In this document: positions 1 to 62,439 of the stretch, piece after piece
How positions within the stretch are numbered: position 1 is the first letter of the stretch
Layout: every line of letters begins with the position of its first letter
Source of the DNA: a virus
Strand: one strand, 5' to 3'
IMG/VR virus record: IMGVR_UViG_3300006737_000032
Span: 1 to 62,439 of that record
DNA length: 62,439 bases
Notes under the pieces: model-generated
Database searches by the model: none
The model's input: only the letters and a program-made list of their open reading frames with translations
Told to the model about the DNA's origin: nothing
Made by a program: the position numbers and the translations under genes

Positions 1-2
1 AA

Positions 3-170
3 AACCTATGGACAACCAACGGCTACGTTGTCAGCTACGGGACACCTGTCGCTCGCATTGAGGGTGACACCCTGCAACAACTTGGCTACTGGTCAGTAAC
101 AACACAAAGACACATTAACTACGTCGCAGAACACCTCGGCCTCAAACTTCGTAAACCCAAGAACACATGA
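3..170 (+). CDS. Early protein, C-terminal fragment (5' truncated)
   Basis: An open frame enters from the left edge and stops at the TGA at 168-170, giving 55 residues. The fragment includes SYGTPVAR and GYWSVTTQRHINYVAEHL. The latter resembles the 'WSVTT+xH' tail of small uncharacterised proteins in many phages, whose function is unknown. Its stop overlaps the next start in an ATGA arrangement, so it belongs to the rightward early operon. Joining the right edge of the window directly to the left edge does not extend this frame. Confidence 0.6.
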   Translation, partial: NLWTTNGYVVSYGTPVARIEGDTLQQLGYWSVTTQRHINYVAEHLGLKLRKPKNT

Positions 171-835
171 ACACAATCGAAGAGCTCCGCGACAAAGTTG
201 CGGACATCAAGTACGACACACAGCAAGTGCTCGACAGAATCGACAGCATGGACGCAGCCTATCAGGAGCAGACAGGCCGTGAGAAAGCCCTCCAAAATAA
301 GGTCGGTGAGCTCAAGAATCTTGGCGCCATTCATGCGGAGCGTATTGATGAGATGAAGGAAGCCGCGTTCAAGGCCGCCAACACCATCAAGCATCTCAAA
401 GAGGTGAAGCATGAGCTTGAATCTAAGGTGCAAGGTCAGTACGACGACATCGTCATGCTCCAACGTGAGGTTGCAGAACTCAAGGCTGAGGTAAATGCCC
501 TTGAGCAACCAGAGCAACCTACTATGCCCGTCATCCCCAAGGCAGTAGCCATCGCCATCTTCCGTGAGGGTGTGGCACATGGTGTGTCCAACGCTTGCGA
601 TGAGATTGACAACACCAACGACATCCACATCGAAGAGAGTGGATATACAGGCGGGTTCGAGGTATCGTTCAGCCAATACATCGACCTCTCTGAACACCTC
701 GACCTTGACTGGATGCGCGACAAGGTGGGTGACTACGATGAAGCTTCTGTCATTGAAGCCCTCAAAAACCTGTGTGCAGACAAGAAGTTCGAGTGCCGCA
801 TCCATGGGGTGGACGACAACCCAACAGAAAAATAA
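167..835 (+). CDS. Coiled-coil protein of unknown function
   Basis: This 222-residue protein starts at the ATG that overlaps the preceding stop. Residues 1 to about 110 are highly charged with heptad-like spacing and few helix breakers (for example ELKAEVNALEQ), which predicts a long coiled coil. A short P-rich linker (PEQPTMPVIP) follows, then an acidic mixed C-terminal domain. Such proteins in phage early regions are often scaffolds or host-takeover factors, but nothing here assigns a function. It is the second gene of the rightward operon. Confidence 0.65.
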   Translation: MNTIEELRDKVADIKYDTQQVLDRIDSMDAAYQEQTGREKALQNKVGELKNLGAIHAERIDEMKEAAFKAANTIKHLKEVKHELESKVQGQYDDIVMLQREVAELKAEVNALEQPEQPTMPVIPKAVAIAIFREGVAHGVSNACDEIDNTNDIHIEESGYTGGFEVSFSQYIDLSEHLDLDWMRDKVGDYDEASVIEALKNLCADKKFECRIHGVDDNPTEK

Positions 836-909
836 CCATGAAATTTTTGCAGTTATCAACGATAATTCCTAAATTGCCAACATTCAATTCTATATTTAAT
901 TCAAATCAA

Positions 910-1434
910 ATGAATATCAAGTTCGAAGACTTGGAACTTCCCAAGCAATCCAACGCAGACATCCGTTCTGAGTGGTTCATCAAAGCAGTCAATGACATCA
1001 ACGAGCAGCACGGGTTGTCGCTCAAGGAAATTGGCAGAGAGACAGGTGTATCAATGACTGTCATGTATGCATGCTGGAACATTCAGTCGCCGCTTCACAA
1101 GTTTGGCCGACGTCCAACCGAGACCACAATCAAGAAGATTGCAAAGCGGTTTAACATTGCGCTTCCCGACTATATGATTGAGCGAGACGCTCGGCAAGAA
1201 ACCATCTTCGATTTGGAGAAGAAGAGAACTCCACAAGAGAAGAAAAAAGTTAACTCGGACATCATGACGAAGCAAATCCCCAAGCTCTACAAGGTGGCAC
1301 AGGTGGCAGAATTCCTTGATGTCTGCAGTCAGACTGTCATCAAGTGCATTGAGCGTGGCGAGATTAAGGCGAAGCGAGTGGGCAAGCAGTATCGTATCCG
1401 TGAGCGCGACTTGATCGAGTACATGAACTCATGA
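910..1434 (+). CDS. DNA-binding protein with XRE-like and excisionase/MerR-like helix-turn-helix domains
   Basis: 174 residues from the ATG at 910, chosen because it follows the A/T-rich leader ATTTAATTCA that also precedes the ERF gene. An in-frame extension to 838 is possible. The N-terminal half holds an XRE-like helix-turn-helix (SLKEIGRETGVSMTVMYAC). The C-terminal ~50 residues match the helix-turn-helix of excisionase/MerR-type proteins (YKVAQVAEFLDVCSQTVIK, then RVGKQYRIRERDL with the typical wing). It is probably an early transcriptional or recombination regulator. Two DNA-binding modules in one short protein could bridge two sites. Confidence 0.7.
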   Translation: MNIKFEDLELPKQSNADIRSEWFIKAVNDINEQHGLSLKEIGRETGVSMTVMYACWNIQSPLHKFGRRPTETTIKKIAKRFNIALPDYMIERDARQETIFDLEKKRTPQEKKKVNSDIMTKQIPKLYKVAQVAEFLDVCSQTVIKCIERGEIKAKRVGKQYRIRERDLIEYMNS

Positions 1435-1437
1435 CAC

Positions 1438-1833
1438 ATGAACCGACGATTCAGAGTTCGATTCCACCTTGGTCGGGGCCCCAACTACATGACGTGGCAG
1501 GTCACAGACAGAGGCAACGGGAATCACAAGGACTATTACAATCCAGAGGTATGCTCCATCCATATGAAGAACTGCTTGTTCGGCAACAATCCTGCAACGG
1601 CCCAGAAGATATTCGACGGCAACCACAAGACTGTGTGCGCATGGGTGGACTGTGCGGACCTGCACGTATCATACACGAAGGCGCCCGACTACGAGAAGCC
1701 TAACGTAAAGGAGTTGATGCAGTTCAAGTATAATCCACGAAAGTCAATCCACTGGAACACAGACATTAACGACAATGTAGATGGACTAATCGTCGAACAC
1801 TTAGTGACACACAACAAAAAACTCTATGGCTAA
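1438..1833 (+). CDS. Conserved phage hypothetical protein
   Basis: 131 residues beginning MNRRFRVRFHLGRGPNYMTW. The pattern of an N-terminal beta strand, a central CSIHMKNCLFGN segment and then FDGNHKTVCAWVDCADL recalls a family of uncharacterised proteins in marine tailed phages. I do not know its function. It starts four bases after the stop of the regulator, so the two are probably co-translated. Confidence 0.6.
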   Translation: MNRRFRVRFHLGRGPNYMTWQVTDRGNGNHKDYYNPEVCSIHMKNCLFGNNPATAQKIFDGNHKTVCAWVDCADLHVSYTKAPDYEKPNVKELMQFKYNPRKSIHWNTDINDNVDGLIVEHLVTHNKKLYG

Positions 1834-2005
1834 CAACAACCTTCAGATGAGCGATGAGTTCGGCTCGCCTCGTCATCGACGTCGTAAGATGCAGAGACTC
1901 TTGAAGAAAAACCCAGGTCTCTTAGAGCGATTGACGAAGCAAATGCTGTTAAATGGTTGGAGACCAGAAGGTTATGATGAATCACCTGAAGCATCAGATG
2001 AATGA
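1826..2005 (+). CDS. Small basic hypothetical protein (59 aa)
   Basis: The ATG at 1826 overlaps the end of the preceding gene, and the frame runs to TGA at 2003-2005. The product starts MANNNLQMSDEFGSPRHRRR, has an Arg/Lys-rich centre and an acidic tail. The tight overlap and rightward direction support it as a real gene. Its function is unknown. Confidence 0.45.
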   Translation: MANNNLQMSDEFGSPRHRRRKMQRLLKKNPGLLERLTKQMLLNGWRPEGYDESPEASDE

Positions 2006-2017
2006 CCTGCTTCTATA

Positions 2018-2036
2018 CAGCTATATAAGCTTATGA
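2018..2036. promoter_or_regulatory. 19-bp motif shared with the divergent control region
   Basis: The sequence CAGCTATATAAGCTTATGA lies in the short gap after the gene ending at 2005. It matches CAGCTGTATATGCTTATGA at 57996-58014 at 17 of 19 positions. Both copies are in non-coding gaps upstream of rightward genes, so an operator or a phage-specific promoter element is plausible. No protein partner can be named. Confidence 0.35.
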
Positions 2037-2076
2037 ATATACCTATATACAAACCTAATCTAAACTGTTAAAAAAC

Positions 2077-2448
2077 ATGTGGGGCAAAGACATGAACAGA
2101 ATCATCAAAGAGTTTGATGATGAAAGCACAGCTGCACGAGTAGCGTCTCGCATGGTAAAAATTGATTTGATGTCAATGCCATTATCAGAATGGTTGACAC
2201 GACCTGCATCAGAGATTGTCAATGAGTACGTCGAAACAGCAGAAGCTGCATCGGGTGTCGCACTCAACAACCTAAGATCACACGCGGCTGGAGAGAAACT
2301 GCTTGACGAGTTGGGGTTTCACGACCAAGACTTCCGTATTGTTTTTGATGAGGCTATAGATGAATTCAGAGACAGCATGCTGGCAACGATGAAGTCTCTG
2401 AACATATACCTCGCGATACAAGAGAGGGCAAAAGAAGAGTTGACATGA
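2077..2448 (+). CDS. Hypothetical protein (123 aa)
   Basis: Starts MWGKDMNRIIKEFDDEST after a 71-bp non-coding gap; an alternative ATG lies at 2092. The sequence looks all-helical, with an Ala-rich centre (EYVETAEAASGVALNNL) and a charged C-terminus. I recognise no family. Its stop overlaps the start of the DnaA-like gene in an ATGA arrangement, which suggests translational coupling. Confidence 0.55.
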   Translation: MWGKDMNRIIKEFDDESTAARVASRMVKIDLMSMPLSEWLTRPASEIVNEYVETAEAASGVALNNLRSHAAGEKLLDELGFHDQDFRIVFDEAIDEFRDSMLATMKSLNIYLAIQERAKEELT

Positions 2449-2993
2449 TGTCCCCAACTGAATACCAAGAGTCTAGAAAGTTTTTGTTTAAGGTGGTTCG
2501 AAAGAGATACGAAGAACTGCTTGGTGCAAAGATGGACCTGAAGTCTCGGAAGCATGAGCAGGTAGTGCATCGTATGGCCCTGTCTAACTCTCTTCGACCG
2601 TTCCTGACATGTCAAAATATTGGAGACATGCTCAGTAAGGACCACTCTTCGATTGTTCACTACCAAAAAGAGCATCATCCTCTGCTAAAACACAGCGCAT
2701 ACTACCGAGAGCAGTTCAGAAGGTCGCTTCATATTGTGAATGAGGTTAGCACGGAAATGGACCTGCACCCAAACATCCTCGGGCGCAATGGCGCCAATGT
2801 TGACGGGCAAGTGCAGGCTATCGCAGACATCATCATGGACCTTGAGAACCTGTTGGACCGAATGCTTGTCAACAGAGAAAATGCAAGAGCGATTTGGAAG
2901 AGAAGATTGGAGGCTATACATTTGCCAACGCGGGACACCAATCCAGCAGGTGGTCTAAGTAAAGACAAACGAAATTTAATTCATTCAAAATGA
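2445..2993 (+). CDS. DnaA domain IV-like DNA-binding protein
   Basis: 182 residues. The segment NIGDMLSKDHSSIVHYQKEH closely resembles the signature helix-turn-helix of DnaA domain IV (consensus about IGxxFGxRDHSTVxxAxxKI), which binds DnaA boxes. The ATPase domain is absent, and the C-terminal half (residues ~100-182) is helical and unfamiliar. It could recognise a phage origin, recruit host replication proteins or antagonise host DnaA. It sits directly upstream of the ERF/exonuclease pair. The next gene overlaps its stop by four bases. Confidence 0.65.
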   Translation: MMSPTEYQESRKFLFKVVRKRYEELLGAKMDLKSRKHEQVVHRMALSNSLRPFLTCQNIGDMLSKDHSSIVHYQKEHHPLLKHSAYYREQFRRSLHIVNEVSTEMDLHPNILGRNGANVDGQVQAIADIIMDLENLLDRMLVNRENARAIWKRRLEAIHLPTRDTNPAGGLSKDKRNLIHSK

Positions 2994-3544
2994 GCACCTA
3001 TAAATTCAAGACCACGAACATTCGTGGCAAGAGCTACGTTGAAGTCAACGAGCGCATCAAGTTCTTCAGACAGGAAGAGCAGTACAAGAACTGGACTATC
3101 GCAACAGACTTTCCAGTCCTCGATTCAGAGCAGTGTTTATGCAAGGCAACGGTGTGTGATACATCGGGTCGGATCGTATCCGTGGGCCACGCCCACGAAG
3201 AGCGGTCATCGTCGAACATCAACAAAACCTCCTATGTCGAAAACTGTGAAACCTCTGCTGTTGGCCGAGCCCTTGCAATCCTTGGAATCGGAATCGAAAC
3301 ATCAATTGCGTCGGCTAACGAAGTCGAAGAAGCTATTGCCAAGCAGCAAGCTATCGCTGAGAACCCTCACGTTCAAAAGCTTAGCAAGGCGCTTGATGCG
3401 CCAGTAGAGAACATCATGGACAAGGCTGTGTCATACATCAAGTCACAGACCGACAAGAAGAAAGCGTTCACTGCGGTTACAAAAAAGTATGGTGAACAGC
3501 TTACAGAGAAGCAGGTTGCTGGACTCAAGAAATTTGTACGATGA
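2990..3544 (+). CDS. erf: ERF-family single-strand annealing recombinase
   Basis: 184 residues with the ERF family pattern: an N-terminal YVEVNERIKFFRQ, a central ATVCDTSGRIVSVGHAHEE, and the hallmark ENCETSAVGRALAILGIG at about residues 82-99. ERF proteins anneal complementary single strands during phage recombination and genome circularisation. The C-terminal ~60 residues are Lys-rich and likely contact DNA or SSB. A PD-(D/E)XK exonuclease follows after one tiny gene, forming the usual exonuclease/annealase pair. The start lies seven bases after the leader motif ATTTAATTCA. Confidence 0.88.
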   Translation: MSTYKFKTTNIRGKSYVEVNERIKFFRQEEQYKNWTIATDFPVLDSEQCLCKATVCDTSGRIVSVGHAHEERSSSNINKTSYVENCETSAVGRALAILGIGIETSIASANEVEEAIAKQQAIAENPHVQKLSKALDAPVENIMDKAVSYIKSQTDKKKAFTAVTKKYGEQLTEKQVAGLKKFVR

Positions 3545-3696
3545 AAAATACACTTCTAATCGCGGCCTTTGTGTCAATGGCCATGTCTTTGACACTCTGG
3601 TTCACAGGCAACCAAATGGCTGGACTGTATGTTGGTATTTGGTGTCCAACAATCCTTGGTCTTGAATCCTTCACTTCTAGCGGAGGCAAATCATGA
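3541..3696 (+). CDS. Small membrane protein (51 aa)
   Basis: The ATG overlaps the ERF stop (ATGA), and the stop at 3694-3696 overlaps the start of the exonuclease gene. The product begins MKNTLLIAAFVSMAMSLTLW, a hydrophobic segment, with a second hydrophobic stretch near residues 28-41. It would insert in the inner membrane. Being wedged by overlaps at both ends supports it as a real gene. Function unknown. Confidence 0.5.
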   Translation: MKNTLLIAAFVSMAMSLTLWFTGNQMAGLYVGIWCPTILGLESFTSSGGKS

Positions 3697-4460
3697 GCAT
3701 GCGGGACAAGTTGACGGAGAGTGTGGGCAAGCCCCACCTCTCCTACTCTTCCCTAAAGCACGCGCTCGGGGACATGCGTCTCTGGGAGATGTACATGCGA
3801 GGCGAACTCAAGAAAGAGAGCGAAGCTCTTCGATTTGGTAGCTTGTATGACATGATGCTGTTCGAGCCAGAGAAAGCGAATGATACTTACCTTTATCTTG
3901 ACGACACCGATATTGTTGCTGCTATTGGTGGCCGTAACCCTAGAGTTACGAAGAAGTACCGAGAGTGGAAAGCAGAGCAGGCGGAAGCCAATGCGGACAA
4001 AGAGCTGGTATCTAAAGAGGACTGGGAGAAAGCGCAAGAGATGATCAAGCGCCTGAAGGACTGCGGGTTGTATTACAAGCAGTTCGAGGGTGGGAAGTTT
4101 CAAGTGGAGTTCAACGTAGACCTTGATGGTATTCCCCTCAAAGGATTCTTGGACTGTCTGCAAAGCGACCGCATCATTGACAGCAAGTCTTCTAGGGCTA
4201 TTGACAAATTTAGGTATGATGTGAACAGCTGGTCGTATGACATTCAGGCTTATATCTACACCAAGGTGTTTGGCATCAAGGATTTTTATTGGGTTGTGCA
4301 AGAGAAGACGTTCCCGTATTACCCTGCTGACGTAAAGTGCAGCGAAGAAACACTATTCCGTGGCGAGATGAAATTCCATCAAGCCTTGGAGAACATTAAG
4401 AGCTGGTTGGATGAGTCACCTGAACAAAGAGAAACCAATTTTGCAACGTTTGTTGTGTGA
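3693..4460 (+). CDS. PD-(D/E)XK exonuclease (RecE/YqaJ/RecB-like)
   Basis: 255 residues. The nuclease core is visible from about residue 130: FQVEFNVDLDGIPLKGFLDC, then RIIDSKSS (the D-x-K motif), then SWSYDIQAYIYTKVFG, where the conserved Q-x-x-x-Y helix follows. This is the order seen in phage RecE/DUF3799-like nucleases. The N-terminal part (LSYSSLKHAL, RFGSLYDMML) matches the family's substrate-threading region. It would resect double-stranded ends so that the ERF protein can anneal them. Confidence 0.82.
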   Translation: MSMRDKLTESVGKPHLSYSSLKHALGDMRLWEMYMRGELKKESEALRFGSLYDMMLFEPEKANDTYLYLDDTDIVAAIGGRNPRVTKKYREWKAEQAEANADKELVSKEDWEKAQEMIKRLKDCGLYYKQFEGGKFQVEFNVDLDGIPLKGFLDCLQSDRIIDSKSSRAIDKFRYDVNSWSYDIQAYIYTKVFGIKDFYWVVQEKTFPYYPADVKCSEETLFRGEMKFHQALENIKSWLDESPEQRETNFATFVV

Positions 4461-4461
4461 A

Positions 4462-4545
4462 ATGCTATCAGAAGTGGTGATGCATGCGTTCTATTTGTAC
4501 TGCGTATACATCACGCTCCTATGGATCTATCAATTGTTTAATTAA
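4462..4545 (+). CDS. Possible 27-aa membrane peptide
   Basis: A short frame from ATG 4462 to TAA 4545 gives MLSEVVMHAFYLYCVYITLL plus seven residues, largely hydrophobic. It fills the gap between the exonuclease and SSB-like genes. There is no homology argument, so it may not be translated. Confidence 0.25.
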   Translation: MLSEVVMHAFYLYCVYITLLWIYQLFN

Positions 4546-4557
4546 ATTCTATATCAC

Positions 4558-4857
4558 ATGAGTGAACAGAAGTATGATAGCGTGCTCGTAGGGTACGCTG
4601 AAGAGCCACGACGTGGCGACGATGGTCAAATCATTGCATGGACTGTGCGAATGAAGGACCACGAACTCAAGGAAATGGTGGACAAGTATGCCACCTCACG
4701 TAATGAACAGGGTCAAGGCGGCAACGTCTACCTTACAATGTTCATGTCTAAGAACGGAAAATCATGCTGTCGCGTGTACGATCCAAACAGCGAGGCCGCA
4801 AAGCAAAAGCGAGCGGCTAAGCAGGCGGAGACTGCAACCGACGATGTCCCGTTCTAA
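4558..4857 (+). CDS. Putative single-stranded DNA-binding protein (SSB-like, acidic tip)
   Basis: 99 residues preceded by the leader AATTCTATATCAC. The body is a short beta-rich segment (SVLVGYAEEP, IIAWTVRM, GNVYLTMFMSKNGKSCCRVY). The C-terminus is a Lys/Ala-rich linker ending TDDVPF, which matches the conserved acidic tip of bacterial and phage SSBs that recruits partner enzymes. Its place between the recombination genes and the primase-helicase fits. It is shorter than classical SSBs, so another OB-fold protein cannot be excluded. Confidence 0.6.
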   Translation: MSEQKYDSVLVGYAEEPRRGDDGQIIAWTVRMKDHELKEMVDKYATSRNEQGQGGNVYLTMFMSKNGKSCCRVYDPNSEAAKQKRAAKQAETATDDVPF

Positions 4858-5131
4858 GGCTCCAATCTATTTCATGACCGCTCGTGTCGCCTTCAAGAAA
4901 CGGAAGGTTGTACATGAGCGCGTCATGTGGATAGTGTCTGTCTACGACAACCCGAATGACATACGCAACTATGATACGAAGACCATGCATCGACTGGAAA
5001 CAGAGCTGTATGGCAAGAACGCGAAGTCAGAGAAGCACATTATTATTCGGGAAATCATAGAGAAGAAACTGATTTCATACTCTAACCTGACTGTTGATGA
5101 ACACAAGAAGCAAAATCAAATCGAAGTGTAA
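4844..5131 (+). CDS. Hypothetical protein (95 aa)
   Basis: Starts at the ATG at 4844, overlapping the end of the SSB-like gene (MSRSKAPIYFMTARVAFKKR). It is basic and contains HIIIREIIEKKLISYSN near the C-terminus. The start choice rests on overlap and on the absence of a better leader. It lies among replication genes, but I see no recognisable domain. Confidence 0.5.
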   Translation: MSRSKAPIYFMTARVAFKKRKVVHERVMWIVSVYDNPNDIRNYDTKTMHRLETELYGKNAKSEKHIIIREIIEKKLISYSNLTVDEHKKQNQIEV

Positions 5132-5462
5132 GAAGCTGGAGGACCTTCTGCTTCAAAAAAATGCGAAGTATGGTGACGCTGCCTTGCAGCCCATCAACAT
5201 CTTCTCTAAGGCTAATGCTGTGTCCAGTATCAAAGCTCGTATTGATGACAAGCTTAAGCGAGTCATGAATGCTGGTCCGATTGACGACACCGAAGACACC
5301 CTGCAAGACCTTGCTGGGTACATGATTCTCTTAATGATTGCCAAGGATAATGAAAGTAACGATATTCAAAAACGTCTTCGAGAAGACAACGCCTCATCAC
5401 ATAACACTACAAATAGCGCTGGATCGGATCAAGAATGGTCGGTCGAGTACCATAGTGACTGA
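5094..5462 (+). CDS. DUF1599-like (nucleotide modification-associated) protein
   Basis: 122 residues; the ATG at 5097 is an equivalent start. The core LLLQKNAKYGDAALQP, IKARIDDKLKRVMN and DTEDTLQDLAGYMILLMI follows the pattern of the DUF1599 / 'nucleotide modification associated domain 1' family, an all-alpha fold often found near nucleotide metabolism or DNA modification genes in phages. The last ~35 residues overlap the start of the primase-helicase gene in another frame. Its exact reaction is unknown. Confidence 0.65.
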   Translation: MMNTRSKIKSKCKKLEDLLLQKNAKYGDAALQPINIFSKANAVSSIKARIDDKLKRVMNAGPIDDTEDTLQDLAGYMILLMIAKDNESNDIQKRLREDNASSHNTTNSAGSDQEWSVEYHSD

Positions 5463-7149
5463 GGTTCGAGATGGAAATAAAGAGAAGAAGAAAGAGCTCC
5501 CCGTTGTTTGTTTCAGCGGGGAGTTTTCGTCGAGAGCCGATGACGCGCTCTTCGAGCATTCGGGATTTGTTGTTCTGGACTTTGACCACGTTAACGTTGA
5601 CTCAACCAAGACGTCCCTTGCCACGGATGATTTCATTCATTCATGCTGGACTTCGCCTAGCGGAAACGGCATCAAGGCGCTTGTCAGAATCACGAACCCA
5701 GAAAGACACAGGGACCACTTCCGTGCGCTAGTCACATACTTTGACAAGCAGTATGGGTTGGAGGTAGACCAGAGTGGCATCAATGAATCTCGCGCATGCT
5801 TTGAGTCTCACGACCCAGACATCATCATCAAGGATGAGTGTAAGAGGTTCGGAGCGTTTAACACCGAGAAGGCTGAGGCGCAAGCGCCAATCATAGCCGA
5901 GGGGGAGTACACAGATTACATGCGCCTGAACTTGGCCGCACGTATGATTCGCCGTGCTGATGACGGTGATAAGCACGCTACGTTGCTAAAGGCAGCGAAG
6001 CTGTGTGGTGGGTACATCAGTGCTGGACGCATGGAGGAAGACGAGGTTATCCGTGTCTTGCTAAGGGAGATTAGCAAGCGAGACATCGACTCAGAAGAAC
6101 AGGCTGTTCGCACGATCCGTGATGGGTTGGAGAATGGAAAGGGCATGCCTATTCGTGAGCTTATAGAAGGCGTCAAGGATGCTGAACGTCAGATGCGACT
6201 GCACGATGGGGACATGTCATTCATCTCGTCTGATGACGACGACTTTAAATGGATTGACGACTTCTCTCAAGGCAAGGTGGAGCTAGGCTTGGACACAGGA
6301 GACGCACTTCTCGACGAGCACTTCAGGTACAAGAAAGAGTTTGTCATCATCAACGGTCATAGTAACGTGGGCAAAACAACTACTGCCCTGTACTTCATTG
6401 TCAATGCAGCCATCAGGCATGGGTGGAAATGGGTGCTGTACTCTTCTGAAAACAGAACGGCATCCGTCAAGATGAACTTGATGCAGATGGCCATGAATAA
6501 GAAGGTGGGTGACATGTCGTATTACGAGCGCAAGAAGGCATACAAGTGGGTAAACGATCACTTTGTTATCATCAACAACGACCAAGTATACAGTTACGGT
6601 GACATCGTTCTATTCATGGAGAAAGTCATGGCTCAGCAAACCATTGACGCTATCTTCGTAGACCCATACAACAGCCTGAAGATTGACCTAAGGAACAATG
6701 CCATCAGCACTCATGACTATCACTACGAGGCTGCGTCTACATTCCTGACTTTCAGCAAGGCAAATGATGTGGCCGTGTGGCTGAACATGCATGCCTTTAC
6801 TGAGGCTCAGCGTCGCAAGGGTGAGGATGGATTGCCAACCGCACCATATGCTGAGGACACAGAAGGCGGCGGTAAGTTTGTCAATCGCTGTGACTGTTTT
6901 GTGACAATCCACAGGAAGGTGCAGTCAGCTGACCCCAACATCAGAAAGATGAGTGAGTTTCACGTTCGCAAGGTTCGCGAAGTAGAGACAGGGGGTAGGC
7001 CTACACCGCTTGATGAGCCGTACAGAATCGTCATGAACTTAGGTCACACTGGCTTTTCGGGGTGGCTGAGCCAAAAGCCTCTGTTCGACAACATAGAATT
7101 CAAGAAACAACAAATGCCTTACAGAATAGACTTCTTGTCACAGCAATGA
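5350..7149 (+). CDS. Replicative primase-helicase (BT4734-type N-terminus, RecA-like C-terminus)
   Basis: 599 residues from the ATG at 5350. The N-terminus (GFVVLDFDHV at residues 72-81, SPSGNGIKALVRI at 102-114) matches the BT4734/VirE N-terminal-like primase fold of Bacteroidetes elements. A helical linker follows. A RecA-like ATPase then has Walker A GHSNVGKTTT at about 334-343 and Walker B IDAIFVDPYN at about 431-440, as in DnaB-type helicases. It would unwind and prime at the fork. It overlaps the DUF1599-like gene by 113 bp. The whole protein is typical of Bacteroidota phages. Confidence 0.85.
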   Translation: MKVTIFKNVFEKTTPHHITLQIALDRIKNGRSSTIVTEVRDGNKEKKKELPVVCFSGEFSSRADDALFEHSGFVVLDFDHVNVDSTKTSLATDDFIHSCWTSPSGNGIKALVRITNPERHRDHFRALVTYFDKQYGLEVDQSGINESRACFESHDPDIIIKDECKRFGAFNTEKAEAQAPIIAEGEYTDYMRLNLAARMIRRADDGDKHATLLKAAKLCGGYISAGRMEEDEVIRVLLREISKRDIDSEEQAVRTIRDGLENGKGMPIRELIEGVKDAERQMRLHDGDMSFISSDDDDFKWIDDFSQGKVELGLDTGDALLDEHFRYKKEFVIINGHSNVGKTTTALYFIVNAAIRHGWKWVLYSSENRTASVKMNLMQMAMNKKVGDMSYYERKKAYKWVNDHFVIINNDQVYSYGDIVLFMEKVMAQQTIDAIFVDPYNSLKIDLRNNAISTHDYHYEAASTFLTFSKANDVAVWLNMHAFTEAQRRKGEDGLPTAPYAEDTEGGGKFVNRCDCFVTIHRKVQSADPNIRKMSEFHVRKVREVETGGRPTPLDEPYRIVMNLGHTGFSGWLSQKPLFDNIEFKKQQMPYRIDFLSQQ

Positions 7150-7162
7150 TTATATTGCATGT

Positions 7163-7609
7163 ATGCGAAAGAAACAACGACGGAGTCGGTCTAGTCGCAG
7201 CAAAAAGTTAGGAAGGTATAAGAGTTCGATAGAAAAGTACTGTGCCGACAAGCTCAAAGAGAATGGTATTGAGTTTGATTATGAGGAGACAGCATTCGAA
7301 CTGCTAGACAAGTTTAGATTCCCGCACGGCTATTGGAAGATGACTTCCAAAGCAAAACTAATGTCCAACAGGACGGGATCTGTTCTGCAGCCTATACGGT
7401 ACACTCCAGATTTTATGGGGAAGTCAGGCAAATGGGTGATAGAAACCAAAGGGTATCTGCCATCACATCATGACTTTCCAATGAGATGGAAGCTTTTTCT
7501 GAGGCACATTGTTGACAATGACCTTGGTTATGCTGTATTTTTAGCTAAGAATAGTCAACAAGTTGATCAGGCTATTCAACAGATACTAAAGATAGAGCGT
7601 CATGACTAG
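7163..7609 (+). CDS. Endonuclease I-like Holliday junction resolvase
   Basis: 148 residues, almost exactly the size of T7 endonuclease I. After a basic N-terminus, the catalytic pattern is visible: EFDYEETAFEL, then RYTPDFMGKSGKWVIETKGY, in which D and E-x-K form the PD-(D/E)XK metal site, and then PMRWKLFLRH. Such enzymes resolve branched replication and recombination intermediates before packaging. It directly follows the primase-helicase and overlaps the next start. Confidence 0.8.
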   Translation: MRKKQRRSRSSRSKKLGRYKSSIEKYCADKLKENGIEFDYEETAFELLDKFRFPHGYWKMTSKAKLMSNRTGSVLQPIRYTPDFMGKSGKWVIETKGYLPSHHDFPMRWKLFLRHIVDNDLGYAVFLAKNSQQVDQAIQQILKIERHD

Positions 7610-7832
7610 GGACCAGCTAAGCCTAATGTATATGGTGGCTACTATGCGCGTTCATCAAGCCACATCAAACATGTACGAAGAACTTCATGATCTAGATGGC
7701 GATCCACTGGAGGACCCCGACGCAGTAAAAGAGCTGTTGAATGAATTCAAGAGGACTACGATAGAAGAGATTTCTTTAGCTCTGTCAGCGGTCCAAGAGT
7801 TCATAGATGAAGATGGCCACAAGGAAGAGTAG
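7602..7832 (+). CDS. Hypothetical protein (76 aa)
   Basis: The ATG overlaps the end of the resolvase gene. The product is helical and acidic (MYEELHDLDGDPLEDPDAVK, then ALSAVQEFIDED). I recognise no family. Overlaps at both ends suggest coupled translation with its neighbours. Confidence 0.5.
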   Translation: MTRDQLSLMYMVATMRVHQATSNMYEELHDLDGDPLEDPDAVKELLNEFKRTTIEEISLALSAVQEFIDEDGHKEE

Positions 7833-8346
7833 GGTAGACCTGCGGCTCGGCAGGGTGGTTGAGAACCGATGGCTTCGGATATTTCCTAACGCCCGAAAGT
7901 CTAGTCAAGAAGAAGACATGTACATGCACGTTGACTTCTGGCATGACAGTGTTGGAGTGGACGTAAAGGGAAACAACTTGCCCGATGAGATCTGGGTAGA
8001 GTTTATCAACGTGAACGGAAAGAAAGGGTGGCTACATGGTGGGGCCAAGTACATAGCATTTGATGTTCCAGAGCTCAGGGGATTCATCAGGGTAAAAAGA
8101 GCAGAGCTTCTTGAGTGGTGCAGACATAATGTAGAGAAGAGTTATGTTCAAAAAAACGACTGCTACCGCAAGCTATACCGCAGGTATGGCCGCAAAGACT
8201 GCATCACAAAGCTTACAATAAACGATCTGGCAGAGCTTACAAGCTACACTCTAATCAACTATGTGTCATGGATTTACCACCCAGTGACTGGAGAAAAGAT
8301 TGAAATAGACCAGCCACGCACCAGGTACAAGAGCACAAATGTGTGA
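7807..8346 (+). CDS. Putative PD-(D/E)XK nuclease-like protein
   Basis: 179 residues (an ATG at 7813 is also possible). The motif VDFWHDSVGVDVKGNN fits a D-x(n)-D-x-K nuclease core, followed by IWVEFINVNGKKGWLHGG and AKYIAF. These resemble the strand pattern of uncharacterised phage PD-(D/E)XK proteins that carry 'W-E-x-x-N-x-x-G-x-x-G-W' after the core. It is likely a DNA endonuclease or a modification partner. It is the last gene of the replication block before a gap with hairpins. Confidence 0.55.
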   Translation: MKMATRKSRVDLRLGRVVENRWLRIFPNARKSSQEEDMYMHVDFWHDSVGVDVKGNNLPDEIWVEFINVNGKKGWLHGGAKYIAFDVPELRGFIRVKRAELLEWCRHNVEKSYVQKNDCYRKLYRRYGRKDCITKLTINDLAELTSYTLINYVSWIYHPVTGEKIEIDQPRTRYKSTNV

Positions 8347-8391
8347 CACATAATCATCATTATACTACAATATATTGTGTAGAAAAAATTC

Positions 8392-8410
8392 TGGATCTAG
8401 ATTAGATCCA
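8392..8410 (+). promoter_or_regulatory. Hairpin ending on the start codon of the lipoprotein gene
   Basis: TGGATCTA (8392-8399), a GAT loop and TAGATCCA (8403-8410) form a perfect 8-bp hairpin. The A of the ATG at 8410 is its last base. The preceding 50 bp also hold the near-palindrome ACAATATATTGT. The hairpin could limit initiation or act as a 5' mRNA stabiliser. It resembles the start-codon hairpins at 58.6-60.8 kb. Confidence 0.45.
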
Positions 8411-8670
8411 TGAAAACAATCGCGCTGTTATTGCCCGTACTTTTTGTTGGTTGCATGAGCACCCCAGCTAAGGTTTACGTGCAGCCAGAAAAATTCAATT
8501 GCGACCTTATCATCCCTACGATCTGGGATGGCAATCATCCAGTTGAACACTTCGAGCATGAGATGATTCTTGATGCTGTGTACCACGATTATACGGGGTA
8601 TAAGTACACACTGGTAGCAACAGACATCCCGAATGTCTTTGCCCTCCAGGTTGATGTGGATCAACCGTAA
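8410..8670 (+). CDS. Small secreted lipoprotein
   Basis: 86 residues. The N-terminus MKTIALLLPVLFVGCMST is a signal peptide with a lipobox (LFVGC), so Cys15 would be lipidated after export. The mature part is about 70 residues with no recognised domain. Phage lipoproteins of this size include superinfection-exclusion factors and outer spanins. No inner spanin lies next to it on this strand, so exclusion or surface change is possible but unproven. Confidence 0.6.
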   Translation: MKTIALLLPVLFVGCMSTPAKVYVQPEKFNCDLIIPTIWDGNHPVEHFEHEMILDAVYHDYTGYKYTLVATDIPNVFALQVDVDQP

Positions 8671-8700
8671 CCTTACTACAGAACATAACGTATCCAGGGT

Positions 8701-8868
8701 ATGTGGTCAACATACATAATGGATTTCTTGCTTTTGTTAGCAAACTATGGCCAGGCCATTGACCCTGAGTCTCATGCTGCGTGCATGGACTTCAACAGCG
8801 ATGGGTTTATTACGATGTATGACTTCCTTGAAATGCTGTCCCAGCAGCCGTTAATCGAAAAGGAATGA
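8701..8868 (+). CDS. 55-aa protein with a dockerin/EF-hand-like calcium loop
   Basis: Frame from ATG 8701 (alternative 8719) to TGA 8868. The product contains MDFLLLLANYGQAID followed by CMDFNSDGFITMYDFLEML. DFNSDGFITMYD matches the D-x-N-x-D-G-x-[IV]-x-x-x-D calcium loop of dockerins, and LLLLANYG resembles the helix preceding such loops in marine Bacteroidota proteins. It overlaps the next start by four bases. It looks like an isolated dockerin half, matching those in the tail proteins at 24.8-30.4 kb. Confidence 0.5.
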   Translation: MWSTYIMDFLLLLANYGQAIDPESHAACMDFNSDGFITMYDFLEMLSQQPLIEKE

Positions 8869-9098
8869 TAAAGAATACAGAGTACCATCAAGTGGTGAAG
8901 GCTGTTGTTTCGAAGGACTTCAAGTTTATCCACGTTGACGCTGGCATAGGCGACAATGGATTCCAGCGCATTTTTACAGAGACACAAGAAGAGGAAGTCA
9001 TGCACTGCTACCTCTATCCAATTATCGAGCAGATAGTTCGGTCAGAGTTCTACGACCTTAAAGACATGGCGCTTACCATCAAGGTGACGTGGGTCTAA
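8865..9098 (+). CDS. Hypothetical protein (77 aa), last rightward gene
   Basis: Begins MIKNTEYHQVVKAVVSKDFK at an ATG overlapping the previous stop. It has alternating strands and helices and no recognised family. Its stop codon abuts the stop of the leftward thioredoxin-like gene at 9099 with no intervening base, and no clear bidirectional terminator is visible. Transcripts from both sides may therefore overlap here. Confidence 0.5.
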   Translation: MIKNTEYHQVVKAVVSKDFKFIHVDAGIGDNGFQRIFTETQEEEVMHCYLYPIIEQIVRSEFYDLKDMALTIKVTWV

Positions 9099-9464
9099 TC
9101 AGAAGTCGTTCAGCATAATGTCATCGACAGCCTCCTGAACCTCGGCAATCGTTGCATCCATTGTCATCATGATGTTGGCTTGGAATCTCTCCGCTTCCTC
9201 CCCCTCGTTGAATACAACAATCGTCGGGACGACAACAATCTTGTGCTTCTTCTGAAGGTCTGGAGCAGTAGCAATGTCCACACGAGCAGTCTCGCAATCG
9301 TTCAGCTTCTCTATCCATGGTACACTGTTTTGGCTGTTAAAACTTGCGTTGAACTCTACAACGCAAATTCCTGATCCGCACACTTCTTTATCCTCTACAG
9401 CGGTCACATAGGTTGCCGCCCACAAGAAAGCAAAGGATGCAATTAGGGTTGATGCTAGTTTCAT
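9099..9464 (-). CDS. Exported thioredoxin-fold protein lacking the CxxC
   Basis: 121 residues with an N-terminal signal peptide (MKLASTLIASFAFLWAATYV). The mature part reads ICVVEFNASFNSQNSVPW and later HKIVVVPTIVVFNEGEE, the beta-alpha-beta order of thioredoxins with cis-Pro at residue 80. Where the redox CxxC should be there is SQNSV (44-48). A different pair, C29 and C34 (CGSGIC), lies before the fold. Activity as a disulphide reductase is unlikely; it may be a binding or assembly factor. It is the last gene of the late leftward block. Confidence 0.6.
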   Translation of the reverse strand: MKLASTLIASFAFLWAATYVTAVEDKEVCGSGICVVEFNASFNSQNSVPWIEKLNDCETARVDIATAPDLQKKHKIVVVPTIVVFNEGEEAERFQANIMMTMDATIAEVQEAVDDIMLNDF

Positions 9465-9467
9465 GTC

Positions 9468-9755
9468 TCATTTGAGTTGATCTATTTTTTCTTCAATACG
9501 CTTGATGTCCTCTTTGATTTCCGTGACGTCTTCTTGAGTTGTCATGATGGTTTGACGAACAAGCTGATCTTTCATGTCAAACTCCATGCGGGTGATCTCG
9601 GGCTCGGAAGGTAAAGGCAGTTCCTTTGCCTCGGCAATGTCAGCCTGCAGTGCAAACCACATACCTACAATCGTCCCTATGCCAGCCGCTACCATCCCAA
9701 GCGTCTTGAGGTCGAGCGTTACTTTAGTGTCCTCTCCAATTTGTTGTGCCATCAC
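9468..9755 (-). CDS. Membrane-anchored coiled-coil protein (possible spanin-like)
   Basis: 95 residues. A transmembrane segment lies at about residues 19-39 (GMVAAGIGTIVGMWFALQA). A charged C-terminus follows, with heptad-like EDVTEIKEDIKRIEEKIDQL. One N-terminal membrane span plus a periplasmic coiled coil is the plan of an inner-membrane spanin and of some phage membrane tethers. It lies at the end of the late operon near the beta-barrel-like and T9SS genes. Assignment to lysis is only an inference. Confidence 0.45.
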   Translation of the reverse strand: MMAQQIGEDTKVTLDLKTLGMVAAGIGTIVGMWFALQADIAEAKELPLPSEPEITRMEFDMKDQLVRQTIMTTQEDVTEIKEDIKRIEEKIDQLK

Positions 9756-10798
9756 AATAGTATGTAGTTGATTCCTACAGAGAAGTCATGCCACTCTCTG
9801 TTCCAGTATCTGTTGTATTTCCCTTCGGTAAACACACCGAGGCTTTTTGTAATCTTCGTTCCAAACACAAGCCCAAACCCTAAATCTATCCACTGACTGC
9901 TGTTGACAAAGTTGTGGTATGAATACTCTCCGTCTGTGTCAAGGTGGTACGGCATCACGTTGCCCCATGAGTGCAGCCAAAAGTTTTTTTCGTAGTGGTA
10001 GAAATCAAAGCCCACAACCACCGAGTGCAGCCACTGGCCATCGAGCTCAGATCTTTTTTCAGATACATAGTCATCAAGAACCTGAGGGATGACCACCTGC
10101 TCCCATACTGCCTGATCATTGGCAACTACGACGCCGTCTGGCGAAAAGAATTCTCCTGTGTTTACATCAACACTGTACCCCTGCTCTAGAGCTAGGGCTG
10201 TGTAGTGAATCTGATTGTTTTCAAGAAGCCACTGTTGAAGTGGATCGTATCCATACGGTTGTGATATGCGCTGCACCACACCTGCATTCAGAGATAGCTT
10301 CTTACCAATCTTGACCCTTCCCCTTTGTGAAGCCTCAAAGTATCGAACATCAGCAAACCCATCTTGCAAGTATTCTGCCTTGACTATCCAGCTGTCTGCT
10401 ACATATCGGGCGAAGTAGTCTTGGTCCAAGAAGTTTTTGCCCTGCTGTCTTCTCCAGTCAGCTTCAGCAAGAAACTCAAACCCTGAGTACTTACCGACTG
10501 TCGCAGCGTCACCGTATGTTTTTTCTGTGCCGTCGTAAAAGATGTTGGCTCTGTTTTCGTATCCAAACCTTGCAATCTTCCTGACACCCAGCGTTAGTGA
10601 ATAATCAAACGGAGTCTCCACGACATCGGTCGTCAACGGACCAGTGGCAACAGAGAATACGTCTTGGTCAGATACTGAGTTGCCTCCATTTACAGCCGCG
10701 TAAAATGTGGCGCGTCTCAATACATTCTTGTAGAAGTCGCTTTGACCGTAAGAGAGCACTGGCAGAATCGCCAGCAAAAGTGTAATCAAACGATTCAT
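9752..10798 (-). CDS. Exported beta-barrel-like outer-membrane protein
   Basis: 348 residues with a Bacteroidota-style signal peptide (MNRLITLLLAILPVLSYGQ, cleavage after the Gly/Gln). The remainder alternates aromatic and polar residues in short strands (SLTLGVRKIARFGYEN, VVGFDFYHYEKNFWL) and ends HDFSVGINYILL, a terminal strand ending in a hydrophobic residue as in outer-membrane barrels. I infer a phage-encoded outer-membrane protein. It overlaps the end of the T9SS gene by four bases, so the two are expressed together. Confidence 0.5.
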   Translation of the reverse strand: MNRLITLLLAILPVLSYGQSDFYKNVLRRATFYAAVNGGNSVSDQDVFSVATGPLTTDVVETPFDYSLTLGVRKIARFGYENRANIFYDGTEKTYGDAATVGKYSGFEFLAEADWRRQQGKNFLDQDYFARYVADSWIVKAEYLQDGFADVRYFEASQRGRVKIGKKLSLNAGVVQRISQPYGYDPLQQWLLENNQIHYTALALEQGYSVDVNTGEFFSPDGVVVANDQAVWEQVVIPQVLDDYVSEKRSELDGQWLHSVVVGFDFYHYEKNFWLHSWGNVMPYHLDTDGEYSYHNFVNSSQWIDLGFGLVFGTKITKSLGVFTEGKYNRYWNREWHDFSVGINYILL

Positions 10799-13167
10799 TG
10801 TCTTACGATTCTTTCCTTTTTGATTCGGCCTTTGTAGTTGGCTACAATCGTATACACTCCAGGTGCTGGAAGCTCCACACTACTGGGCGACTCAACTAAG
10901 ATCTCGCGACCAACAGCGTCGAACGCTCTGACTATTGTCCCCACTGGGGCCTGAATGTTTACTACCCCACTAGTCGGGTTGGGGAAGAAGCGAAGCAATG
11001 ACCGCACAGCCATATCCACTGAAGTGACCCCGTCACCACAGTAGTCGTACATCTCCGCACACACCGCATCCCATGATGTCTCACAGCAGTACGGGTCAAC
11101 CTCAATCACCCAAGAGTAGCAGTAGTCATTAGCCCAGTACGGTTCTCCAGGTCCAGTGATGCATCCAGCGTCATACACACAATCGTCTGTTGGCGTGTTG
11201 GCCTCTTCATCATAGTTGTATGCGTCAATGTCCATGCACCCCTCGATCACATCTATGCATGATTCGATATCTACGTTAGCCTCTGGGTCATAGTTCAGCG
11301 CTTCAGGATCTGTGCATCCAAATACAGCTAGTGTGACGCAGCTTCCATCATCGTAGTCTGCTTCATATCCCTGTGTGTAGTACTCCAGATAGCCAGCTTG
11401 AGTACACCCAGCGTTGTAGTAACAGCTTCCGTCCTCTGTGTTTACGCTGGAGTCATAGTTCTGTGCGAGCTCATCTGTACACCCATACATAAACGGCACA
11501 CAGCTAGTCCCACAGTACGGCATGAAGCTGTATACATTCCACTCAGGATTCTTGAATGGCTGCAGTGCCCCTTGACCGTTGTCAAAGAATGGATTAAGCC
11601 CCTCTACCATCAGCGTGTCTCCAGCTTCATTAGTTATCAAGATGGAGTTGTGAAGTGTTTGAAACTCAGTCTCTTGTGGAGGCTGTTGTGGGCTGCCTAT
11701 CTCGAAGTAGTATACGTCTACCTTTTCGTCAGAGTCAAGCACTAAGTCCCATGATTGAGAAAACTCTCCAGGACCCATGCTAAATATCCATTGCAAATCA
11801 CCTTGCTTCACGCCTATGTGTGAGTTGCCCCAGCCGTCTCCAGCAGCATCACCAATTCGAATTGTTGTAACACAGGGACTGTTTAGATCTGAGATCGTAG
11901 CAGTTGAGTCGTAGTTAAATGACTCTGGGTCCATACATCCCCACGTATGCAGCGTAAGACAGTCGTCTGGTTCTGTCGCTTCTGGGTTGTAGTCAACGTA
12001 GTCGTCATCCATGCACCCTACTATGACGCTGTCGGGGGCACACGGCTCTACAAACACAGCCCCAGAGTAATGTACGTTGCCATCATTGTCGGAGTAGGCG
12101 AGGTCCTCCAACTCCCAAACAACCTCTTCGTCACACGCAGTGATAACGACGCCTCCGTCTTGACCTCCGCTTGCTGATCCGTTAAGACCGTCTCCGTATG
12201 TGTCCGTCAGGATAAGCTCAAAGCCTAGCGCAACGCAAAAGTCATACGTATACGTGGCCAGCTGATCTCCAAAGTTAAATCCACCAGGAAGCACCTGTTC
12301 ATAGAACTGGCCAACAGCTAGATCAACAAGCGTAAACCCAGTTTCATTGGGCCAGTTGTCTAGTGTTAGCTCCATAGACACAAAGGCTTGCCCCTCTGGG
12401 CATTCGCTTACGTTGCAGCTTCCGTCATCGGTAGTTGCCCATGGATTGTAGTTGTTGGACGAATCGTCCATGCAGCCAGGTATAGGAAACTGACATGGAT
12501 CAAGAATGAATGGAACTGTGATTTGCTCTGTATTAAAATCAAAGACAGATATATCAAGTCCGCAGTCATTGCTCAAGCCAAACCACCCCTCACCAAACTG
12601 ACAGCATATTCCATCACCAAAGGCATCATTCACCACAAGGTTGTACTCACCAGAGGGAAGGGGTATTGTTTGTTGTGTGTATGTTGAGTCTTGATATGGG
12701 CCCCCAGATGCGTATGGGTCATCAGATCCAACCATGTATATGTCCCATGTGCTTTCTCCCCCGTATGCATCAGACTGAAACTCTAGGGTCACCCAGCTGG
12801 GCTGTGCTGCGGCAGCCATACCCAACATCATGAGCACTGCCGTCGCTGTGTTTTTGATTACTCGCATGCCATTCTCTGCTCTTCTCTCTGCTCTTCTGGT
12901 CTTTCTTCTGTTTTTTCTGACAATCTTATTGGCTTGCCTTTTCTTGTATCGAGACACCCTACCCTTCTCTCTTTTCTCTTTTGCAGCCCTAGCTCTTTCT
13001 GAGGGAGACAGCTCACTCCAAGTTGCGGGTGTGTCTTTTGACACACGAACAGTAGGGCGGAAGGTTCTGTCCCCTCCGCTATAGCCTTTTTTGCCTCTTG
13101 GCGTTCTCCATTTTTCTTTGAACCAACGCTTGAGAGCCAGACCTTTTGCTGTCTTGCGTACAGCCAT
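10795..13167 (-). CDS. T9SS-sorted, Cys-repeat surface protein fused to a DUF5872-like basic domain
   Basis: 790 residues in three parts. Residues 1-100 are very basic and begin MAVRKTAKGLALKRWFKEKW, then GKKGYSGGDRTFRP, resembling the DUF5872 family of small virus proteins. At Met101 a second signal-peptide-like start begins (MRVIKNTATAVLMMLGMAAA). Residues ~235-680 hold seven repeats of the type GCMDDSSNNYNPWATTDDGS. The last ~70 residues (about 10798-11016) are a type A T9SS sorting domain: FFPNPTSGVVNIQ, VRAFDAVGREI, APGVYTIVA and the basic end KKERIVRQ. T9SS exports such proteins to the cell surface. An internal start at 12867 would give the 690-residue secreted form. Confidence 0.8.
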   Translation of the reverse strand: MAVRKTAKGLALKRWFKEKWRTPRGKKGYSGGDRTFRPTVRVSKDTPATWSELSPSERARAAKEKREKGRVSRYKKRQANKIVRKNRRKTRRAERRAENGMRVIKNTATAVLMMLGMAAAAQPSWVTLEFQSDAYGGESTWDIYMVGSDDPYASGGPYQDSTYTQQTIPLPSGEYNLVVNDAFGDGICCQFGEGWFGLSNDCGLDISVFDFNTEQITVPFILDPCQFPIPGCMDDSSNNYNPWATTDDGSCNVSECPEGQAFVSMELTLDNWPNETGFTLVDLAVGQFYEQVLPGGFNFGDQLATYTYDFCVALGFELILTDTYGDGLNGSASGGQDGGVVITACDEEVVWELEDLAYSDNDGNVHYSGAVFVEPCAPDSVIVGCMDDDYVDYNPEATEPDDCLTLHTWGCMDPESFNYDSTATISDLNSPCVTTIRIGDAAGDGWGNSHIGVKQGDLQWIFSMGPGEFSQSWDLVLDSDEKVDVYYFEIGSPQQPPQETEFQTLHNSILITNEAGDTLMVEGLNPFFDNGQGALQPFKNPEWNVYSFMPYCGTSCVPFMYGCTDELAQNYDSSVNTEDGSCYYNAGCTQAGYLEYYTQGYEADYDDGSCVTLAVFGCTDPEALNYDPEANVDIESCIDVIEGCMDIDAYNYDEEANTPTDDCVYDAGCITGPGEPYWANDYCYSWVIEVDPYCCETSWDAVCAEMYDYCGDGVTSVDMAVRSLLRFFPNPTSGVVNIQAPVGTIVRAFDAVGREILVESPSSVELPAPGVYTIVANYKGRIKKERIVRQ

Positions 13168-13427
13168 TACTTCTTGCTCTTGCCGTAATTAGCTGCGCCC
13201 ATTTTTCTGCACTTAGCGATCCTACCACTAGCATATGCGCTTGGGAATACTTTCTCTCCAGCCTTGACTTTGTGGTAGCACGCGTCTTTTTTGGTTTTGA
13301 CCTTACCTCCCTTCTTGTATTTTGGAACGGCGCCCCCGTCTTTCATGTAGCCCATCTTGTTTCGGACGTCTTTTGAAAGCTTCTTCAGGCCTACCTGATC
13401 GCCTGTTGGTTCTTTTAGTGACTTCAT
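13167..13427 (-). CDS. Small basic virion-type protein (86 aa)
   Basis: Starts MKSLKEPTGDQVGLKKLSKD and contains GGAVPKYKKGGKVKTKK followed by ACYHKVKAGEKVFPSAYASG and RIAKCRKMGA. This last pattern recurs in small basic proteins of many phages and some large DNA viruses near the DUF5872 family. High Lys and Gly content suggests DNA or capsid-interior binding. It is one of four consecutive small basic frames (including residues 1-100 of the T9SS gene). Confidence 0.55.
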   Translation of the reverse strand: MKSLKEPTGDQVGLKKLSKDVRNKMGYMKDGGAVPKYKKGGKVKTKKDACYHKVKAGEKVFPSAYASGRIAKCRKMGAANYGKSKK

Positions 13428-13681
13428 GATTTCGGGTGGTTTGCTTGCTTAAATTTTGCTTGCTTAACCGCCCCTGGATGAGGCTTGTAGTCACCCTTCA
13501 TCAAGTAGTATCTACCCTGTTCTTCCATCCAATGAAAACCTTTTGGTGGGTCTACCATAACAGACTTGTTTGAGATAGAAAGCTTTGGAGCCTTTCCTCC
13601 TTTCTTAAGAACCTTCATGCCCTTTTGAGTCTTGGGTGGTCTTCCTACTTGATCTCCATATGTACCTTTTCCTTGTGGCAT
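13424..13681 (-). CDS. Small basic protein (85 aa)
   Basis: I choose the Met at 13681 (MPQGKGTYGDQVGRPPKTQK) because upstream residues run into the neighbouring gene and look unlike a protein start. The TYGDQVGRPP segment echoes TGDQVGLKK of the next gene. The rest is Lys-rich with FHWMEEQGRYYLMKGDY near the middle. Probably a virion-associated basic protein. Function unknown. Confidence 0.55.
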   Translation of the reverse strand: MPQGKGTYGDQVGRPPKTQKGMKVLKKGGKAPKLSISNKSVMVDPPKGFHWMEEQGRYYLMKGDYKPHPGAVKQAKFKQANHPKS

Positions 13682-13691
13682 ATTTTTTATT

Positions 13692-13997
13692 TTAACAGTT
13701 CCACTTTCTAAGCGCCTTGTTGATACGAGAGTTTGGATCTCTCGCAGTCTTTGCACTGGTTAATCTTTTCTTCATGCCTTTCATTCTGGCGCAGAAAGAC
13801 TTCCGTCTTTTGGCTGACTTGCTGCCCTTCTTGAGCTTTGATGGCTTAGTGGTTACAGCAGTCTTGAGCTTGCTACCAGGATTGGCTGCTCTATATCTTC
13901 TTACACCCTTGGCGGTCAAACCTCCAGATGCAGACTTGTCTCCGCTTTTGACGGAGAACTTCTTGGGCATCCTTCCTTTTTTCTTGACCTTAGGCAT
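13692..13997 (-). CDS. DUF6321-like basic protein
   Basis: 101 residues. The pattern GGLTAKGVRRYRAANPGSKL, then KRRKSFCARMKGM and DPNSRINKALRKWNC at the end, matches a compact family I know as DUF6321, found in phages and in some giant-virus genomes. Function unknown. The protein is strongly basic and clusters with other basic proteins, so genome condensation inside the capsid is a reasonable guess. Confidence 0.65.
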   Translation of the reverse strand: MPKVKKKGRMPKKFSVKSGDKSASGGLTAKGVRRYRAANPGSKLKTAVTTKPSKLKKGSKSAKRRKSFCARMKGMKKRLTSAKTARDPNSRINKALRKWNC

Positions 13998-14814
13998 ATG
14001 TCTTTACTGTTCTGTACGGCATAGCAGCTCTGCCGCCATGCTCGTTCATCCTTGGGTTTGGTTTTCCAGAGATCTTCTTGCTGGTAAGCGGTTTGATCAG
14101 GTCGTTGTAGACAGCATTGAACATTGGCTTGTTCGTATCATACAACTCCTTCAGGGTTGGCCCTAACTTCTTGGCAATCGTATCCCCATCCTTCAGTAGC
14201 ACGTCGTCGATACGGGTCTGTGTAAAGATCTTGTCAACAGCCTCCTGAAAAATCTTGACAGCCTTCTGTTCTTCTATGACACCATCCGCCAGAGCTTTAT
14301 CAAGCTTTCCTTGAAGATTCAGTATAGCCTGACTCTCTTCTTTGCTTGCATTCTGTATAGCTCGTTGGGCTTGAGTTTGAAGTTTACTCTTCTCAATTCT
14401 ACCCTTCAAGGCCCTTATGGCTGGATCAGATGCCTTTCTTGCAGCCTTCGCTGCAGGGTTATCGGACTTAACAAACATCGCCATCTCGTCTTCAGGGATG
14501 CCCATCTTTCTCAGCTCCGCCAAGTCAGCGGCGTCTACGCCTTGCTTTGCCAGAGCACCAAGAGAGTCGTCGGACTTTGATGTTAGGATTCTTTTCATCG
14601 CTTCAATGCCAGCCTTTCCGCCCCTGTATCCGAGTCTAGTAAGCTCACCCACACCCACAGCATCGAGCAAAAGGTCGGGGCGCATGGTGACGGGCCCGTC
14701 TTCAAAACCGTAGAGCTGCATAGATGGGCTCAGGTTAGACGGTGCCAGCCTAGGTTCAGCAACAGCCTCGGGAGGATGCGTGCCGCCGTGTGGATATCGT
14801 CTGACAGACTTCAT
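13990..14814 (-). CDS. Virion-type protein with N-terminal H-G-G-x-H motif (274 aa)
   Basis: Begins MKSVRRYPHGGTHPPEAVAE. The R/K-Y-x-H-G-G-x-H motif also opens the proteins at 55421-55810 and 56286-57218. The middle is helical and charged (ALKGRIEKSKLQTQAQRA), and the end reads GRAAMPYRTVKTYA. I recognise no domain. It overlaps both neighbours by a few bases within the late operon. Confidence 0.5.
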   Translation of the reverse strand: MKSVRRYPHGGTHPPEAVAEPRLAPSNLSPSMQLYGFEDGPVTMRPDLLLDAVGVGELTRLGYRGGKAGIEAMKRILTSKSDDSLGALAKQGVDAADLAELRKMGIPEDEMAMFVKSDNPAAKAARKASDPAIRALKGRIEKSKLQTQAQRAIQNASKEESQAILNLQGKLDKALADGVIEEQKAVKIFQEAVDKIFTQTRIDDVLLKDGDTIAKKLGPTLKELYDTNKPMFNAVYNDLIKPLTSKKISGKPNPRMNEHGGRAAMPYRTVKTYA

Positions 14815-15248
14815 TTTCTAGATTTCTCGATGGTGCGACCAGCAAAGTATGCACCAAATGATGTTAGCATTAGTATCTCTAACAAAGATACGTAACTATC
14901 TTTTACGTTAAATGGCCATGCATCCATGCTGTCGGCCACCATCGTTGCCATGAACATTGTCATCAGAGCGATAAGAGTAAGGGGCCTGATAAGCTTTGCC
15001 AGCTTGACATCGCTACCCATGTCCGCCTTCCATCTTTCGCTGACGTTGTTCTGAAACTGAACCTCTGCATCAAGCATCGCCTTGGCTTCTGCTGGATCAA
15101 CGTTTGGCTCTTTGTCTAGTAGATTTTTTACTACTCCAAGTCCACCGCTGTCGGGCAGTAAGTCAGCTACAACGCCCAGTACACCTGGGGCCTTGTCTTT
15201 TAGCCATCCGCCAAGCTTGGTGTCTTTGATCTTTTTTTTATCACTCAT
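14811..15248 (-). CDS. 3TM holin-like membrane protein
   Basis: 145 residues from the Met at 15248 (MSDKKKIKDTKLGGWL). The order VLGVVADLLPDSGGLGVVKN, SERWKADMGSDVKLAKLIRP, LTLIALMTMFMATMVADS and YVSLLEILMLTSFGAYFAGR matches the 'holin of 3TMs' family described in gene transfer agents (PF11351). It has a helical N-part and two strong hydrophobic segments near residues 87-105 and 118-137. It would permeabilise the inner membrane for release of the M15 endolysin, although that gene is 40 kb upstream in the same block. Confidence 0.7.
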   Translation of the reverse strand: MSDKKKIKDTKLGGWLKDKAPGVLGVVADLLPDSGGLGVVKNLLDKEPNVDPAEAKAMLDAEVQFQNNVSERWKADMGSDVKLAKLIRPLTLIALMTMFMATMVADSMDAWPFNVKDSYVSLLEILMLTSFGAYFAGRTIEKSRK

Positions 15249-18200
15249 TTGATTCTGGTATTGGGTCTCCACCGCGTTCTGACATGTCGAGGATTGCCCG
15301 TGTTTGTTCTTCTGTAAGGTTTCTTCTTCTGCACTCTGCAACGATGAGACGGACAAGCTCTAGATTAAACGCCGCAGCATTTTTCATGATTGTTACCGAT
15401 TGCTCTACTTTCTCGTCCATCGACAAAGACTTATACCAGGTCTCTCTTTCCACCATGGCGTCAACCTGTTTGTCGGTAAGCTGTGATGGGGGCAGGTATA
15501 CATTTGCGATATACGAAGTAGATGCGTCATCACTCAGGCCAGCGGCTTCGTGCATAGCGGTGATCTCGCCCACATTCAAGTCCAATCGGACCGTCATGTT
15601 CGTAACGTCTTGGCCCTTGGAGTGGTTCCTGTTGTGGATCTCCATGTAGTCTTGAGCTGCAGTCGCTATCTTCTTTGGGTCTCCAAGCTCTGGTTGCTTG
15701 GTGAACGGAGAGAATGATCTGTATTTGACTTGGTTCGCATACTCGTTCCACTCTTTTGTCTTGTTGGCACCAGCAACATCTACTGGCAGGTACGTGACTC
15801 TGAATCCAAGCAGACCGTATACGGCGTCTTCGAGCGTGTACTCTTTGTATCTGGTCTTTGGAGGGAAGTACTCGTAGAACTGATCCATGGCATTCTCCAA
15901 CGGGTGTCCGTTCGGAAGCTCTTCGTCACCAGACACAAGCTTAAAGACCTCTTCCACAGCCCCAGCTCTTAAGAATTCTGTTACGTTTCCAACAAATCCA
16001 GGTGCGACCTTCTTGAGGAATTGAACAAACACCTTGTCGGGTTGACGTATAGCTGCAGAAAGGGGTGACTCCCCAGGCTCAGTGTCTACAATTGACATGC
16101 CTCCCTCTTGTGTGTTTTGATAGAGCTCCTGAAGGAACCCAAACGTCACATCGCTAGAGAAGAACGGTGACCCAGCCTCCCACAAAGCAGACTGCAGTTT
16201 ATCTTGGAAGTTTACATCGTCAGGGTCCATGCCCATTACTGCCTTCAACGGCTTGAGAATAGCCTCGTGGGGTAGCATATAGGACATGTCCATGAAGTAT
16301 GGTGATCCATTCTCCACCCCCAAGTAAAACAGGTTAGATAGCTTCTGCCACTCTGGTCCAAGACTTCTTACTGCCTCATCGTCTTGATCTGTGAACCCGA
16401 GTCTGTCTTTGCTTTCTTCAGCAAGAGCATAAGCACTAACAAGAGACGCGGTGAGTCCCGCTGCCCTTCTCATAGCCATGCCTGTTCTTCCCGCTTGAAA
16501 GTCTTCAGCAATAAATTTGAATTGGTTGGTGGTTGTGCGCCACATCTCGTATGGGAATGACACAAAGGAACCAGCCAGTGGAAATCTTCTCAACTCTTTT
16601 GTGCCCCTAGAGATCTTGCTGTATGTGGGGTAGCCGTCCCTCACTCTCTGCGCAGCCTTGGCTTCTGCCTCTGCTACCGACATGCCCGAATCAAGAAACG
16701 CTTTGCGCTCTTGATAGTATCCATTGACCTTGTAGAAGTCATCACCAAATGCATACAGCTTCTGAGCGGTCTCCATCACCCTGTTGCCTTTCAGGATTCT
16801 GTTGACGTCGCCGCCCATGCTATCATTCAAGGTCTCCATGAGCTCTCGTGCATTTGCACCATCATTCAACACGCCAAGCTCAATGAGTTTTCTTACTTCA
16901 ACCCTGTATGTTTGATTTCTCTTAAACTTTCCATGCACCCCCCAAGCCATCTGCATGGCATCAAGGGTTGCCATTGGGTTTCTGGCAAAAGGAATGTGGC
17001 CGTTTGCAGCTGACAAGCCTAGCCCACTGATCAAGTTTCTTGCAGTGGTGGTTGGAGCCAGCACTGTTTTACCAACCTTGACGGCTGCGGACGCCTGAAC
17101 GAGCGTCTTGTATAAACCATCGTCGAGCGACTTGAGTGGCATTAGGTTGTCGAATGCCGTCTTAAAGTTCTGTGGTACGTATAGGTCAGCCAGTGGCAAC
17201 CAAGCCTCTGACGTAGGCGACAGCTTCACCATCTTTCCATTTGGTGAGTCCATCCCCTCAAACTCTACGCCCATGCGAGCCATCCCAGAGTCTCTAAGAA
17301 TCAACGACATTTCTGTTTGCCACCTTGCATTTGACAAGTACGAGTTCAGCTTTGACGCTGTTGTCACGTAGGCATTCATTGGGTCTTTGATCTTACCTAG
17401 CAAATCTTCAATCGGCTTGGGTAAATCTTTCTTAGCCTTCAAGAACGGTGCGTCCATAGCCCCCATCATGCTGAAGCCTCCGCCTCCATTTCTCTGGTTC
17501 TTTAGACCTATGAGATATGCGTTGAGCTCTCTCCGCGCCAGTTTTTGACGCTCCGCCTTTGTAAGCGGCACATCACCAAACGGCTGATCATATCTCTCTG
17601 CGATGTAGTCGATCGCGTTCTTGTATATCTTCTGAATGTCTGGGGGCATGGCATCATATCCACCCTCCTGTGTTAACAAGTCAAGTCTTCTGCCCCCATC
17701 GTTGAACAGTTCATACGATGTGGTCAAATATCTACCTTTGTTTGATCTGATCTTTTCGATCAGCTCTGCTCTTGCCTTTGCTTGTTCTGGCGTGCCCAAT
17801 GGCTGTTTCTCAAGCGTAGCAATAAGAGACTCCGACAAGCCGTCAATCTGCTCCCTAAAGAACGTAAGCTGTTCTTTGGAGTCCGCGCTAAGGTTGTTGA
17901 GCCTTGGGTCGTCCATTTTGATCTTGCCCTCCAGAGCTTCCAGCATCGCTGCCTGAGTGTCCTTGAGCATAGCTCCCTTGATTCTGATTCCGCCAGGTCC
18001 ACGGCGCACCTGTCTAAGCAGGTTTCTCCAAGACCGAGCATCAAACGATACCTCATTTATCCATGCAGAAGCAAGGCGCTCTCTGCTTCGGACGACCTCT
18101 TCAATCTCTGGGTTTTTGATTCCGCCGTTGCTCTTGAACCATTTGTTCCAAACGTTTTTGGCCTTCTGGCCGAACCTCTTGACAGTGGCGGACCTTTTGT

Positions 18201-20793
18201 TTCTCCTAGCGTCGGGAGACAGCGTTGGGTCGAGGTCACCTGGAAGTGGGACGTCTGTATCAGTTCTTGTCTGAGGTGTTGTGCGCTCGGAGACGGCCTT
18301 CTGAACGTCATCTATCGTTACCTCGTCTTCTTCTCTTCTTTCCTCCCTCTCTCTTACACCACGACGAGCGTCTGCAGAGCCTTCGTAGCCCTTTCTATTT
18401 TCTTGATAAACCTCATCAAGTCTCGACAACACCCCAGCAGCCTGTTCTTTGTACTGCATCCGAAGGTTCGGATCGTTGGTGGCGTCAAAGTTCAGCTTAA
18501 GCCTATCAAGAGTCACAACAAGATTGCTGACCTCCAGCAACTGCTCAGGATTGTTCTTTCTCAAGTAGTTGAGATAGTTCTCATTCTGTCGTCTTAGGGT
18601 GAGAGCTTTGTCTCTAGCATTTCTAATAGCAAGGTTGGCCTCAGCCGCAAAGCGCGGGTCCAGCTGTCCGTTCTTGGCAATCTTTTGAGTGTAGTCCTTA
18701 ACGAGATCGTCAAGCCTAGAAATCTCATCTGCATTCATGGGTATCAACTCGTTTGATCGAGCCGTCCCTTTGATGTGTCTCGCCGCACTACCTACGGTGT
18801 GCATCAAGCTTGTAAGAGGGATGATACCCAAGGACTGGTCAATGGCCCTAGTAATAGCTGATTCAAAGTCCATAACCCCACCCTGTACCTCTGCCTCAGC
18901 AAGCTGTTGCAAGAATATGTTGAACGTGGTTGCAATAGACCCCTCAGTGACGGCAATTCTTTGCCCCTGCATATAGCCCCTGAACCAGTTCTTAAGCTCG
19001 TTCTTGGCCGCTGTTTGATACGACCCCATAAGGGCTCTGTTCATTGCAACGTTAGACCCGAAGTCTCCTGCAAGGACGGCGGCTCCATACCCAAACCTAC
19101 CTGCGAAGTTGGTTTTGATGGTGAACTGCTTCTTGAGAACGTTTGGATCAAATGAATCGGCTTTCTCAGCCGCTTCGTAGTAGCTGTATTCCTTTCCATC
19201 AGCATCTACAAACGTATCAAACGAGATATCATTTCTGATTCTTGTCATCTCAACGGCTCCACCCTGAAGAGCCATAAACGCAGCAGTGCCAGTAACGCCT
19301 AGATACGGGTTCAAAGCCATGGCCGTCATGTATGGCAGGCCCTCCGCTGTCATGTCCAGGCTTTGCTTAAAAGCATTTTCAAAGTCACCACTTGCAATAC
19401 TTGAAGCAATGCCTTTTTGATACTCGTTCATCTCGGCCTGAAGCTGTTCTGAATCTATCTCTCTTCTTCGGATGCCGTTCTCAACCTCAAACATGTAGGC
19501 CTCCTGCTGATTCATGAATCTAATACCCCCCTCTACAGAGTCGTCGGGTACCGCGTACAATCCGCCTGATTCGAGACCTGTCGAGCCCTTAAGCAATGGT
19601 GCGTAAAGGTTTCCGCCTAAGTAGGCTGCAGCATTGTACAGGTTTTCGAACGCTCCAGCTGCTTTATCAACAAACTCACCTTCAAAACCTATTGATGGCC
19701 TGGGCCCGCCTTTAGCAAAAACTCTAAGCGTAGGCTTGTTGCCAACCACACCATCTCCAGACAGATCAATGGACATGCCATATCTCTTTCGGAACTGGTT
19801 CTCAAGCTGTGCAAGCTTAAGTTTTGCTTCATCTGTTGGAGCCCCTTCCTCTGTAACCTGTTGATACTCAGCTGGAAGAGCACGCTTGAGGGACAAGGCC
19901 ATGTCTTGGCTCATGTACTGCATCTCCAACTCAGCACGCTTTTTCTCGATGGCCTTTTCCGTCTGCTTGATACCCTTTTTATACGCTTGTCTGTTTGCTA
20001 CGTCTCTAGGCACACCTCTTCTGCGCATGCCTCTGCTTCCACCAGGCCCTTCAAGCGCTCTTTTAACCCAGTCTTCGTTTTCTTTGAGGGCGTCTTCTAG
20101 TGGCACACCATTGTTTACCATCTCCGATGTCTTTTCATCGAGGACGTATGCGATTGCCAGCCTATCTAGTACGTCATTGTATCTTCTGTGAGGAACTCCA
20201 TCCTCACCCTCAATTACACTAAGCAAACTTTCTGGAAGGAGGCCCCTGTTCCTTTCGCTGAATGCATTACTAGACGCTTGAACTGGAGCCGCTGCAGATC
20301 TAGCAAACTTGTCGAAGCTGGAGGTTTGCATGTTAAATATCATGCGGTCCATAACCTCGTCAGGGTTGTTGTTTAGCAGGTTGTATGGGTTGAGCTTGTG
20401 CCCCCCAACAGCGTCCTCTCCGTACAATGTTTGAACACCCTCAAAGTTTGCCGCCTGAACGTTTAAGCTCGTTGGCAGAAAGTCATCTACAAGGTCGTCC
20501 CAATTGTCACTTAGATTGTAGCCCGAATCTCCAGCTTCTGGCTGTTGAGGCTGATCTGTAGTCGAGGTAGGCGCCGTAGAAACCTGCTCCGAACTGGATT
20601 CCGATTGAGAGCTGTCTTGACTTTTTTTTTTAGGGTCGCCCTGATCCTGTGTGGCACCTTCGTAGAGGCCCCTCATGTATCTGCGAGCCTCACCTGTGTT
20701 GTACCCAGATCTGCCAAGCGCTCTAAAGGCCTGGTCAATCGAATAGTTCTGCCCCTGATACTCGGTGTACAGTTTTTGCAGTTCTTCTTCCAT
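15241..20793 (-). CDS. Giant virion/ejection protein (1850 aa)
   Basis: A very large late protein. The N-terminal ~100 residues are Gln/Ser-rich and disordered (QDSSQSESSSEQVSTAPTST). The middle has long helices with a hydrophobic stretch (ALNPYLGVTGTAAFMALQGG). Around residues 1330-1560 are LRRFPLAGSFVSFPYEMWRT, an Ala-rich segment and ELPNGHPLENAMDQF, resembling the LPD38 region of large polyvalent phage proteins. Length, position between tail genes and holin, and membrane-like segments suggest a protein ejected with the genome. I see no lysozyme or polymerase motif. Confidence 0.55.
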   Translation of the reverse strand: MEEELQKLYTEYQGQNYSIDQAFRALGRSGYNTGEARRYMRGLYEGATQDQGDPKKKSQDSSQSESSSEQVSTAPTSTTDQPQQPEAGDSGYNLSDNWDDLVDDFLPTSLNVQAANFEGVQTLYGEDAVGGHKLNPYNLLNNNPDEVMDRMIFNMQTSSFDKFARSAAAPVQASSNAFSERNRGLLPESLLSVIEGEDGVPHRRYNDVLDRLAIAYVLDEKTSEMVNNGVPLEDALKENEDWVKRALEGPGGSRGMRRRGVPRDVANRQAYKKGIKQTEKAIEKKRAELEMQYMSQDMALSLKRALPAEYQQVTEEGAPTDEAKLKLAQLENQFRKRYGMSIDLSGDGVVGNKPTLRVFAKGGPRPSIGFEGEFVDKAAGAFENLYNAAAYLGGNLYAPLLKGSTGLESGGLYAVPDDSVEGGIRFMNQQEAYMFEVENGIRRREIDSEQLQAEMNEYQKGIASSIASGDFENAFKQSLDMTAEGLPYMTAMALNPYLGVTGTAAFMALQGGAVEMTRIRNDISFDTFVDADGKEYSYYEAAEKADSFDPNVLKKQFTIKTNFAGRFGYGAAVLAGDFGSNVAMNRALMGSYQTAAKNELKNWFRGYMQGQRIAVTEGSIATTFNIFLQQLAEAEVQGGVMDFESAITRAIDQSLGIIPLTSLMHTVGSAARHIKGTARSNELIPMNADEISRLDDLVKDYTQKIAKNGQLDPRFAAEANLAIRNARDKALTLRRQNENYLNYLRKNNPEQLLEVSNLVVTLDRLKLNFDATNDPNLRMQYKEQAAGVLSRLDEVYQENRKGYEGSADARRGVREREERREEDEVTIDDVQKAVSERTTPQTRTDTDVPLPGDLDPTLSPDARRNKRSATVKRFGQKAKNVWNKWFKSNGGIKNPEIEEVVRSRERLASAWINEVSFDARSWRNLLRQVRRGPGGIRIKGAMLKDTQAAMLEALEGKIKMDDPRLNNLSADSKEQLTFFREQIDGLSESLIATLEKQPLGTPEQAKARAELIEKIRSNKGRYLTTSYELFNDGGRRLDLLTQEGGYDAMPPDIQKIYKNAIDYIAERYDQPFGDVPLTKAERQKLARRELNAYLIGLKNQRNGGGGFSMMGAMDAPFLKAKKDLPKPIEDLLGKIKDPMNAYVTTASKLNSYLSNARWQTEMSLILRDSGMARMGVEFEGMDSPNGKMVKLSPTSEAWLPLADLYVPQNFKTAFDNLMPLKSLDDGLYKTLVQASAAVKVGKTVLAPTTTARNLISGLGLSAANGHIPFARNPMATLDAMQMAWGVHGKFKRNQTYRVEVRKLIELGVLNDGANARELMETLNDSMGGDVNRILKGNRVMETAQKLYAFGDDFYKVNGYYQERKAFLDSGMSVAEAEAKAAQRVRDGYPTYSKISRGTKELRRFPLAGSFVSFPYEMWRTTTNQFKFIAEDFQAGRTGMAMRRAAGLTASLVSAYALAEESKDRLGFTDQDDEAVRSLGPEWQKLSNLFYLGVENGSPYFMDMSYMLPHEAILKPLKAVMGMDPDDVNFQDKLQSALWEAGSPFFSSDVTFGFLQELYQNTQEGGMSIVDTEPGESPLSAAIRQPDKVFVQFLKKVAPGFVGNVTEFLRAGAVEEVFKLVSGDEELPNGHPLENAMDQFYEYFPPKTRYKEYTLEDAVYGLLGFRVTYLPVDVAGANKTKEWNEYANQVKYRSFSPFTKQPELGDPKKIATAAQDYMEIHNRNHSKGQDVTNMTVRLDLNVGEITAMHEAAGLSDDASTSYIANVYLPPSQLTDKQVDAMVERETWYKSLSMDEKVEQSVTIMKNAAAFNLELVRLIVAECRRRNLTEEQTRAILDMSERGGDPIPESNE

Positions 20794-22526
20794 TATTGTT
20801 GCGCGTTAATTACGTCCTGTAGAGGTGTTCCCGTTTGACCAACATCTCCCGCCTTTTTATATTCTTCTCTAACCGCTGCTTCAAGGGCAATAAACGCCTC
20901 AGAATATTCGTCGTTGTCGTCTGTGATAGGAACAATTATGAACTTGGGTTCGGGCTTCTTGTCCCACCCCGCTATGTTCCAGTAATCATCGTTTTCAAAA
21001 AGCTCTCGCTCTTGTTCGGTGCCTATGAACCCGTCAAAAACACCCCTTCCCTGTCCACGAAGGTCTGCGTTTACCTTTTCAACCAAGATGATATTGTCAT
21101 CGTAGTAAGGAATAATTCTGCTGATTCTTTCTGCGGTCTCGTTTTCACTTCGAGCGTATGTAAGATTTAGTGCGTTAGGCAGCGGAATGTCAAGGCGTGG
21201 CCTTCCAACAAGACTTCTCATTGTTTCGGCATCATTCCCATAAATTCTGTCGAGCTTGTAGTCTTCCTCTTGCCCAGGTGCCATGGGCGACACAGATGTT
21301 GGGAGACCTTCTCTTTTCTCCTTCAGTACGTTGGCCCACAAAACCTCCTCACCAGCTCTTCCTCCGCCTCCGCTTCTTCGGGTGGTGAGATTAGACTGAT
21401 AAAGACCCACTACCCTGTCGAGGTACAAGTCCATTGGTGTCTTCCAACCAAGCGCTGGAGGCTGTTGCTTAAACTTCTCTGGGTCATACTGCTCACCAGC
21501 TTCCTTCGTACCATCAAACGTTTCGTTGGCATAGTCTCTAAGAGATGACTCCTGCAGCGATGCGTCGTTCGAAAATATCATCATTAGACCGCGCTTGATA
21601 TTCTCTCTAGCCTGATCCTCACTGATAGGATTTTTGTCGTCGTTAATAGCTTTGTCAGCCTGAGCCACAAGCTTTTGAACTTTTGCTGAAGCAAAGAAAG
21701 ACGTAGGGTCTTGATAGTTTGGTCTGGTCTCAGGTTGGAACCACTGCCTCTCACCTCTAGCTGGGTGCAACCAGCTCGGCCCAGACACCTTGATAGGCTC
21801 TTTGTTGATCGGCTGATTTGTAACAGGGTCAATAATAGAGAGCGTAGTCACACCAGTCACAGGGTCTGTCTCGTACATAGGCTCAGCTCTCTGACCGTTG
21901 CCTAGGTCGTATTTAGCTTCGCTTCTAATGCGTTGCTCGTACATGTCGCGCATCGCCATGCCCGTTGATGGGTCTCTGTAGTCGCCAATCTTTGTCTTGA
22001 CGCCATTGATAATCATCGGCTCATAGCTGCCGTACACTGTGTGGTTGTGGTATACACCACGACGAACGTTCAGGTCATCAGAAGACACAACAGGGCTGCC
22101 CTGACCTCTGTAGAGGGTGGGGTCCTGAATCAGCTGCCCATAAACATCGTATGCACTGTTCTGACCCTTCATGAGCTCAGACTGCATATTGCCAGCACCC
22201 TCCAGTCTATCCATAGTCTGAACCACAAAAGGAATAAACTGCTCTGGGTTTGGGTGAAACATAGCCTGCTGTCGCAGGTCGTTGTACGTTTCCTGATACT
22301 CGTTTATGTCTTGTGTTGACCAGTTAGAAAAATTTGCTGATATCTTGTTAAGCTGCATAAGCTGCTTGTTCCTTTCGGTTGCAGCTTGCTTAGCTCTGTC
22401 AGCCTGTTGTTTTGCCATAGCCCCCTGCACAGCAGAAAGCTTTTCAAATGGCTGAGATAGCTGATCAGCTAGATTCTTCGAAGGCTCCACTCTGGGAGCT
22501 ACATACTGGTACTCAAATTCAGACAT
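20793..22526 (-). CDS. Structural protein of unknown role (577 aa)
   Basis: Residues ~20-90 are Gln/Lys-rich and coiled-coil-like (MAKQQADRAKQAATERNKQ). The rest mixes short strands and helices (PVVSSDDLNVRRGVYHNHTV, PSWLHPARGERQWFQ). I recognise no family. It sits between the 1850-residue protein and a Gly-rich protein, both presumed virion components, and its ATG directly abuts the stop of its upstream neighbour. Confidence 0.5.
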   Translation of the reverse strand: MSEFEYQYVAPRVEPSKNLADQLSQPFEKLSAVQGAMAKQQADRAKQAATERNKQLMQLNKISANFSNWSTQDINEYQETYNDLRQQAMFHPNPEQFIPFVVQTMDRLEGAGNMQSELMKGQNSAYDVYGQLIQDPTLYRGQGSPVVSSDDLNVRRGVYHNHTVYGSYEPMIINGVKTKIGDYRDPSTGMAMRDMYEQRIRSEAKYDLGNGQRAEPMYETDPVTGVTTLSIIDPVTNQPINKEPIKVSGPSWLHPARGERQWFQPETRPNYQDPTSFFASAKVQKLVAQADKAINDDKNPISEDQARENIKRGLMMIFSNDASLQESSLRDYANETFDGTKEAGEQYDPEKFKQQPPALGWKTPMDLYLDRVVGLYQSNLTTRRSGGGGRAGEEVLWANVLKEKREGLPTSVSPMAPGQEEDYKLDRIYGNDAETMRSLVGRPRLDIPLPNALNLTYARSENETAERISRIIPYYDDNIILVEKVNADLRGQGRGVFDGFIGTEQERELFENDDYWNIAGWDKKPEPKFIIVPITDDNDEYSEAFIALEAAVREEYKKAGDVGQTGTPLQDVINAQQ

Positions 22527-23806
22527 TACGCCATCACTTGTTCAGTCTCTTTAAACTGAGGCTGTCCTAGAATAGATTCCATAGCTTGATAGTATGCCAT
22601 CCACTCTTCGTTTGAGGGCTCTCTTCCGTCGTCAAGAATGCCCTTGATTTCGCCGTGGCTATCCATCATGGCTGAGCCTTGTTGATCATTGAGCATTACC
22701 TCACCACCCATGGCCTCACCGACCTTTTGACCGTCGTTGTTGATCATGTGAATTGGGTTGGTCGTATGTGAAGGTTCGCCTGGGAATGGACCTTGAATTG
22801 GAGGCTGTCCTTTGCCTCCACCCATGATCTGATCCAAGACACTACCCCCCATCATATACTTCATCGCGCCACCATCGCCATATTCTTGAGGCATCATGCC
22901 ACCACCAGGGTATTTTCTGCCGTACTCGGCTTTACCCTTTTCGTCAGGCTTTGGGATGACACCCTTTCCCATTAAGACATCTTTTTGGGTGACCTCTCCA
23001 TCACCACTGTAATCTGGGAACGTCTTGCCCCCTTGTCCGTAAAAATTCATTTTTCCTCCGTTTTCTACAAAAAGTGACAATCCAGCTTCAAGAACGCCCT
23101 GTCCAATCTGACCAAATGCCTGTCTTCTGGCTTGCTCTTCTGCAACTTTGTTTTGAGCTGCAGTTCTTGCGGCTTCTTCTGAGTATCCAAGCTTTCTTAG
23201 ATCCAATTCGTACTGTCTTTGCAGGTTTGAGTCTGCAATGTTTTGCTCTGCAGCCCCTAGTGCAGTCCTAGCGGCAACAGTATTCTGGAAATCAGACTCT
23301 CTGGCTGCCAGTATAGCTGATGGGTCTGTCACGGTGCCAAGACCACTTAAGAGAGCCCTTGGGTCTGCAGACTCCAAGACGTTAAGGTTCTGTGCCTGCC
23401 TTGAGAGTATGGGGTCGATGTTGGTTTTTCTGCTCGCCATCAAATTGTAGGCGTCAGAAGTATTCTGGCTGAGGGTTCTGTCGTACTTGCCTTCCGCTTC
23501 AGAGTAAAAATCTTCAATAGCTGTCTTGGCTTTGTTATACTCAGCTTCAGCTTCAGCGATTCTTCCCTTAGATCCGACAAGATTTGCTATGCCACCAATA
23601 ATGCCAGTGCCACCGCTTGCTATGCTTGGACCTCCGCTTGCACCCATCTGTCCAGTAGATGCGGACACATACGATCCCGTGAACGGATTGTATTCGTAGT
23701 CCGTTGGGGTCATATTTACATATGGGTTCGAATATCCGTAAGGGTTGAGTGGATCTACTTGACCCTGATCTGTTGGTTCTTCATGTACTGTACCGTCGTG
23801 TGCCAT
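22526..23806 (-). CDS. Virion protein with coiled coil, Gly/Met-rich region and an EF-hand-like loop (426 aa)
   Basis: The N-terminus is Tyr/Gly/Ser-rich. Residues ~85-235 are helical with long Ala/Gln/Glu runs, likely a coiled coil. The region FYGQGGKTFPDYSGDGEVTQ holds a calcium-loop-like DYSGDGEVTQKD. A Gly/Met-rich stretch with GEMMG-like repeats and HMINNDGQKVGEAMGGEVML follows. Similar Gly-rich 'GGK...GGE' proteins occur in late regions of Bacteroidota phages. Function unknown. Confidence 0.5.
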   Translation of the reverse strand: MAHDGTVHEEPTDQGQVDPLNPYGYSNPYVNMTPTDYEYNPFTGSYVSASTGQMGASGGPSIASGGTGIIGGIANLVGSKGRIAEAEAEYNKAKTAIEDFYSEAEGKYDRTLSQNTSDAYNLMASRKTNIDPILSRQAQNLNVLESADPRALLSGLGTVTDPSAILAARESDFQNTVAARTALGAAEQNIADSNLQRQYELDLRKLGYSEEAARTAAQNKVAEEQARRQAFGQIGQGVLEAGLSLFVENGGKMNFYGQGGKTFPDYSGDGEVTQKDVLMGKGVIPKPDEKGKAEYGRKYPGGGMMPQEYGDGGAMKYMMGGSVLDQIMGGGKGQPPIQGPFPGEPSHTTNPIHMINNDGQKVGEAMGGEVMLNDQQGSAMMDSHGEIKGILDDGREPSNEEWMAYYQAMESILGQPQFKETEQVMA

Positions 23807-23815
23807 GCTGTAAAT

Positions 23816-24817
23816 TTAAGCATTTTGACCTAAACTGTGGTCCAGCTTGGTTGGCTCGTATTCTACGTTGAATGCCATAGCCTCCACAGGGGCGGTCGAA
23901 TTGTTTCTCATGAACACATATGCGTACTGTCCGCGCATAGTGTCGCCGTCAAGTTTTGAAGATGTAGCCGTCCATACAGCGTTGTTGGTGGTGTATGGCT
24001 GTGACATCCATTCAAACGGGTATGCCTGAAGAATAGAAAACGGAATTGTCATCTTCATCGTCACCTCGCCATCTGAAGGGCTGTATGATTGCACTTCTGC
24101 TGCGTTGATGTTGATTGCCCCTGAGTATCCAATACCCGTGACAGACACAAAACCGTTGGGGGTGAGATAGCTTCTCCCCCCAAACTCTTCAACATCAAAG
24201 ACTGCAAGAACGCCCTTACCAGATCTAACTCTCTCCCCAATCTTTCCTATAGGCACGGTCCAAGTCAGGTCAAGGTTGTCCTGTCCAAGACCCAAATCGC
24301 CTGCGGGTTCGAAAGGCATGAACGACACAATGCTGTCTGGTATGCTGAAGCTGTACGCTATGTTTGCTGAGCTATTAACCTCTGAGCGCGGCATAGCCGC
24401 ATACATGATTCCCTCTTTCCTTTGGAAGCCCTTGACCTCCCCGAACTGGTATTCGTTGGAGTTAAGAGACCCAGAGGGGTGAATGTTTGTTGATACGTGC
24501 CCAGACCAAAGACTAGAGTTTGTCTCGATAGACAGTGACTTGTAGATCTTTGTTGAGCTGGGGTTGTAGTTGCTTACAAATGCGAGCGACGTATCGTACT
24601 GAAAGCCGTAGAAGTTGTTTCTAGTTTCGTTGTCGTCGTGCCTCCAGATCTTGGACATGGCATCGCCTTCACCGCCTGGCCATTTTGAGTTGCAAGACAC
24701 GACATTGTTGTCTACGGTGGCATATGCTGTAGGCGTAAAGCTATAGCGCGTTCTCCACACCTTGTCTTTGTGTGCGAATGCAAAGGTTACACCCTTATGA
24801 TTGTTGTTCTGACTCAT
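23816..24817 (-). CDS. Tail appendage-type structural protein (333 aa)
   Basis: The segments KVWRTRYSFTPTAYATVDNN, HDDNETRNNFYGFQYD, SLAFVSNYNPSSTKIYKSLS and IETNSSLWSGHVST follow an order I recognise from structural proteins of many marine and Bacteroidota phages, probably a tail or appendage component. The C-terminal half (PIGKIGERVRSGKGVLAVFD) is beta-rich. It ends the fibre/adhesin block and overlaps the upstream adhesin gene by four bases. Confidence 0.6.
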   Translation of the reverse strand: MSQNNNHKGVTFAFAHKDKVWRTRYSFTPTAYATVDNNVVSCNSKWPGGEGDAMSKIWRHDDNETRNNFYGFQYDTSLAFVSNYNPSSTKIYKSLSIETNSSLWSGHVSTNIHPSGSLNSNEYQFGEVKGFQRKEGIMYAAMPRSEVNSSANIAYSFSIPDSIVSFMPFEPAGDLGLGQDNLDLTWTVPIGKIGERVRSGKGVLAVFDVEEFGGRSYLTPNGFVSVTGIGYSGAININAAEVQSYSPSDGEVTMKMTIPFSILQAYPFEWMSQPYTTNNAVWTATSSKLDGDTMRGQYAYVFMRNNSTAPVEAMAFNVEYEPTKLDHSLGQNA

Positions 24818-26913
24818 GATGTGTATGAAATGTCATCGCTCAAAGTCTTTCTTCCGAAGTACTCTCTCGATTCTCTTACGTAATTGTCTACTGATTCTTC
24901 TCCAAGGTTGTCGTTCCATGCAATAAACTCCATGCTGTTGGCGATGCCCGTTGGATTTGGGAGGCCCGAGAACAACTGCCTAACACCCAGCAGCAAGCCG
25001 TCATCGTTATTGCTTGCCGTAAAGGTAACGGTTGCTGGGAGGTCTGTGTTTGGGGTTCTGTAATAGTCAGCATAGAATCCCCACCCAGACAGGAAGCTGT
25101 GGTAGCTCACCTGATTAAACTCCATGTTGCATGCAAAAGAAGATACAGGGTCGTTCCTAAAATCCTCTGAGTTAAAGTTTGTTTGAGCCCATGTGTTGAT
25201 GGCCAATCCATCTATTTCAAAGTTACCCCAGTTTGAGCTATAGGGTTGTGTTTCAGTTCCAATGTTGCTGTCGTTGACCTGATCCAAATACGACTCTCTC
25301 ATCATCGAGTGACCCCCCTCAAAGCTCCCCCTAATAGCGCTGCCGCGAAGATGGCCGAAGCCTGAGCCTTGAGAGGTTTCAAACCCAGATTTGAATATCG
25401 TTCTCTTAGCCTTTGTGTACGACGGGATTCCGTTGGCGTTAAAGATATACTGTGACGCATCTGGCTCAAAGAATGGGTTGAAGTCTTGCTTCAGGTACAT
25501 CATGCCAGAGTCATACACCCCACCATACGGGTTGTCTGAGGAGCCCCCAAACTGAGCCCTACCCTCCCAGCCAGATATCCATTCATTTCCACCGATGGTT
25601 CCGTACTGCTCTTGTGGGTAGAGATAGCACCTCCACCCCTTCCACTGATCGTGTCTGAGACTTTGAAAATCAACAACAGGGTCATCGCCAAACTGTGACC
25701 AGGGCCTGTCCCCAAGGCCGATAGTACTTCCAATACCTACGCACGGGATATTCCCGTAGCTTACAATCTTTTTGATTGGGACGTTAAAGCTGTTTTCAAA
25801 ATCATTCCAGGCAATCAAAAGTCCGCTTGTCCTAAACGGGTGCATGGGCTCGTGTCCAGGCTCTCTACTTTTGAATCCGTTGTCGTTTACACCTTGGTCG
25901 CACCATTCCTGAATTGTAACCACACAGGAGCCTTGAAGACTTTTTACTGGGGATGTGCTTCCTACAAGTGGAGATATGTTGGGGCTATTGTACCTATCAT
26001 TGAAGTCAGCTTCTTCTTCTGGGGACAGACCTGGCTGAAAAACTGCCAATGGGTCTTCCATCAACAGAAGAATTTTTTCGTAATCAAAGTACCCGTCTTC
26101 AGTGAACCCAATATCCACAGGTTCTGTAAGGAACGGGTAGTCTGCCTCTAATTCAAGATAAGCGTTTCGGAAATCAAAGTTAAAAAGGAACTCAACCCCC
26201 AAACTTTGTGGGTTCCAGCTCGATGAGGGGGTTTCTCTAGGGTATTGCGCCCATGCAATTCCTGGGGCGTTGAAGTTGTTAAGGCTTCTTTTGTCGTAGT
26301 CAAGCTTAACCCTCATGCACGGCCCGTCGTAGTCAGACCGTAGCTTTCTCAAGCTGCATGCAAATGCCACGTCATCAGGGTGGTCGTCCAAGTACATGGG
26401 GTACGACTCTGGCACGGGCGCAGGCCCTGTAGGGACTTCATATCCAGCGTACTCAAGGGCAATGAGCAGGTCCGAAATGTTAATAGATCCATCTCCATTG
26501 GCGTCAAACTGTCCAAGCTCTTCGTTACCCAATGCAACCTGAGTTCCTAGCAGCTCAGAATAAACAGCATTGATATCCCCTGTAGAGACGTACCCGTTTC
26601 CGTTTAGGTCAAGCGCAGATGGAGAAAAATCAAACGTCTCAAGCACTTCGAATGCAGAGGCGTGATTGATCTCTCTCTCTTGGAATTCATCTTCAAAGTT
26701 CTCTGCGTCGTTCTGAAGATCGAGCTGTACTCTTCCGATACTTGATAAGCCGTCATAAAGATTTGGGTCAATGACATCAGGGTCAGGCTGACTGCCCTGC
26801 CCAAGCGGGAACCCAAGGTCGCACACGTCGATAGTCAAAGACTCGTTCTGCAAGTCTTCGTTGTCAAAAACGACACGCCATAGGCTTTGTGTTACTTGAA
26901 CTGTTGCCATCAC
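24814..26913 (-). CDS. Tail adhesin 1 with dockerin-type calcium loops (699 aa)
   Basis: The N-terminus has SLTIDVCDLGFPLGQ, paralogous to the same position in the next two proteins. Residues 102-113 (DLNGNGYVSTGD) and 137-148 (DANGDGSINISD) are two calcium loops in dockerin arrangement, separated by helices. The remaining ~540 residues are beta-rich with aromatic and Asn/Gly content (for example GWEGRAQFGGSSDN), typical of receptor-binding fibres. The dockerin may stiffen the fibre or dock it to a cohesin-like partner. Four-base overlaps join it to both neighbours. Confidence 0.65.
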   Translation of the reverse strand: MMATVQVTQSLWRVVFDNEDLQNESLTIDVCDLGFPLGQGSQPDPDVIDPNLYDGLSSIGRVQLDLQNDAENFEDEFQEREINHASAFEVLETFDFSPSALDLNGNGYVSTGDINAVYSELLGTQVALGNEELGQFDANGDGSINISDLLIALEYAGYEVPTGPAPVPESYPMYLDDHPDDVAFACSLRKLRSDYDGPCMRVKLDYDKRSLNNFNAPGIAWAQYPRETPSSSWNPQSLGVEFLFNFDFRNAYLELEADYPFLTEPVDIGFTEDGYFDYEKILLLMEDPLAVFQPGLSPEEEADFNDRYNSPNISPLVGSTSPVKSLQGSCVVTIQEWCDQGVNDNGFKSREPGHEPMHPFRTSGLLIAWNDFENSFNVPIKKIVSYGNIPCVGIGSTIGLGDRPWSQFGDDPVVDFQSLRHDQWKGWRCYLYPQEQYGTIGGNEWISGWEGRAQFGGSSDNPYGGVYDSGMMYLKQDFNPFFEPDASQYIFNANGIPSYTKAKRTIFKSGFETSQGSGFGHLRGSAIRGSFEGGHSMMRESYLDQVNDSNIGTETQPYSSNWGNFEIDGLAINTWAQTNFNSEDFRNDPVSSFACNMEFNQVSYHSFLSGWGFYADYYRTPNTDLPATVTFTASNNDDGLLLGVRQLFSGLPNPTGIANSMEFIAWNDNLGEESVDNYVRESREYFGRKTLSDDISYTS

Positions 26914-28952
26914 TCCAAATTTAAGGCCTCTAGGGCGAGTCTATTTTGCCTCAACTCTACAAAAGACAGGACTCTGTTGTACACTGAAGCAGAGTGCAGC
27001 TCACATGAAGAAACCGCGTTACTAGGTGGCAGTATGAAAGAGTTGTTGTTAGCGTATGGATATCTCATGCACATACCGCCGCTTTGGATCGCAGTCATGA
27101 GTATTCGGTCCTCTGAGTCGTCGAAGTACGGGTCCACTCGGTCGTGAAAGTGCCCGTCAAACCTCTTGTCACCTATTGATTTGGATATAGAGATGCCATT
27201 GACATGCGCAGACATAGTCTGTCCATTGAATGTGATGGCCAGATAGTTCCAGCTGTTATACTCGATAAGAGAACCCCCGCCACTTGTTTGATCGTCAGTG
27301 ATGTATAGGTCGTGATTTTGCGTGTAGGGACCTGGCGAACCAAGTGCGCTTGCTACGTCAAAAGGAATTGTGAAGTCAGAGTCTAAGTACTCTTGATACG
27401 ACACCCCATTGATATCTTCTTGATCGGGGGCACCCCTATGCCCAGGTTTTGGGTAGTCTTCCTTGGTTGTTCTCCAAGTGAAAAAGAATTTACCAGTGTC
27501 TGAATTTTCTCTTAAGTAGATAGGGTAGACTCCCGTACCATGAAGAGGTACAGTATACAGAATTTTGCTTCCAGGTGAAGTGGCCTGCAGTGGCTTGAAG
27601 AAGAACTCAAGCGTCATAGACGTGCTGACCCCCATCTTTCCAGGCTCTTGAGTGGTTGGGCCACAATGGTTTTGAAACGCAGGTGGTGATGTAGCAGGTG
27701 CCCCAGGGTTGCCGCCACCCAGTGGAAAGCATTGGAATGCGTCGAAGTATCGACGCTTTAACATGTCCTGGTTTATGTTGCTGGCACCCAAGTGAAAGTA
27801 AAGACTGGACTCAGGGAAGTTTGTTGTTTCCAGAGCAACTGGGTCGTTAGTATTCAACATCAAAAAACCAGAGTTTTCGTTGTAACTATCAAGGCTTCTG
27901 CCCCTGAAGTTCGCTCTTGTCTCTTCGTAAAAGTCTTCTCCAAGCTCCTTAAGGACTGGGTGAAAATCAAAGGCTAGATTTCTAAGAGGGAATATGTAGC
28001 CCTCTGCGGTATAAATATCCAGACCGTCAGAACTGGATACGCCTAGGTCGTGATTACTCGAAACAAAGTACGCTGTATCTGGGGTGTACGACTTGGGGGT
28101 AACTCTAAAGAAGCAACCATTCTTTACGAGCTCATCTTCAACGGTCGGGTCGAGCGGGGTGTCAATACAGATTGTGCCTACGTATTCCTTGGCCAACAAA
28201 AAGTCTTCTTCTGTCACGACCCCGTCACCATCAATATCAAACCTGATTGGAATTTGCGTGCTAAAATCATAGATACGCTCAATGTCAGACTGCGTAACGT
28301 ATCCGTCACCATCGACGTCAAGGGTGCATGGCTTAAACTGATCTGAGCCAAAGTCCTCTTCAACTCTTACTTCAGAAAAATTCTTTACATCATACAGCTC
28401 TGTAGGTCCCACCTCTAGCTTTTCTGCTAAATCTTTGACGCCAAGACGAATTGTTCCAATAGAGCCGCTGGTTACTGACTCGCCAAAGTCAGGGTATATC
28501 AAGTTGCAGATATCAATGGAGACAATGTTTTGTCCAAACGGAGATACTATCTCTTCAGCTCTAACGTTCAGTGAAAAATCTCTATCTGTCAAAGACAAGT
28601 CAGGGACAACGGTCTGTAGCTGAGTTGCAGTTATTTTTTCTTCAGCTACTGACTCTACAGGAGTTAAAATAGCATGGGGTGCGTCAACGTGCTTGGCGCC
28701 AACCATAGCCCCCTTGGTAGGGTGGATGTGATACGGACCAACATAAGGGTTTCCGTCAGGCGTCAAGAATTCTCCCCCACCTGTGTAAAGATTTTCTGAT
28801 ACTCCCGAGCCTTTAGCCTCAGGAAGCTCAGAGTAAGCGTTTGAAGTGTCACCACTTGAAGGCGTGCTAGGAGGCGCGCTAGGAGGCGCAACAGGACGTC
28901 TTCTTTGTCTGTTGTTGTTTGCAGAGGAGCCTGTAGTTCCGTAATAACTCAT
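26910..28952 (-). CDS. Tail adhesin 2 with dockerin-type calcium loops and lectin-like domain (680 aa)
   Basis: A Pro/Ser-rich N-terminus is followed by GGEFLTPDGNPYVGPYHIHP and GAMVGAKHV, a motif I know from other phage structural proteins. VSIDICNLIYPDFG then matches the paralogous segment of adhesins 1 and 3. Residues 212-223 (DVDGDGYVTQSD) and 239-250 (DIDGDGVVTEED) are calcium loops. The C-terminal ~350 residues include SMTLEFFFKPLQATSPGSK and YNSWNYLAITFNGQTMSAHV, the strand pattern of a concanavalin/LamG-like lectin domain. Likely a receptor-binding protein for host glycans. Confidence 0.68.
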   Translation of the reverse strand: MSYYGTTGSSANNNRQRRRPVAPPSAPPSTPSSGDTSNAYSELPEAKGSGVSENLYTGGGEFLTPDGNPYVGPYHIHPTKGAMVGAKHVDAPHAILTPVESVAEEKITATQLQTVVPDLSLTDRDFSLNVRAEEIVSPFGQNIVSIDICNLIYPDFGESVTSGSIGTIRLGVKDLAEKLEVGPTELYDVKNFSEVRVEEDFGSDQFKPCTLDVDGDGYVTQSDIERIYDFSTQIPIRFDIDGDGVVTEEDFLLAKEYVGTICIDTPLDPTVEDELVKNGCFFRVTPKSYTPDTAYFVSSNHDLGVSSSDGLDIYTAEGYIFPLRNLAFDFHPVLKELGEDFYEETRANFRGRSLDSYNENSGFLMLNTNDPVALETTNFPESSLYFHLGASNINQDMLKRRYFDAFQCFPLGGGNPGAPATSPPAFQNHCGPTTQEPGKMGVSTSMTLEFFFKPLQATSPGSKILYTVPLHGTGVYPIYLRENSDTGKFFFTWRTTKEDYPKPGHRGAPDQEDINGVSYQEYLDSDFTIPFDVASALGSPGPYTQNHDLYITDDQTSGGGSLIEYNSWNYLAITFNGQTMSAHVNGISISKSIGDKRFDGHFHDRVDPYFDDSEDRILMTAIQSGGMCMRYPYANNNSFILPPSNAVSSCELHSASVYNRVLSFVELRQNRLALEALNLE

Positions 28953-30451
28953 TACACTCCGTATTTTTGAGTAAGGAAGGTGTATTGGGTAGCTATGTCG
29001 GCCTCGCTAAAAGCCTGATTGTATGCTCTGAAGCTGTAGATATCAATGCCCCTGGACTGGTTAATTCCTCCTCCAGTCGACCGTCCTACCTTAAAGTTTG
29101 AGTTCGAGCGAATCAAAGCTATACCTGCAGTTCCTTGGGTTACGAGCTGCCCATCTATAAACAGCTTCGAGATGTTCGTGGCTGGATTGCTTGTAAACTG
29201 CACTACGCACTTCTTGCCAAACTGATTAAACCCGAAATCGTCTAAGCCCAGAAAGTCAGATTGATGACTCCTGTGAGTGTTCATCGTCCCACCACCAACA
29301 CCCTCAAGTTGAGATACGTATGGGTTGTTCGGGTTTGGACCTTGACCGTAATTACTGTCGACCCTCAACGTAAAACCTCTGTACGGGACGATCCCTTGGT
29401 CAACACCATTTTCATCTACGTACCATGGGAACAGTGCGTACTGATTAAGATTTGTAAGGTTGGGGCCATCAAGGAAAGTTCCAAAGTGCCACCCGCCATT
29501 TAAGTAGGTCTGATACCCCAGCCATGTGCATGAGGCAGGATGTGAGAGGACTGGCTTAGGACCACCAGGTCCAGTATACCCCGTCATATCAAGGCTGTTG
29601 GACTCGGTAATTCCCATTCTAAACACTACATCCCATGAGTACGCTTCGTCAGCTGCTGGTATAAAGTCCTCTTTGAATATGAGCACTGCATCCTCCCATG
29701 CATCTCCCGATCCGCTGAATGGTTCTTCCCATTGGTGACCTTGACGCTGGAAGTTACGCTGTTTTGTTAGTCCATCGCTATCACTATAGTAGACCCCAGT
29801 CTTAATACTTCCGTCAGCATTTTGATCTGGAATACCAGAATTACCACCAAGCACTGAAAAGTCATATCCGTTGCCTGATGAATCTACCCATACGTCTGAT
29901 CCGTCGTACTCAAAGCAGTCTAGGCTTAGCACTGGCTGAGGCACAGGTGGTGGATCACCTATTGGTGCATTGCACAGCGTGCCCACATACTGAAGCGCAA
30001 GCTGCCTGTCGTTTTCTGTGACAAGTCCACTGTTGTCAAGGTCGTAGTTTAGGTTCGTTGTGTTGACGTATATGTCGTACAGGTCTTGTACATCCTGAAC
30101 GGTAATGATCCCGTCTTGATTTCTGTCAAGCAAACACGGGTCAAAGTTCGAGTCAACAAACGTCACCACAGTGCTGAGACTTAATTTGTTTCCTACAAAA
30201 CCAGAAGGCTCAAACTGCTGAAGCTCATACTGAGCGATATCTTCTATTGCCTCAAACAGAATGTCCCCAAGAGACATACTGTCTCCGTATCCCTCCTGCA
30301 AGAAATCTACATTTCCATTGACGCGATCAATAGTTAAGTCGCACAAGTCAAAGCTTAGAGCTTGGCCCTGTGGGTTTGTTGGGGAGATTTCTCCCCCAGA
30401 GATAGTGGCTACAAACGCTCGCCCATCCGAAGAGATCTGAGTGCTCGGCAT
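28952..30451 (-). CDS. Tail adhesin 3 with dockerin-type calcium loops and LamG-like domain (499 aa)
   Basis: The third tandem paralogue. The N-terminus has ALSFDLCDLTIDRVNG. Residues 109-120 (DRNQDGIITVQD) and 137-148 (DLDNSGLVTEND) form the calcium-loop pair, after which ALQYVGTLCN matches AKEYVGTICI of adhesin 2. A Pro-rich linker (GDPPPVPQPV) leads to a lectin-like domain with WVDSSGNGYDFSVLGG, KCVVQFTSNPATNISKLFID and a C-terminal YSFRAYNQAFSEADIATQY, a LamG ending. It probably binds host surface sugars. Confidence 0.68.
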   Translation of the reverse strand: MPSTQISSDGRAFVATISGGEISPTNPQGQALSFDLCDLTIDRVNGNVDFLQEGYGDSMSLGDILFEAIEDIAQYELQQFEPSGFVGNKLSLSTVVTFVDSNFDPCLLDRNQDGIITVQDVQDLYDIYVNTTNLNYDLDNSGLVTENDRQLALQYVGTLCNAPIGDPPPVPQPVLSLDCFEYDGSDVWVDSSGNGYDFSVLGGNSGIPDQNADGSIKTGVYYSDSDGLTKQRNFQRQGHQWEEPFSGSGDAWEDAVLIFKEDFIPAADEAYSWDVVFRMGITESNSLDMTGYTGPGGPKPVLSHPASCTWLGYQTYLNGGWHFGTFLDGPNLTNLNQYALFPWYVDENGVDQGIVPYRGFTLRVDSNYGQGPNPNNPYVSQLEGVGGGTMNTHRSHQSDFLGLDDFGFNQFGKKCVVQFTSNPATNISKLFIDGQLVTQGTAGIALIRSNSNFKVGRSTGGGINQSRGIDIYSFRAYNQAFSEADIATQYTFLTQKYGV

Positions 30452-30456
30452 GGTGT

Positions 30457-33400
30457 TTAGATTTCTTTAAACCTAAACCCTGGAGCTCCATCTATAATTC
30501 TTCCTGTAATAGTTATGCTGTCTGTGGGTAGTATTTCAACTCCAAGCGTATTGCTAACCTGAAGCTCTACGCGAACTCTGGCCCTTCTACCTGCTGGAAA
30601 GTTAGTTCCGTCAAAAGCGTAACTGTTGTTAACCGACTGAATAACATTGTCTTGATTGACAACAATCTGCCATGTACCGTTTTGCTGCTGAGCAAATGCT
30701 TGGTCCACCAAAACATCACCGATGTAGATATTGGCAACGACGTTACCAACTTGCAGATCCGTAGGGTCTACAAGATCTATGTTGAGAGGGAACGTAAATG
30801 ACTGCAGGTTGTCTCCGCCATTGTTGTACGTAACAGTAAACTCAGCCTGATAAGGTCCAATCATTGCCTGCAACGCAGACGTACTGTTGGCTGTTGGGTG
30901 CGCCGTAACTGTCAGAACTGACGACTCCCCAGGCTGTAGCTCGTAGCCAGTTATTGCAACGTCAAAGACGCCGAGCGGGTCGTTCAGGAAGGTTGAAGCA
31001 ATGAAGCTTACGCAGTCCCCGTCGTTCTGGAAAGAAGGTGCTGAATCCTCATATACCTCTGAACTTCCAATTCCAACTGCTCCAAAAGACACCCCGTTAG
31101 ATTCAACTCCAATAGAGTCAACCATAGACCCCAGAGCGCCTGGAGCACAGGGCGTATCGTCGGTGGTCTGAATACACGTTCCATTGTTGAACGTGGCTGT
31201 AGGGTTGTAGTTGAGAGAAGTTGGGTCGGTACAGCCATAAACAAGGTCAGGCTCAAAGTCGCTCGCAACAGAGTCGAGCGTCGTTGGTCTAAGCAGAGTT
31301 ACGAGGTACTCTTCTTTTACTGGGTCGTACCCGCCAACAACTCTAACGTCTTTTTTATCTGCCCTTCCAGACAAGTCAAGGATGTCTTGGAAGGCTTTTC
31401 TAAAGTACGTTGACATCTTAACATCAGAGATATCCTCTACGCCAGAACCTGATGAGAATCTAAACACCTTTCCTAAGGTCTTGTGCGCAAAGTATACGTC
31501 TTTGTCCACCTTAACAACAGACTCTGGGTTGTTGTCAGATCCGCCTCTTGTTGCATACACGCGCTCCTTACCAAGAACGTCATTCGCTGCAATCAACTGC
31601 TCTTGACCCGTAGCATTTGCCAGAAGGGTGGCCGACACGGGTACGAGTGTGACTCTGTCCTTTTGAATTACCAGAAGGTTCCCGTCGTAGTCACAGATAT
31701 AGTTGATGTTTCCGTAAGCTTCTTCAAGATCCTTGAATGGGAATGCTGGCAAGCTAAACGAAGAGTACCTAAATGCCCTGCCCTCTGGCTGGCTTTTCTC
31801 AGAGTAGATAAGACCAGTCTCTCTTCTTGTAGTTCTTGCATTTTGCACCACTACGTTCTGACGACCAAGGACGCCAAGCTTTGACGCGAATAGGTCGGAG
31901 GCGCTGTAGTCCTCTACAAATGCACTCAAGAAGTTTGACTTGTAGTCAACCTCACCATCAAACACTGTGATGTCTGGATTACCAATCAGAGGCGTATACT
32001 GACCAAGCGACTCTTCGTTAAAGTTGACGGCTGCCTGTCTGAAAAACACATCACCCTCGTTTGTTTGGATGTACGTTGTCGAGTGTTTTTTGTCTCCAGA
32101 GCTGGTTTCTAGCGTTCTGTAAACGTCACCAATCTCATAGTATACTCTGTTCTCGTCGTAAGTTGAAGGCTTCTTTGGAGAGAAGATTTCAAATATGACG
32201 TTCTGGTTCCACTTAGACTGCTCATCGGCGATCTCTGTGAAGTTAAATCCAGTTGCACTGGGGTTATTGTTGACAACTACAAACTCACCAATAAACTTCT
32301 GGTTTTCAAACTGATTGTTAAACGACCCTTCGCCTGTTGTCGCAGTAGTATCTCCGAGAGGGTTTGTGTATTCGTCGCTTGTAGGCAAAAGATTAACTAC
32401 CTCTACAACATCAAACACGTAGTTGTATGGGTATACTCTGTCATTGGCTTCGCCATAAGACAAAATTCTTAGCTTATCACCAACTGCATACCTGTACCTT
32501 ATATCTGTTTGGTCAACACCAATCGCACCAAACTCCTTGGTATGAGAGATTGGATGATTCTGGAGGTAGTGTAGGGGTATGTAAATCTTACCCTCGATAA
32601 CATCAGCGAGCTCTTCTCCATACTCTTGTATAAATGCATCGGAGGTGCTGTACTGAATGAAGTCACCGATCGTACTGTTTGGCGCATAAGCAAGCTGGTA
32701 TGCGTCTGCCCACTTTGGGGGGTCGTGAAATAACTGTACGCCGACATCTACTGCGCCCTTTGGAGCAGCCCTCTCTTCGTTGGAATATCCTGGTACATAA
32801 AAAGACCCAAGTGGATTGACAAAACTTCTTCTTCCAGCATCGTCATAATACACAACCCCCATGTTGTGGAATGCGCTCGTCTTAAATGACCTCGCTGTCT
32901 GCAGGCTGCTTGGGAAGAAGTCAAAGATCGGTGTAGAGAAAAACTCCGCTGTAGCACTTTCGCTTTCAAACGATACCCCAACGTTGGTGGTTGCGTTTAC
33001 ATAGTTTTTAGCAAGAGAGAATACGTTTCCGTTTTCAGTGTTACTGACTGGAGGAAACAGAATTGTCGATTCTGAAACTTCGTCTGAGTTTTCAAACAAA
33101 CCTATGGTATGATAGCCCTGTATCTGAGGCATCATAGATCTTGGCTGACCCCCAGTTCCATTGTCATAGTGGTCTTCAACAGTGGCTCCGTTTGGACCAA
33201 ATGATGCAGCCCTAAAGCCAAGCTTGTTCGTATCGCTGTTGCCGCTTGTAACGTGGCCTAGATAGATTTTACCAGTAAAGTATGGACCCAACAACACTCT
33301 TTCAAACGTTGACTGTCGGTCTGAAGATGCAATCGCTGATGGGTTGTACATCGCAATACCCAAGGCAGAATCTTTTCTGGCCTGAGTTACAAGGTCACTG

Positions 33401-36400
33401 GTAATTCCGTTGTCTGCATTAGGGAAGAACCCCCCAGGTCCGACTTCTCCATCCATAATAGAAAACGGGAAAAGCGCTGGTGGTGCTTCCGAAAGGCCCT
33501 GAAAAACACCCCCGATACCCCCCAATTGTGAGAACAACGTTGTCACGGCCTCCTCTGTGAGTAAGCTCTCTTGAATCATTAAGGCTCTGTCACTCTGACC
33601 AAATGGTAAGTTGACAGGTGAGGTTGTGGCGAGAGCAGGGTGAAAATGAATACTCGTTGCATATCCAATGGCATTGCGCATCGCAATTCCAAAGTGCCTA
33701 GCCTCTGGGTTTACGTTTCCATTTGAAAACGCATCGGCATGATCTGGCCCTCCAAACTCCGCTGTGTAACCCCCAGGCAAAAACCTTGTATTGGGCACGA
33801 CGCCATTGGCACTGATGTTGTCATCATACTCTTCGTCTGTGCTTGCACTAAACGTGGATGGGAGCCAGCCAATGTACTTGGTAGCCCTTGTGACATTGTA
33901 TAACTCGCTTTCTTGTATGAGAAGTGGATCAACGAGCGTGTTGGCTTGACCAGTGGCGCCATCCAAAAGACCAAAGATTTGGTCCTCAGTATTGTTTTGC
34001 ATTGAGCTTCTCTTGACAGCGACCCATGGGCTTTGACCATCAACCTGAGGCTTCCATTGCCTAATACACGTCCAAAGATCCAAGTTTTCAATCGACTTGA
34101 TACCAAGCTTAAAAACAAACGTGTCGTCATCAACATCGTCAAGGACAGACGAATCTTGCGCAGTAGCACCTGCATACGTCCCAACTTTAACCTGCTCTAG
34201 ATAAAAAGTAACCTTCTGTGTTTTGGCGATGACAGCAGCTCTGCAATACTTGTTGCCGTTTGGTTCTTCATCAAACGAACCAGCAGCCATCATAATCTTG
34301 TCTGCGTTGGCACTTCCTGGCTGTATCTGGCCATAGTCATCAAGAACCAAATTCTGATCTACAAATGGATTTATGGATCTATTCTGCACCACAAAACCAG
34401 ACTCAAAATTATCTCCAGAGTAATCAGAAATCGTAAGTGCTCTTTTTACAATTCTTTTTATGATTGATTTAGCGCCTCCGTTTTGATACTGATTTGTATT
34501 GCACAGAATATCTAACCTAAATGTAAGCGCGTCACCCTCCACAATGTATGGGTTTGCTGCACTGGTGCCCAGTTCAAACTGCTTAGAAAAACCGCCAGCG
34601 AAGCCAGCAACCCCATTGTTGAATCTTCTGGTCCAGTTCAGGGATGCAATGCCTGGAGTTCTTCCAAAGGCTCTGTATGCATTCTTAGCTACCTGAATTG
34701 CATAGTCTGCAGTCCCAGCAGTTTCATTACCAATCAAACTGCCGCCCCTCAGGAAGTTTTCTCCAGAGGACAGCGGGCTTGCGTACTTAAGTTCAACAAA
34801 GTTGTCGGTGTCGTCTTTCAGGCCACCCATCTGTCTTGATGCGTGGAAGCTGTCGCCCGATCCTGAAGGAGAGGCTTTCTCTGTGTTGTATATGTGCCAG
34901 TTTCTGCTTGGCTTTAGCGTTACAGAAATTCTAATCGTATCACCACTAGACACGTTATCAGGAACCTGATTAAAGCTAATAGAGAATCCTGCTGCCTTGT
35001 TCTGTACAACTCCACCCATTGGGGTTGGGCTAAACGCAGACGTATTAGCGTTAGTGAGGTTTAGAGGACTTTCATTTTGTTCTCTATCACTTGGGGAGAT
35101 AAACGTGTTAACAGTTCCAGCCGCTGCAAAAAGTTCGTCAGGTCTGTCAGCAGGTATAACTGTGATGTTTGATTCACACCGCACACCTTCGTACCCTTCT
35201 TGATAGTTTCCATAGACGAGTCTGTTGTCTACAACAGTCTGAGCCTCAGCCTTTTGAGGAACAGCATCAAAGAACTTATTGACCTCGTCTGGAGATATGG
35301 CTGTAGACACCCTATCGTTGTAGAAGTCAAATTCAAAATACCCGAAACCGTCTAGGGTGTAGTCGTCAGTTGATTTGACCTCATCGAGCAAGAAAGTGTT
35401 TCCGAACTCACCCTCTCTGGCCAGCACTCTTACAGCGATGATGTTGTACCAAGGCCTAGAGTCTCCGTTAAGTTGCGAAGAATAGAACGTTGGCACCCTG
35501 ACCTTGCAAAGGTTGAAGGACTGGTGATTGGGAGCTGGGTTGTCACCCTGAGCAATAACCGACGGAGGAAATGCTGACGGAGAGTACACCGATATCGGGC
35601 TCTCTGATCCATCAGCAAACACAAACTGATAAGAAAACTGAAACCCTGGAGCATCACTAAAGTTAGACGTGTTGCGTAGAGGGTCGTTGGTAAAGTTTAC
35701 CGTTGGTCTAATCAGCGGTGTAGGGCGCACGGCATGAGAGAAAATAATCTCTTCTGTCCCATTTGTTGGGAATCCCAGCTTGTGAAAGTTGGTGGCCGTA
35801 AAAGGCACCTGAGCGCTTGTGTAGTATCCATCAGAAACCTGAGTTCCCGAAACAGACGCTCCAGATACGACTGCTGCTGCGCCACCTGCAAAACTCAAGT
35901 AACACATAGACTGAACGACGTCAATCTTTTTGGGCTCACTGAGGTTGTCCGTGAAGTACAGGTGAATGCCCTTTTCAAATGTGTCTACAAACTTATTTGC
36001 AAGAGACGATGGGGTAAAGGCACTGCCTGGCAGCCCAACAGGAAAAGATGTTTCTTTGCTGTACACCACGTTACCCTGCACAACAGAGTCTTGCTTGAAG
36101 TTCAAAAAACTTCCCACGCACACAGTCCTTATGACGTGCTTTCTATCTGGCGCCCCATATGTAAGGAAGTTGGTATCAAAGGTCCCCCCAGTAGACTGAT
36201 TCACGTATTGCCTAGTGTACTCAGCTGGAAGCGAGAACACCCCATACGGATCGTACATCTCAATAGAGTGGCGAGATGGATCTTCATGATATACGAAGAA
36301 GAAAGCAACCTTCAGCCTGTCATCAACGACGCTTCCGACAACTTTTTGATCTCCGCTAAAAATGGCTGGGCCATCAATACCATTTAAGGCCTGGGCGCCA

Positions 36401-36597
36401 GCCTCAAGGCCCGTGGCAAACTCAACCAATGAGTTACCCTTTAGGTTTTTAACTACCCCCGCATCCCCACCTCCATCTTCACTAGATGCGTTGTCTCCAT
36501 ACACCACGTTTACGGCGTCAATGAGCGCTGTGCTGGGTACCAGCTTATAGTCCGTGCTCTTGTCTAGAGCTCGGGGGGTAATTTTATTGATAGCCAT
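30457..36597 (-). CDS. Giant tail/connector structural protein (2046 aa)
   Basis: Begins MAINKITPRALDKSTDYKLV and VVYGDNASSEDGGGDAGVVK, a start I recognise from large tail/stabilisation proteins of Bacteroidota and podovirus-like phages. The body is a long series of beta-rich segments. Near residue 1786 (about 31170-31245) is a single YGCTDPTSLNYNPTATFNNG repeat of the kind found seven times in the T9SS protein. The last ~250 residues look like Ig-type beta domains (YELQPGESSVLTVTAHPT). Probably a tail tube or hub component that also carries surface domains. Confidence 0.6.
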   Translation of the reverse strand: MAINKITPRALDKSTDYKLVPSTALIDAVNVVYGDNASSEDGGGDAGVVKNLKGNSLVEFATGLEAGAQALNGIDGPAIFSGDQKVVGSVVDDRLKVAFFFVYHEDPSRHSIEMYDPYGVFSLPAEYTRQYVNQSTGGTFDTNFLTYGAPDRKHVIRTVCVGSFLNFKQDSVVQGNVVYSKETSFPVGLPGSAFTPSSLANKFVDTFEKGIHLYFTDNLSEPKKIDVVQSMCYLSFAGGAAAVVSGASVSGTQVSDGYYTSAQVPFTATNFHKLGFPTNGTEEIIFSHAVRPTPLIRPTVNFTNDPLRNTSNFSDAPGFQFSYQFVFADGSESPISVYSPSAFPPSVIAQGDNPAPNHQSFNLCKVRVPTFYSSQLNGDSRPWYNIIAVRVLAREGEFGNTFLLDEVKSTDDYTLDGFGYFEFDFYNDRVSTAISPDEVNKFFDAVPQKAEAQTVVDNRLVYGNYQEGYEGVRCESNITVIPADRPDELFAAAGTVNTFISPSDREQNESPLNLTNANTSAFSPTPMGGVVQNKAAGFSISFNQVPDNVSSGDTIRISVTLKPSRNWHIYNTEKASPSGSGDSFHASRQMGGLKDDTDNFVELKYASPLSSGENFLRGGSLIGNETAGTADYAIQVAKNAYRAFGRTPGIASLNWTRRFNNGVAGFAGGFSKQFELGTSAANPYIVEGDALTFRLDILCNTNQYQNGGAKSIIKRIVKRALTISDYSGDNFESGFVVQNRSINPFVDQNLVLDDYGQIQPGSANADKIMMAAGSFDEEPNGNKYCRAAVIAKTQKVTFYLEQVKVGTYAGATAQDSSVLDDVDDDTFVFKLGIKSIENLDLWTCIRQWKPQVDGQSPWVAVKRSSMQNNTEDQIFGLLDGATGQANTLVDPLLIQESELYNVTRATKYIGWLPSTFSASTDEEYDDNISANGVVPNTRFLPGGYTAEFGGPDHADAFSNGNVNPEARHFGIAMRNAIGYATSIHFHPALATTSPVNLPFGQSDRALMIQESLLTEEAVTTLFSQLGGIGGVFQGLSEAPPALFPFSIMDGEVGPGGFFPNADNGITSDLVTQARKDSALGIAMYNPSAIASSDRQSTFERVLLGPYFTGKIYLGHVTSGNSDTNKLGFRAASFGPNGATVEDHYDNGTGGQPRSMMPQIQGYHTIGLFENSDEVSESTILFPPVSNTENGNVFSLAKNYVNATTNVGVSFESESATAEFFSTPIFDFFPSSLQTARSFKTSAFHNMGVVYYDDAGRRSFVNPLGSFYVPGYSNEERAAPKGAVDVGVQLFHDPPKWADAYQLAYAPNSTIGDFIQYSTSDAFIQEYGEELADVIEGKIYIPLHYLQNHPISHTKEFGAIGVDQTDIRYRYAVGDKLRILSYGEANDRVYPYNYVFDVVEVVNLLPTSDEYTNPLGDTTATTGEGSFNNQFENQKFIGEFVVVNNNPSATGFNFTEIADEQSKWNQNVIFEIFSPKKPSTYDENRVYYEIGDVYRTLETSSGDKKHSTTYIQTNEGDVFFRQAAVNFNEESLGQYTPLIGNPDITVFDGEVDYKSNFLSAFVEDYSASDLFASKLGVLGRQNVVVQNARTTRRETGLIYSEKSQPEGRAFRYSSFSLPAFPFKDLEEAYGNINYICDYDGNLLVIQKDRVTLVPVSATLLANATGQEQLIAANDVLGKERVYATRGGSDNNPESVVKVDKDVYFAHKTLGKVFRFSSGSGVEDISDVKMSTYFRKAFQDILDLSGRADKKDVRVVGGYDPVKEEYLVTLLRPTTLDSVASDFEPDLVYGCTDPTSLNYNPTATFNNGTCIQTTDDTPCAPGALGSMVDSIGVESNGVSFGAVGIGSSEVYEDSAPSFQNDGDCVSFIASTFLNDPLGVFDVAITGYELQPGESSVLTVTAHPTANSTSALQAMIGPYQAEFTVTYNNGGDNLQSFTFPLNIDLVDPTDLQVGNVVANIYIGDVLVDQAFAQQQNGTWQIVVNQDNVIQSVNNSYAFDGTNFPAGRRARVRVELQVSNTLGVEILPTDSITITGRIIDGAPGFRFKEI

Positions 36598-37508
36598 TAG
36601 TACTTAGGTGCCTGCTTAAAGTTCTTTCTGATCGTCTTCAGAGCCTCTTCTTTGGTAAAGTTGCTCATTCTAGCGTTGGCCTTTCTTCGCTCGTTGTAAT
36701 ACTCAGAACGGGCTCTCGCCTTTTCGTTTGCAGGCACGCTAGACTTCCTTTCAATCAACTTGTAGTACATGTAGGACCGAAGAGCTTCTTCGATATACAC
36801 GTGAACCTCTGGATCAGATGACCTAGCCTCGTCCGCGATGTACTCAATAACTACCTCGCTGTAGTTGTTAGACGTGTCAATCTCGATTCTATTCTGATCA
36901 AGGTTGAGTCTGTACTCTCCGTGGTGGTGACCGCCGCCAATGCCGTACATACGACCAAAGCCACCCTCGTACAGGTAGTTGTCAAAGATGTAGTAGTCCC
37001 TTACGTCTCCATTGCCCTGCCCTGCGCCAGTAGTAGCGCTCTTGTCGTCCACTCGGTCTCCAATAGAGTTGTCGCTAATATCCATCGGGTTGGCATCAAA
37101 CACATCTGTGAGGGTGCCTGTAAGGGCTTCCTCAGTAACACCAGCAGGCAGTGAGCCCCCATACTTACCCTGATCGTCCAGCGATGTGTCGGTTGCTGTC
37201 TGCATTCTGCGAGACATGTTCAGATTCTTGTTCTGAGTGAACACGTAAAGCAGTCCGTCACTACCCACAACCCCAACCTTAGACAGGTCAACAAAGTCGT
37301 CAGGAAGTGAGACAGTGTTGTTTGTAGAGTTGATGCTCAGCTTAAGAGATTTTACCTTCTTACCAAGGTCAAATCCAATTTCTCGAATGCCACGAAGTGC
37401 AAAGTTTCTGATTGCAGAGTCTGATACATTGTTTGCAAAGTCATCAGAGTCAGATGTCAGAATGAAGTCCTTTACAAGCTGGCTAAGTTTTACTTTGTTA
37501 TGACTCAT
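36597..37508 (-). CDS. Head-tail adaptor-like protein (303 aa)
   Basis: Helical N-terminus (VKLSQLVKDFILTSDSDDFA, then IRNFALRGIREIGFD), followed by NTVSLPDDFVDLSKVGVVG and a later YSEVVIEYIADEARS. The strand 'V-x-L-P-D-D-F-V-D' after a helical N-terminus recurs in adaptor or connector proteins of podovirus-like phages. A His/Gly-rich loop (YGIGGGHHHGEY) sits in the middle. It lies between the second adaptor-like gene and the giant tail protein, as expected for a neck component. Confidence 0.5.
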   Translation of the reverse strand: MSHNKVKLSQLVKDFILTSDSDDFANNVSDSAIRNFALRGIREIGFDLGKKVKSLKLSINSTNNTVSLPDDFVDLSKVGVVGSDGLLYVFTQNKNLNMSRRMQTATDTSLDDQGKYGGSLPAGVTEEALTGTLTDVFDANPMDISDNSIGDRVDDKSATTGAGQGNGDVRDYYIFDNYLYEGGFGRMYGIGGGHHHGEYRLNLDQNRIEIDTSNNYSEVVIEYIADEARSSDPEVHVYIEEALRSYMYYKLIERKSSVPANEKARARSEYYNERRKANARMSNFTKEEALKTIRKNFKQAPKY

Positions 37509-38254
37509 AATCTAGCTGATTCTTGTACTGCGGCTTGACTAACAACCCCATCTCTGAGCCTGATGCCCACCAACTTAGCGATTTCCATAACAAGCTCATA
37601 GCTGTAATGCTCTGGCAGCATGAAGTCGATTGATTGTTCAGGAGAAAAAACCTCTAAGCCGTCAAACTCTTCTGTCGCGTAGAACGGCTTGTCGTCAACG
37701 TAGTTGGAGTTGAAGTCAATACCGCCTGGGCGTCGGTAGTATGTGATGTCTATGGATTCAATGCTTGATGGAAATACCTCGATTTCATCGGTAATCAAGG
37801 CTACAGGAAAATCGTCAGTAGGGGTAGACAGATTGCTACCCAAGATCTTACCCATCTTCTCTACGTCGTACACCAACTCAATGTTGGTTCTATCAAGCTC
37901 AAAAACACCAGACTCCTCCCCAGCACCTTTGCTAATTGAAATGAGTCTTGAGAAGTTTGATGGCTTCAAAAACACATTCCCTTGATTTGAGTCGGTCACG
38001 GTGTAGTTATGCTCTCTTGTTACAAACACAGAGAGGTCTTCTAGTGTGCGCTTTCGCATAGACTTGTCACGTCCTGGGTCCAGCCTTTGAACCTGTGCTT
38101 TCTTGGCCTCAAGAAGCTCTGAAAACAATTCGTTGTAGATGCTCAGCTGAGCAATGTATGCGAACCGATTGAACACGGCTGGAGTGATAAACCCCTTCTG
38201 TTCTTTGTTTGTCAGGTCCTTCAGAGTCCTGTATACCGTCTGTACACTAGCCAT
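37505..38254 (-). CDS. Structural protein, possible neck/ring component (249 aa)
   Basis: I choose the ATG at 38254 (MASVQTVYRTLKDLTNKEQK), because a -7-type box TATATTTG ends five bases upstream and a terminator hairpin lies behind it. The sequence contains GFITPAVFNRFAYIAQLSIY, KKAQVQRLDPGRDKSMRKRT and FEVFPSSIESIDITYYRRPG-like segments. Such proteins occur next to portal and capsid genes in Bacteroidota phages; the exact role is unproven. Confidence 0.55.
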   Translation of the reverse strand: MASVQTVYRTLKDLTNKEQKGFITPAVFNRFAYIAQLSIYNELFSELLEAKKAQVQRLDPGRDKSMRKRTLEDLSVFVTREHNYTVTDSNQGNVFLKPSNFSRLISISKGAGEESGVFELDRTNIELVYDVEKMGKILGSNLSTPTDDFPVALITDEIEVFPSSIESIDITYYRRPGGIDFNSNYVDDKPFYATEEFDGLEVFSPEQSIDFMLPEHYSYELVMEIAKLVGIRLRDGVVSQAAVQESARL

Positions 38255-38258
38255 ACCA

Positions 38259-38266
38259 CAAATATA
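38259..38266 (-). promoter_or_regulatory. Putative Bacteroidota -7 promoter box TATATTTG
   Basis: On the minus strand TATATTTG matches TAnnTTTG and ends five bases before the ATG at 38254, so transcripts would be nearly leaderless. A terminator hairpin lies 12 bases upstream. No TTTG -33 box is present at 19-bp spacing. Confidence 0.4.
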
Positions 38267-38277
38267 CAAAAACAAAA

Positions 38278-38295
38278 GAGGCCCCGAAGGGCCTC
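38278..38295 (-). terminator. Intrinsic terminator after the 277-aa gene
   Basis: On the minus strand GAGGCCC/GGGCCTC form a 7-bp GC-rich stem with a TTCG loop, followed by a T-rich run (TTTTGTTTTTG). It sits just after the stop codon at 38299 and just before the next promoter-like box. Confidence 0.75.
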
Positions 38296-38298
38296 CTT

Positions 38299-39132
38299 TT
38301 ATGCTAGACGTTCAAGTCTTTCCTCTAGTGTGCTTAGCACCGAGGCCCCTTTTTCTGTCAGGCAGAATCGGGACATTACGTCCAATGGGTCCTGACCCAC
38401 AGGGACAGAGACAATCATTGAATTGCTGTCAAACCAGTTGACAGACTTAGAGCCAAGCTTGATAATCTGGTAGTCAGCGGCCTGCTGAATAACAGAACGA
38501 CACTTTACCTGAGGAGAGTCAAATGACTCCATAAACTCTTGCGTTTTGGTTTTGGCAACGCGCAGCAAATTGAATCTAATGTCAGATACAGAAGAGTTGA
38601 TATTGATGCCAAAGTACATGGCAACAGGCAACAACTCTTGAATGTCTTTGTCTCTTACCATGGAGATTGCATCTGTAAGAGCAAACTCCTTTTGGAGCTC
38701 TTGCTCTGCATCTCTTTTCTTGTCAACAAGTCTAAAGATGCTGCCGCCATTCGCTTGATTGAACGGGTGCTTCTCCATAAATACACGCAAGTTCGGAGCC
38801 GCCTTGGGGACAAACAGCCTACCATCGCGGAAGATAACAGACTGTCGAGTAGCGTTTTCTGATTGCTCATCGCGCCACACAGAAGGCTCGTTCGGGCAGT
38901 AGCGAAGCTCGCGTACAGTGTCTTTTTCTGCATCAAATACAGTGACGCCTTTTTGTGGCAACATAAAGACCACCCCAGAATTACGAATCAACTCGTACTC
39001 TGCGTTAGGGTTTACAAATTCCTTGCGCTTAATAGGCAAAGACTTCTTAGCCACTGGAGCTTGTGCAACATGCTCTTCCTTTGGCTTTTGTTGGGCTTTA
39101 GGCCGCCCAGGGCGCTTTTTGGTTTGTTCCAT
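38299..39132 (-). CDS. Hypothetical virion-associated protein (277 aa)
   Basis: The N-terminus is Lys/Pro-rich (KKRPGRPKAQQKPKEEHVAQ), resembling an AT-hook-like or disordered tail. It is followed by YELIRNSGVVFMLPQKGVTV, a helical region, and a C-terminal winged-helix-like VGQDPLDVMSRFCLTEKGAS. The pattern of a GRP tail plus compact domain suggests DNA contact. No family is recognised. It is transcribed between two terminators. Confidence 0.45.
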   Translation of the reverse strand: MEQTKKRPGRPKAQQKPKEEHVAQAPVAKKSLPIKRKEFVNPNAEYELIRNSGVVFMLPQKGVTVFDAEKDTVRELRYCPNEPSVWRDEQSENATRQSVIFRDGRLFVPKAAPNLRVFMEKHPFNQANGGSIFRLVDKKRDAEQELQKEFALTDAISMVRDKDIQELLPVAMYFGININSSVSDIRFNLLRVAKTKTQEFMESFDSPQVKCRSVIQQAADYQIIKLGSKSVNWFDSNSMIVSVPVGQDPLDVMSRFCLTEKGASVLSTLEERLERLA

Positions 39133-39146
39133 GATATTGAATTGAG

Positions 39147-40382
39147 TTATGGTGTATATTTATTTGCGAGGGCTCTGGCAAGAGAGGCGGCTGACGAAGC
39201 CCCAATGTCTCTTTCAATAACCCCAAATCGAGCAACGTTACCAACGAACTTATCGCCGAGGCCGTTGCCTAGGTATTTGATCAATAAGTTCCCGTCAGTT
39301 CTTGCGTTGGCCCCTTCAGTGTTTGCGTTTACGAAGGCATCAAGATCCCCATCGTTTGTATGGAAAAACAAATTGTTCGAAGTATCTCTTCTGATAACAA
39401 ACACATATGCTGTTCTTCTAATTTCTGACGGAAGATGAGAGTCTATAATTGGATTTGGTGTCCCTGCAACCACTGATTCACCTCTCTCGTTAGCAAATTT
39501 CAGAACGTAAGCACCATTGTTGAACGCATCCGCAAATGCAAGAGTCAAACCCTGACCAGAAGTGGCGCTTCCCTGAACCAAGGGGCCAAGCTTAGGTAAG
39601 TCGTCGATGTCTGAGGTGCTTTTTCCGATAACAGCAAACATTGTAAAGTCACCAGACCTCACGTAGTTGTTTGCAAGTTGAACGTTATTTACTCCAGCAA
39701 AATCAGCTGCAGCAGTGGCCAATCCGTTGTTAGCTCTGCCTGTTGAATCATCAAAGTTCAGCGTGCCGCTAATAGCGGACACGTTGTATGTGCTGCCTCC
39801 AGAGCCACTATTTGTCCATGCGTTTACGTTGCCGCCTGACTCACCCAGACCTGTTTCGTTAAGGTCAATTACTGGCTTGTTGTCAGCTCCAAAGTCGATT
39901 CCTGCAATGACGTTGCCAGTTCCGAAGGCTGTTCCTGCGGTTCCGCCAATGAATGTGTTTCTGCTTGCGTCCCCCGTAGATCTTACAACAGGAAGCTCTC
40001 TAACCTCTGAGGTCACATCAGAAAAAGACTCAAGCTTGACATTCTTGACATTGCTGCTACCAACAGCATCAAACTTCATGACGCTCTGCTTGGAGCCTGA
40101 AGAGTAAACAAAAGACATGATGTCGCCAATCAAAGCTTCTTCCTTGCCCTCTTCGCACGATACTGTTACAGATGTTTTTCTAAACGATTCTCCGTCTAGG
40201 AGGTTGCTCTCTTCGTAGATCGTGGCGTCGTTGAATACGATGCCCACCTTTCCAACTGATGCAGAGATAAAGCCTATTCTGTCAGCGGGTACAGCAAATA
40301 AGTCAAGACCCTCGCCACTATCAGACGTCAGGGTGCTGGAAGCATTGAGCTCTCGGCGCTTGAACAGGAAAAACTTTTTCAT
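39147..40382 (-). CDS. Lectin-like capsid/tail decoration protein (411 aa)
   Basis: N-terminal ~120 residues (MKKFFLFKRRELNASSTLTS) form one domain. Residues ~145-400 show the concanavalin-like pattern VIDLNETGLGESGGNVNAWT, DFTMFAVIGKSTSDIDDLPK, YVFVIRRDTSNNLFFHTNDG and a LamG-type ending GVIERDIGASSAASLARALA. Together with its own promoter-like box and the preceding terminator, this suggests strong independent expression of a surface-exposed virion lectin. Confidence 0.55.
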   Translation of the reverse strand: MKKFFLFKRRELNASSTLTSDSGEGLDLFAVPADRIGFISASVGKVGIVFNDATIYEESNLLDGESFRKTSVTVSCEEGKEEALIGDIMSFVYSSGSKQSVMKFDAVGSSNVKNVKLESFSDVTSEVRELPVVRSTGDASRNTFIGGTAGTAFGTGNVIAGIDFGADNKPVIDLNETGLGESGGNVNAWTNSGSGGSTYNVSAISGTLNFDDSTGRANNGLATAAADFAGVNNVQLANNYVRSGDFTMFAVIGKSTSDIDDLPKLGPLVQGSATSGQGLTLAFADAFNNGAYVLKFANERGESVVAGTPNPIIDSHLPSEIRRTAYVFVIRRDTSNNLFFHTNDGDLDAFVNANTEGANARTDGNLLIKYLGNGLGDKFVGNVARFGVIERDIGASSAASLARALANKYTP

Positions 40383-40398
40383 TGCATTAAAGGTATTG

Positions 40399-40406
40399 CA
40401 AATATA
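40399..40406 (-). promoter_or_regulatory. Putative -7 promoter box TATATTTG upstream of the 411-aa gene
   Basis: The minus-strand sequence TATATTTGCAATACC is nearly the same as that upstream of the portal gene (TATATTTGCAATACT). It follows a terminator hairpin directly and lies 16 bases before the start codon. Confidence 0.45.
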
Positions 40407-40417
40407 GTGAAAAAGAA

Positions 40418-40437
40418 AAAGGCCCCGTAGGGCCTTT
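40418..40437 (-). terminator. Intrinsic terminator after the 166-aa gene
   Basis: Minus-strand stem AAAGGCCC/GGGCCTTT with a TACG loop, followed by a T-rich run. It ends the gene whose stop is at 40458. Confidence 0.75.
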
Positions 40438-40457
40438 CTCGTAGCGTGTATCTCAGA

Positions 40458-40958
40458 TTAGAGCTGATCGTCACCAAATGGTGTAACGGTGTTTCCTGAT
40501 CCAACCAGTGCCACTTGTGCAACCCAGCACTTAGCGGCATTTGAGTCAGAAATGCCCCAAACATTGATAGTAGAACCAACGTGTCCACCAGTAGTAGTTC
40601 CATTCATGGTGATGTGGTCATTCTCTCCATCAGTAGCTGCAGAAACATCATCCAGCTGATCAGCAGTAGTATTTACAACAATACCACCACCCAAGAAACC
40701 AGCAGCATCCGTTGCCGTTTTAACGACGTGATCTGCAGTAGCAGTCACAGCCGTAATAAACGTGAAGTGAAGGCCCTTTTGAGGAGTTGGAAGAGTAAAT
40801 GAAGAAGCGCCAGCTGCATCAAAGACGCATACAGCACCAGATTGATTGGCAGTGAGCGTTACATCAGTTCCGCCGTTCAAAACGACAGCACCCTGGTATG
40901 CCCCCTTAATGTTGTTAGCTACAACGTTTTTCGCTTGCAGCTTATCAAAGTGTCCCAT
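40458..40958 (-). CDS. Small virion protein (166 aa)
   Basis: Begins MGHFDKLQAKNVVANNIKGA and is rich in Ala, Thr, Val and Gly with strand-like alternation (SGAVCVFDAAGASSFTLPTP, TINVWGISDSNAAKCWVAQ). This composition is typical of small beta-sandwich decoration or fibre-base proteins near the capsid gene. Terminators on both sides suggest separate, abundant expression. Confidence 0.5.
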   Translation of the reverse strand: MGHFDKLQAKNVVANNIKGAYQGAVVLNGGTDVTLTANQSGAVCVFDAAGASSFTLPTPQKGLHFTFITAVTATADHVVKTATDAAGFLGGGIVVNTTADQLDDVSAATDGENDHITMNGTTTGGHVGSTINVWGISDSNAAKCWVAQVALVGSGNTVTPFGDDQL

Positions 40959-41000
40959 AATTATAGGTTTTTTTCGTGTTTGTTAAAAGAAAAAGCAAAG

Positions 41001-41014
41001 GGGGCCGAAGCCCC
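41001..41014 (-). terminator. Intrinsic terminator after the 155-aa gene
   Basis: Minus-strand stem GGGGC/GCCCC with a TTCG loop, followed by CCTTTGCTTTTTCTTTT. It lies 14 bases past the stop at 41029. Confidence 0.7.
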
Positions 41015-41028
41015 ATTCGCATTAGTCA

Positions 41029-41496
41029 TCAAAATTGTCTGAAAGTAACGTGAACTTCCACTTCGTTTTTGCCAGCTCCAGTCGTAACTTCTGCAGCGCC
41101 AGTAACGAATCTTCCAAACAATGTTCTGTCATCAGTTGTAACTGCAGCTGCGTTGCCATAAGAAGCAACAGCATCAGAGTTTACGCCATCAACAATGTCG
41201 CAGACTTTAACAACTCCAGCATTCACTGTAGTGTTATCGCCTCCGCTAAGGTAGTTGACGTTTGCAACAACTTGTTGACCCGTGTGATCATTACCTGTTC
41301 CAAGGTTGAAAGCAATGTTGACGGCACTACCTACGGTAACGTCGCCCACAGTTCTAATCAACACAGACTCGATGATGCTGTTAGCAGGCTGTTCCAGGGC
41401 GAACTTCGTAGTTGCGCCATTAGAAAAAGCATCTGCAATACGCACCTGTCTTGAAACAGTAATAGATCCAGGTACTTGGTGTCTTACTCTAGCCAT
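41029..41496 (-). CDS. Small virion protein next to the capsid gene (155 aa)
   Basis: Starts MARVRHQVPGSITVSRQVRI. It is beta-rich and Val/Asn/Thr-rich with ANSIIESVLIRTVGDVTVGS and ends EVEVHVTFRQF. Its position directly downstream of the major capsid gene, and its ending on a terminator, suggest a decoration or head-completion protein. No family recognised. Confidence 0.5.
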   Translation of the reverse strand: MARVRHQVPGSITVSRQVRIADAFSNGATTKFALEQPANSIIESVLIRTVGDVTVGSAVNIAFNLGTGNDHTGQQVVANVNYLSGGDNTTVNAGVVKVCDIVDGVNSDAVASYGNAAAVTTDDRTLFGRFVTGAAEVTTGAGKNEVEVHVTFRQF

Positions 41497-41532
41497 AATG
41501 ATTTAGGTTTTAATAGTTAAACAATAAGACTA

Positions 41533-42984
41533 TTAACCCTTGATCATTACGTGCTGGTTTGCAGCGCGAACGCAGAGGCCAATTTCAGAACGGTAGTGGA
41601 ACGCAGCCTGGTCAGTACCAGCATCGCCGTTGTTGGTGTGACCCAACACGCCGCCACCAGTCACCCAGTGCTCCATTTCACGAGAGTATCCATTTGCTTC
41701 CTTGTAGAACATGGAGAGAGCAGGAACGTTGATACCTGAACGAGCGTCAGTAACGTTCATCAAAGGCACCATAGCGCCCTGCAAGAAGTTACCAGCACCC
41801 AACAAGGTTGGATCGTTCAACAGCTTCCAGTCATGCTTGTGGAAAGAGTAACCTCCACGAGTGAATGACTTAAAGCCGAGCTTCACTGCCATGTCAGCGT
41901 CGTTCTGGAATGCACCGAACTGAGCTGGCAAACCAGCAGTCACTCCAGTTGCGATACCAGCTGCGAGCATGTCGTCAATAGCCAAAGACTGCTTTCTGTT
42001 CAAGTACATAGCGTACTCAGAAGGTGCGCCCTGCTTGTCGAGCTCCAAGATCAAGTCGTCAAACTCAGCAAAGCTATCCATTGGGTTAGCATTGGCGTTT
42101 TGAACAACGATACCTCTGTCTTCGATAGCTGAGAAGTAACCTTCAGAACCAGCCATCTCGTCGTCGAGGTTGGTTCCAGCTGTTGATGAATCAGAAGGCT
42201 CGTTTCTCTTCTGTCCGAAGAGCAACATCAGCTCTCTCTGATCTTCAAACTTAGCGCGAGCTTCTTGCTCACCCTTCATGAACCAGCGGTATTCGCCACC
42301 ACCAATGTTCACCCAGCCGATGTTAGTCGCCTGCGATCCGTTGACTTCGTAACGACCCTTAACGATCATGTAAGAGTTGCTGTACTTGCGAACCCCGATG
42401 TCATCGTATGCAGTTGGCTGGTTGGTGCCTTGTGCGTACATGTTACCGAGCTTGATCAAAGTACCGCCAGCAGAAGCGTCGATATCAGTATCTTCAACAG
42501 CAGCTGAGTCGTCGAGCTTAACCATAACAACTTGCGTTGCATCGCCGCTGCCTGAACCGCCAGACTTAACGATGAAGCGAGCACCAGTTGCTGCGTCCAT
42601 CAAAACGTCGTTAGCCTGAACATTAGAGGCAACGTCAGAGTTGGCAGTAGCGTCGATGCTTACGCTTACGCCAGAACCAGCAATAGTGGTGTCAGCAGCT
42701 GCGTAGGTCAACTTAGCGTGACGACGACCCAATTCCCACCAGTCGAACTGGTCAGAGGTGCCGCCTGCGTTGATAGCTCCAGTGAGCTTCAAGAAACCAG
42801 TGATACCCTGGTCGCCGTAAGTCTCAACCAAGTCAGGAAGGACGTGGTCCTTCGTGGTCTTGATCAAAGAATCAATAGTTGTGTATGTCTCGGGTGTAAT
42901 CCGAAACGATGGTCTGAGTCCAGCTGCGTTTGCTGCTACGCTAGTAGCATCCACTGCTGGCTGACCTGAAAGAATATTAGCCAT
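41533..42984 (-). CDS. Major capsid protein
   Basis: 483 residues. It begins MANILSGQPAVDATSVAANA and has RITPETYTTIDSLIKTTKDH, KFEDQRELMLLFGQKRNEPS and FSFHKHDWKLLNDPTLLGAG-like segments. The size, the location after a scaffold-like gene and downstream of portal and terminase, and the even, strongly biased codon use fit the major capsid protein, presumably of HK97 fold. I rely on gene order as much as on motifs; the nearest relatives are probably capsids of Bacteroidota podophages. Confidence 0.72.
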   Translation of the reverse strand: MANILSGQPAVDATSVAANAAGLRPSFRITPETYTTIDSLIKTTKDHVLPDLVETYGDQGITGFLKLTGAINAGGTSDQFDWWELGRRHAKLTYAAADTTIAGSGVSVSIDATANSDVASNVQANDVLMDAATGARFIVKSGGSGSGDATQVVMVKLDDSAAVEDTDIDASAGGTLIKLGNMYAQGTNQPTAYDDIGVRKYSNSYMIVKGRYEVNGSQATNIGWVNIGGGEYRWFMKGEQEARAKFEDQRELMLLFGQKRNEPSDSSTAGTNLDDEMAGSEGYFSAIEDRGIVVQNANANPMDSFAEFDDLILELDKQGAPSEYAMYLNRKQSLAIDDMLAAGIATGVTAGLPAQFGAFQNDADMAVKLGFKSFTRGGYSFHKHDWKLLNDPTLLGAGNFLQGAMVPLMNVTDARSGINVPALSMFYKEANGYSREMEHWVTGGGVLGHTNNGDAGTDQAAFHYRSEIGLCVRAANQHVMIKG

Positions 42985-42996
42985 AATTTTTTATTC

Positions 42997-44130
42997 TTAG
43001 ATGTTAAAAACTGTTTTGGATTTACCTCCACGCAACAGCGATCTTACTTGCTGTGCGAGAGGGTTTTCCTCATTCATGTTTTGAGCACTTGATGGAGTCG
43101 TGTTCGTTGACACATTAGCAGCATTGCTAACGATAGTCTTCTGCCCATCACCCAAGCCTTGGCGGTATGCCGAGGAAACGATTGTGTCAATGTTATCAAT
43201 GACAGCGAGGTGAGAGTTCAGCTTATCGTAGTCCCAGTTGCCCTGGCCATCGACATACGAGTCAAAGAAGTTCTCAATGTTGTTGGTTCTACCCTTGAGC
43301 TGACCTCTGTATTCGTCATTGATGCCGAACATAAAGGTCTTATCGTTCCCTAAATCAAACTCCAAACCTTGCAGGGCGTCCGTTTCGGTTGCCATAGATT
43401 GGTAGAAGCCATCATCAAAGCGCGATGCTTGTTGGGTAGAGGGGGTTTGAACAGCCTCTGGTGTTTTGAACTTGTCTCGGATAGTTTCGATTTCTCTCCG
43501 AGCGTCGGTTGCATCAACCTTCAGCTGAATCATGGATGCTCGAACTGTTGCGTCATCATGGACGTTAGAGTCGAGCTTGTATCTGCTTTCAAAAAGCGTG
43601 TTAACCTCGTCGTATGACAAGTTTGGATACTGCTGTGAGTATTGAACTCGCATCGCTGTCACATCGTCCATTTCGGTCGTGTTCATAGACTGATACGTAA
43701 ACCAATCCTCTGGCTTGCGGCCTGTTTCGGCAACAAAGTCAGCAATAGCCTGCACGCGATCGTCGATTGCAGGTTGTTGTGCTTGAGTGAAATAGTCAAA
43801 CGATTCAATGTCTTTTCCGAGCCTTTCGCTCATGAACGTTAGAACCGCAGCTTCGATTTCCTCGTCGCTATAATCTTCTTCTTGTTGTTGCACCGCCTCT
43901 TGAACTGGCTGTTCTGCTTGGGGCTGTGCTTCTGTAATTTGTTCGAGCGTAGATGGCTCCTCTGCAGGGGCTGGCTCTGGGTCCACGTATGGGGTTTCCG
44001 CAGGCTGTTCTGGCTGAGCTTCTACTTGTGGTGCAGAGTCTTGTTGCATGCTGGCAGCAAGCTGCTCTGGCGTGTCAAAGATCTCTGCTTTCTCGAACGA
44101 TTCTTCTTGGAGGTGAATTGTGTTTTCCAT
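42997..44130 (-). CDS. Scaffold-like protein (377 aa)
   Basis: The N-terminal ~100 residues are acidic and rich in Glu, Gln and Pro (APQVEAQPEQPAETPYVDPE). A helical region with coiled-coil segments follows (DATDARREIETIRDKFKTPE), and the C-terminus is basic (VRSLLRGGKSKTVFNI). An acidic helical protein encoded immediately upstream of the capsid gene is the usual place for the internal scaffold. No protease motif is visible. Confidence 0.65.
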   Translation of the reverse strand: MENTIHLQEESFEKAEIFDTPEQLAASMQQDSAPQVEAQPEQPAETPYVDPEPAPAEEPSTLEQITEAQPQAEQPVQEAVQQQEEDYSDEEIEAAVLTFMSERLGKDIESFDYFTQAQQPAIDDRVQAIADFVAETGRKPEDWFTYQSMNTTEMDDVTAMRVQYSQQYPNLSYDEVNTLFESRYKLDSNVHDDATVRASMIQLKVDATDARREIETIRDKFKTPEAVQTPSTQQASRFDDGFYQSMATETDALQGLEFDLGNDKTFMFGINDEYRGQLKGRTNNIENFFDSYVDGQGNWDYDKLNSHLAVIDNIDTIVSSAYRQGLGDGQKTIVSNAANVSTNTTPSSAQNMNEENPLAQQVRSLLRGGKSKTVFNI

Positions 44131-44150
44131 TGTATTGAATTATTGTTTTA

Positions 44151-44522
44151 TTACATATAGGCGATTACTGTATCGTTCGCGCCCGTAGCAACCTCTGTAA
44201 ATCTGCCATAGATGGTAGTTCCAGCAGGAACATTGATTGCGACTGCGACGGTTGGGATAAACTCGTATATACCAGCACTGTGAGTGCCATTAAGGTTGAC
44301 ACCTGTTTTTTCGTCGGCAGGAGTCTCTTGATTCGCCAAGTACGTAGACCCATCAGATGCGTCGTTTTGATCAAGTCCCTGTGAAATACCACCCTTTACA
44401 CTAATTGTATCGGTGGCAGTGTCGAGCGACAAAACGGTAATCGCCCTGAAAAATTGATTTTCTGGAGCCGATACCGTAGTAGCCCCTGTAATAAGAACTG
44501 GCTTTAGATTTCTTTCTAGCAT
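44151..44522 (-). CDS. Small head decoration-type protein (123 aa)
   Basis: Starts MLERNLKPVLITGATTVSAP, then FFRAITVLSLDTATDTISVK and ends RFTEVATGANDTVIAYM. It has a beta-rich Thr/Ala/Val composition. It is one of four consecutive small beta proteins between the collagen-like protein and the scaffold, likely decorations or fibres. Role inferred from position only. Confidence 0.5.
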   Translation of the reverse strand: MLERNLKPVLITGATTVSAPENQFFRAITVLSLDTATDTISVKGGISQGLDQNDASDGSTYLANQETPADEKTGVNLNGTHSAGIYEFIPTVAVAINVPAGTTIYGRFTEVATGANDTVIAYM

Positions 44523-44533
44523 TGCTCTAAGTA

Positions 44534-44941
44534 TTATGCAAGTGTGACTGCTGAGTTGTCCAAACCGAACACTCCGTATTCAATCATGGTGTTGACCTTG
44601 GTGGCAATGCATTGATATGTCTTGTCTACTGCAACAGGAATAAATGCAAACTCGCCACCGCCAATCTTAGCAACAAGCGCTGTATTGGATTCGGTTTCGT
44701 TTCTCACCGTGATGTAATTCTCTTTCTCTGGGTCCAGATTCTGGATGTAGAGATAGGCGCTTTCAAGCTTGTCGTTAGCCTTGTAAATAACAAGGTCGTC
44801 TGTATCAGCAGCCGTACCCTTTACTTTGGCGCGTACAATACTGCCAGAGTCAGCCAACAAATTAGCAGCCACATTAAGGCTGACTGCAGTTGACATGACA
44901 TCAGCACTTGAGAGCCCCAATGTGACTCTTACCGTTGCCAT
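44534..44941 (-). CDS. Small virion beta-protein (135 aa), paralogue of the next gene
   Basis: MATVRVTLGLSSADVMSTAV at the start and LYIQNLDPEKENYITVRNET, then IGGGEFAFIPVAVDKTYQCI. The same order (strand, 'GG[ED]FxFIP', C-terminal strand) appears in the neighbour at 44941-45342, and the protein at 55810-56259 shares 'YxxxxxTxEYFVQLGGSESY'. These look like related small beta-sandwich virion proteins. Confidence 0.5.
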   Translation of the reverse strand: MATVRVTLGLSSADVMSTAVSLNVAANLLADSGSIVRAKVKGTAADTDDLVIYKANDKLESAYLYIQNLDPEKENYITVRNETESNTALVAKIGGGEFAFIPVAVDKTYQCIATKVNTMIEYGVFGLDNSAVTLA

Positions 44942-45342
44942 TATGCTTCGTAAATAACGAGGAACTCAACAGTCATATTGACATCAGACGTGTCAATATC
45001 AATGTCATTTTCACCGTCGTAAGGAATGAACATAAAGTCACCGCCATAAAGGAAGCCAAGAGAAAGGTTAGACGCTCCAAGTTCAACCTTAACAAACTCA
45101 GAGTTGCTGGTTGAGGTGTTTTTGATGTAAACCTTGTGAGCCTTTCCTGCAGTGTAATCTGCAGCAGCGATCAGAGTTGTATTAGCCTGAGCGCTAGCGA
45201 AGAACTTACGAGCGACGCCTGTGGTTTGATCCAAACCAGAAGCAGAATTAGCCTTAGTCAACGTTGCCGTCGTGCTAAGTGACAAAGCATCTCCAGTCAA
45301 ATCAGAGCTGGAAATGGTAATTGTTGCAGTAGTAGTAGCCAT
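44941..45342 (-). CDS. Small virion beta-protein (133 aa), paralogue of the previous gene
   Basis: Starts MATTTATITISSSDLTGDAL. It contains HKVYIKNTSTSNSEFVKVEL, then FLYGGDFMFIPYDGENDIDI and ends MTVEFLVIYEA, paralogous to the 135-aa neighbour. A promoter-like TATATTTG lies 20 bases upstream, consistent with extra expression. Probably a repeated decoration or fibre subunit. Confidence 0.5.
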   Translation of the reverse strand: MATTTATITISSSDLTGDALSLSTTATLTKANSASGLDQTTGVARKFFASAQANTTLIAAADYTAGKAHKVYIKNTSTSNSEFVKVELGASNLSLGFLYGGDFMFIPYDGENDIDIDTSDVNMTVEFLVIYEA

Positions 45343-45362
45343 TTTGAGTTAGTGTTGTTTTT

Positions 45363-45370
45363 GCAAATAT
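45363..45370 (-). promoter_or_regulatory. Putative -7 promoter box TATATTTG
   Basis: Minus-strand TATATTTGCAAAAAC in the 30-bp gap between two late genes, 20 bases before the ATG at 45342. It matches TAnnTTTG, with no obvious -33 box. Confidence 0.4.
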
Positions 45371-45372
45371 AA

Positions 45373-46035
45373 TCAATCAACAGTATTTATTTTGCCGATG
45401 CTTGCTGTAGCAACCGTATTGACTTTTGCAATGCTTCCAGAGGCTACACCGTTAACCTTGTGACCGTATCCAGTAGCGGCCAAAGTGTAGTCTAGAGTTA
45501 TCGTAGTGCTGAAATCTATCGAAATGTCCTCAGTAGCATTTGTGTCTGTATTCTGAAAATCAGAATCATGCATAATCACAGCTACTGTAAAGTCATTGTT
45601 ATTCTGAATATCAGACAGAGCCGCTGATGTTAGGGTATACTCGTTGTTTGATGTGGACCACGTAGTGAGCTCTGTAGAGTAGGCGGTGCTGTAGTCCAAA
45701 GAGCTAAACATGTCTGAAGTAGAAATGGCTGTACCTCCATCCCCACCAAAGGCTGTGCTTTTCACGAGAATCGTGTCGTTTGGATCTGGCTGATTAGAAC
45801 TTCCCCCCTGTATGTCAATATGGGCTGCTGTTACAGTCCCTGTGATGCTGCTTGTATCAAAATGAATGAAAGCTCTAGTGAATCTATGAGCGCCCCTACC
45901 AACAAAAAACTGCACAGAGAGATCTCCAGTTGGCCCATCAGTAGCAGTGCCTGAATCAGAAGTTCTGGCTGTACTAAAGTTTGAGTTTGTAACACCCACA
46001 ATACGGCCTACTCTGTTTGCGTTTATCGTAGGCAT
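45373..46035 (-). CDS. Fibre-associated beta-protein (220 aa)
   Basis: It contains VQFFVGRGAHRFTRAFIHFD followed by TAAHIDIQGGSSNQPDP and TITLDYTLAATGYGHKVNGV. The pattern of 'RAFIHFDTSSITGTVTAAHI' strands resembles carbohydrate-binding or DNRLRE-type domains used in fibres. The C-terminal repeat GYGHKVNGVASGSIAKVNTV and TASIGKINTVD suggests a short attachment tail. It overlaps the collagen-like gene. Confidence 0.5.
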   Translation of the reverse strand: MPTINANRVGRIVGVTNSNFSTARTSDSGTATDGPTGDLSVQFFVGRGAHRFTRAFIHFDTSSITGTVTAAHIDIQGGSSNQPDPNDTILVKSTAFGGDGGTAISTSDMFSSLDYSTAYSTELTTWSTSNNEYTLTSAALSDIQNNNDFTVAVIMHDSDFQNTDTNATEDISIDFSTTITLDYTLAATGYGHKVNGVASGSIAKVNTVATASIGKINTVD

Positions 46036-47357
46036 TATGCAGTGACCTCTACAAAGGTTTTGTCTGGATCAAAGTATATCACTCTAGTAGTAGCATTTAC
46101 ACAATACCCAATCACCCTAACAATGTCGCCATTTCCTGAAGGGGCAGTATTTGTTATCTCTCCAGTCGTAGTGCTCACATAAACAATCTGACCCGTTGTT
46201 AACCCAGAAAAGCTAGTGTGCCTAGCAAATCCACGGACAAGGAATCTAGTAGTATCATCAGCTACAGCTATCCCTATCATTCCGCTAGACGTTGAAGCTG
46301 CATTAGCGTCTGTCTCTTCCCACTGCTGACTAGAGTCCAAGTAATACAGCTTACCCTGCTCAATGTTACCATCAATCCCACTGGGACCGCTTCCAAAGGT
46401 AACAGCCTCTCCGTGATATTGGTCCGCAGTATCTGGGAAAGAAAATACTTCAACTCCAGTAACAACAAGATTATTACCGTCAAAGGTCAAGTTGCTTTCA
46501 GCAGATATGGCGTTTGTGCCATCTCCCGTAAGCAAAGAGTTAGCCGATAAACTAGTTGCCCCTGTGCCACCTTTAGATACGGGGACAGTATTAGAAAGCG
46601 TATTCCCAGCAGCAGTAATTGTAATAGGTGCCGTGCCGTCAAAGTCTACTCCGTTGATTGCTCTTGCTGTTGCAAGTGCTGTAGCTGTTGCAGCATTGCC
46701 AGTAGTGCTTTGGTTAAGGGTGGGAACATTGTTTGCATGTATTGTGCCAGCACCATCAGATGTAAGGTCTACGGGTATGGCATCAACTTCAAGGTCAATC
46801 GTTCCGTCATCATCTTGATACGTGGCAGAGATTCGTGTCTCCGTGTTGCCAGAAAACATACCGCCTACAATATCCTGAACCTGCTCGGTGCTTAGCTGAG
46901 TGTTTGTATCAGCAGAAGCTATCGTAACTGTGTCGCTTGATGCGTTTGTTGTAATAGTTACGTTAGACCCAGCGGCAAGAGTGAGGGTGTCATCCACTCC
47001 ATCAGCAACCACATTGTCCTGACCAGATACAGCCAGTGTGGTAAAGGCATTGGGTGAGGTACCATCAGATCCAGCTGGACCTTGAGGCCCTGTAGCGCCC
47101 TGAGGACCCGTGGAGCCTTGAGGCCCCGTAGAACCTGTTGGACCTTGCGGTCCTGTGGCTCCTGTTGCGCCCGTAGCTCCTGTAGCACCCGTAGCACCAG
47201 TATCTCCTTTTGGACCCTTGTTAGTAACTATAATCTGACTCGCTTCTTTTTCAGATACAGATACAGAGGTTGATGTCGATGTAAAAGAAACAGAAGTCCC
47301 TCCGTTTACAGATACAGAAACTGAATTACCAGCTGTTGTAGTAACGCTTACAGACAT
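46035..47357 (-). CDS. Collagen-like tail fibre protein (440 aa)
   Basis: After a Ser/Thr/Val-rich N-terminus, residues ~48-99 are uninterrupted G-x-y triplets ([16 protein letters not shown], then [13 protein letters not shown]), which predict a collagen triple helix. The rest is a long beta-rich shaft ([40 protein letters not shown]) of phage fibre type and a C-terminal head with [20 protein letters not shown]. Likely a homotrimeric fibre. Host adaptation by change in G-x-y number is common in such proteins. Confidence 0.75.
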
Positions 47358-47815
47358 CAGAAGAACTCAGATACATCGGGGTTTACAACAAACGATCCTT
47401 TAAGAACTGTTGTGTGGGCGTCCAACCCGCTGGAGCTAGGCTTTATGTGTTGAAAGTCATACGTGTAAGAGCCTGCTTTGATCTTGCTCATAACTTCTGC
47501 AGAAGCTTCAATAGTTACCTGACCGCTGTCATTGGCTACAGGCTCTTCAAACAAAAAGTTGGTTGTCTTTTGTCCTGACTTTGCTTTAGCTGCTGCTGGG
47601 GTGGCCAAAATGATTTCATCTCTTGTCTTGCCAGATCTCTTGTCGCCAAATGGCACTCTGTTCTTTACCTGCATAACAAAGACGTAATTGTCCGTTGCCA
47701 GAGTTAGAGCTGTTCCAGCGGAGTCTTTTAGAGTTAGCGTCATAGAAAACGTGTCACCTTTTTTGCAGGTGATATTCAATACCTCCGTGACGTCAAAATT
47801 TACCGACTGTGCCAT
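47357..47815 (-). CDS. Virion protein (152 aa), probable fibre or baseplate partner
   Basis: It begins [20 protein letters not shown] and has [20 protein letters not shown], the 'KxGDTF...L.LxDxxGxP' opening that I know from small beta domains preceding phage tail or fibre proteins. It ends [14 protein letters not shown]. It sits between portal and the collagen-like fibre and overlaps both neighbours by one base. Confidence 0.55.
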
Positions 47816-50250
47816 TATTCAGCGAATAGTTTGTCTATTAGTTTTGTAGGCCCTTTCTGAACCTCTTCTCTTTTGCCCTGGCGTTGAGAAATGAGCTTGC
47901 TCTGATCTGACGTTTGAGTGGAGAGTCTGTCATCTTTTCTGTCTTCTTTCAGAACCTCAAGCTTTTCTCTAAACTCCTGGTCTTCTTCTCTGAATCCAAG
48001 CGTAGCCTTGGCCTTAATCATCTCGATTTCTTTTCTAAACTCGTGACGCATTGTTTCGAGCTTAGTCTCCATTTCGTTTTTGACCTTCATCTTTTCAATG
48101 TCAAGCTTGGCTTCCATCTCAGCCTCTTTCATTTTGAGCTGTGAGCTGGCCTGAGCCGCTTGCATAGCCTCTTGCTTTTGCACGTCAGAGTTTTGTTTTG
48201 CCTGAGCTTGCATGCGCTGCATGCGTTTTTTTCTTCTGACGATAAGCAGTCGTTCAGCTTGGTTTACATCTTTGAGCTGCCGAATTGCAATGGCGTCTTC
48301 AAGATCAATTTCTTTTTGCTGAATCGCCATCTGAATGTTTTGCTCTAAATATGCTTTGTCTTTTTCCTCCATGTCTTTGGAGATTACCACTCCAAAATTG
48401 TACATGGGCAGATCATCAAACGATGTTAGAGCATCCATGTTTTCATCACCAAGAGCTCTTACGTAGGCCTGATGAAGAACAGACTCCTTTGGAATAATCT
48501 GAACGCACTTGACAATGTCTTCACAAACCTTTTTGTAAAGGTTGAGTGCAGCATTTGTGATGTCGTATGTGGCATTATTGCTTGCAGCAATTGCTTGTTG
48601 CTGAACACCAACAAGAGCATCACCCTTTGGAGTAGACGCATCCACAGCTTCATTGATTCCCGTAGTGTCTCGAATCATTCTAAGGTAGTGGTTGTACAAA
48701 CCAATCAGCTCATTGATGTTTCGAATGCTGTTTCCAATCTCTCTTACTGGAGGATTTTGGAATCCACCCTCTGGGTTCTTGCTTCTGTAGTAGAAGACAC
48801 CTGTTTGTTCGTAGATATCATGAAGATCCAATGGCTGAAGCTCACCACCCTTTCCAAGCTGAACGTTTTCCAGCCCCTCAATATCAATAATCAATCCGTC
48901 AGGCTTAGCCTTAGCAATAGCTTGCTGAATCTTCAAGTGGGTGAGTTGCAACATGTCCGCAAATCCAGTGCAGCTATCAACCATTGACTTCGGGATCATA
49001 TCCTGAATGTTGGTTGATGTTACCGAATAAGACAACCTGGCTCTAGTCAAGTCATGCATATTCTTTGGAATGTTCTTTTTCTTGCCGTATCCAAACATAT
49101 AGGGGCACTCAAGAACATAGCTGCCTTCATAGACAACTTCAATATCCATGCAGGTAGACTCTCTCTTAAAGACGCTGCCTTTGGGCTTTTTGTAATTAAA
49201 GCCCTTGTAGAAGAAGTTAGACCCGCCATGGCGATTCTCTTTTTCTTCAAAATGCATTGTCTCTACAGTCAGAAACTCAAAGTCAAGAACAGACACAGTG
49301 TACTCGTCATAGCCATAGTACATAGAGTTTGTATCTGTGTCATAGTGCTTCTTATTGTACTTTGAGTGGTTGTTTCCATCTCTACCTTTAACCTTGTCTG
49401 CAATCTTTTGAAGATCATTTTCGTCAAGCTCATCGCCAGCCAAACGCCTGAGTTCTGCAATAGTGACTTTTTTGATGTGACCCGCATAGGTCAAGTCGTT
49501 AAAGCCAGGATCTTCCGTGTAGTTGTGAATAAACATTACGGGGTCTACGTACTCCGTCGTAATGCCATAGTTTGGATCGTTAGTTCTTTTGACAACGCTC
49601 ATTCCAAGGCCTACCAAATCGCTCACACAGCGTCTAAATATCTTCTCAGAAAAATCATTCCAAGTAAGAGTCAGGTGAGTTGCCATTTGCGCAGAAATCT
49701 CTGCGCCAGTTTTGACGTTATCACCAAACAGAATATCAACTTCTTCTTTACTGTCGGGAAGTGTGTTGGGGTCCTGTCCAAGGTCGAGACCAGTTCGCTG
49801 CTTAAAATCAACAAGCAAGTCCTTGTTCTTGACTTGAGCCTGTACAAACTTCTTCTGTCTATTCTTCTCGGAAGAAGACAGCGGATCAACAGCCTCAAGA
49901 TTGGGGTACAGGTTGGTCCCAAGAATTTTGTTTACTACGACACGAACAAACTTAGGCAAAACAGGAACTGGGGTGTAGTCAATGTTCATCAGGCTGCCGT
50001 CCCCATTGTTAGGGTCAAGGCTGCTCAGAAGTTGTTTGTAGATATTTGTATCTTGTGTTCCAGTGGCATACCTTCGGCTTCTTTCAAAAAGTCTATTTCG
50101 TTTGCCGAGAAGAGACCCTGTGTCCGTCATTCTCCCCCACTGAGAATCAATAGCTTTGGCATACTGGATGCCATAGTTTTTGCTTGACTTCTCTTCTGGC
50201 GAAGCAAGCGGATCTGGAAACCCCTTAATTGTTCCTTGGTTGTCTTGCAT
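47815..50250 (-). CDS. Portal protein (811 aa)
   Basis: The largest protein adjacent to the terminase and encoded immediately downstream of it. The core includes VVNKILGTNLYPNLEAVDPL, YVDPVMFIHNYTEDPGFNDL and LIGLYNHYLRMIRDTTGINE followed by ALVGVQQQAIAASNN, a portal-like helical stem. The last ~150 residues are a long charged coiled coil (KMKEAEMEAKLDIEKMKVKN). Length and coiled tail resemble portals of crAss-like and related Bacteroidota podophages. It would form the dodecameric gate for DNA packaging. Confidence 0.72.
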   Translation of the reverse strand: MQDNQGTIKGFPDPLASPEEKSSKNYGIQYAKAIDSQWGRMTDTGSLLGKRNRLFERSRRYATGTQDTNIYKQLLSSLDPNNGDGSLMNIDYTPVPVLPKFVRVVVNKILGTNLYPNLEAVDPLSSSEKNRQKKFVQAQVKNKDLLVDFKQRTGLDLGQDPNTLPDSKEEVDILFGDNVKTGAEISAQMATHLTLTWNDFSEKIFRRCVSDLVGLGMSVVKRTNDPNYGITTEYVDPVMFIHNYTEDPGFNDLTYAGHIKKVTIAELRRLAGDELDENDLQKIADKVKGRDGNNHSKYNKKHYDTDTNSMYYGYDEYTVSVLDFEFLTVETMHFEEKENRHGGSNFFYKGFNYKKPKGSVFKRESTCMDIEVVYEGSYVLECPYMFGYGKKKNIPKNMHDLTRARLSYSVTSTNIQDMIPKSMVDSCTGFADMLQLTHLKIQQAIAKAKPDGLIIDIEGLENVQLGKGGELQPLDLHDIYEQTGVFYYRSKNPEGGFQNPPVREIGNSIRNINELIGLYNHYLRMIRDTTGINEAVDASTPKGDALVGVQQQAIAASNNATYDITNAALNLYKKVCEDIVKCVQIIPKESVLHQAYVRALGDENMDALTSFDDLPMYNFGVVISKDMEEKDKAYLEQNIQMAIQQKEIDLEDAIAIRQLKDVNQAERLLIVRRKKRMQRMQAQAKQNSDVQKQEAMQAAQASSQLKMKEAEMEAKLDIEKMKVKNEMETKLETMRHEFRKEIEMIKAKATLGFREEDQEFREKLEVLKEDRKDDRLSTQTSDQSKLISQRQGKREEVQKGPTKLIDKLFAE

Positions 50251-50279
50251 TTCGCAGAAATTACTCGCGTATAGTATTG

Positions 50280-50287
50280 CAAATATA
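50280..50287 (-). promoter_or_regulatory. Putative -7 promoter box TATATTTG upstream of the portal gene
   Basis: Minus-strand TATATTTGCAATACT in the 42-bp terminase-portal gap. Its downstream bases match those of the box at 40399-40406. The portal ATG is 29 bases further on. Confidence 0.45.
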
Positions 50288-50292
50288 GGGAA

Positions 50293-52413
50293 TCAACCGA
50301 TTACCTTATATCGCCTGAAAAACTTGCTCTCTGCAAAGTCTTTCTTTGGTTTTTGTTTTTGTTTTTGCGCAGCAAGAAGGCATAACCCAGAACTAATTGT
50401 AAGGTCAAACTTAGTTCTGTTGTCAATCCTAAAACCAATCCAGTCTTCTAGCGTTCTGTTGAAGTACATAGCGCCAAACTCACCAGTGTCTGCGTTAAAC
50501 CCAACGTGCTCGTGAATAAAAGCTTCAATAGCTTGAGCATGAGCTTGGATAACGTCTTGTGAATTAGACGGTATACCCTTTGTTTTTACCTTAGAAACGC
50601 CTGATGAAGATTTTAGGTGGGACGGTCTTCCTAGCAGGTAGCCATCGTAGCCCCTTTGTTCAAAATATCTGGCTATCCCATACTTGTTGTTCTCAATTAG
50701 GAGGGGGTATCCGTAAAACACAGCAGCCATCAAACAATCCTCATAGAAGATACTAGCAAGTGGTGGGCGAGACGCATACTCAACAACAAATATGTTGCAC
50801 GGATGGTGCATGTTGAATTTATTGTACAAATGCATGGCACCCTTGGAACCTCTTCCATCAACTGTGGCATCAAGATCATAGGAGTCAATACCGCCGACGC
50901 CTAGCCATGGATGCGGTGGGACCCTCTTTCCCCGCTCCAACTTTTCTTTGCTCCTTAGTTCGTCTGGCGGCATCCAAGCGACCCTAAACCTACCGTTAGG
51001 GTCAGGCTTAAATACAACCTTGGTATCTTTCTGGCCGTTTTGCCATACAAAGTTTCCTACAACAACTGGATTTGGATACAGCTCATCGTTGCTTTGGATC
51101 TGCTCATAGATCTTTGCAATATTAAAGGTACTGCCCTGAACGCTGTCTCTGAACGCTTCATCTTCTGTAAATGGGAACTGTCGGATAACCTCATTTAATT
51201 CAGTAGCGTTGTCCGTCAGGGCTTGACGCTCGTTCTTGAGGTACGTCCTAGCCCCCATGTATATGTCTTCGCCATCAAGACCTTCTGCAGTTTTGATTGG
51301 ATCATTCACAATCGGATTGCCATGCCTATCAAAAAAACCTTCTAGAGACTCAAACGCAGGAATAAACAATCTATACAGACCCGTCTTCGTTCTTCCATTC
51401 GCATTCCTCTCTATAGGATTCGAGTCCCTCCATAATTCTTTGTACTCTTTTCCGCCCTTGTCCATTGGATTTACCGTGCTTCCGACCAGGGCCTTTCCGA
51501 TTATTTTTCGCCCGACGATCAAACACGTCCGTTGAATCCTCCAGGCATCTCTTATGTCTGTAGGTCTTTCCCATTTTCCAGCCTCATCGAGGTACAAGAT
51601 ATGGAGCTTCTCTCCATCGTAAGCATTGTTTGTGGTGTTCTTCCAGTTGACTATCGTATTAAGAGCTTCGCCCGTTTGCGCAGTCTTATTCTTCTTCGTG
51701 ATTCTCTTACTTGGCTCGCGAAAAGCCAACTCCATGCGTGGGTTAGTGGTACCATCTTGAATGGGCTTGAAGAAAAAGGGGTAGTGGCGGAACATGTAGA
51801 CCACCTTCTTCATGAATATATTTTCTTGTGCGTCCTTACCAGTCTTTGACTGGATACCTAGGAGCTTATCTTTGACCTGCGTGGCTTCATCAAGAAGCAC
51901 AGCGGAGCAGATATTGGTGTACCCACTCCGCCTACACTTAGTGTACAGCTGTCCGATACAGCGGGGGTCCGCCTCACACGCAGCTAAATGTAAGAAAATA
52001 TCTCTTTGGAAACTCAAGAAGTTCGGATAACCTATGTCCATCCGAGTCCACTGAAGCATCATGTAGTGCCTGCCCGTAATATATGTAGGCTTACCGTCAT
52101 TGTAAAACCAAAAGCCGTTACGCCTACGGCTAAATTCCTTCTCGATATACGGAGAAAACTTTTGTCTGAACTCTCTCGGCGTTTCAGACCATTCGTCCAT
52201 ACTCTTAACCCTAGACAGCTCCTCTGGCATAGAAACCCTCTGCCACAGCTGCATGTCGTTTGGACGTCCATATCCTTCAATCTCCTCTTTGGGAGGCTGA
52301 GCGGGAAGTGCAATGAGTATATCACCGACCGAAATAATGTCTCCCGTTGTACCCTCGGGGCAAATTGAGATAACAGCCTCATCGTATTCTTGTATGTTTA
52401 GGAGTCCAGCCAT
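50293..52413 (-). CDS. terL: Terminase large subunit
   Basis: 706 residues. The ATPase domain shows a deviant Walker A (TKCRRSGYT, residues 158-166) and a clear Walker B (HILYLDEAGK, 271-280), followed by the coupling motif KALVGSTVNPMDKGG. The C-terminal RNase H-like nuclease has GVGGIDSYDLDATVDGRGS with the first acidic residues. It pumps DNA into the capsid using ATP and cuts the concatemer. The start follows the leader ATTTAATTC. No separate small terminase was recognised. Confidence 0.85.
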   Translation of the reverse strand: MAGLLNIQEYDEAVISICPEGTTGDIISVGDILIALPAQPPKEEIEGYGRPNDMQLWQRVSMPEELSRVKSMDEWSETPREFRQKFSPYIEKEFSRRRNGFWFYNDGKPTYITGRHYMMLQWTRMDIGYPNFLSFQRDIFLHLAACEADPRCIGQLYTKCRRSGYTNICSAVLLDEATQVKDKLLGIQSKTGKDAQENIFMKKVVYMFRHYPFFFKPIQDGTTNPRMELAFREPSKRITKKNKTAQTGEALNTIVNWKNTTNNAYDGEKLHILYLDEAGKWERPTDIRDAWRIQRTCLIVGRKIIGKALVGSTVNPMDKGGKEYKELWRDSNPIERNANGRTKTGLYRLFIPAFESLEGFFDRHGNPIVNDPIKTAEGLDGEDIYMGARTYLKNERQALTDNATELNEVIRQFPFTEDEAFRDSVQGSTFNIAKIYEQIQSNDELYPNPVVVGNFVWQNGQKDTKVVFKPDPNGRFRVAWMPPDELRSKEKLERGKRVPPHPWLGVGGIDSYDLDATVDGRGSKGAMHLYNKFNMHHPCNIFVVEYASRPPLASIFYEDCLMAAVFYGYPLLIENNKYGIARYFEQRGYDGYLLGRPSHLKSSSGVSKVKTKGIPSNSQDVIQAHAQAIEAFIHEHVGFNADTGEFGAMYFNRTLEDWIGFRIDNRTKFDLTISSGLCLLAAQKQKQKPKKDFAESKFFRRYKVIG

Positions 52414-52424
52414 GAATTAAATTG

Positions 52425-52498
52425 TGCGCCTGTCAGGACTCGAACCTGAAACCTGCGCATTAGAAGTGCGCTGCTCTATCCTGTTGAGCTACAGGCGC
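52425..52498 (-). tRNA. tRNA-Arg (anticodon TCT)
   Basis: The minus strand folds as a canonical tRNA: acceptor GCGCCTG/CAGGCGC with discriminator A, D-arm AGCTCAACAGGATAGAGC, anticodon arm GCGCA-CTTCTAA-TGCGC with TCT in the loop, and T-arm CAGGTTCGAGTCCTG. CCA is not encoded. It reads AGA/AGG codons, which can be frequent in the phage relative to its host. Confidence 0.93.
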
Positions 52499-52508
52499 GT
52501 ATTAAAAA

Positions 52509-52516
52509 CAAAGATA
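52509..52516 (-). promoter_or_regulatory. Putative -7 promoter box TATCTTTG before tRNA-Arg
   Basis: The minus-strand TATCTTTG (TAnnTTTG) ends 10 bases before the tRNA-Arg 5' end, in the short spacer between the two tRNA genes. Confidence 0.35.
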
Positions 52517-52522
52517 ACAAAG

Positions 52523-52599
52523 TCCGCGAGGCGGGGCTTGAACCCGCGTGTAACCAACTACCCTTTCTACAAGGTATAAGCTTGAGGGGATACTCGCGG
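52523..52599 (-). tRNA. Non-canonical tRNA or tRNA-like element (possible GTA anticodon, Tyr)
   Basis: The minus strand has a perfect 7-bp acceptor (CCGCGAG/CTCGCGG, discriminator A) and a perfect T-arm (GCGGG-TTCAAGC-CCCGC). The 45 bases between position 8 and the T-arm do not form a normal D-arm. TACCTT/AAGGGTA can pair around GTAGAA, which would place GTA as anticodon, but the loop is short and the stem bulged. An alternative is CAAG-CTTATAC-CTTG. It may be a degenerate tRNA-Tyr with a long variable region or a tRNA-like structure. It abuts the HNH stop codon directly. Confidence 0.5.
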
Positions 52600-52944
52600 T
52601 TATGAGTTGCGACGATTGTGAGTTTGTTTTCTGTGGCAGTTGGCGCAACGCACTTGGCACTTTCGAATCTCTTTCTTTATTGTGTCCATACCATAAGACT
52701 GGTTTACCATATCTGCAATGTTGTGAACTTTCTCACCGCACACATGATCAAACTCCAAGACAATTGGATCTGATTCTCCGCAATCGACACAAGAAAGTTT
52801 GCTTTTAATTCTTTGGATAAACTCTCGGGCCCACTTTCTTTGGTTCCTGTTTCTTCTTTTAGCCCTGACCTTATACTGCTCTTTGTACTTTTCGTAATGA
52901 GCAGCAGAAGCTTTTCTTTGATCTTCGCGGTCTTTGTAGGGCAT
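52600..52944 (-). CDS. HNH endonuclease (homing-type)
   Basis: 114 residues. After a basic N-terminus, the zinc and catalytic residues are in order: C52-x2-C55 (SCVDCGES), EFDHV with D66/H67, and C100-x2-C103 in RCANCHRKQTHNR. This is the compact HNH of phage homing or mobile endonucleases. It lies between a tRNA-like gene and a small gene, a common insertion place. It could also help cut DNA during packaging, as with HNH proteins near some terminases. Confidence 0.8.
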   Translation of the reverse strand: MPYKDREDQRKASAAHYEKYKEQYKVRAKRRNRNQRKWAREFIQRIKSKLSCVDCGESDPIVLEFDHVCGEKVHNIADMVNQSYGMDTIKKEIRKCQVRCANCHRKQTHNRRNS

Positions 52945-53234
52945 TACTTCGAGAATCTTTCGGCAAATCCGCCTGAATAGTCTTTGGCTTCTTCTAACTC
53001 TCCATTGCTCTTTAGATCGTTGATCATTTGCTCAAGGCGCTGGCGCTCCACAAGCAGCTCTTTGCAATCAGTGGCCGTTTGCTTGATAGACTGTAGTTCA
53101 GCCTTTCGTGCGCTACCATTGATGTCTGGATCAACAGGCTTTTTGATTTCGTCGATCATGTTGTTGATAGCAGCCTCCATGGACGACATTAGCCTTCCAG
53201 CAGCCTCAATCGTTGTGAACTTCTTCTTCGACAT
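52944..53234 (-). CDS. Hypothetical helical protein (96 aa)
   Basis: It begins MSKKKFTTIEAAGRLMSSME and continues as a charged coiled coil (LLVERQRLEQMINDLKSNGE). It could be a terminase small subunit by position and helicity, but no helix-turn-helix is recognisable. Its start overlaps the end of the GroES-like gene by 29 bases. Confidence 0.5.
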   Translation of the reverse strand: MSKKKFTTIEAAGRLMSSMEAAINNMIDEIKKPVDPDINGSARKAELQSIKQTATDCKELLVERQRLEQMINDLKSNGELEEAKDYSGGFAERFSK

Positions 53235-53802
53235 ACATTAGGTCTTCGACACGGGTGCGGTAGTATTCCGTTCCGTCAATCTTGATACGATAGTCTCTGT
53301 TTTCCTTGAAACAAACGACGTCGCCTTTCTTTACGCCAATAGCCTTCAAATGTTTCGAGTCAAAGGCAACCTTGCCCTTTGTTGGAAGCTTTTCTTTGAG
53401 CGATACGATTTGGACTTCTGTCTCTTCCTTTTCTTCTTCAACAGGAAGCAACAGACTCCAGCCATCAAGTGGGGTAATCTTACCCTTCTTATTCTTATAG
53501 GCAATCGCCTGATTGTTTACTGCGTGCTCTGGATCAAACTTTACAAAGTAACTGTCATCTATGCCCGTAAGCTTTTGTCCGCCCTGCATAACAACAAGGT
53601 GATGAAAGTACAGCGTATCTCCAACCTTTACAGGTGTCTTATACTTGGCTGGCGTAGCGATGACGGGACCGTCGGTTACCCGATTATTAAACTCACCCAT
53701 TTCAAATCGGGTGTCAATAAACAGTTCAACACCACCTTTCGTGGTGATTGTATCGTTGATGGGTTTGTCCAGCTCAACGATAAACATATTTAGCGACCTC
53801 AT
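53206..53802 (-). CDS. GroES-like co-chaperonin, probably two GroES domains (198 aa)
   Basis: The N-terminal half has GGVELFIDTRFEMGEFNNRV, TDGPVIATP and TPVKVGDTLYFHHLVV, the order of a GroES fold including its G-D motif. The second half repeats it: KGKVAFDSKHLKAIGVKKGD, VVCFKENRDYRIKIDGTEYY and RTRVEDLMYVEE, matching the C-terminal strands of GroES. Phage co-chaperonins such as T4 gp31 replace host GroES so that GroEL can fold the capsid protein. The ATG overlaps the upstream stop (ATGA). Confidence 0.6.
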   Translation of the reverse strand: MRSLNMFIVELDKPINDTITTKGGVELFIDTRFEMGEFNNRVTDGPVIATPAKYKTPVKVGDTLYFHHLVVMQGGQKLTGIDDSYFVKFDPEHAVNNQAIAYKNKKGKITPLDGWSLLLPVEEEKEETEVQIVSLKEKLPTKGKVAFDSKHLKAIGVKKGDVVCFKENRDYRIKIDGTEYYRTRVEDLMYVEEEVHND

Positions 53803-53948
53803 TGTTTGTACGGAAACTTATCGTTCAGATACTCTTTCCGCTGCTCGCATCCACAGTCTTTGGACACACGCTCTACCAGTCTTTTAAGTCCAGTTGCCTT
53901 GGTAAACTTCTCGACAGTATCGCCAAGGCCTTTTGATTTGTGGCTCAT
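53799..53948 (-). CDS. Small conserved phage protein (49 aa) with CGC and FPY motifs
   Basis: The minus-strand frame from ATG 53948 reads MSHKSKGLGDTVEKFTKATG, LKRLVERVSK, DCGCEQRKEYLNDKFPYKQ. I recognise the pattern 'GLGDTxxKxT...CGCxxRxxxLNxxFPY' from other phages of Bacteroidota and marine bacteria. The CxC pair could bind a metal. It is too short for most gene callers but overlaps its neighbour in the ATGA manner. Confidence 0.6.
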   Translation of the reverse strand: MSHKSKGLGDTVEKFTKATGLKRLVERVSKDCGCEQRKEYLNDKFPYKQ

Positions 53949-53950
53949 AA

Positions 53951-54190
53951 TTAAAAATTTAAGTCAAATTCAATAATGCATGGCATATCATCGACAGACT
54001 TCCACAGCACATTTGCCCCATCTTCTTCTTCGAGGTACACCAGATATCTGTTCTTGCCATGTCTGTACAAGAACGCCTCGTCATTAACAATCGCACTAAC
54101 CTTGCTGCTACCAGCCCGCATGCCGACGTAGTACGCCATGGCATCTTTAGGGTCTCGACCAATAATGATCTTACGAATAACTCCTTCCAT
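53951..54190 (-). CDS. Hypothetical protein (79 aa)
   Basis: Starts MEGVIRKIIIGRDPKDAMAY after the leader AAATTAA. It contains KVSAIVNDEAFLYRHGKNRY and ends VDDMPCIIEFDLNF, a compact alternating fold. Function unknown. Its ATG directly abuts the upstream gene's stop. Confidence 0.5.
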   Translation of the reverse strand: MEGVIRKIIIGRDPKDAMAYYVGMRAGSSKVSAIVNDEAFLYRHGKNRYLVYLEEEDGANVLWKSVDDMPCIIEFDLNF

Positions 54191-54484
54191 TTAATTTAAA
54201 CTTATGCCCAGCCCGTCTAGCAAGTCATTGATGTCTGGGCCTTCAGGATCTTTATATGTGTCGCTTGCAAAGTTAAGCAACTCTTCGAGTTCTTCTCTGT
54301 TGTTGAGATTGTAACCATAGATGGCTCTGAGCTGACTCGTGTCTGGGTCTGGACCTTCTGATGGTTCAACCACCCCGACGACAAACAAAGACATCACCTC
54401 ATCCCGCACCCCGTACTCGTCAATCAGGCTGTCCATCTCTACTGCAAGTCTCTGAATTTCAAAAAGAAAACCGTCCTTCTCCAT
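54191..54484 (-). CDS. Hypothetical acidic protein (97 aa)
   Basis: I take the start at 54484 (MEKDGFLFEIQRLAVEMDSL), because the longer frame would cover the divergent regulator promoter. It is acidic throughout (DPDTSQLRAIYGYNLNNREE). A start at 54565 remains possible. No family recognised. It faces the only rightward gene of the late region across a ~28-bp gap. Confidence 0.45.
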   Translation of the reverse strand: MEKDGFLFEIQRLAVEMDSLIDEYGVRDEVMSLFVVGVVEPSEGPDPDTSQLRAIYGYNLNNREELEELLNFASDTYKDPEGPDINDLLDGLGISLN

Positions 54485-54512
54485 ACCTTTGTGCTTATCC
54501 AAGTTTATTTCA

Positions 54513-54932
54513 ATGCCACATAAGAGGTCCAACAATAAGATGTTCCGTGAGTTCTCACGCCTCAATCAAAGGTACGTAAAAAGAAACTACCTCAAGAACC
54601 TGAGAACTACCATGGACGAGTTTTGCGAACAGCATGAGGTCTTTGAAAAAGAGCTGATGTTTATGCTGTGGTGCTATGATCTAGAGTTCTGGACACTGAA
54701 ATATGCAGCACAAGACTTTAAGGTATCAACCAAACATGTGGGTGGTAGATATGTATACCCGCTCATGAAAGAGGGGTACGTATACAAGTACTTTGATAAG
54801 CTAACGCCCTCCAATACAAGAGAAGATCACTTGTTTAGAGACGAGCTCAAGTACAACTACAGGGTTAGGTACTCTCTGTCGCAGAAAGGCCGCCTGCTAG
54901 TACAGAGATTTTACAGAGAGTTCGAAGACTAA
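54513..54932 (+). CDS. Winged-helix (MarR/PadR-like) regulator on the opposite strand
   Basis: 139 residues, the only rightward gene inside the leftward block. FEKELMFMLWCYDLEFWTLK, YAAQDFKVSTKHVGGRYVYP, LMKEGYVYKYFDKLTP and YRVRYSLSQKGRLLVQRFYR give helices, a recognition helix, and a hydrophobic wing and tail like MarR-family proteins. A start at 54540 is possible. Transcription against the late genes suggests a switch protein expressed early. Confidence 0.6.
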   Translation: MPHKRSNNKMFREFSRLNQRYVKRNYLKNLRTTMDEFCEQHEVFEKELMFMLWCYDLEFWTLKYAAQDFKVSTKHVGGRYVYPLMKEGYVYKYFDKLTPSNTREDHLFRDELKYNYRVRYSLSQKGRLLVQRFYREFED

Positions 54933-54933
54933 G

Positions 54934-55413
54934 TCAGAGCGACTTAAACATCACTTCGTAGTACGTCTTGCCTTCATCGTCGCGACAAGCCTTGAGGCAC
55001 CTTTTACGATTAACGCCATCATGAACATAACTGATGTGAACCCAATCAGGATTGTTGTCATCACCAAATTCCCACACCATCTGATCAAACGTAACATTCT
55101 CTCGTAGCCATTCGAAGATTTCAGCGTTTGTACAGCCTCCGAACACGTCTGCATCAAGGTCAAGTGCTCGTCCCTCCATATGTTGGCTGCGATTTGAGCC
55201 ACCGATTGCACGGTTGAGCTCAGGCCCACGATAGCCTGACGACACGTATATAGGGCACCCGAAAGCGTCCCTAAGAGGTTGAAATACGTGTTCTGCAATC
55301 GACTTAAGATTTTCGATAACCCACTCATCATCAGGTGTATTATTGATCCCAAGGCGGGATGCTGTTGTGCTCTTGGTGCATTCAGCAAGAGTAAGATTCT
55401 TTGACAGCTTCAT
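54934..55413 (-). CDS. Peptidoglycan peptidase M15 (endolysin)
   Basis: 159 residues with the M15/VanY-like zinc site: SSGYRGPELNRAIGGSNRSQ followed by H78 (QHMEGRALDLD) and D85, and H126 in DWVHISY. It cuts peptide cross-links as an L,D- or D,D-carboxypeptidase/endopeptidase to lyse the host. It lacks a signal peptide, so it would need the 3TM holin to reach the wall. The stop lies two bases from the stop of the convergent regulator. Confidence 0.85.
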   Translation of the reverse strand: MKLSKNLTLAECTKSTTASRLGINNTPDDEWVIENLKSIAEHVFQPLRDAFGCPIYVSSGYRGPELNRAIGGSNRSQHMEGRALDLDADVFGGCTNAEIFEWLRENVTFDQMVWEFGDDNNPDWVHISYVHDGVNRKRCLKACRDDEGKTYYEVMFKSL

Positions 55414-55420
55414 TTATTGT

Positions 55421-55810
55421 TTATTCGTAAGCCCCGCAGCCAGCGCCCTGACATCCAGCGCTTTTTCCCTGACCCCCACTAAAATCCTTTTTTCTGCCTC
55501 TGCTTTTAATGGCCTTGATGGGATTTAGGGTTCGATTTGCTCGCCTCTTTCTGCGATTTTCTCTTCTTCTCTTTCGCTTTGCCTTTCTTCGCAGTTGCTC
55601 TTGCAGCTTCTTAATACCCTCGGCGCCTCCACCAGTTCTTCGAATCGTTCTGTCAACCTTTCTCTCTTCTTTTTTAAGTTCTTTCGTGAACTTTTTGTCA
55701 CCCCTAAGAACAGCAGCTTTAGACTTGTCTTGCTCTTCCTTGGTCATGGCAAAAGGGTTGCCTTCGGGACCACCGTGTTTTCCGCCGTGCTTATACTTCT
55801 TTACTTCCAT
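55421..55810 (-). CDS. Small basic virion protein with N-terminal H-G-G-x-H motif (129 aa)
   Basis: The N-terminus MEVKKYKHGGKHGGPEGNPF carries the Y-x-H-G-G-x-H motif. The middle is extremely basic (RRKAKRKRRRENRRKRRANR), as in DNA-condensing proteins, and the end is Cys/Gly-rich (SAGCQGAGCGAYE). Probably packaged with the DNA or at the capsid interior; inferred from composition. Confidence 0.5.
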   Translation of the reverse strand: MEVKKYKHGGKHGGPEGNPFAMTKEEQDKSKAAVLRGDKKFTKELKKEERKVDRTIRRTGGGAEGIKKLQEQLRRKAKRKRRRENRRKRRANRTLNPIKAIKSRGRKKDFSGGQGKSAGCQGAGCGAYE

Positions 55811-56259
55811 TATGTTGCTACTGCAAAGATTTCTACATCAGCAGTTTCTCCACCCGTTCCTGTCGCGTCGGCACTGATAAAGTCGATCTGTGAAAGAGAA
55901 ATGGTTGTGTTTACGGCGGCGGAGTCGCAATCCATCTTGTCATTAAAGATAATGTACGACTCAGACCCGCCGAGCTGAACAAAGTATTCCTTGGTATTTG
56001 CTGTATCCTGAATCCGAAGGTCAACAGTATTCGACGCAGCCAAGTTTGTAATTCTCAAATACTGCAGAGTGGTGTCTGCAATTGCCCCACCCGATGGGTT
56101 GGTAGCCTGAAACTCAAGAATGTTTTGCTCGGTGTTTGTAACAGTGAGGACCCTGGTGAACACTTCGCTTACACTACTAATGCTAAGCTGGTTTTTGTTT
56201 CCACGGTCCTTGCCGTTGATCGTCAACTCCTCTTGAATGGTAACGGTCATTGTAGCCAT
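55810..56259 (-). CDS. Small beta-rich virion protein (149 aa)
   Basis: Contains VSEVFTRVLTVTNTEQNILE and TKEYFVQLGGSESYIIFNDK. This 'EYFVQLGGSESY' segment resembles the 'GG[DE]FxFIP' turn of the small proteins at 44534-45342. A TATCTTTG box ends four bases before its ATG, suggesting its own promoter. Likely a structural subunit. Confidence 0.5.
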   Translation of the reverse strand: MATMTVTIQEELTINGKDRGNKNQLSISSVSEVFTRVLTVTNTEQNILEFQATNPSGGAIADTTLQYLRITNLAASNTVDLRIQDTANTKEYFVQLGGSESYIIFNDKMDCDSAAVNTTISLSQIDFISADATGTGGETADVEIFAVAT

Positions 56260-56263
56260 GCGT

Positions 56264-56271
56264 CAAAGATA
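56264..56271 (-). promoter_or_regulatory. Putative -7 promoter box TATCTTTG
   Basis: Minus-strand TATCTTTG ends four bases before the ATG at 56259, in the 26-bp gap between two genes. It would give a nearly leaderless message. Confidence 0.4.
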
Positions 56272-56285
56272 ATGAATTTACTGTA

Positions 56286-57218
56286 TCAGAAAATCTCGTT
56301 GAGCATTTCTACAACATTCTCAGCCCCGTACACTGCAGCAAGTTCTCTAAAGGCTTTGGTATCATTCTCTATCAAAGATGGAATGTCATCATATGCATAT
56401 TCGTAGTTCATAGGATTGCCCGAATAAGCGTTCATGTCATATCGAATCTCATTAAGACGAGCAAGGGTTTCCGTTGGTTGCCCCACATATGCTAAGAAGT
56501 CTGCAGCATCCATCCCAAGTCTATTTCCTGCTTCAGAAAGCGCTTCATAGTTTTTGGTAAAATCCTCTGAGCCTTGATTCATACTCAACCGTTTTCGGTA
56601 CTTGTCCATTATCGCCACATTTCCAGGATTGTTATGTACGTCAGTAGCATGAGTCATTTCATGTACGTACGTAGACATAGGTCTCATGGGGTCTATTTGA
56701 ACCTCCACATTCATTCTTTCTTGTTGTGGTCGCATACCCATAGTAAATGGATTTCGCTGAGACCCCTTGCCAGATCTTACAGGGCCAGCACTTCTTGTTA
56801 CCCTCCCTCCTGTAAATGGATCTTTATCTTCAAAATTCATATTCCCCATAGAACCCATAAAGTCACCGTAGTGGTCGGACAAGACATTTGCAAGACCCTC
56901 ATACGTAACCATTTCATCAGTTCTGTTGGGGTACATTCTAGAAAGAATATTATATGCCTCTGTTCTTGTAGCAGGTTCAGGAGGTCCATCACCCTGTGTA
57001 AAGGCAAGATTCTGAGCAATCTTAGATCTTACTTCAGGTTGAGCATAGAAGTCACCTAAGAAGTCCATAGCATAATTGCTTTTATTTCCAATCATTCTGC
57101 GATCAAGGTCCTTAATCAAATCTTCGTTTGATTTTTTCTTAGGGTCACCATGCGGTCCACCGTGCTCGTAGCTCTTGATGAGTCTTCTGCCAGCAGGTTT
57201 TTTTCGTCTGGGGTTCAT
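56286..57218 (-). CDS. HExxH zinc metallopeptidase-like virion protein (310 aa)
   Basis: It opens with RRLIKSYEHGGPHGDPKKKS, the H-G-G-x-H motif. Residues 184-193 read YVHEMTHATD, with HEMTH at 186-190, the HExxH zinc site; a third ligand may be an acidic or His residue downstream in NYEALSEAGN. It could be a capsid maturation protease, an ejected enzyme or a wall-degrading virion enzyme. The catalytic assignment rests on the single motif. Confidence 0.55.
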   Translation of the reverse strand: MNPRRKKPAGRRLIKSYEHGGPHGDPKKKSNEDLIKDLDRRMIGNKSNYAMDFLGDFYAQPEVRSKIAQNLAFTQGDGPPEPATRTEAYNILSRMYPNRTDEMVTYEGLANVLSDHYGDFMGSMGNMNFEDKDPFTGGRVTRSAGPVRSGKGSQRNPFTMGMRPQQERMNVEVQIDPMRPMSTYVHEMTHATDVHNNPGNVAIMDKYRKRLSMNQGSEDFTKNYEALSEAGNRLGMDAADFLAYVGQPTETLARLNEIRYDMNAYSGNPMNYEYAYDDIPSLIENDTKAFRELAAVYGAENVVEMLNEIF

Positions 57219-57919
57219 CTTCCAATTCTGTTTTGGGTTCTGTAGTACTGAAGCTCTTCTTCTTCTACAGGTCGCACTCTCTTTCTATTCCCATCTTTAA
57301 TAAGGTAATAGTTTGGCTCTTGTCCAGTCCGCATGCGTGGGTTGGCCGACATTATGAGTTCCTTCTGAACTTGAGGTATGTCCATTGGAACAGACTCCTG
57401 AAGCTCTCTGGCAGGCAACTCCTGACGACCAGCCTTCAATGGCTTCATGGGCTTTAGTGGTTCGGGGCCTGAAGCAGCGAATAGCGGTAGGGCTGGAGAA
57501 TGACCCACAGCAGGTGCAAAATAACTTGACCCTTGAGCAACACCTGGGACTTGTACAAGCTGAAATGCAAACGTATCAGACGCATCGCCCTCTTTGTTAT
57601 ATAGCGGGTCTGCCGCTTTGTTGATTTTGATCTTCCCTTGACGCTGTAGGTCTTCTGAAACACCTATGATCTCATCATAGAGGTTTCGAATCTTATTGTT
57701 CCGAGCATCAAACTCTTCTCTTGTAAGACCACTTTGTCGAAAGATCTTAGGACCCTGCATTTTGTCAATGTCGGACCCAGCTTCATGGTAGTCCGCCATA
57801 AACTGCTTGCGCGTATCCATGTCATAGTACTGTTGATTGTAACCAGACTCTTCTAAGAGCTGGTTGTATTGGTCAATCAGAGCCTGTAGTTCTGGGGGTA
57901 GTGATCGGACTGCCTGCAT
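57215..57919 (-). CDS. First late gene, hypothetical protein (234 aa)
   Basis: It begins MQAVRSLPPELQALIDQYNQ and continues with helical, charged segments and a Pro-rich middle (SGPEPLKPMKPLKAGRQELP). The C-terminus is basic. It is the promoter-proximal gene of the leftward block and overlaps the metallopeptidase-like gene by four bases. No domain recognised. Confidence 0.55.
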   Translation of the reverse strand: MQAVRSLPPELQALIDQYNQLLEESGYNQQYYDMDTRKQFMADYHEAGSDIDKMQGPKIFRQSGLTREEFDARNNKIRNLYDEIIGVSEDLQRQGKIKINKAADPLYNKEGDASDTFAFQLVQVPGVAQGSSYFAPAVGHSPALPLFAASGPEPLKPMKPLKAGRQELPARELQESVPMDIPQVQKELIMSANPRMRTGQEPNYYLIKDGNRKRVRPVEEEELQYYRTQNRIGR

Positions 57920-57924
57920 AGGTA

Positions 57925-57955
57925 CAAATATAGCACAGCAAGCCTTGCGTCTAAA
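57925..57955 (-). promoter_or_regulatory. Late leftward promoter (Bacteroidota type)
   Basis: On the minus strand TATATTTG (57932-57925) matches the -7 consensus TAnnTTTG, and TTTA (57955-57952) lies at exactly 19 bp, where the -33 consensus is TTTG. The start codon follows five bases downstream. This is the only one of the late boxes with a near-consensus -33 element, and it heads the whole leftward block. Confidence 0.55.
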
Positions 57956-58596
57956 TCAATAACTGATTCCACGTACCAACAAAAAACACTCTGAACAGCT
58001 GTATATGCTTATGAGCGTTTGCTACCACCTTATCAGCTATGCGAAGGTATAAATTTTTTTTTCAAAAGTCAAGATTGAAGTAACTCTTGAGGCAACAGGC
58101 TGTAAGTTATTGATTAGGCTGTTGTTAAACGCTTGCGTGCGGAAACTATGCGCGAACGATACTGGCAAAATCTGATCAGAAACACGTGGTTTGGGGATTA
58201 TATACATTTGTACACGTCCGTCACGTCTGCCCGAACGCGACCCTTGACCCCACCCCCCTTAACATCTTCGATGTTACTGCAAAACTTTCTGACTTTTTAC
58301 CTTCGGTAACCATCGGTTTCAAAAATCGTCAGGATTCTATAGCAATTCCAAGCAGGGGGACAAAACCCCACACGTTACAGCACGCAGTCCGAAGGACCAC
58401 GCATGGTAACGCACAGGGTTTGCTGTTGACAATTCAAATACCAACACAAAAATCTCACCTCGCCTCGCATGATGCCCACGTCATGCCTGCACATGAGGCC
58501 GCTTCTTTACCTGTTTCCACGCGGACTACTACGTAGTCTTCAGGCGGGAGAAATCGCGCAGGAAGAAGGGGCTTGGATTTTGCCGAAAGTTGACCA
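57933..58596. other. Divergent control region (non-coding, ~660 bp)
   Basis: No convincing gene is present between the late block and the early operon. It holds the late promoter, the 19-bp motif at 57996-58014, an A/T-rich run at 58047-58056 and a promoter-like TACATTTG at 58203-58210. It also holds hairpins: AACATC-TTC-GATGTT at 58261-58275, TTACC-TTC-GGTAA at 58297-58309, an imperfect CGTTAC...GTAACG stem at 58373-58411 enclosing GTCC-GAA-GGAC, and GACTAC-TAC-GTAGTC at 58524-58538. A replication origin here is possible, but no iteron array is visible. Confidence 0.5.
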
Positions 58597-58604
58597 TACC
58601 TTTG
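58597..58604 (+). promoter_or_regulatory. Early rightward promoter, -7 box TACCTTTG
   Basis: TACCTTTG matches TAnnTTTG and lies 40 bases before the first early start codon. A -33 box at 19 bp is not clear (TTGG at 58573-58576 is the nearest). A small hairpin GGCAA-TC-TTGCC and the leader TCAAACTTCAA follow. Confidence 0.45.
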
Positions 58605-58634
58605 CAGCGGCAATCTTGCCAACTCAAACTTCAA

Positions 58635-58649
58635 TTCATCTCCGATGAA
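58635..58649 (+). promoter_or_regulatory. Start-codon hairpin of the first early gene
   Basis: TTCATC-TCC-GATGAA forms a perfect 6-bp stem. The ATG at 58645-58647 lies in its 3' strand, so the folded form would hide the start codon. Confidence 0.55.
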
Positions 58650-58836
58650 ATCAATCAACACTCAGACTCTGAAAGAGTCTTACAAGCAGTCAGTTACACT
58701 GACTGAAGCCCGTATTCAAGCTTTGCTTGAGCTGTTTTGGACTGCTGACATAGAGAGCCTTTGGCTCTGTCTTGAGTTCTGTGAACTCAGTACCGAAGAG
58801 CAAGCTGTCATCGTAGATGAAATCGAAAACCACTAA
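58645..58836 (+). CDS. First early gene, hypothetical (63 aa)
   Basis: It begins MKSINTQTLKESYKQSVTLT and is acidic and helical, ending EEQAVIVDEIENH. The segment ARIQALLELFW shares its nucleotide sequence (ATTCAAGCTTTGCTTGAG) with KIQALLEPFG of the next gene. The whole gene is built from back-to-back hairpins. Small acidic proteins at this position in phages are often inhibitors of host enzymes; no target can be named. Confidence 0.65.
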   Translation: MKSINTQTLKESYKQSVTLTEARIQALLELFWTADIESLWLCLEFCELSTEEQAVIVDEIENH

Positions 58837-58851
58837 TTCATCGAAGATGAA
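58837..58851 (+). promoter_or_regulatory. Start-codon hairpin of the second early gene
   Basis: TTCATC-GAA-GATGAA follows the upstream stop codon directly and contains the ATG at 58847-58849. A 6-bp stem with a GAA loop. Confidence 0.55.
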
Positions 58852-59383
58852 GTACTCAGCAACAGCTGCAGCTAAAGCTGCAAACCAAGCCATCAACCAT
58901 CCATCCATGGTTCGTAAGAACCATGCCATCAAGCTTCTGAAAGAAGCTCTGAAGGTCATTGAGAACCTCGAAGAGGTTCCAATGGAATCTTGGGACTATC
59001 CATCAGAACCTCTTCCAGAGGTACTGAACATCAGTCATCTTATGACTGAATGGGACTTCATGTTCACCGAAGGTGAAACGATGTCTTTGACTTGTCCGAA
59101 GGACAAGATTGAACTGCCGAAGGCAGTATTCGACGAAGTCGATGAATGGCTTGAACTTCTACTTGACTTCGAAAATCTTGCAGATTTCGAAACCGACGAA
59201 GATGGCACTATCTACTTCGTAGATTGTGATGAAGCCTCCAATACTGATGTTTACATCAGTAAGATTCAAGCTTTGCTTGAGCCCTTTGGAATGAAATTCC
59301 AATGCACATTCCTCGAAGAGGAATATGAGAAAGCCAATGCTCTTCCCTTGGAAGAGAAACTCCGACGATTCGAACTCTGCTAA
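58847..59383 (+). CDS. Early acidic hypothetical protein (178 aa)
   Basis: I choose the ATG at 58847 because it lies in the recurrent TTCATC...GATGAA context. The N-terminus (MKYSATAAAKAANQAINHPS, MVRKNHAIKLLKEALKVIEN) is helical and basic and resembles STVRKGQARQAIKELSEFVE of the 209-aa protein downstream. From residue ~50 it is strongly acidic (DEVDEWLELLLDFENL, ADFETDEDG). More than fifteen perfect hairpins run through the gene, and the TAA stop lies in the loop of the last one (59375-59390). No domain recognised. Confidence 0.65.
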   Translation: MKYSATAAAKAANQAINHPSMVRKNHAIKLLKEALKVIENLEEVPMESWDYPSEPLPEVLNISHLMTEWDFMFTEGETMSLTCPKDKIELPKAVFDEVDEWLELLLDFENLADFETDEDGTIYFVDCDEASNTDVYISKIQALLEPFGMKFQCTFLEEEYEKANALPLEEKLRRFELC

Positions 59384-59406
59384 AGCAGAGAGATTGCCGA
59401 CCAACT

Positions 59407-59459
59407 GAGGGGACTCTCAGACACTCTGAGTCTTACGAAGAGTGTCAGAGAGGACCCTC
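59407..59459 (+). ncRNA. Long intergenic hairpin A
   Basis: Nested stems GAGGG/CCCTC, CTCTC/GAGAG and GACACTCT/AGAGTGTC are separated by a GA/GA internal loop and an A/A mismatch, with the terminal loop GAGTCTTACGA. It lies in the 115-bp gap after the 178-aa gene and is followed by the TCAAACTTCAA leader. The terminal loop is almost identical to that of hairpin B. Confidence 0.65.
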
Positions 59460-59487
59460 CCAAACCATTCAAACTTCAATTTTCAAA

Positions 59488-59504
59488 TTTCATTTCCAAT
59501 GAAA
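59488..59504 (+). promoter_or_regulatory. Start-codon hairpin of the third early gene
   Basis: TTTCATT-TCC-AATGAAA, a perfect 7-bp stem, with the ATG at 59499-59501 in the 3' strand. Confidence 0.55.
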
Positions 59505-60128
59505 AAGTCAACCAACAGAGTCGAACTGCTGAAAGCAGTTTCAGTTTCAGTCAATGAGTTCTACTTCTCACCGTCAACGGTGAGAAAGGGTCAAGCAAGA
59601 CAAGCCATCAAAGAACTCTCTGAGTTCGTTGAAGCCATCGAGTTGCCGAAGGCAACCAAGTCAAAGACATCTGACAAGCAGTCCCAAGGGACTGATGAGA
59701 TGATGGAGTTGTTCAAGCAGTTCCTCATGTCACAGGGTATGATGCCCGATGCACCGAAGGTGACCAAGACCAAGCCGAAGGCTAAGGCCAAGCCGAAGCG
59801 TCGTCGTAAGACGACCATCAAGAAAGCTACTCCACAGCAACGAGTTGCTGACAGACAAGAGAAAGCCTTTCATGGAAAGGCTGACAGCCCAGTCAAGCCT
59901 TGTTCCAAGGCTAAGACAGCTTCGGTAGAAGCTGCTCGGCAGTCAGTTCAACAGCTTGGCGAAGCCAACGGCAGTGATGAGAGAATCCGTCAACGAGCTT
60001 TAGCTCGTAAGGCTGAAGTCCTCAAAGCTTTCCAAGCGAAGCTTGATGCAGAGTTCCCCTTGGATGGAACATCCAATGAGGTTTCATTCTCTGACTTGTC
60101 ACTCCGTGAACTCCGTGACATGATGTGA
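59499..60128 (+). CDS. Early Lys/Arg-rich protein, probably nucleic-acid binding (209 aa)
   Basis: The N-terminal ~55 residues (STVRKGQARQAIKELSEFVE) are paralogous to the preceding protein. Residues ~95-125 are very basic with TK/AKP repeats (KTKPKAKAKPKRRRKTTIKK), resembling histone H1-like tails, and the C-terminus is helical and ends SFSDLSLRELRDMM. It probably binds DNA or RNA. At least eleven perfect hairpins lie in its coding sequence. A hammerhead ribozyme begins 12 bases after its stop. Confidence 0.65.
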   Translation: MKKSTNRVELLKAVSVSVNEFYFSPSTVRKGQARQAIKELSEFVEAIELPKATKSKTSDKQSQGTDEMMELFKQFLMSQGMMPDAPKVTKTKPKAKAKPKRRRKTTIKKATPQQRVADRQEKAFHGKADSPVKPCSKAKTASVEAARQSVQQLGEANGSDERIRQRALARKAEVLKAFQAKLDAEFPLDGTSNEVSFSDLSLRELRDMM

Positions 60129-60140
60129 TATCATATGACA

Positions 60141-60196
60141 GGCACACTGACGAGGCTTCAATAGCCGAAACACCCCCTTCGGGGGGTGTCTGTGTC
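60141..60196 (+). ncRNA. Hammerhead ribozyme 1 (type I)
   Basis: All conserved parts are present in order. Stem I GGCACA (60141-60146) pairs with TGTGTC (60191-60196). The core CTGACGA is at 60147-60153. Stem II is GGCT/AGCC with loop TCAAT, followed by GAAA at 60067-60070 of the 60 kb line (60167-60170). Stem III is ACACCCCC/GGGGGTGT capped by TTCG. The cleavage base C is at 60190, so cutting falls between 60190 and 60191. The 3' product would start at the leader TGTGTCAAACTTC before the 34-aa gene. The C77-G82 stem and UUCG loop also make it terminator-like, but no T run follows. Confidence 0.88.
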
Positions 60197-60217
60197 AAAC
60201 TTCAAACTTCATCTACG

Positions 60218-60322
60218 ATGGACATTATTCTCTACGGCATGCTCATGCCAATCGCAGGTATCATACTCATCATGATATGGGTCGATGCCAACCACAACCA
60301 AAACGACAACATTGGGGGGTGA
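60218..60322 (+). CDS. Small membrane protein (34 aa)
   Basis: The ATG at 60218 follows the doubled leader TTCAAACTTCAAACTTC and lies in a weak CATC-TAC-GATG hairpin. The product is MDIILYGMLMPIAGIILIMI followed by a polar tail ending NDNIGG, a single membrane span. Its stop codon lies within the outer stem of long hairpin B. Function unknown; tiny early membrane proteins often act on host envelope processes. Confidence 0.5.
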   Translation: MDIILYGMLMPIAGIILIMIWVDANHNQNDNIGG

Positions 60323-60372
60323 GTATATACACTCTATGAGTTCTTACGAATAGAGTGATATACGAACCACCC
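60317..60372 (+). ncRNA. Long intergenic hairpin B
   Basis: Nested stems GGGTG/CACCC, GTATAT/ATATAC and CACTCTAT/ATAGAGTG with terminal loop GAGTTCTTACGA. The internal loop between the first two stems is A opposite GAAC. The TGA stop of the 34-aa gene (60320-60322) is inside the outer stem. The leader TCAAACTTCAA follows after eight bases. Confidence 0.65.
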
Positions 60373-60395
60373 ATAAACCTTCAAACTTCAACACC

Positions 60396-60761
60396 ATGGC
60401 CTCAACACAATCATTGTATCACCTCATCCAAAGCGGTGAGGGGTTCAGCGTCAAGACAGACGGAATGACATATAACGGACTTGGCTACGCTGTCGGCGGA
60501 GCCGCTGACTGCAAGCTGTTCAAATGTGCCAATGAATCGCTGTCATTCATTGCATTTGAACAAGAGTTCAAAAAAATCCAAGCGTCATCACATGGTGACC
60601 CGTTCCAAGTGATAGGTGGATGGGTCGATGACCAAGGGTTCTTCTATCTCGAACTTTCTGACGTAGTCAGGTCACACTATGTGGCAATGGAACTTGCTAA
60701 GGCAAGAAACGAAAAAGCCATCTACGACTTCAACAACGCAAGCTCAATCGAGGTACACTGA
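60396..60761 (+). CDS. Early hypothetical protein (121 aa)
   Basis: Starts MASTQSLYHLIQSGEGFSVK four bases after the leader copy. It has a compact alternating fold with FSVKTDGMTYNGLGYAVGGA and QVIGGWVDDQGFFYLELSDV. I recognise no family. The stop TGA at 60759-60761 lies inside the CTGACGA core of hammerhead 2, so ribosomes finishing this gene would cover the ribozyme. Confidence 0.6.
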   Translation: MASTQSLYHLIQSGEGFSVKTDGMTYNGLGYAVGGAADCKLFKCANESLSFIAFEQEFKKIQASSHGDPFQVIGGWVDDQGFFYLELSDVVRSHYVAMELAKARNEKAIYDFNNASSIEVH

Positions 60762-60803
60762 CGAGTCCTGAGTGGACGAAACACCCTTCGGGGTGTCTGT
60801 ATC
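60752..60803 (+). ncRNA. Hammerhead ribozyme 2 (type I) overlapping a stop codon
   Basis: Stem I GGTACA (60752-60757) pairs with TGTATC (60798-60803). The core CTGACGA is at 60758-60764, stem II GTCC/GGAC with loop TGAGT at 60765-60777, and GAAA at 60778-60781. Stem III is ACACCC/GGGTGT with a TTCG loop, and the cleavage base C is at 60797. Core and stem III match hammerhead 1, while stems I and II differ by compensating changes. That pattern supports selection on structure. The stop codon of the 121-aa gene is part of the core. Confidence 0.88.
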
Positions 60804-60813
60804 AAACTTCAAA

Positions 60814-60826
60814 TCATCTACGATGA
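60814..60826 (+). promoter_or_regulatory. Start-codon hairpin of the 200-aa gene
   Basis: TCATC-TAC-GATGA, a 5-bp stem with the ATG at 60823-60825 in its 3' strand. It lies 11 bases after the hammerhead 3' end. Confidence 0.5.
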
Positions 60827-61425
60827 ATCCAAAAACATTTGACAAGATGATGTCAAAGATGCGTAGCAACGTATCACATTGGCATGACATGGCAACGGAT
60901 GATGTCATACAAGATGGTGTGGCATGGTACGACGAAGCCAAGGGCTTTGCTCTGATGCTGTCCAATGAATTCGACATATCACCACTCCGTGCAGGGGGAG
61001 TCATCTCGGCTCTCTCTCCGAGAAACAGATGGGAACGAAACAAGATTGATGCTTGGAACGTCTTTCAAGCTGTACATGATGACGTATCACACGATCGTGT
61101 GAAGGTCAGCACCTTCAATTCCAACAAGGTCAAGGCATTCAACATTGCAAAGGGACTGATTCAAGTCCACGAAGCAAGCCGAAAGACTCACCGATTCGCT
61201 TTGAATGTGGGTGCATTTGATATGAATGCTGTCACGATTGATACATGGATGGTGTACAGCTTTCAGACCAAGTCGAAGACTCGGAAGAACTTGGACAACC
61301 AGATTACACCGAAGCAATACGACCTATTGGAACGCAAGTTCCAACGCATCTCATATGACATGGGGTATGCCCCTGCACATTTGCAAGCTGTGGTATGGTT
61401 GGTCATCAGAGAACTATGGACATGA
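60823..61425 (+). CDS. Conserved phage protein, possible HhH-GPD-like fold (200 aa)
   Basis: I choose the ATG at 60823 (MNPKTFDKMMSKMRSNVSHW) because of the leader and start hairpin. VAWYDEAKGFALMLSNEFDI, GGVISALSPRNRWERNKIDA and VTIDTWMVYSFQTKSKTRK follow a pattern I know from uncharacterised phage proteins. The 'ALSPxxxWxxN' and late 'V-T-I-D' motifs recall helix-hairpin-helix DNA glycosylase-like proteins. A DNA repair or modification role is possible but weakly supported. Its stop overlaps the next start. Confidence 0.55.
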   Translation: MNPKTFDKMMSKMRSNVSHWHDMATDDVIQDGVAWYDEAKGFALMLSNEFDISPLRAGGVISALSPRNRWERNKIDAWNVFQAVHDDVSHDRVKVSTFNSNKVKAFNIAKGLIQVHEASRKTHRFALNVGAFDMNAVTIDTWMVYSFQTKSKTRKNLDNQITPKQYDLLERKFQRISYDMGYAPAHLQAVVWLVIRELWT

Positions 61426-61574
61426 CAAAGAAAATACAATTCATCATCCCTAACGGAAGAAAGTTTGTTGTTGTTAAAACATTCAAAGACAAAAACCACT
61501 ACGACAACTACGTATCATATATGCGTAGAGAAAACCGCTTCATCTTTGATGAGGTGTGGAACGTAACTAACTGA
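61422..61574 (+). CDS. Hypothetical protein (50 aa)
   Basis: A frame from the ATG at 61422, overlapping the previous stop (ATGA), to TGA at 61572-61574. The product is MTKKIQFIIPNGRKFVVVKT, FKDKNHYDNYVSYMRRENRF, IFDEVWNVTN, a plausible compact alpha-beta protein. Overlap and direction support it. Function unknown. Confidence 0.45.
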   Translation: MTKKIQFIIPNGRKFVVVKTFKDKNHYDNYVSYMRRENRFIFDEVWNVTN

Positions 61575-61599
61575 AACACAAACACATAATACATATTAC

Positions 61600-61752
61600 A
61601 TGAAGAATCGAGTTAACTATGCGTTCCTTGCCTTCCTCGCATGGATGGCGGCACTGATGGTCGTAGTCGTTTTGCAAGGCTGTACGACATATGATGCACA
61701 TACGCAGTACATCAAACCTGTTGGCAACACCGAATGTGCCGCTTACAACTAA
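61600..61752 (+). CDS. Small early lipoprotein (50 aa)
   Basis: The frame from ATG 61600 gives MKNRVNYAFLAFLAWMAALM, VVVVLQGCTTYDAHTQYIKP, VGNTECAAYN. The hydrophobic region ends in a lipobox (VLQGC), so Cys28 could be lipidated. The mature part has about 23 residues. It is the second small lipoprotein of the phage; an early one is a good candidate for superinfection exclusion. It is not covered by longer frames. Confidence 0.5.
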   Translation: MKNRVNYAFLAFLAWMAALMVVVVLQGCTTYDAHTQYIKPVGNTECAAYN

Positions 61753-61754
61753 TG

Positions 61755-61815
61755 TAGTGTGAGTGTGTATCACCTTCTTAAACGAAGTGTAGAAGTGATA
61801 CACACGAACACACTA
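61755..61815 (+). ncRNA. Long intergenic hairpin C
   Basis: Stems TAGTGTG/CACACTA, GTGTGTATCA/TGATACACAC and CTTCT/AGAAG. The first internal loop is A opposite GAA, the same as in hairpin B; the tip is TAAACGAAGTGT. It begins three bases after the lipoprotein stop and is followed by AAACCAC and the leader TCAAACTTCAA. Confidence 0.65.
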
Positions 61816-61836
61816 AACCACTCAAACTTCAACCCC

Positions 61837-62151
61837 ATGAAATTCAAACTAGACTTCAAGACCACGCTACCACACGTAGCTATGACCACGGCATACGACA
61901 TTGACATAGACCGAGCCACGGGCGTAGAGATGGACACCACCGTAGAGATTGACCCCAACCACGGAACAGGTGGGTGGTACGAAACCTACGACCTTGACAC
62001 GGGAGGTGACCGCTTCTATGCAGGAGGAATCCTCGAAGTGTATTGGGATGACAACGGAGATGTACGCCTCACGGGGTACGATGGATGCTTCGAACTCCCT
62101 GAATTTATCACCGATGCTCTTGAAAAGAAGGGCGTAATCATTGACCTATGA
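61837..62151 (+). CDS. Early acidic hypothetical protein (104 aa)
   Basis: The ATG at 61837 follows the leader by four bases. MKFKLDFKTTLPHVAMTTAY starts a beta-rich acidic protein with GGWYETYDLDTGGDRFYAGG and ILEVYWDDNGDVRLTGYDG, ending in a helix. No family recognised. The stop overlaps the next start. Confidence 0.55.
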   Translation: MKFKLDFKTTLPHVAMTTAYDIDIDRATGVEMDTTVEIDPNHGTGGWYETYDLDTGGDRFYAGGILEVYWDDNGDVRLTGYDGCFELPEFITDALEKKGVIIDL

Positions 62152-62342
62152 GCGATTACAAAAATCACGACACCTGCCACAAGTGCGGAGGCACTGGCAT
62201 CTTCCTCGAATCCCAAGAGGTTGGCTACGGCCAACACGGAACATCCATGTGGCTCTACGACTACGAATGCGAGGACTGCCAAGCAACGTGGGACATAAGC
62301 CTTGAACTCACCCCTGTATCACGAGAAAACCACGAATCATGA
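62148..62342 (+). CDS. Small zinc-ribbon-like protein (64 aa)
   Basis: The product has C10-x2-C13 (CHKCGGTGIF) and C46-x2-C49-type pairs (YECEDCQATW), the spacing of a zinc ribbon such as in DnaJ-type or transcription-factor-like fingers. It likely binds zinc and may contact RNA polymerase or nucleic acid. It overlaps both neighbours. Confidence 0.55.
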   Translation: MSDYKNHDTCHKCGGTGIFLESQEVGYGQHGTSMWLYDYECEDCQATWDISLELTPVSRENHES

Positions 62343-62439
62343 CACAAGAACAATGCGAACGTGCAGTCAAGGCACTGAAAGAATCAGGCTTCTCTGCCTC
62401 CCATGTAATGGGTGAGCCTGACGACCACGGAGTGTGGTT
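62339..62439 (+). CDS. Early protein, N-terminal part (3' truncated)
   Basis: The frame from ATG 62339 runs off the right edge: MTQEQCERAVKALKESGFSA, SHVMGEPDDHGVW. Helical start followed by a polar segment. It continues the early operon. Joined directly to base 1 it would meet a stop soon and does not match the frame of the partial gene at 3-170. Confidence 0.5.
   Translation, partial: MTQEQCERAVKALKESGFSASHVMGEPDDHGVW

Follow-up and report, generated by a model that had tools for sequence, protein, structure and literature searches.

Cargo proteins of the type IX secretion system (T9SS) that bear a type A sorting domain are exported by Sec and then by the T9SS. Phage-encoded cargo of this kind is already known, with precedents in Cryophage and the crAss-like phages. 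Cryophage, a cryoconite phage, carries three variable T9SS-tagged genes whose cargo comprises an endoglucanase, a GH39 protein and a PA14 protein; secretion via the host system was proposed for them, and superinfection was mentioned (PMC7468147). In crAss-like phages, T9SS sorting-domain proteins lie near BACON ORFs (PMC6949934). A third point of comparison is the cultured Flavobacterium phage immuto (NC_055915).

We analyzed a window consisting of a whole 62,439-nt stretch of viral DNA (IMG/VR record IMGVR_UViG_3300006737_000032), in which a T9SS-tailed protein is encoded within a four-gene module. The module genes and two neighbors are as follows.

9099 to 9464, minus strand: secreted thioredoxin-like (Trx-like) protein without CxxC (PF00085, 22.6 bits, cut-off 23.5)
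9468 to 9755, minus strand: protein with one transmembrane (TM) segment and a C-terminal coiled coil (weak matches to PHROG 1009/462)
9752 to 10798, minus strand: predicted outer-membrane beta-barrel, directly downstream of the T9SS gene, its ATG overlapping the T9SS gene stop (ATGA)
10795 to 12867, minus strand: the T9SS cargo gene itself, encoding 690 aa with a signal peptide, beta-sandwich domains, Cys repeats, and a C-terminal sorting domain
12868 to 13167, minus strand: DUF5872 basic protein (Pfam PF19197, 44.4 bits, cut-off 27.5, residues 5 to 67)
14811 to 15356, minus strand: holin-like protein (phrog_3427, 78.9 bits), an upstream neighbor in the same late block, outside the module

Cryophage and the window share T9SS type A domains on phage products that are strongly variable between phage variants (PMC7468147). 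Unlike Cryophage, the window has a Cys-repeat cargo and a conserved four-gene envelope module that occurs in marine phages of several backbones. The crAss-like phages resemble the window in being Bacteroidota phages with T9SS-tailed proteins near head genes, but they are gut phages with BACON-type bodies, and no barrel-coiled-coil-Trx module was found in the accessible part of that source (PMC6949934). The gp013-gp019 region of immuto likewise encodes a T9SS-tailed protein (PF18962, 34.6 bits, cut-off 27) adjoining signal-peptide proteins and a one-TM protein. It differs in its cohesin and C-type lectin bodies and in a thioredoxin with an ordinary CxxC, and no barrel or coiled-coil homolog was found at the corresponding place. 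In the immuto segment that we used (NC_055915.1, 6186 to 20419), the locus at 4342 to 10224 reads C-type lectin, gp014, cohesin with T9SS tail, one-TM protein, gp017, gp018, and gp019; the C terminus of gp018 is possibly barrel-like. Proteins with T9SS-like tail ends were also seen in a 642-kb uncultured phage (LR756502.1) and a gut phage fragment (MT836089.1). The first-pass annotation, made from the window sequence, had recognized a phage-encoded T9SS cargo; the tail is real, but the precedents in Cryophage and crAss-like phages and the four-gene module had been missed. No earlier description of the module was found in the mainly open-access literature covered.

An open frame of 790 aa is present at 10795 to 13167 on the minus strand, with a C-terminal end reading ...LLRFFPNPTSGVVNIQAPVG...LPAPGVYTIVANYKGRIKKERIVRQ. 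The first-pass annotation had treated this frame as a single gene; the frame exists, but it runs a DUF5872 gene and a T9SS gene together. The DUF5872 part occupies the first 100 residues (net charge +27), and the signal peptide of the T9SS gene starts at residue 101. The T9SS gene of the relatives examined begins with the signal peptide; several of them also have DUF5872, which there forms an ORF of its own, usually about 86 to 97 aa long. The in-frame fusion was seen in the window genome alone. We rejected the 790-aa ORF as a single protein, no such DUF5872 run-on having been seen in the relatives. Because relatives start the T9SS gene at the signal peptide and carry DUF5872 separately, the true gene is taken as 10795 to 12867, with its start at about 12867, and the fusion is taken as a presumed local loss of a stop codon. 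The parts of the 690-aa product are as follows.

12805 to 12867, minus strand: Sec signal peptide MRVIKNTATAVLMMLGMAAAA, residues 1 to 21, before Q22 (by inspection)
12493 to 12798, minus strand: N-terminal beta-sandwich with an FGDGICC..GEGW motif, residues 24 to 125, weakly like calcium-dependent CBM60/CBM36
12415 to 12477, minus strand: Cys repeat 1, GCMDDSSNNYNPWATTDDGSC, residues 131 to 151
11872 to 12018, minus strand: Cys repeats 2 and 3, residues 284 to 303 and 310 to 332
11179 to 11484, minus strand: Cys repeats 4 to 7, residues 462 to 563
10798 to 10998, minus strand: T9SS type A C-terminal sorting domain, residues 624 to 690 (profile, PDB-sequence and fold matches)

For comparison with other phages, we aligned 44 relatives of the T9SS protein (alignment A1). 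On inspection, an N-terminal Sec signal peptide is present in the 690-aa product and in every aligned relative; in 44/44 relatives it is a hydrophobic leader ending before an invariant Gln. The N-terminal domain resembles vCBM60 (2xfd; Z = 7.4, rmsd 2.6 over 86 residues), a weak match that lies under the safe-match level. Seven Cys repeats had been claimed from the sequence, and seven of the form GC..[NDE]Y..C were found, six with GC[MT]D and one with a degenerate GCTQ; a related Cys-rich stretch follows at residues 568 to 594. In A1, the Cys-rich stretch preceding the tail has many invariant positions. The body as a whole contains 30 cysteines and three GDG-type stretches within beta-rich regions, with a net charge of −97, and no enzyme family was recognized in it. 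The A1 profile matched 53 of 196 genomes of the host order (the order of a Flavobacteriales metagenome-assembled genome [MAG]) at 1e-20, mostly over the repeats. The search for a homolog of the whole protein in annotated phages gave a single weak match (MH319765, 11% of the query). For the model of the T9SS protein as a whole, the top-ranking Foldseek matches, to otoferlin and comparable large proteins, were discarded as multidomain noise.

Identification of the C-terminal domain depends on the relatives. TIGR04183 matched residues 728 to 790 of the window ORF at 15.2 bits (E = 0.016), below the curated cut-off of 23, so the window sequence by itself is not decisive; with the search confined to one genome, the E value was 6.4e-5. 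The first-pass annotation had let its sorting-domain claim stand or fall by an HMM hit, and the window sequence alone came close to failing. The relatives settle the domain: TIGR04183 matched 40 of the 44 sequences in A1 and PF18962 matched 34 (both at E = 0.001). A profile built from 32 relatives with <45% tail identity scored the window tail at 61.8 bits, compared with 13.5 for the best of 5,000 shuffles. Only the C-terminal end of the A1 profile matched PDB chains, among them 8glk and 8glj, which are tails in structures bound to the T9SS complex, and the gingipain tails 5hfs and 7pq4. In the predicted model, where the tail region has a pLDDT of about 65 to 83, the tail adopts the Ig-like seven-strand fold of T9SS type A domains; residues 622 to 690 superimpose on the RgpB tail (Z = 9.7, 1.8 Å over 66 residues) and resemble the NucA tail 8glk (Z = 7.9; Foldseek TMt 0.71). 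Gingipain RgpB and NucA, both Bacteroidota T9SS type A cargo, thus share the fold and motifs of the C-terminal domain with the window protein, but they are host-encoded enzymes, whereas the window body has no recognized enzyme domain. Judged by these profile matches and the predicted fold, the claimed type IX sorting domain appears to be genuine and of type A.

The barrel gene encodes a protein with a signal-peptide start and, on the predicted model, a transmembrane beta-barrel. This model, of moderate confidence (pLDDT 69), matched Tsx, NalP, NanC, and others at Z of about 13 to 14; PorV and PorP/SprF were absent from the listed fold matches, although such lists cannot exclude T9SS barrels. 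No match to the barrel over cut-off was found in Pfam or NCBIfam, no relatives were found in the PDB by sequence, and none of the barrel, coiled-coil, and thioredoxin-like proteins had a match in annotated phages. Among 395 Bacteroidota genomes searched, the sole match to the barrel was a phage contig within the MAG, and the barrel was absent from the other 394. The coiled-coil protein (9468 to 9755) is probably inner-membrane and periplasm-facing. Its topology fits an inner-membrane spanin, and its match to PHROG 462 ("lipoprotein") is weak; no outer lipoprotein of a two-component spanin was identified. At the place of CxxC, the family of the fourth protein (9099 to 9464) has FNASFN or similar (consensus of 96 aligned relatives), and by this sequence it is best called thioredoxin-like only.

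To assess how widely the module is distributed, we examined related viral loci. At least 572 confirmed viral relatives of the T9SS protein were detected in the viral scan, and 80 were retained. In the partly redundant set of loci examined, 157 had the barrel, 143 the coiled-coil protein, and 136 the thioredoxin-like protein; co-occurrence is inflated in these counts because the loci were partly collected with module genes as queries. The common gene orders are rotations of T9-barrel-coiled coil-Trx, and among 68 close pairs of T9SS gene and barrel gene, 64 showed an overlap of exactly 4 nt. All 32 records selected by the barrel had a T9SS tail (over the curated cut-off in 30), as did 8 of 9 terminase-found records of ≥33 kb; terminase-found fragments of 25 to 32 kb had none (0/4), a result of little weight. 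The module occurs on several backbones, including 60-kb phages, ~120-kb phages (records of 114 to 120 kb), and an Immutovirus-like contig, L247, from a Flavobacteriales MAG. RNR, DnaB, and QueC of L247 are 54 to 72% identical to those of the cultured myophage immuto (RNR, 70 to 72%), and its barrel, coiled-coil, and Trx-like proteins are 61%, 63%, and 49% identical, respectively, to those of the window. A T9-barrel pair was also seen in a Nitrosopelagicus (archaeal) MAG (CALBOT010000064.1), probably a misbinned phage contig.

Terminase, portal, and virion proteins share the record with the T9SS gene, which makes its product a phage-encoded T9SS cargo. The window terminase is kin to those of elemoviruses and Cellulophaga podophages (29 to 47% identity to named phages). 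Because the hosts of its relatives are Flavobacterium, Cellulophaga, Tenacibaculum, and Maribacter, the Bacteroidota host proposed from the sorting domain is well founded. Barrel and tail were both absent from the terminase relatives tested as whole records, cultured ones included; the module is therefore not essential to this phage type. Elsewhere in the window are a collagen-repeat protein, probably a tail fiber (46035 to 47357, with short tandem repeats at 47076 to 47208), a tRNA-Arg (TCT) gene at 52424 to 52498, immediately upstream of the terminase, a phage GroES-like protein (53206 to 53802; phrog_13932, Pfam Cpn10), and an M15 peptidase, the probable endolysin (54934 to 55413).

The genes of the module differ in how far they vary. 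Median pairwise identity was 0.45 for the body and 0.36 for the tail, compared with 0.62 for the barrel and 0.75 for the coiled coil. Identity also changes abruptly within single proteins: loci L067 and L056 are 16 to 62% identical up to about residue 560 and 80 to 90% thereafter, whereas L051 and L042 are 70 to 95% identical in the body and 10 to 39% in the tail. These alignments indicate that bodies and tails are exchanged between phages while a T9SS tail is retained. Pairwise identities of tail and barrel were correlated (0.77) more strongly than those of body and tail (0.36 to 0.44), a pattern in which physical linkage and co-adaptation are inseparable; where the T9SS gene lies away from the barrel, the tail-barrel correlation was 0.89, from only 15 related loci. 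Four loci (L008, L009, L010, and L012) have a second T9SS-tailed gene (412 to 530 aa) between the first and the barrel.

We predict that the module probably serves surface display via the host T9SS. With its signal peptide, the 690-aa protein would be exported by Sec and, once in the periplasm, would fold as a chain of beta-sandwich domains and disulfide-rich repeats. The tail suggests that the host T9SS would recognize the C-terminal domain and move the protein across the outer membrane, after which the tail would be removed and the protein attached to the surface or released. The barrel, coiled-coil, and thioredoxin-like proteins may cooperate with it in the envelope, for instance by providing a partner in the outer membrane and by assisting folding or tethering. 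Because the gene ends the structural block, after the holin, its position suggests late expression, and the surface of the infected Bacteroidota cell would be redecorated, probably late in infection. Receptors would thereby be masked or altered, so that other phages, or the phage's own progeny, would not adsorb to the doomed cell or its debris. Of the roles suggested in the first-pass annotation, superinfection blocking suits the variable bodies and is the one that we prefer; receptor masking would fit a surface body that varies while its envelope partners stay more constant. We regard masking as quite possible, though short of probable.

The main rival to masking is adhesion, in which the protein would act as a surface adhesin or competition factor through which infected cells would adhere to particles, glycans, or neighboring cells, aiding spread of progeny to new hosts. 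The bead-like, strongly acidic, Cys-rich bodies with their weak CBM60-like resemblance would suit such a role; these repeats are frequent among host-order proteins, and immuto has a C-type lectin near its cohesin-T9SS protein in the corresponding region. Against this, a late position near the holin would leave little time for adhesion to matter, and we consider it doubtful. An aid to lysis is less likely, as is a virion coat. A lytic role would have the coiled-coil protein and barrel form a spanin-like bridge while the T9SS protein weakens the outer surface. In its favor, the module is often found after the holin and, in L247, ahead of an endolysin-like gene; the topology of the coiled-coil protein is that of an inner-membrane spanin, and the genes scanned yielded no other recognizable spanin. 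However, a spanin needs no variable, T9SS-tagged protein of 690 aa, the M15 peptidase of the window lies far off, and no spanin family was matched, which leaves this role unlikely.

Coating of virions after lysis, or packaging into them, has the least support of the roles suggested in the first-pass annotation. It would accord with the place of the gene at the end of the structural block, but the signal peptide and T9SS tail are predicted to remove the protein from the cytoplasm, where virions are assembled, and the neighboring genes encode envelope proteins; we judge it decidedly improbable. That the gene was simply captured from a host, with no role for the phage and a tail left over from its bacterial origin, is more improbable still. 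Repeats and tails of these types are indeed common in the host order, yet the gene recurs in at least hundreds of viral loci, beside a barrel that it overlaps by a strict 4 nt and whose only match among 395 Bacteroidota genomes was a phage contig, and its tail has been kept through repeated swaps.

Marine Bacteroidota rank among the main degraders of algal polymers, and much of the protein on their surface is delivered by the T9SS. A wider proposal, possible if rather speculative, is that the module is transferable, its phage barrel and periplasmic partners forming a dedicated adaptor to the host T9SS through which swapped passenger bodies repaint infected marine Bacteroidota. A widespread phage module exploiting the T9SS would alter the encounters of infected cells with other phages, particles, and neighbors, and it would offer a genetic handle on superinfection in Bacteroidota. 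The cultured phage immuto is a ready laboratory system, and the natural swaps of bodies and tails provide material for learning what the T9SS requires of a tail.
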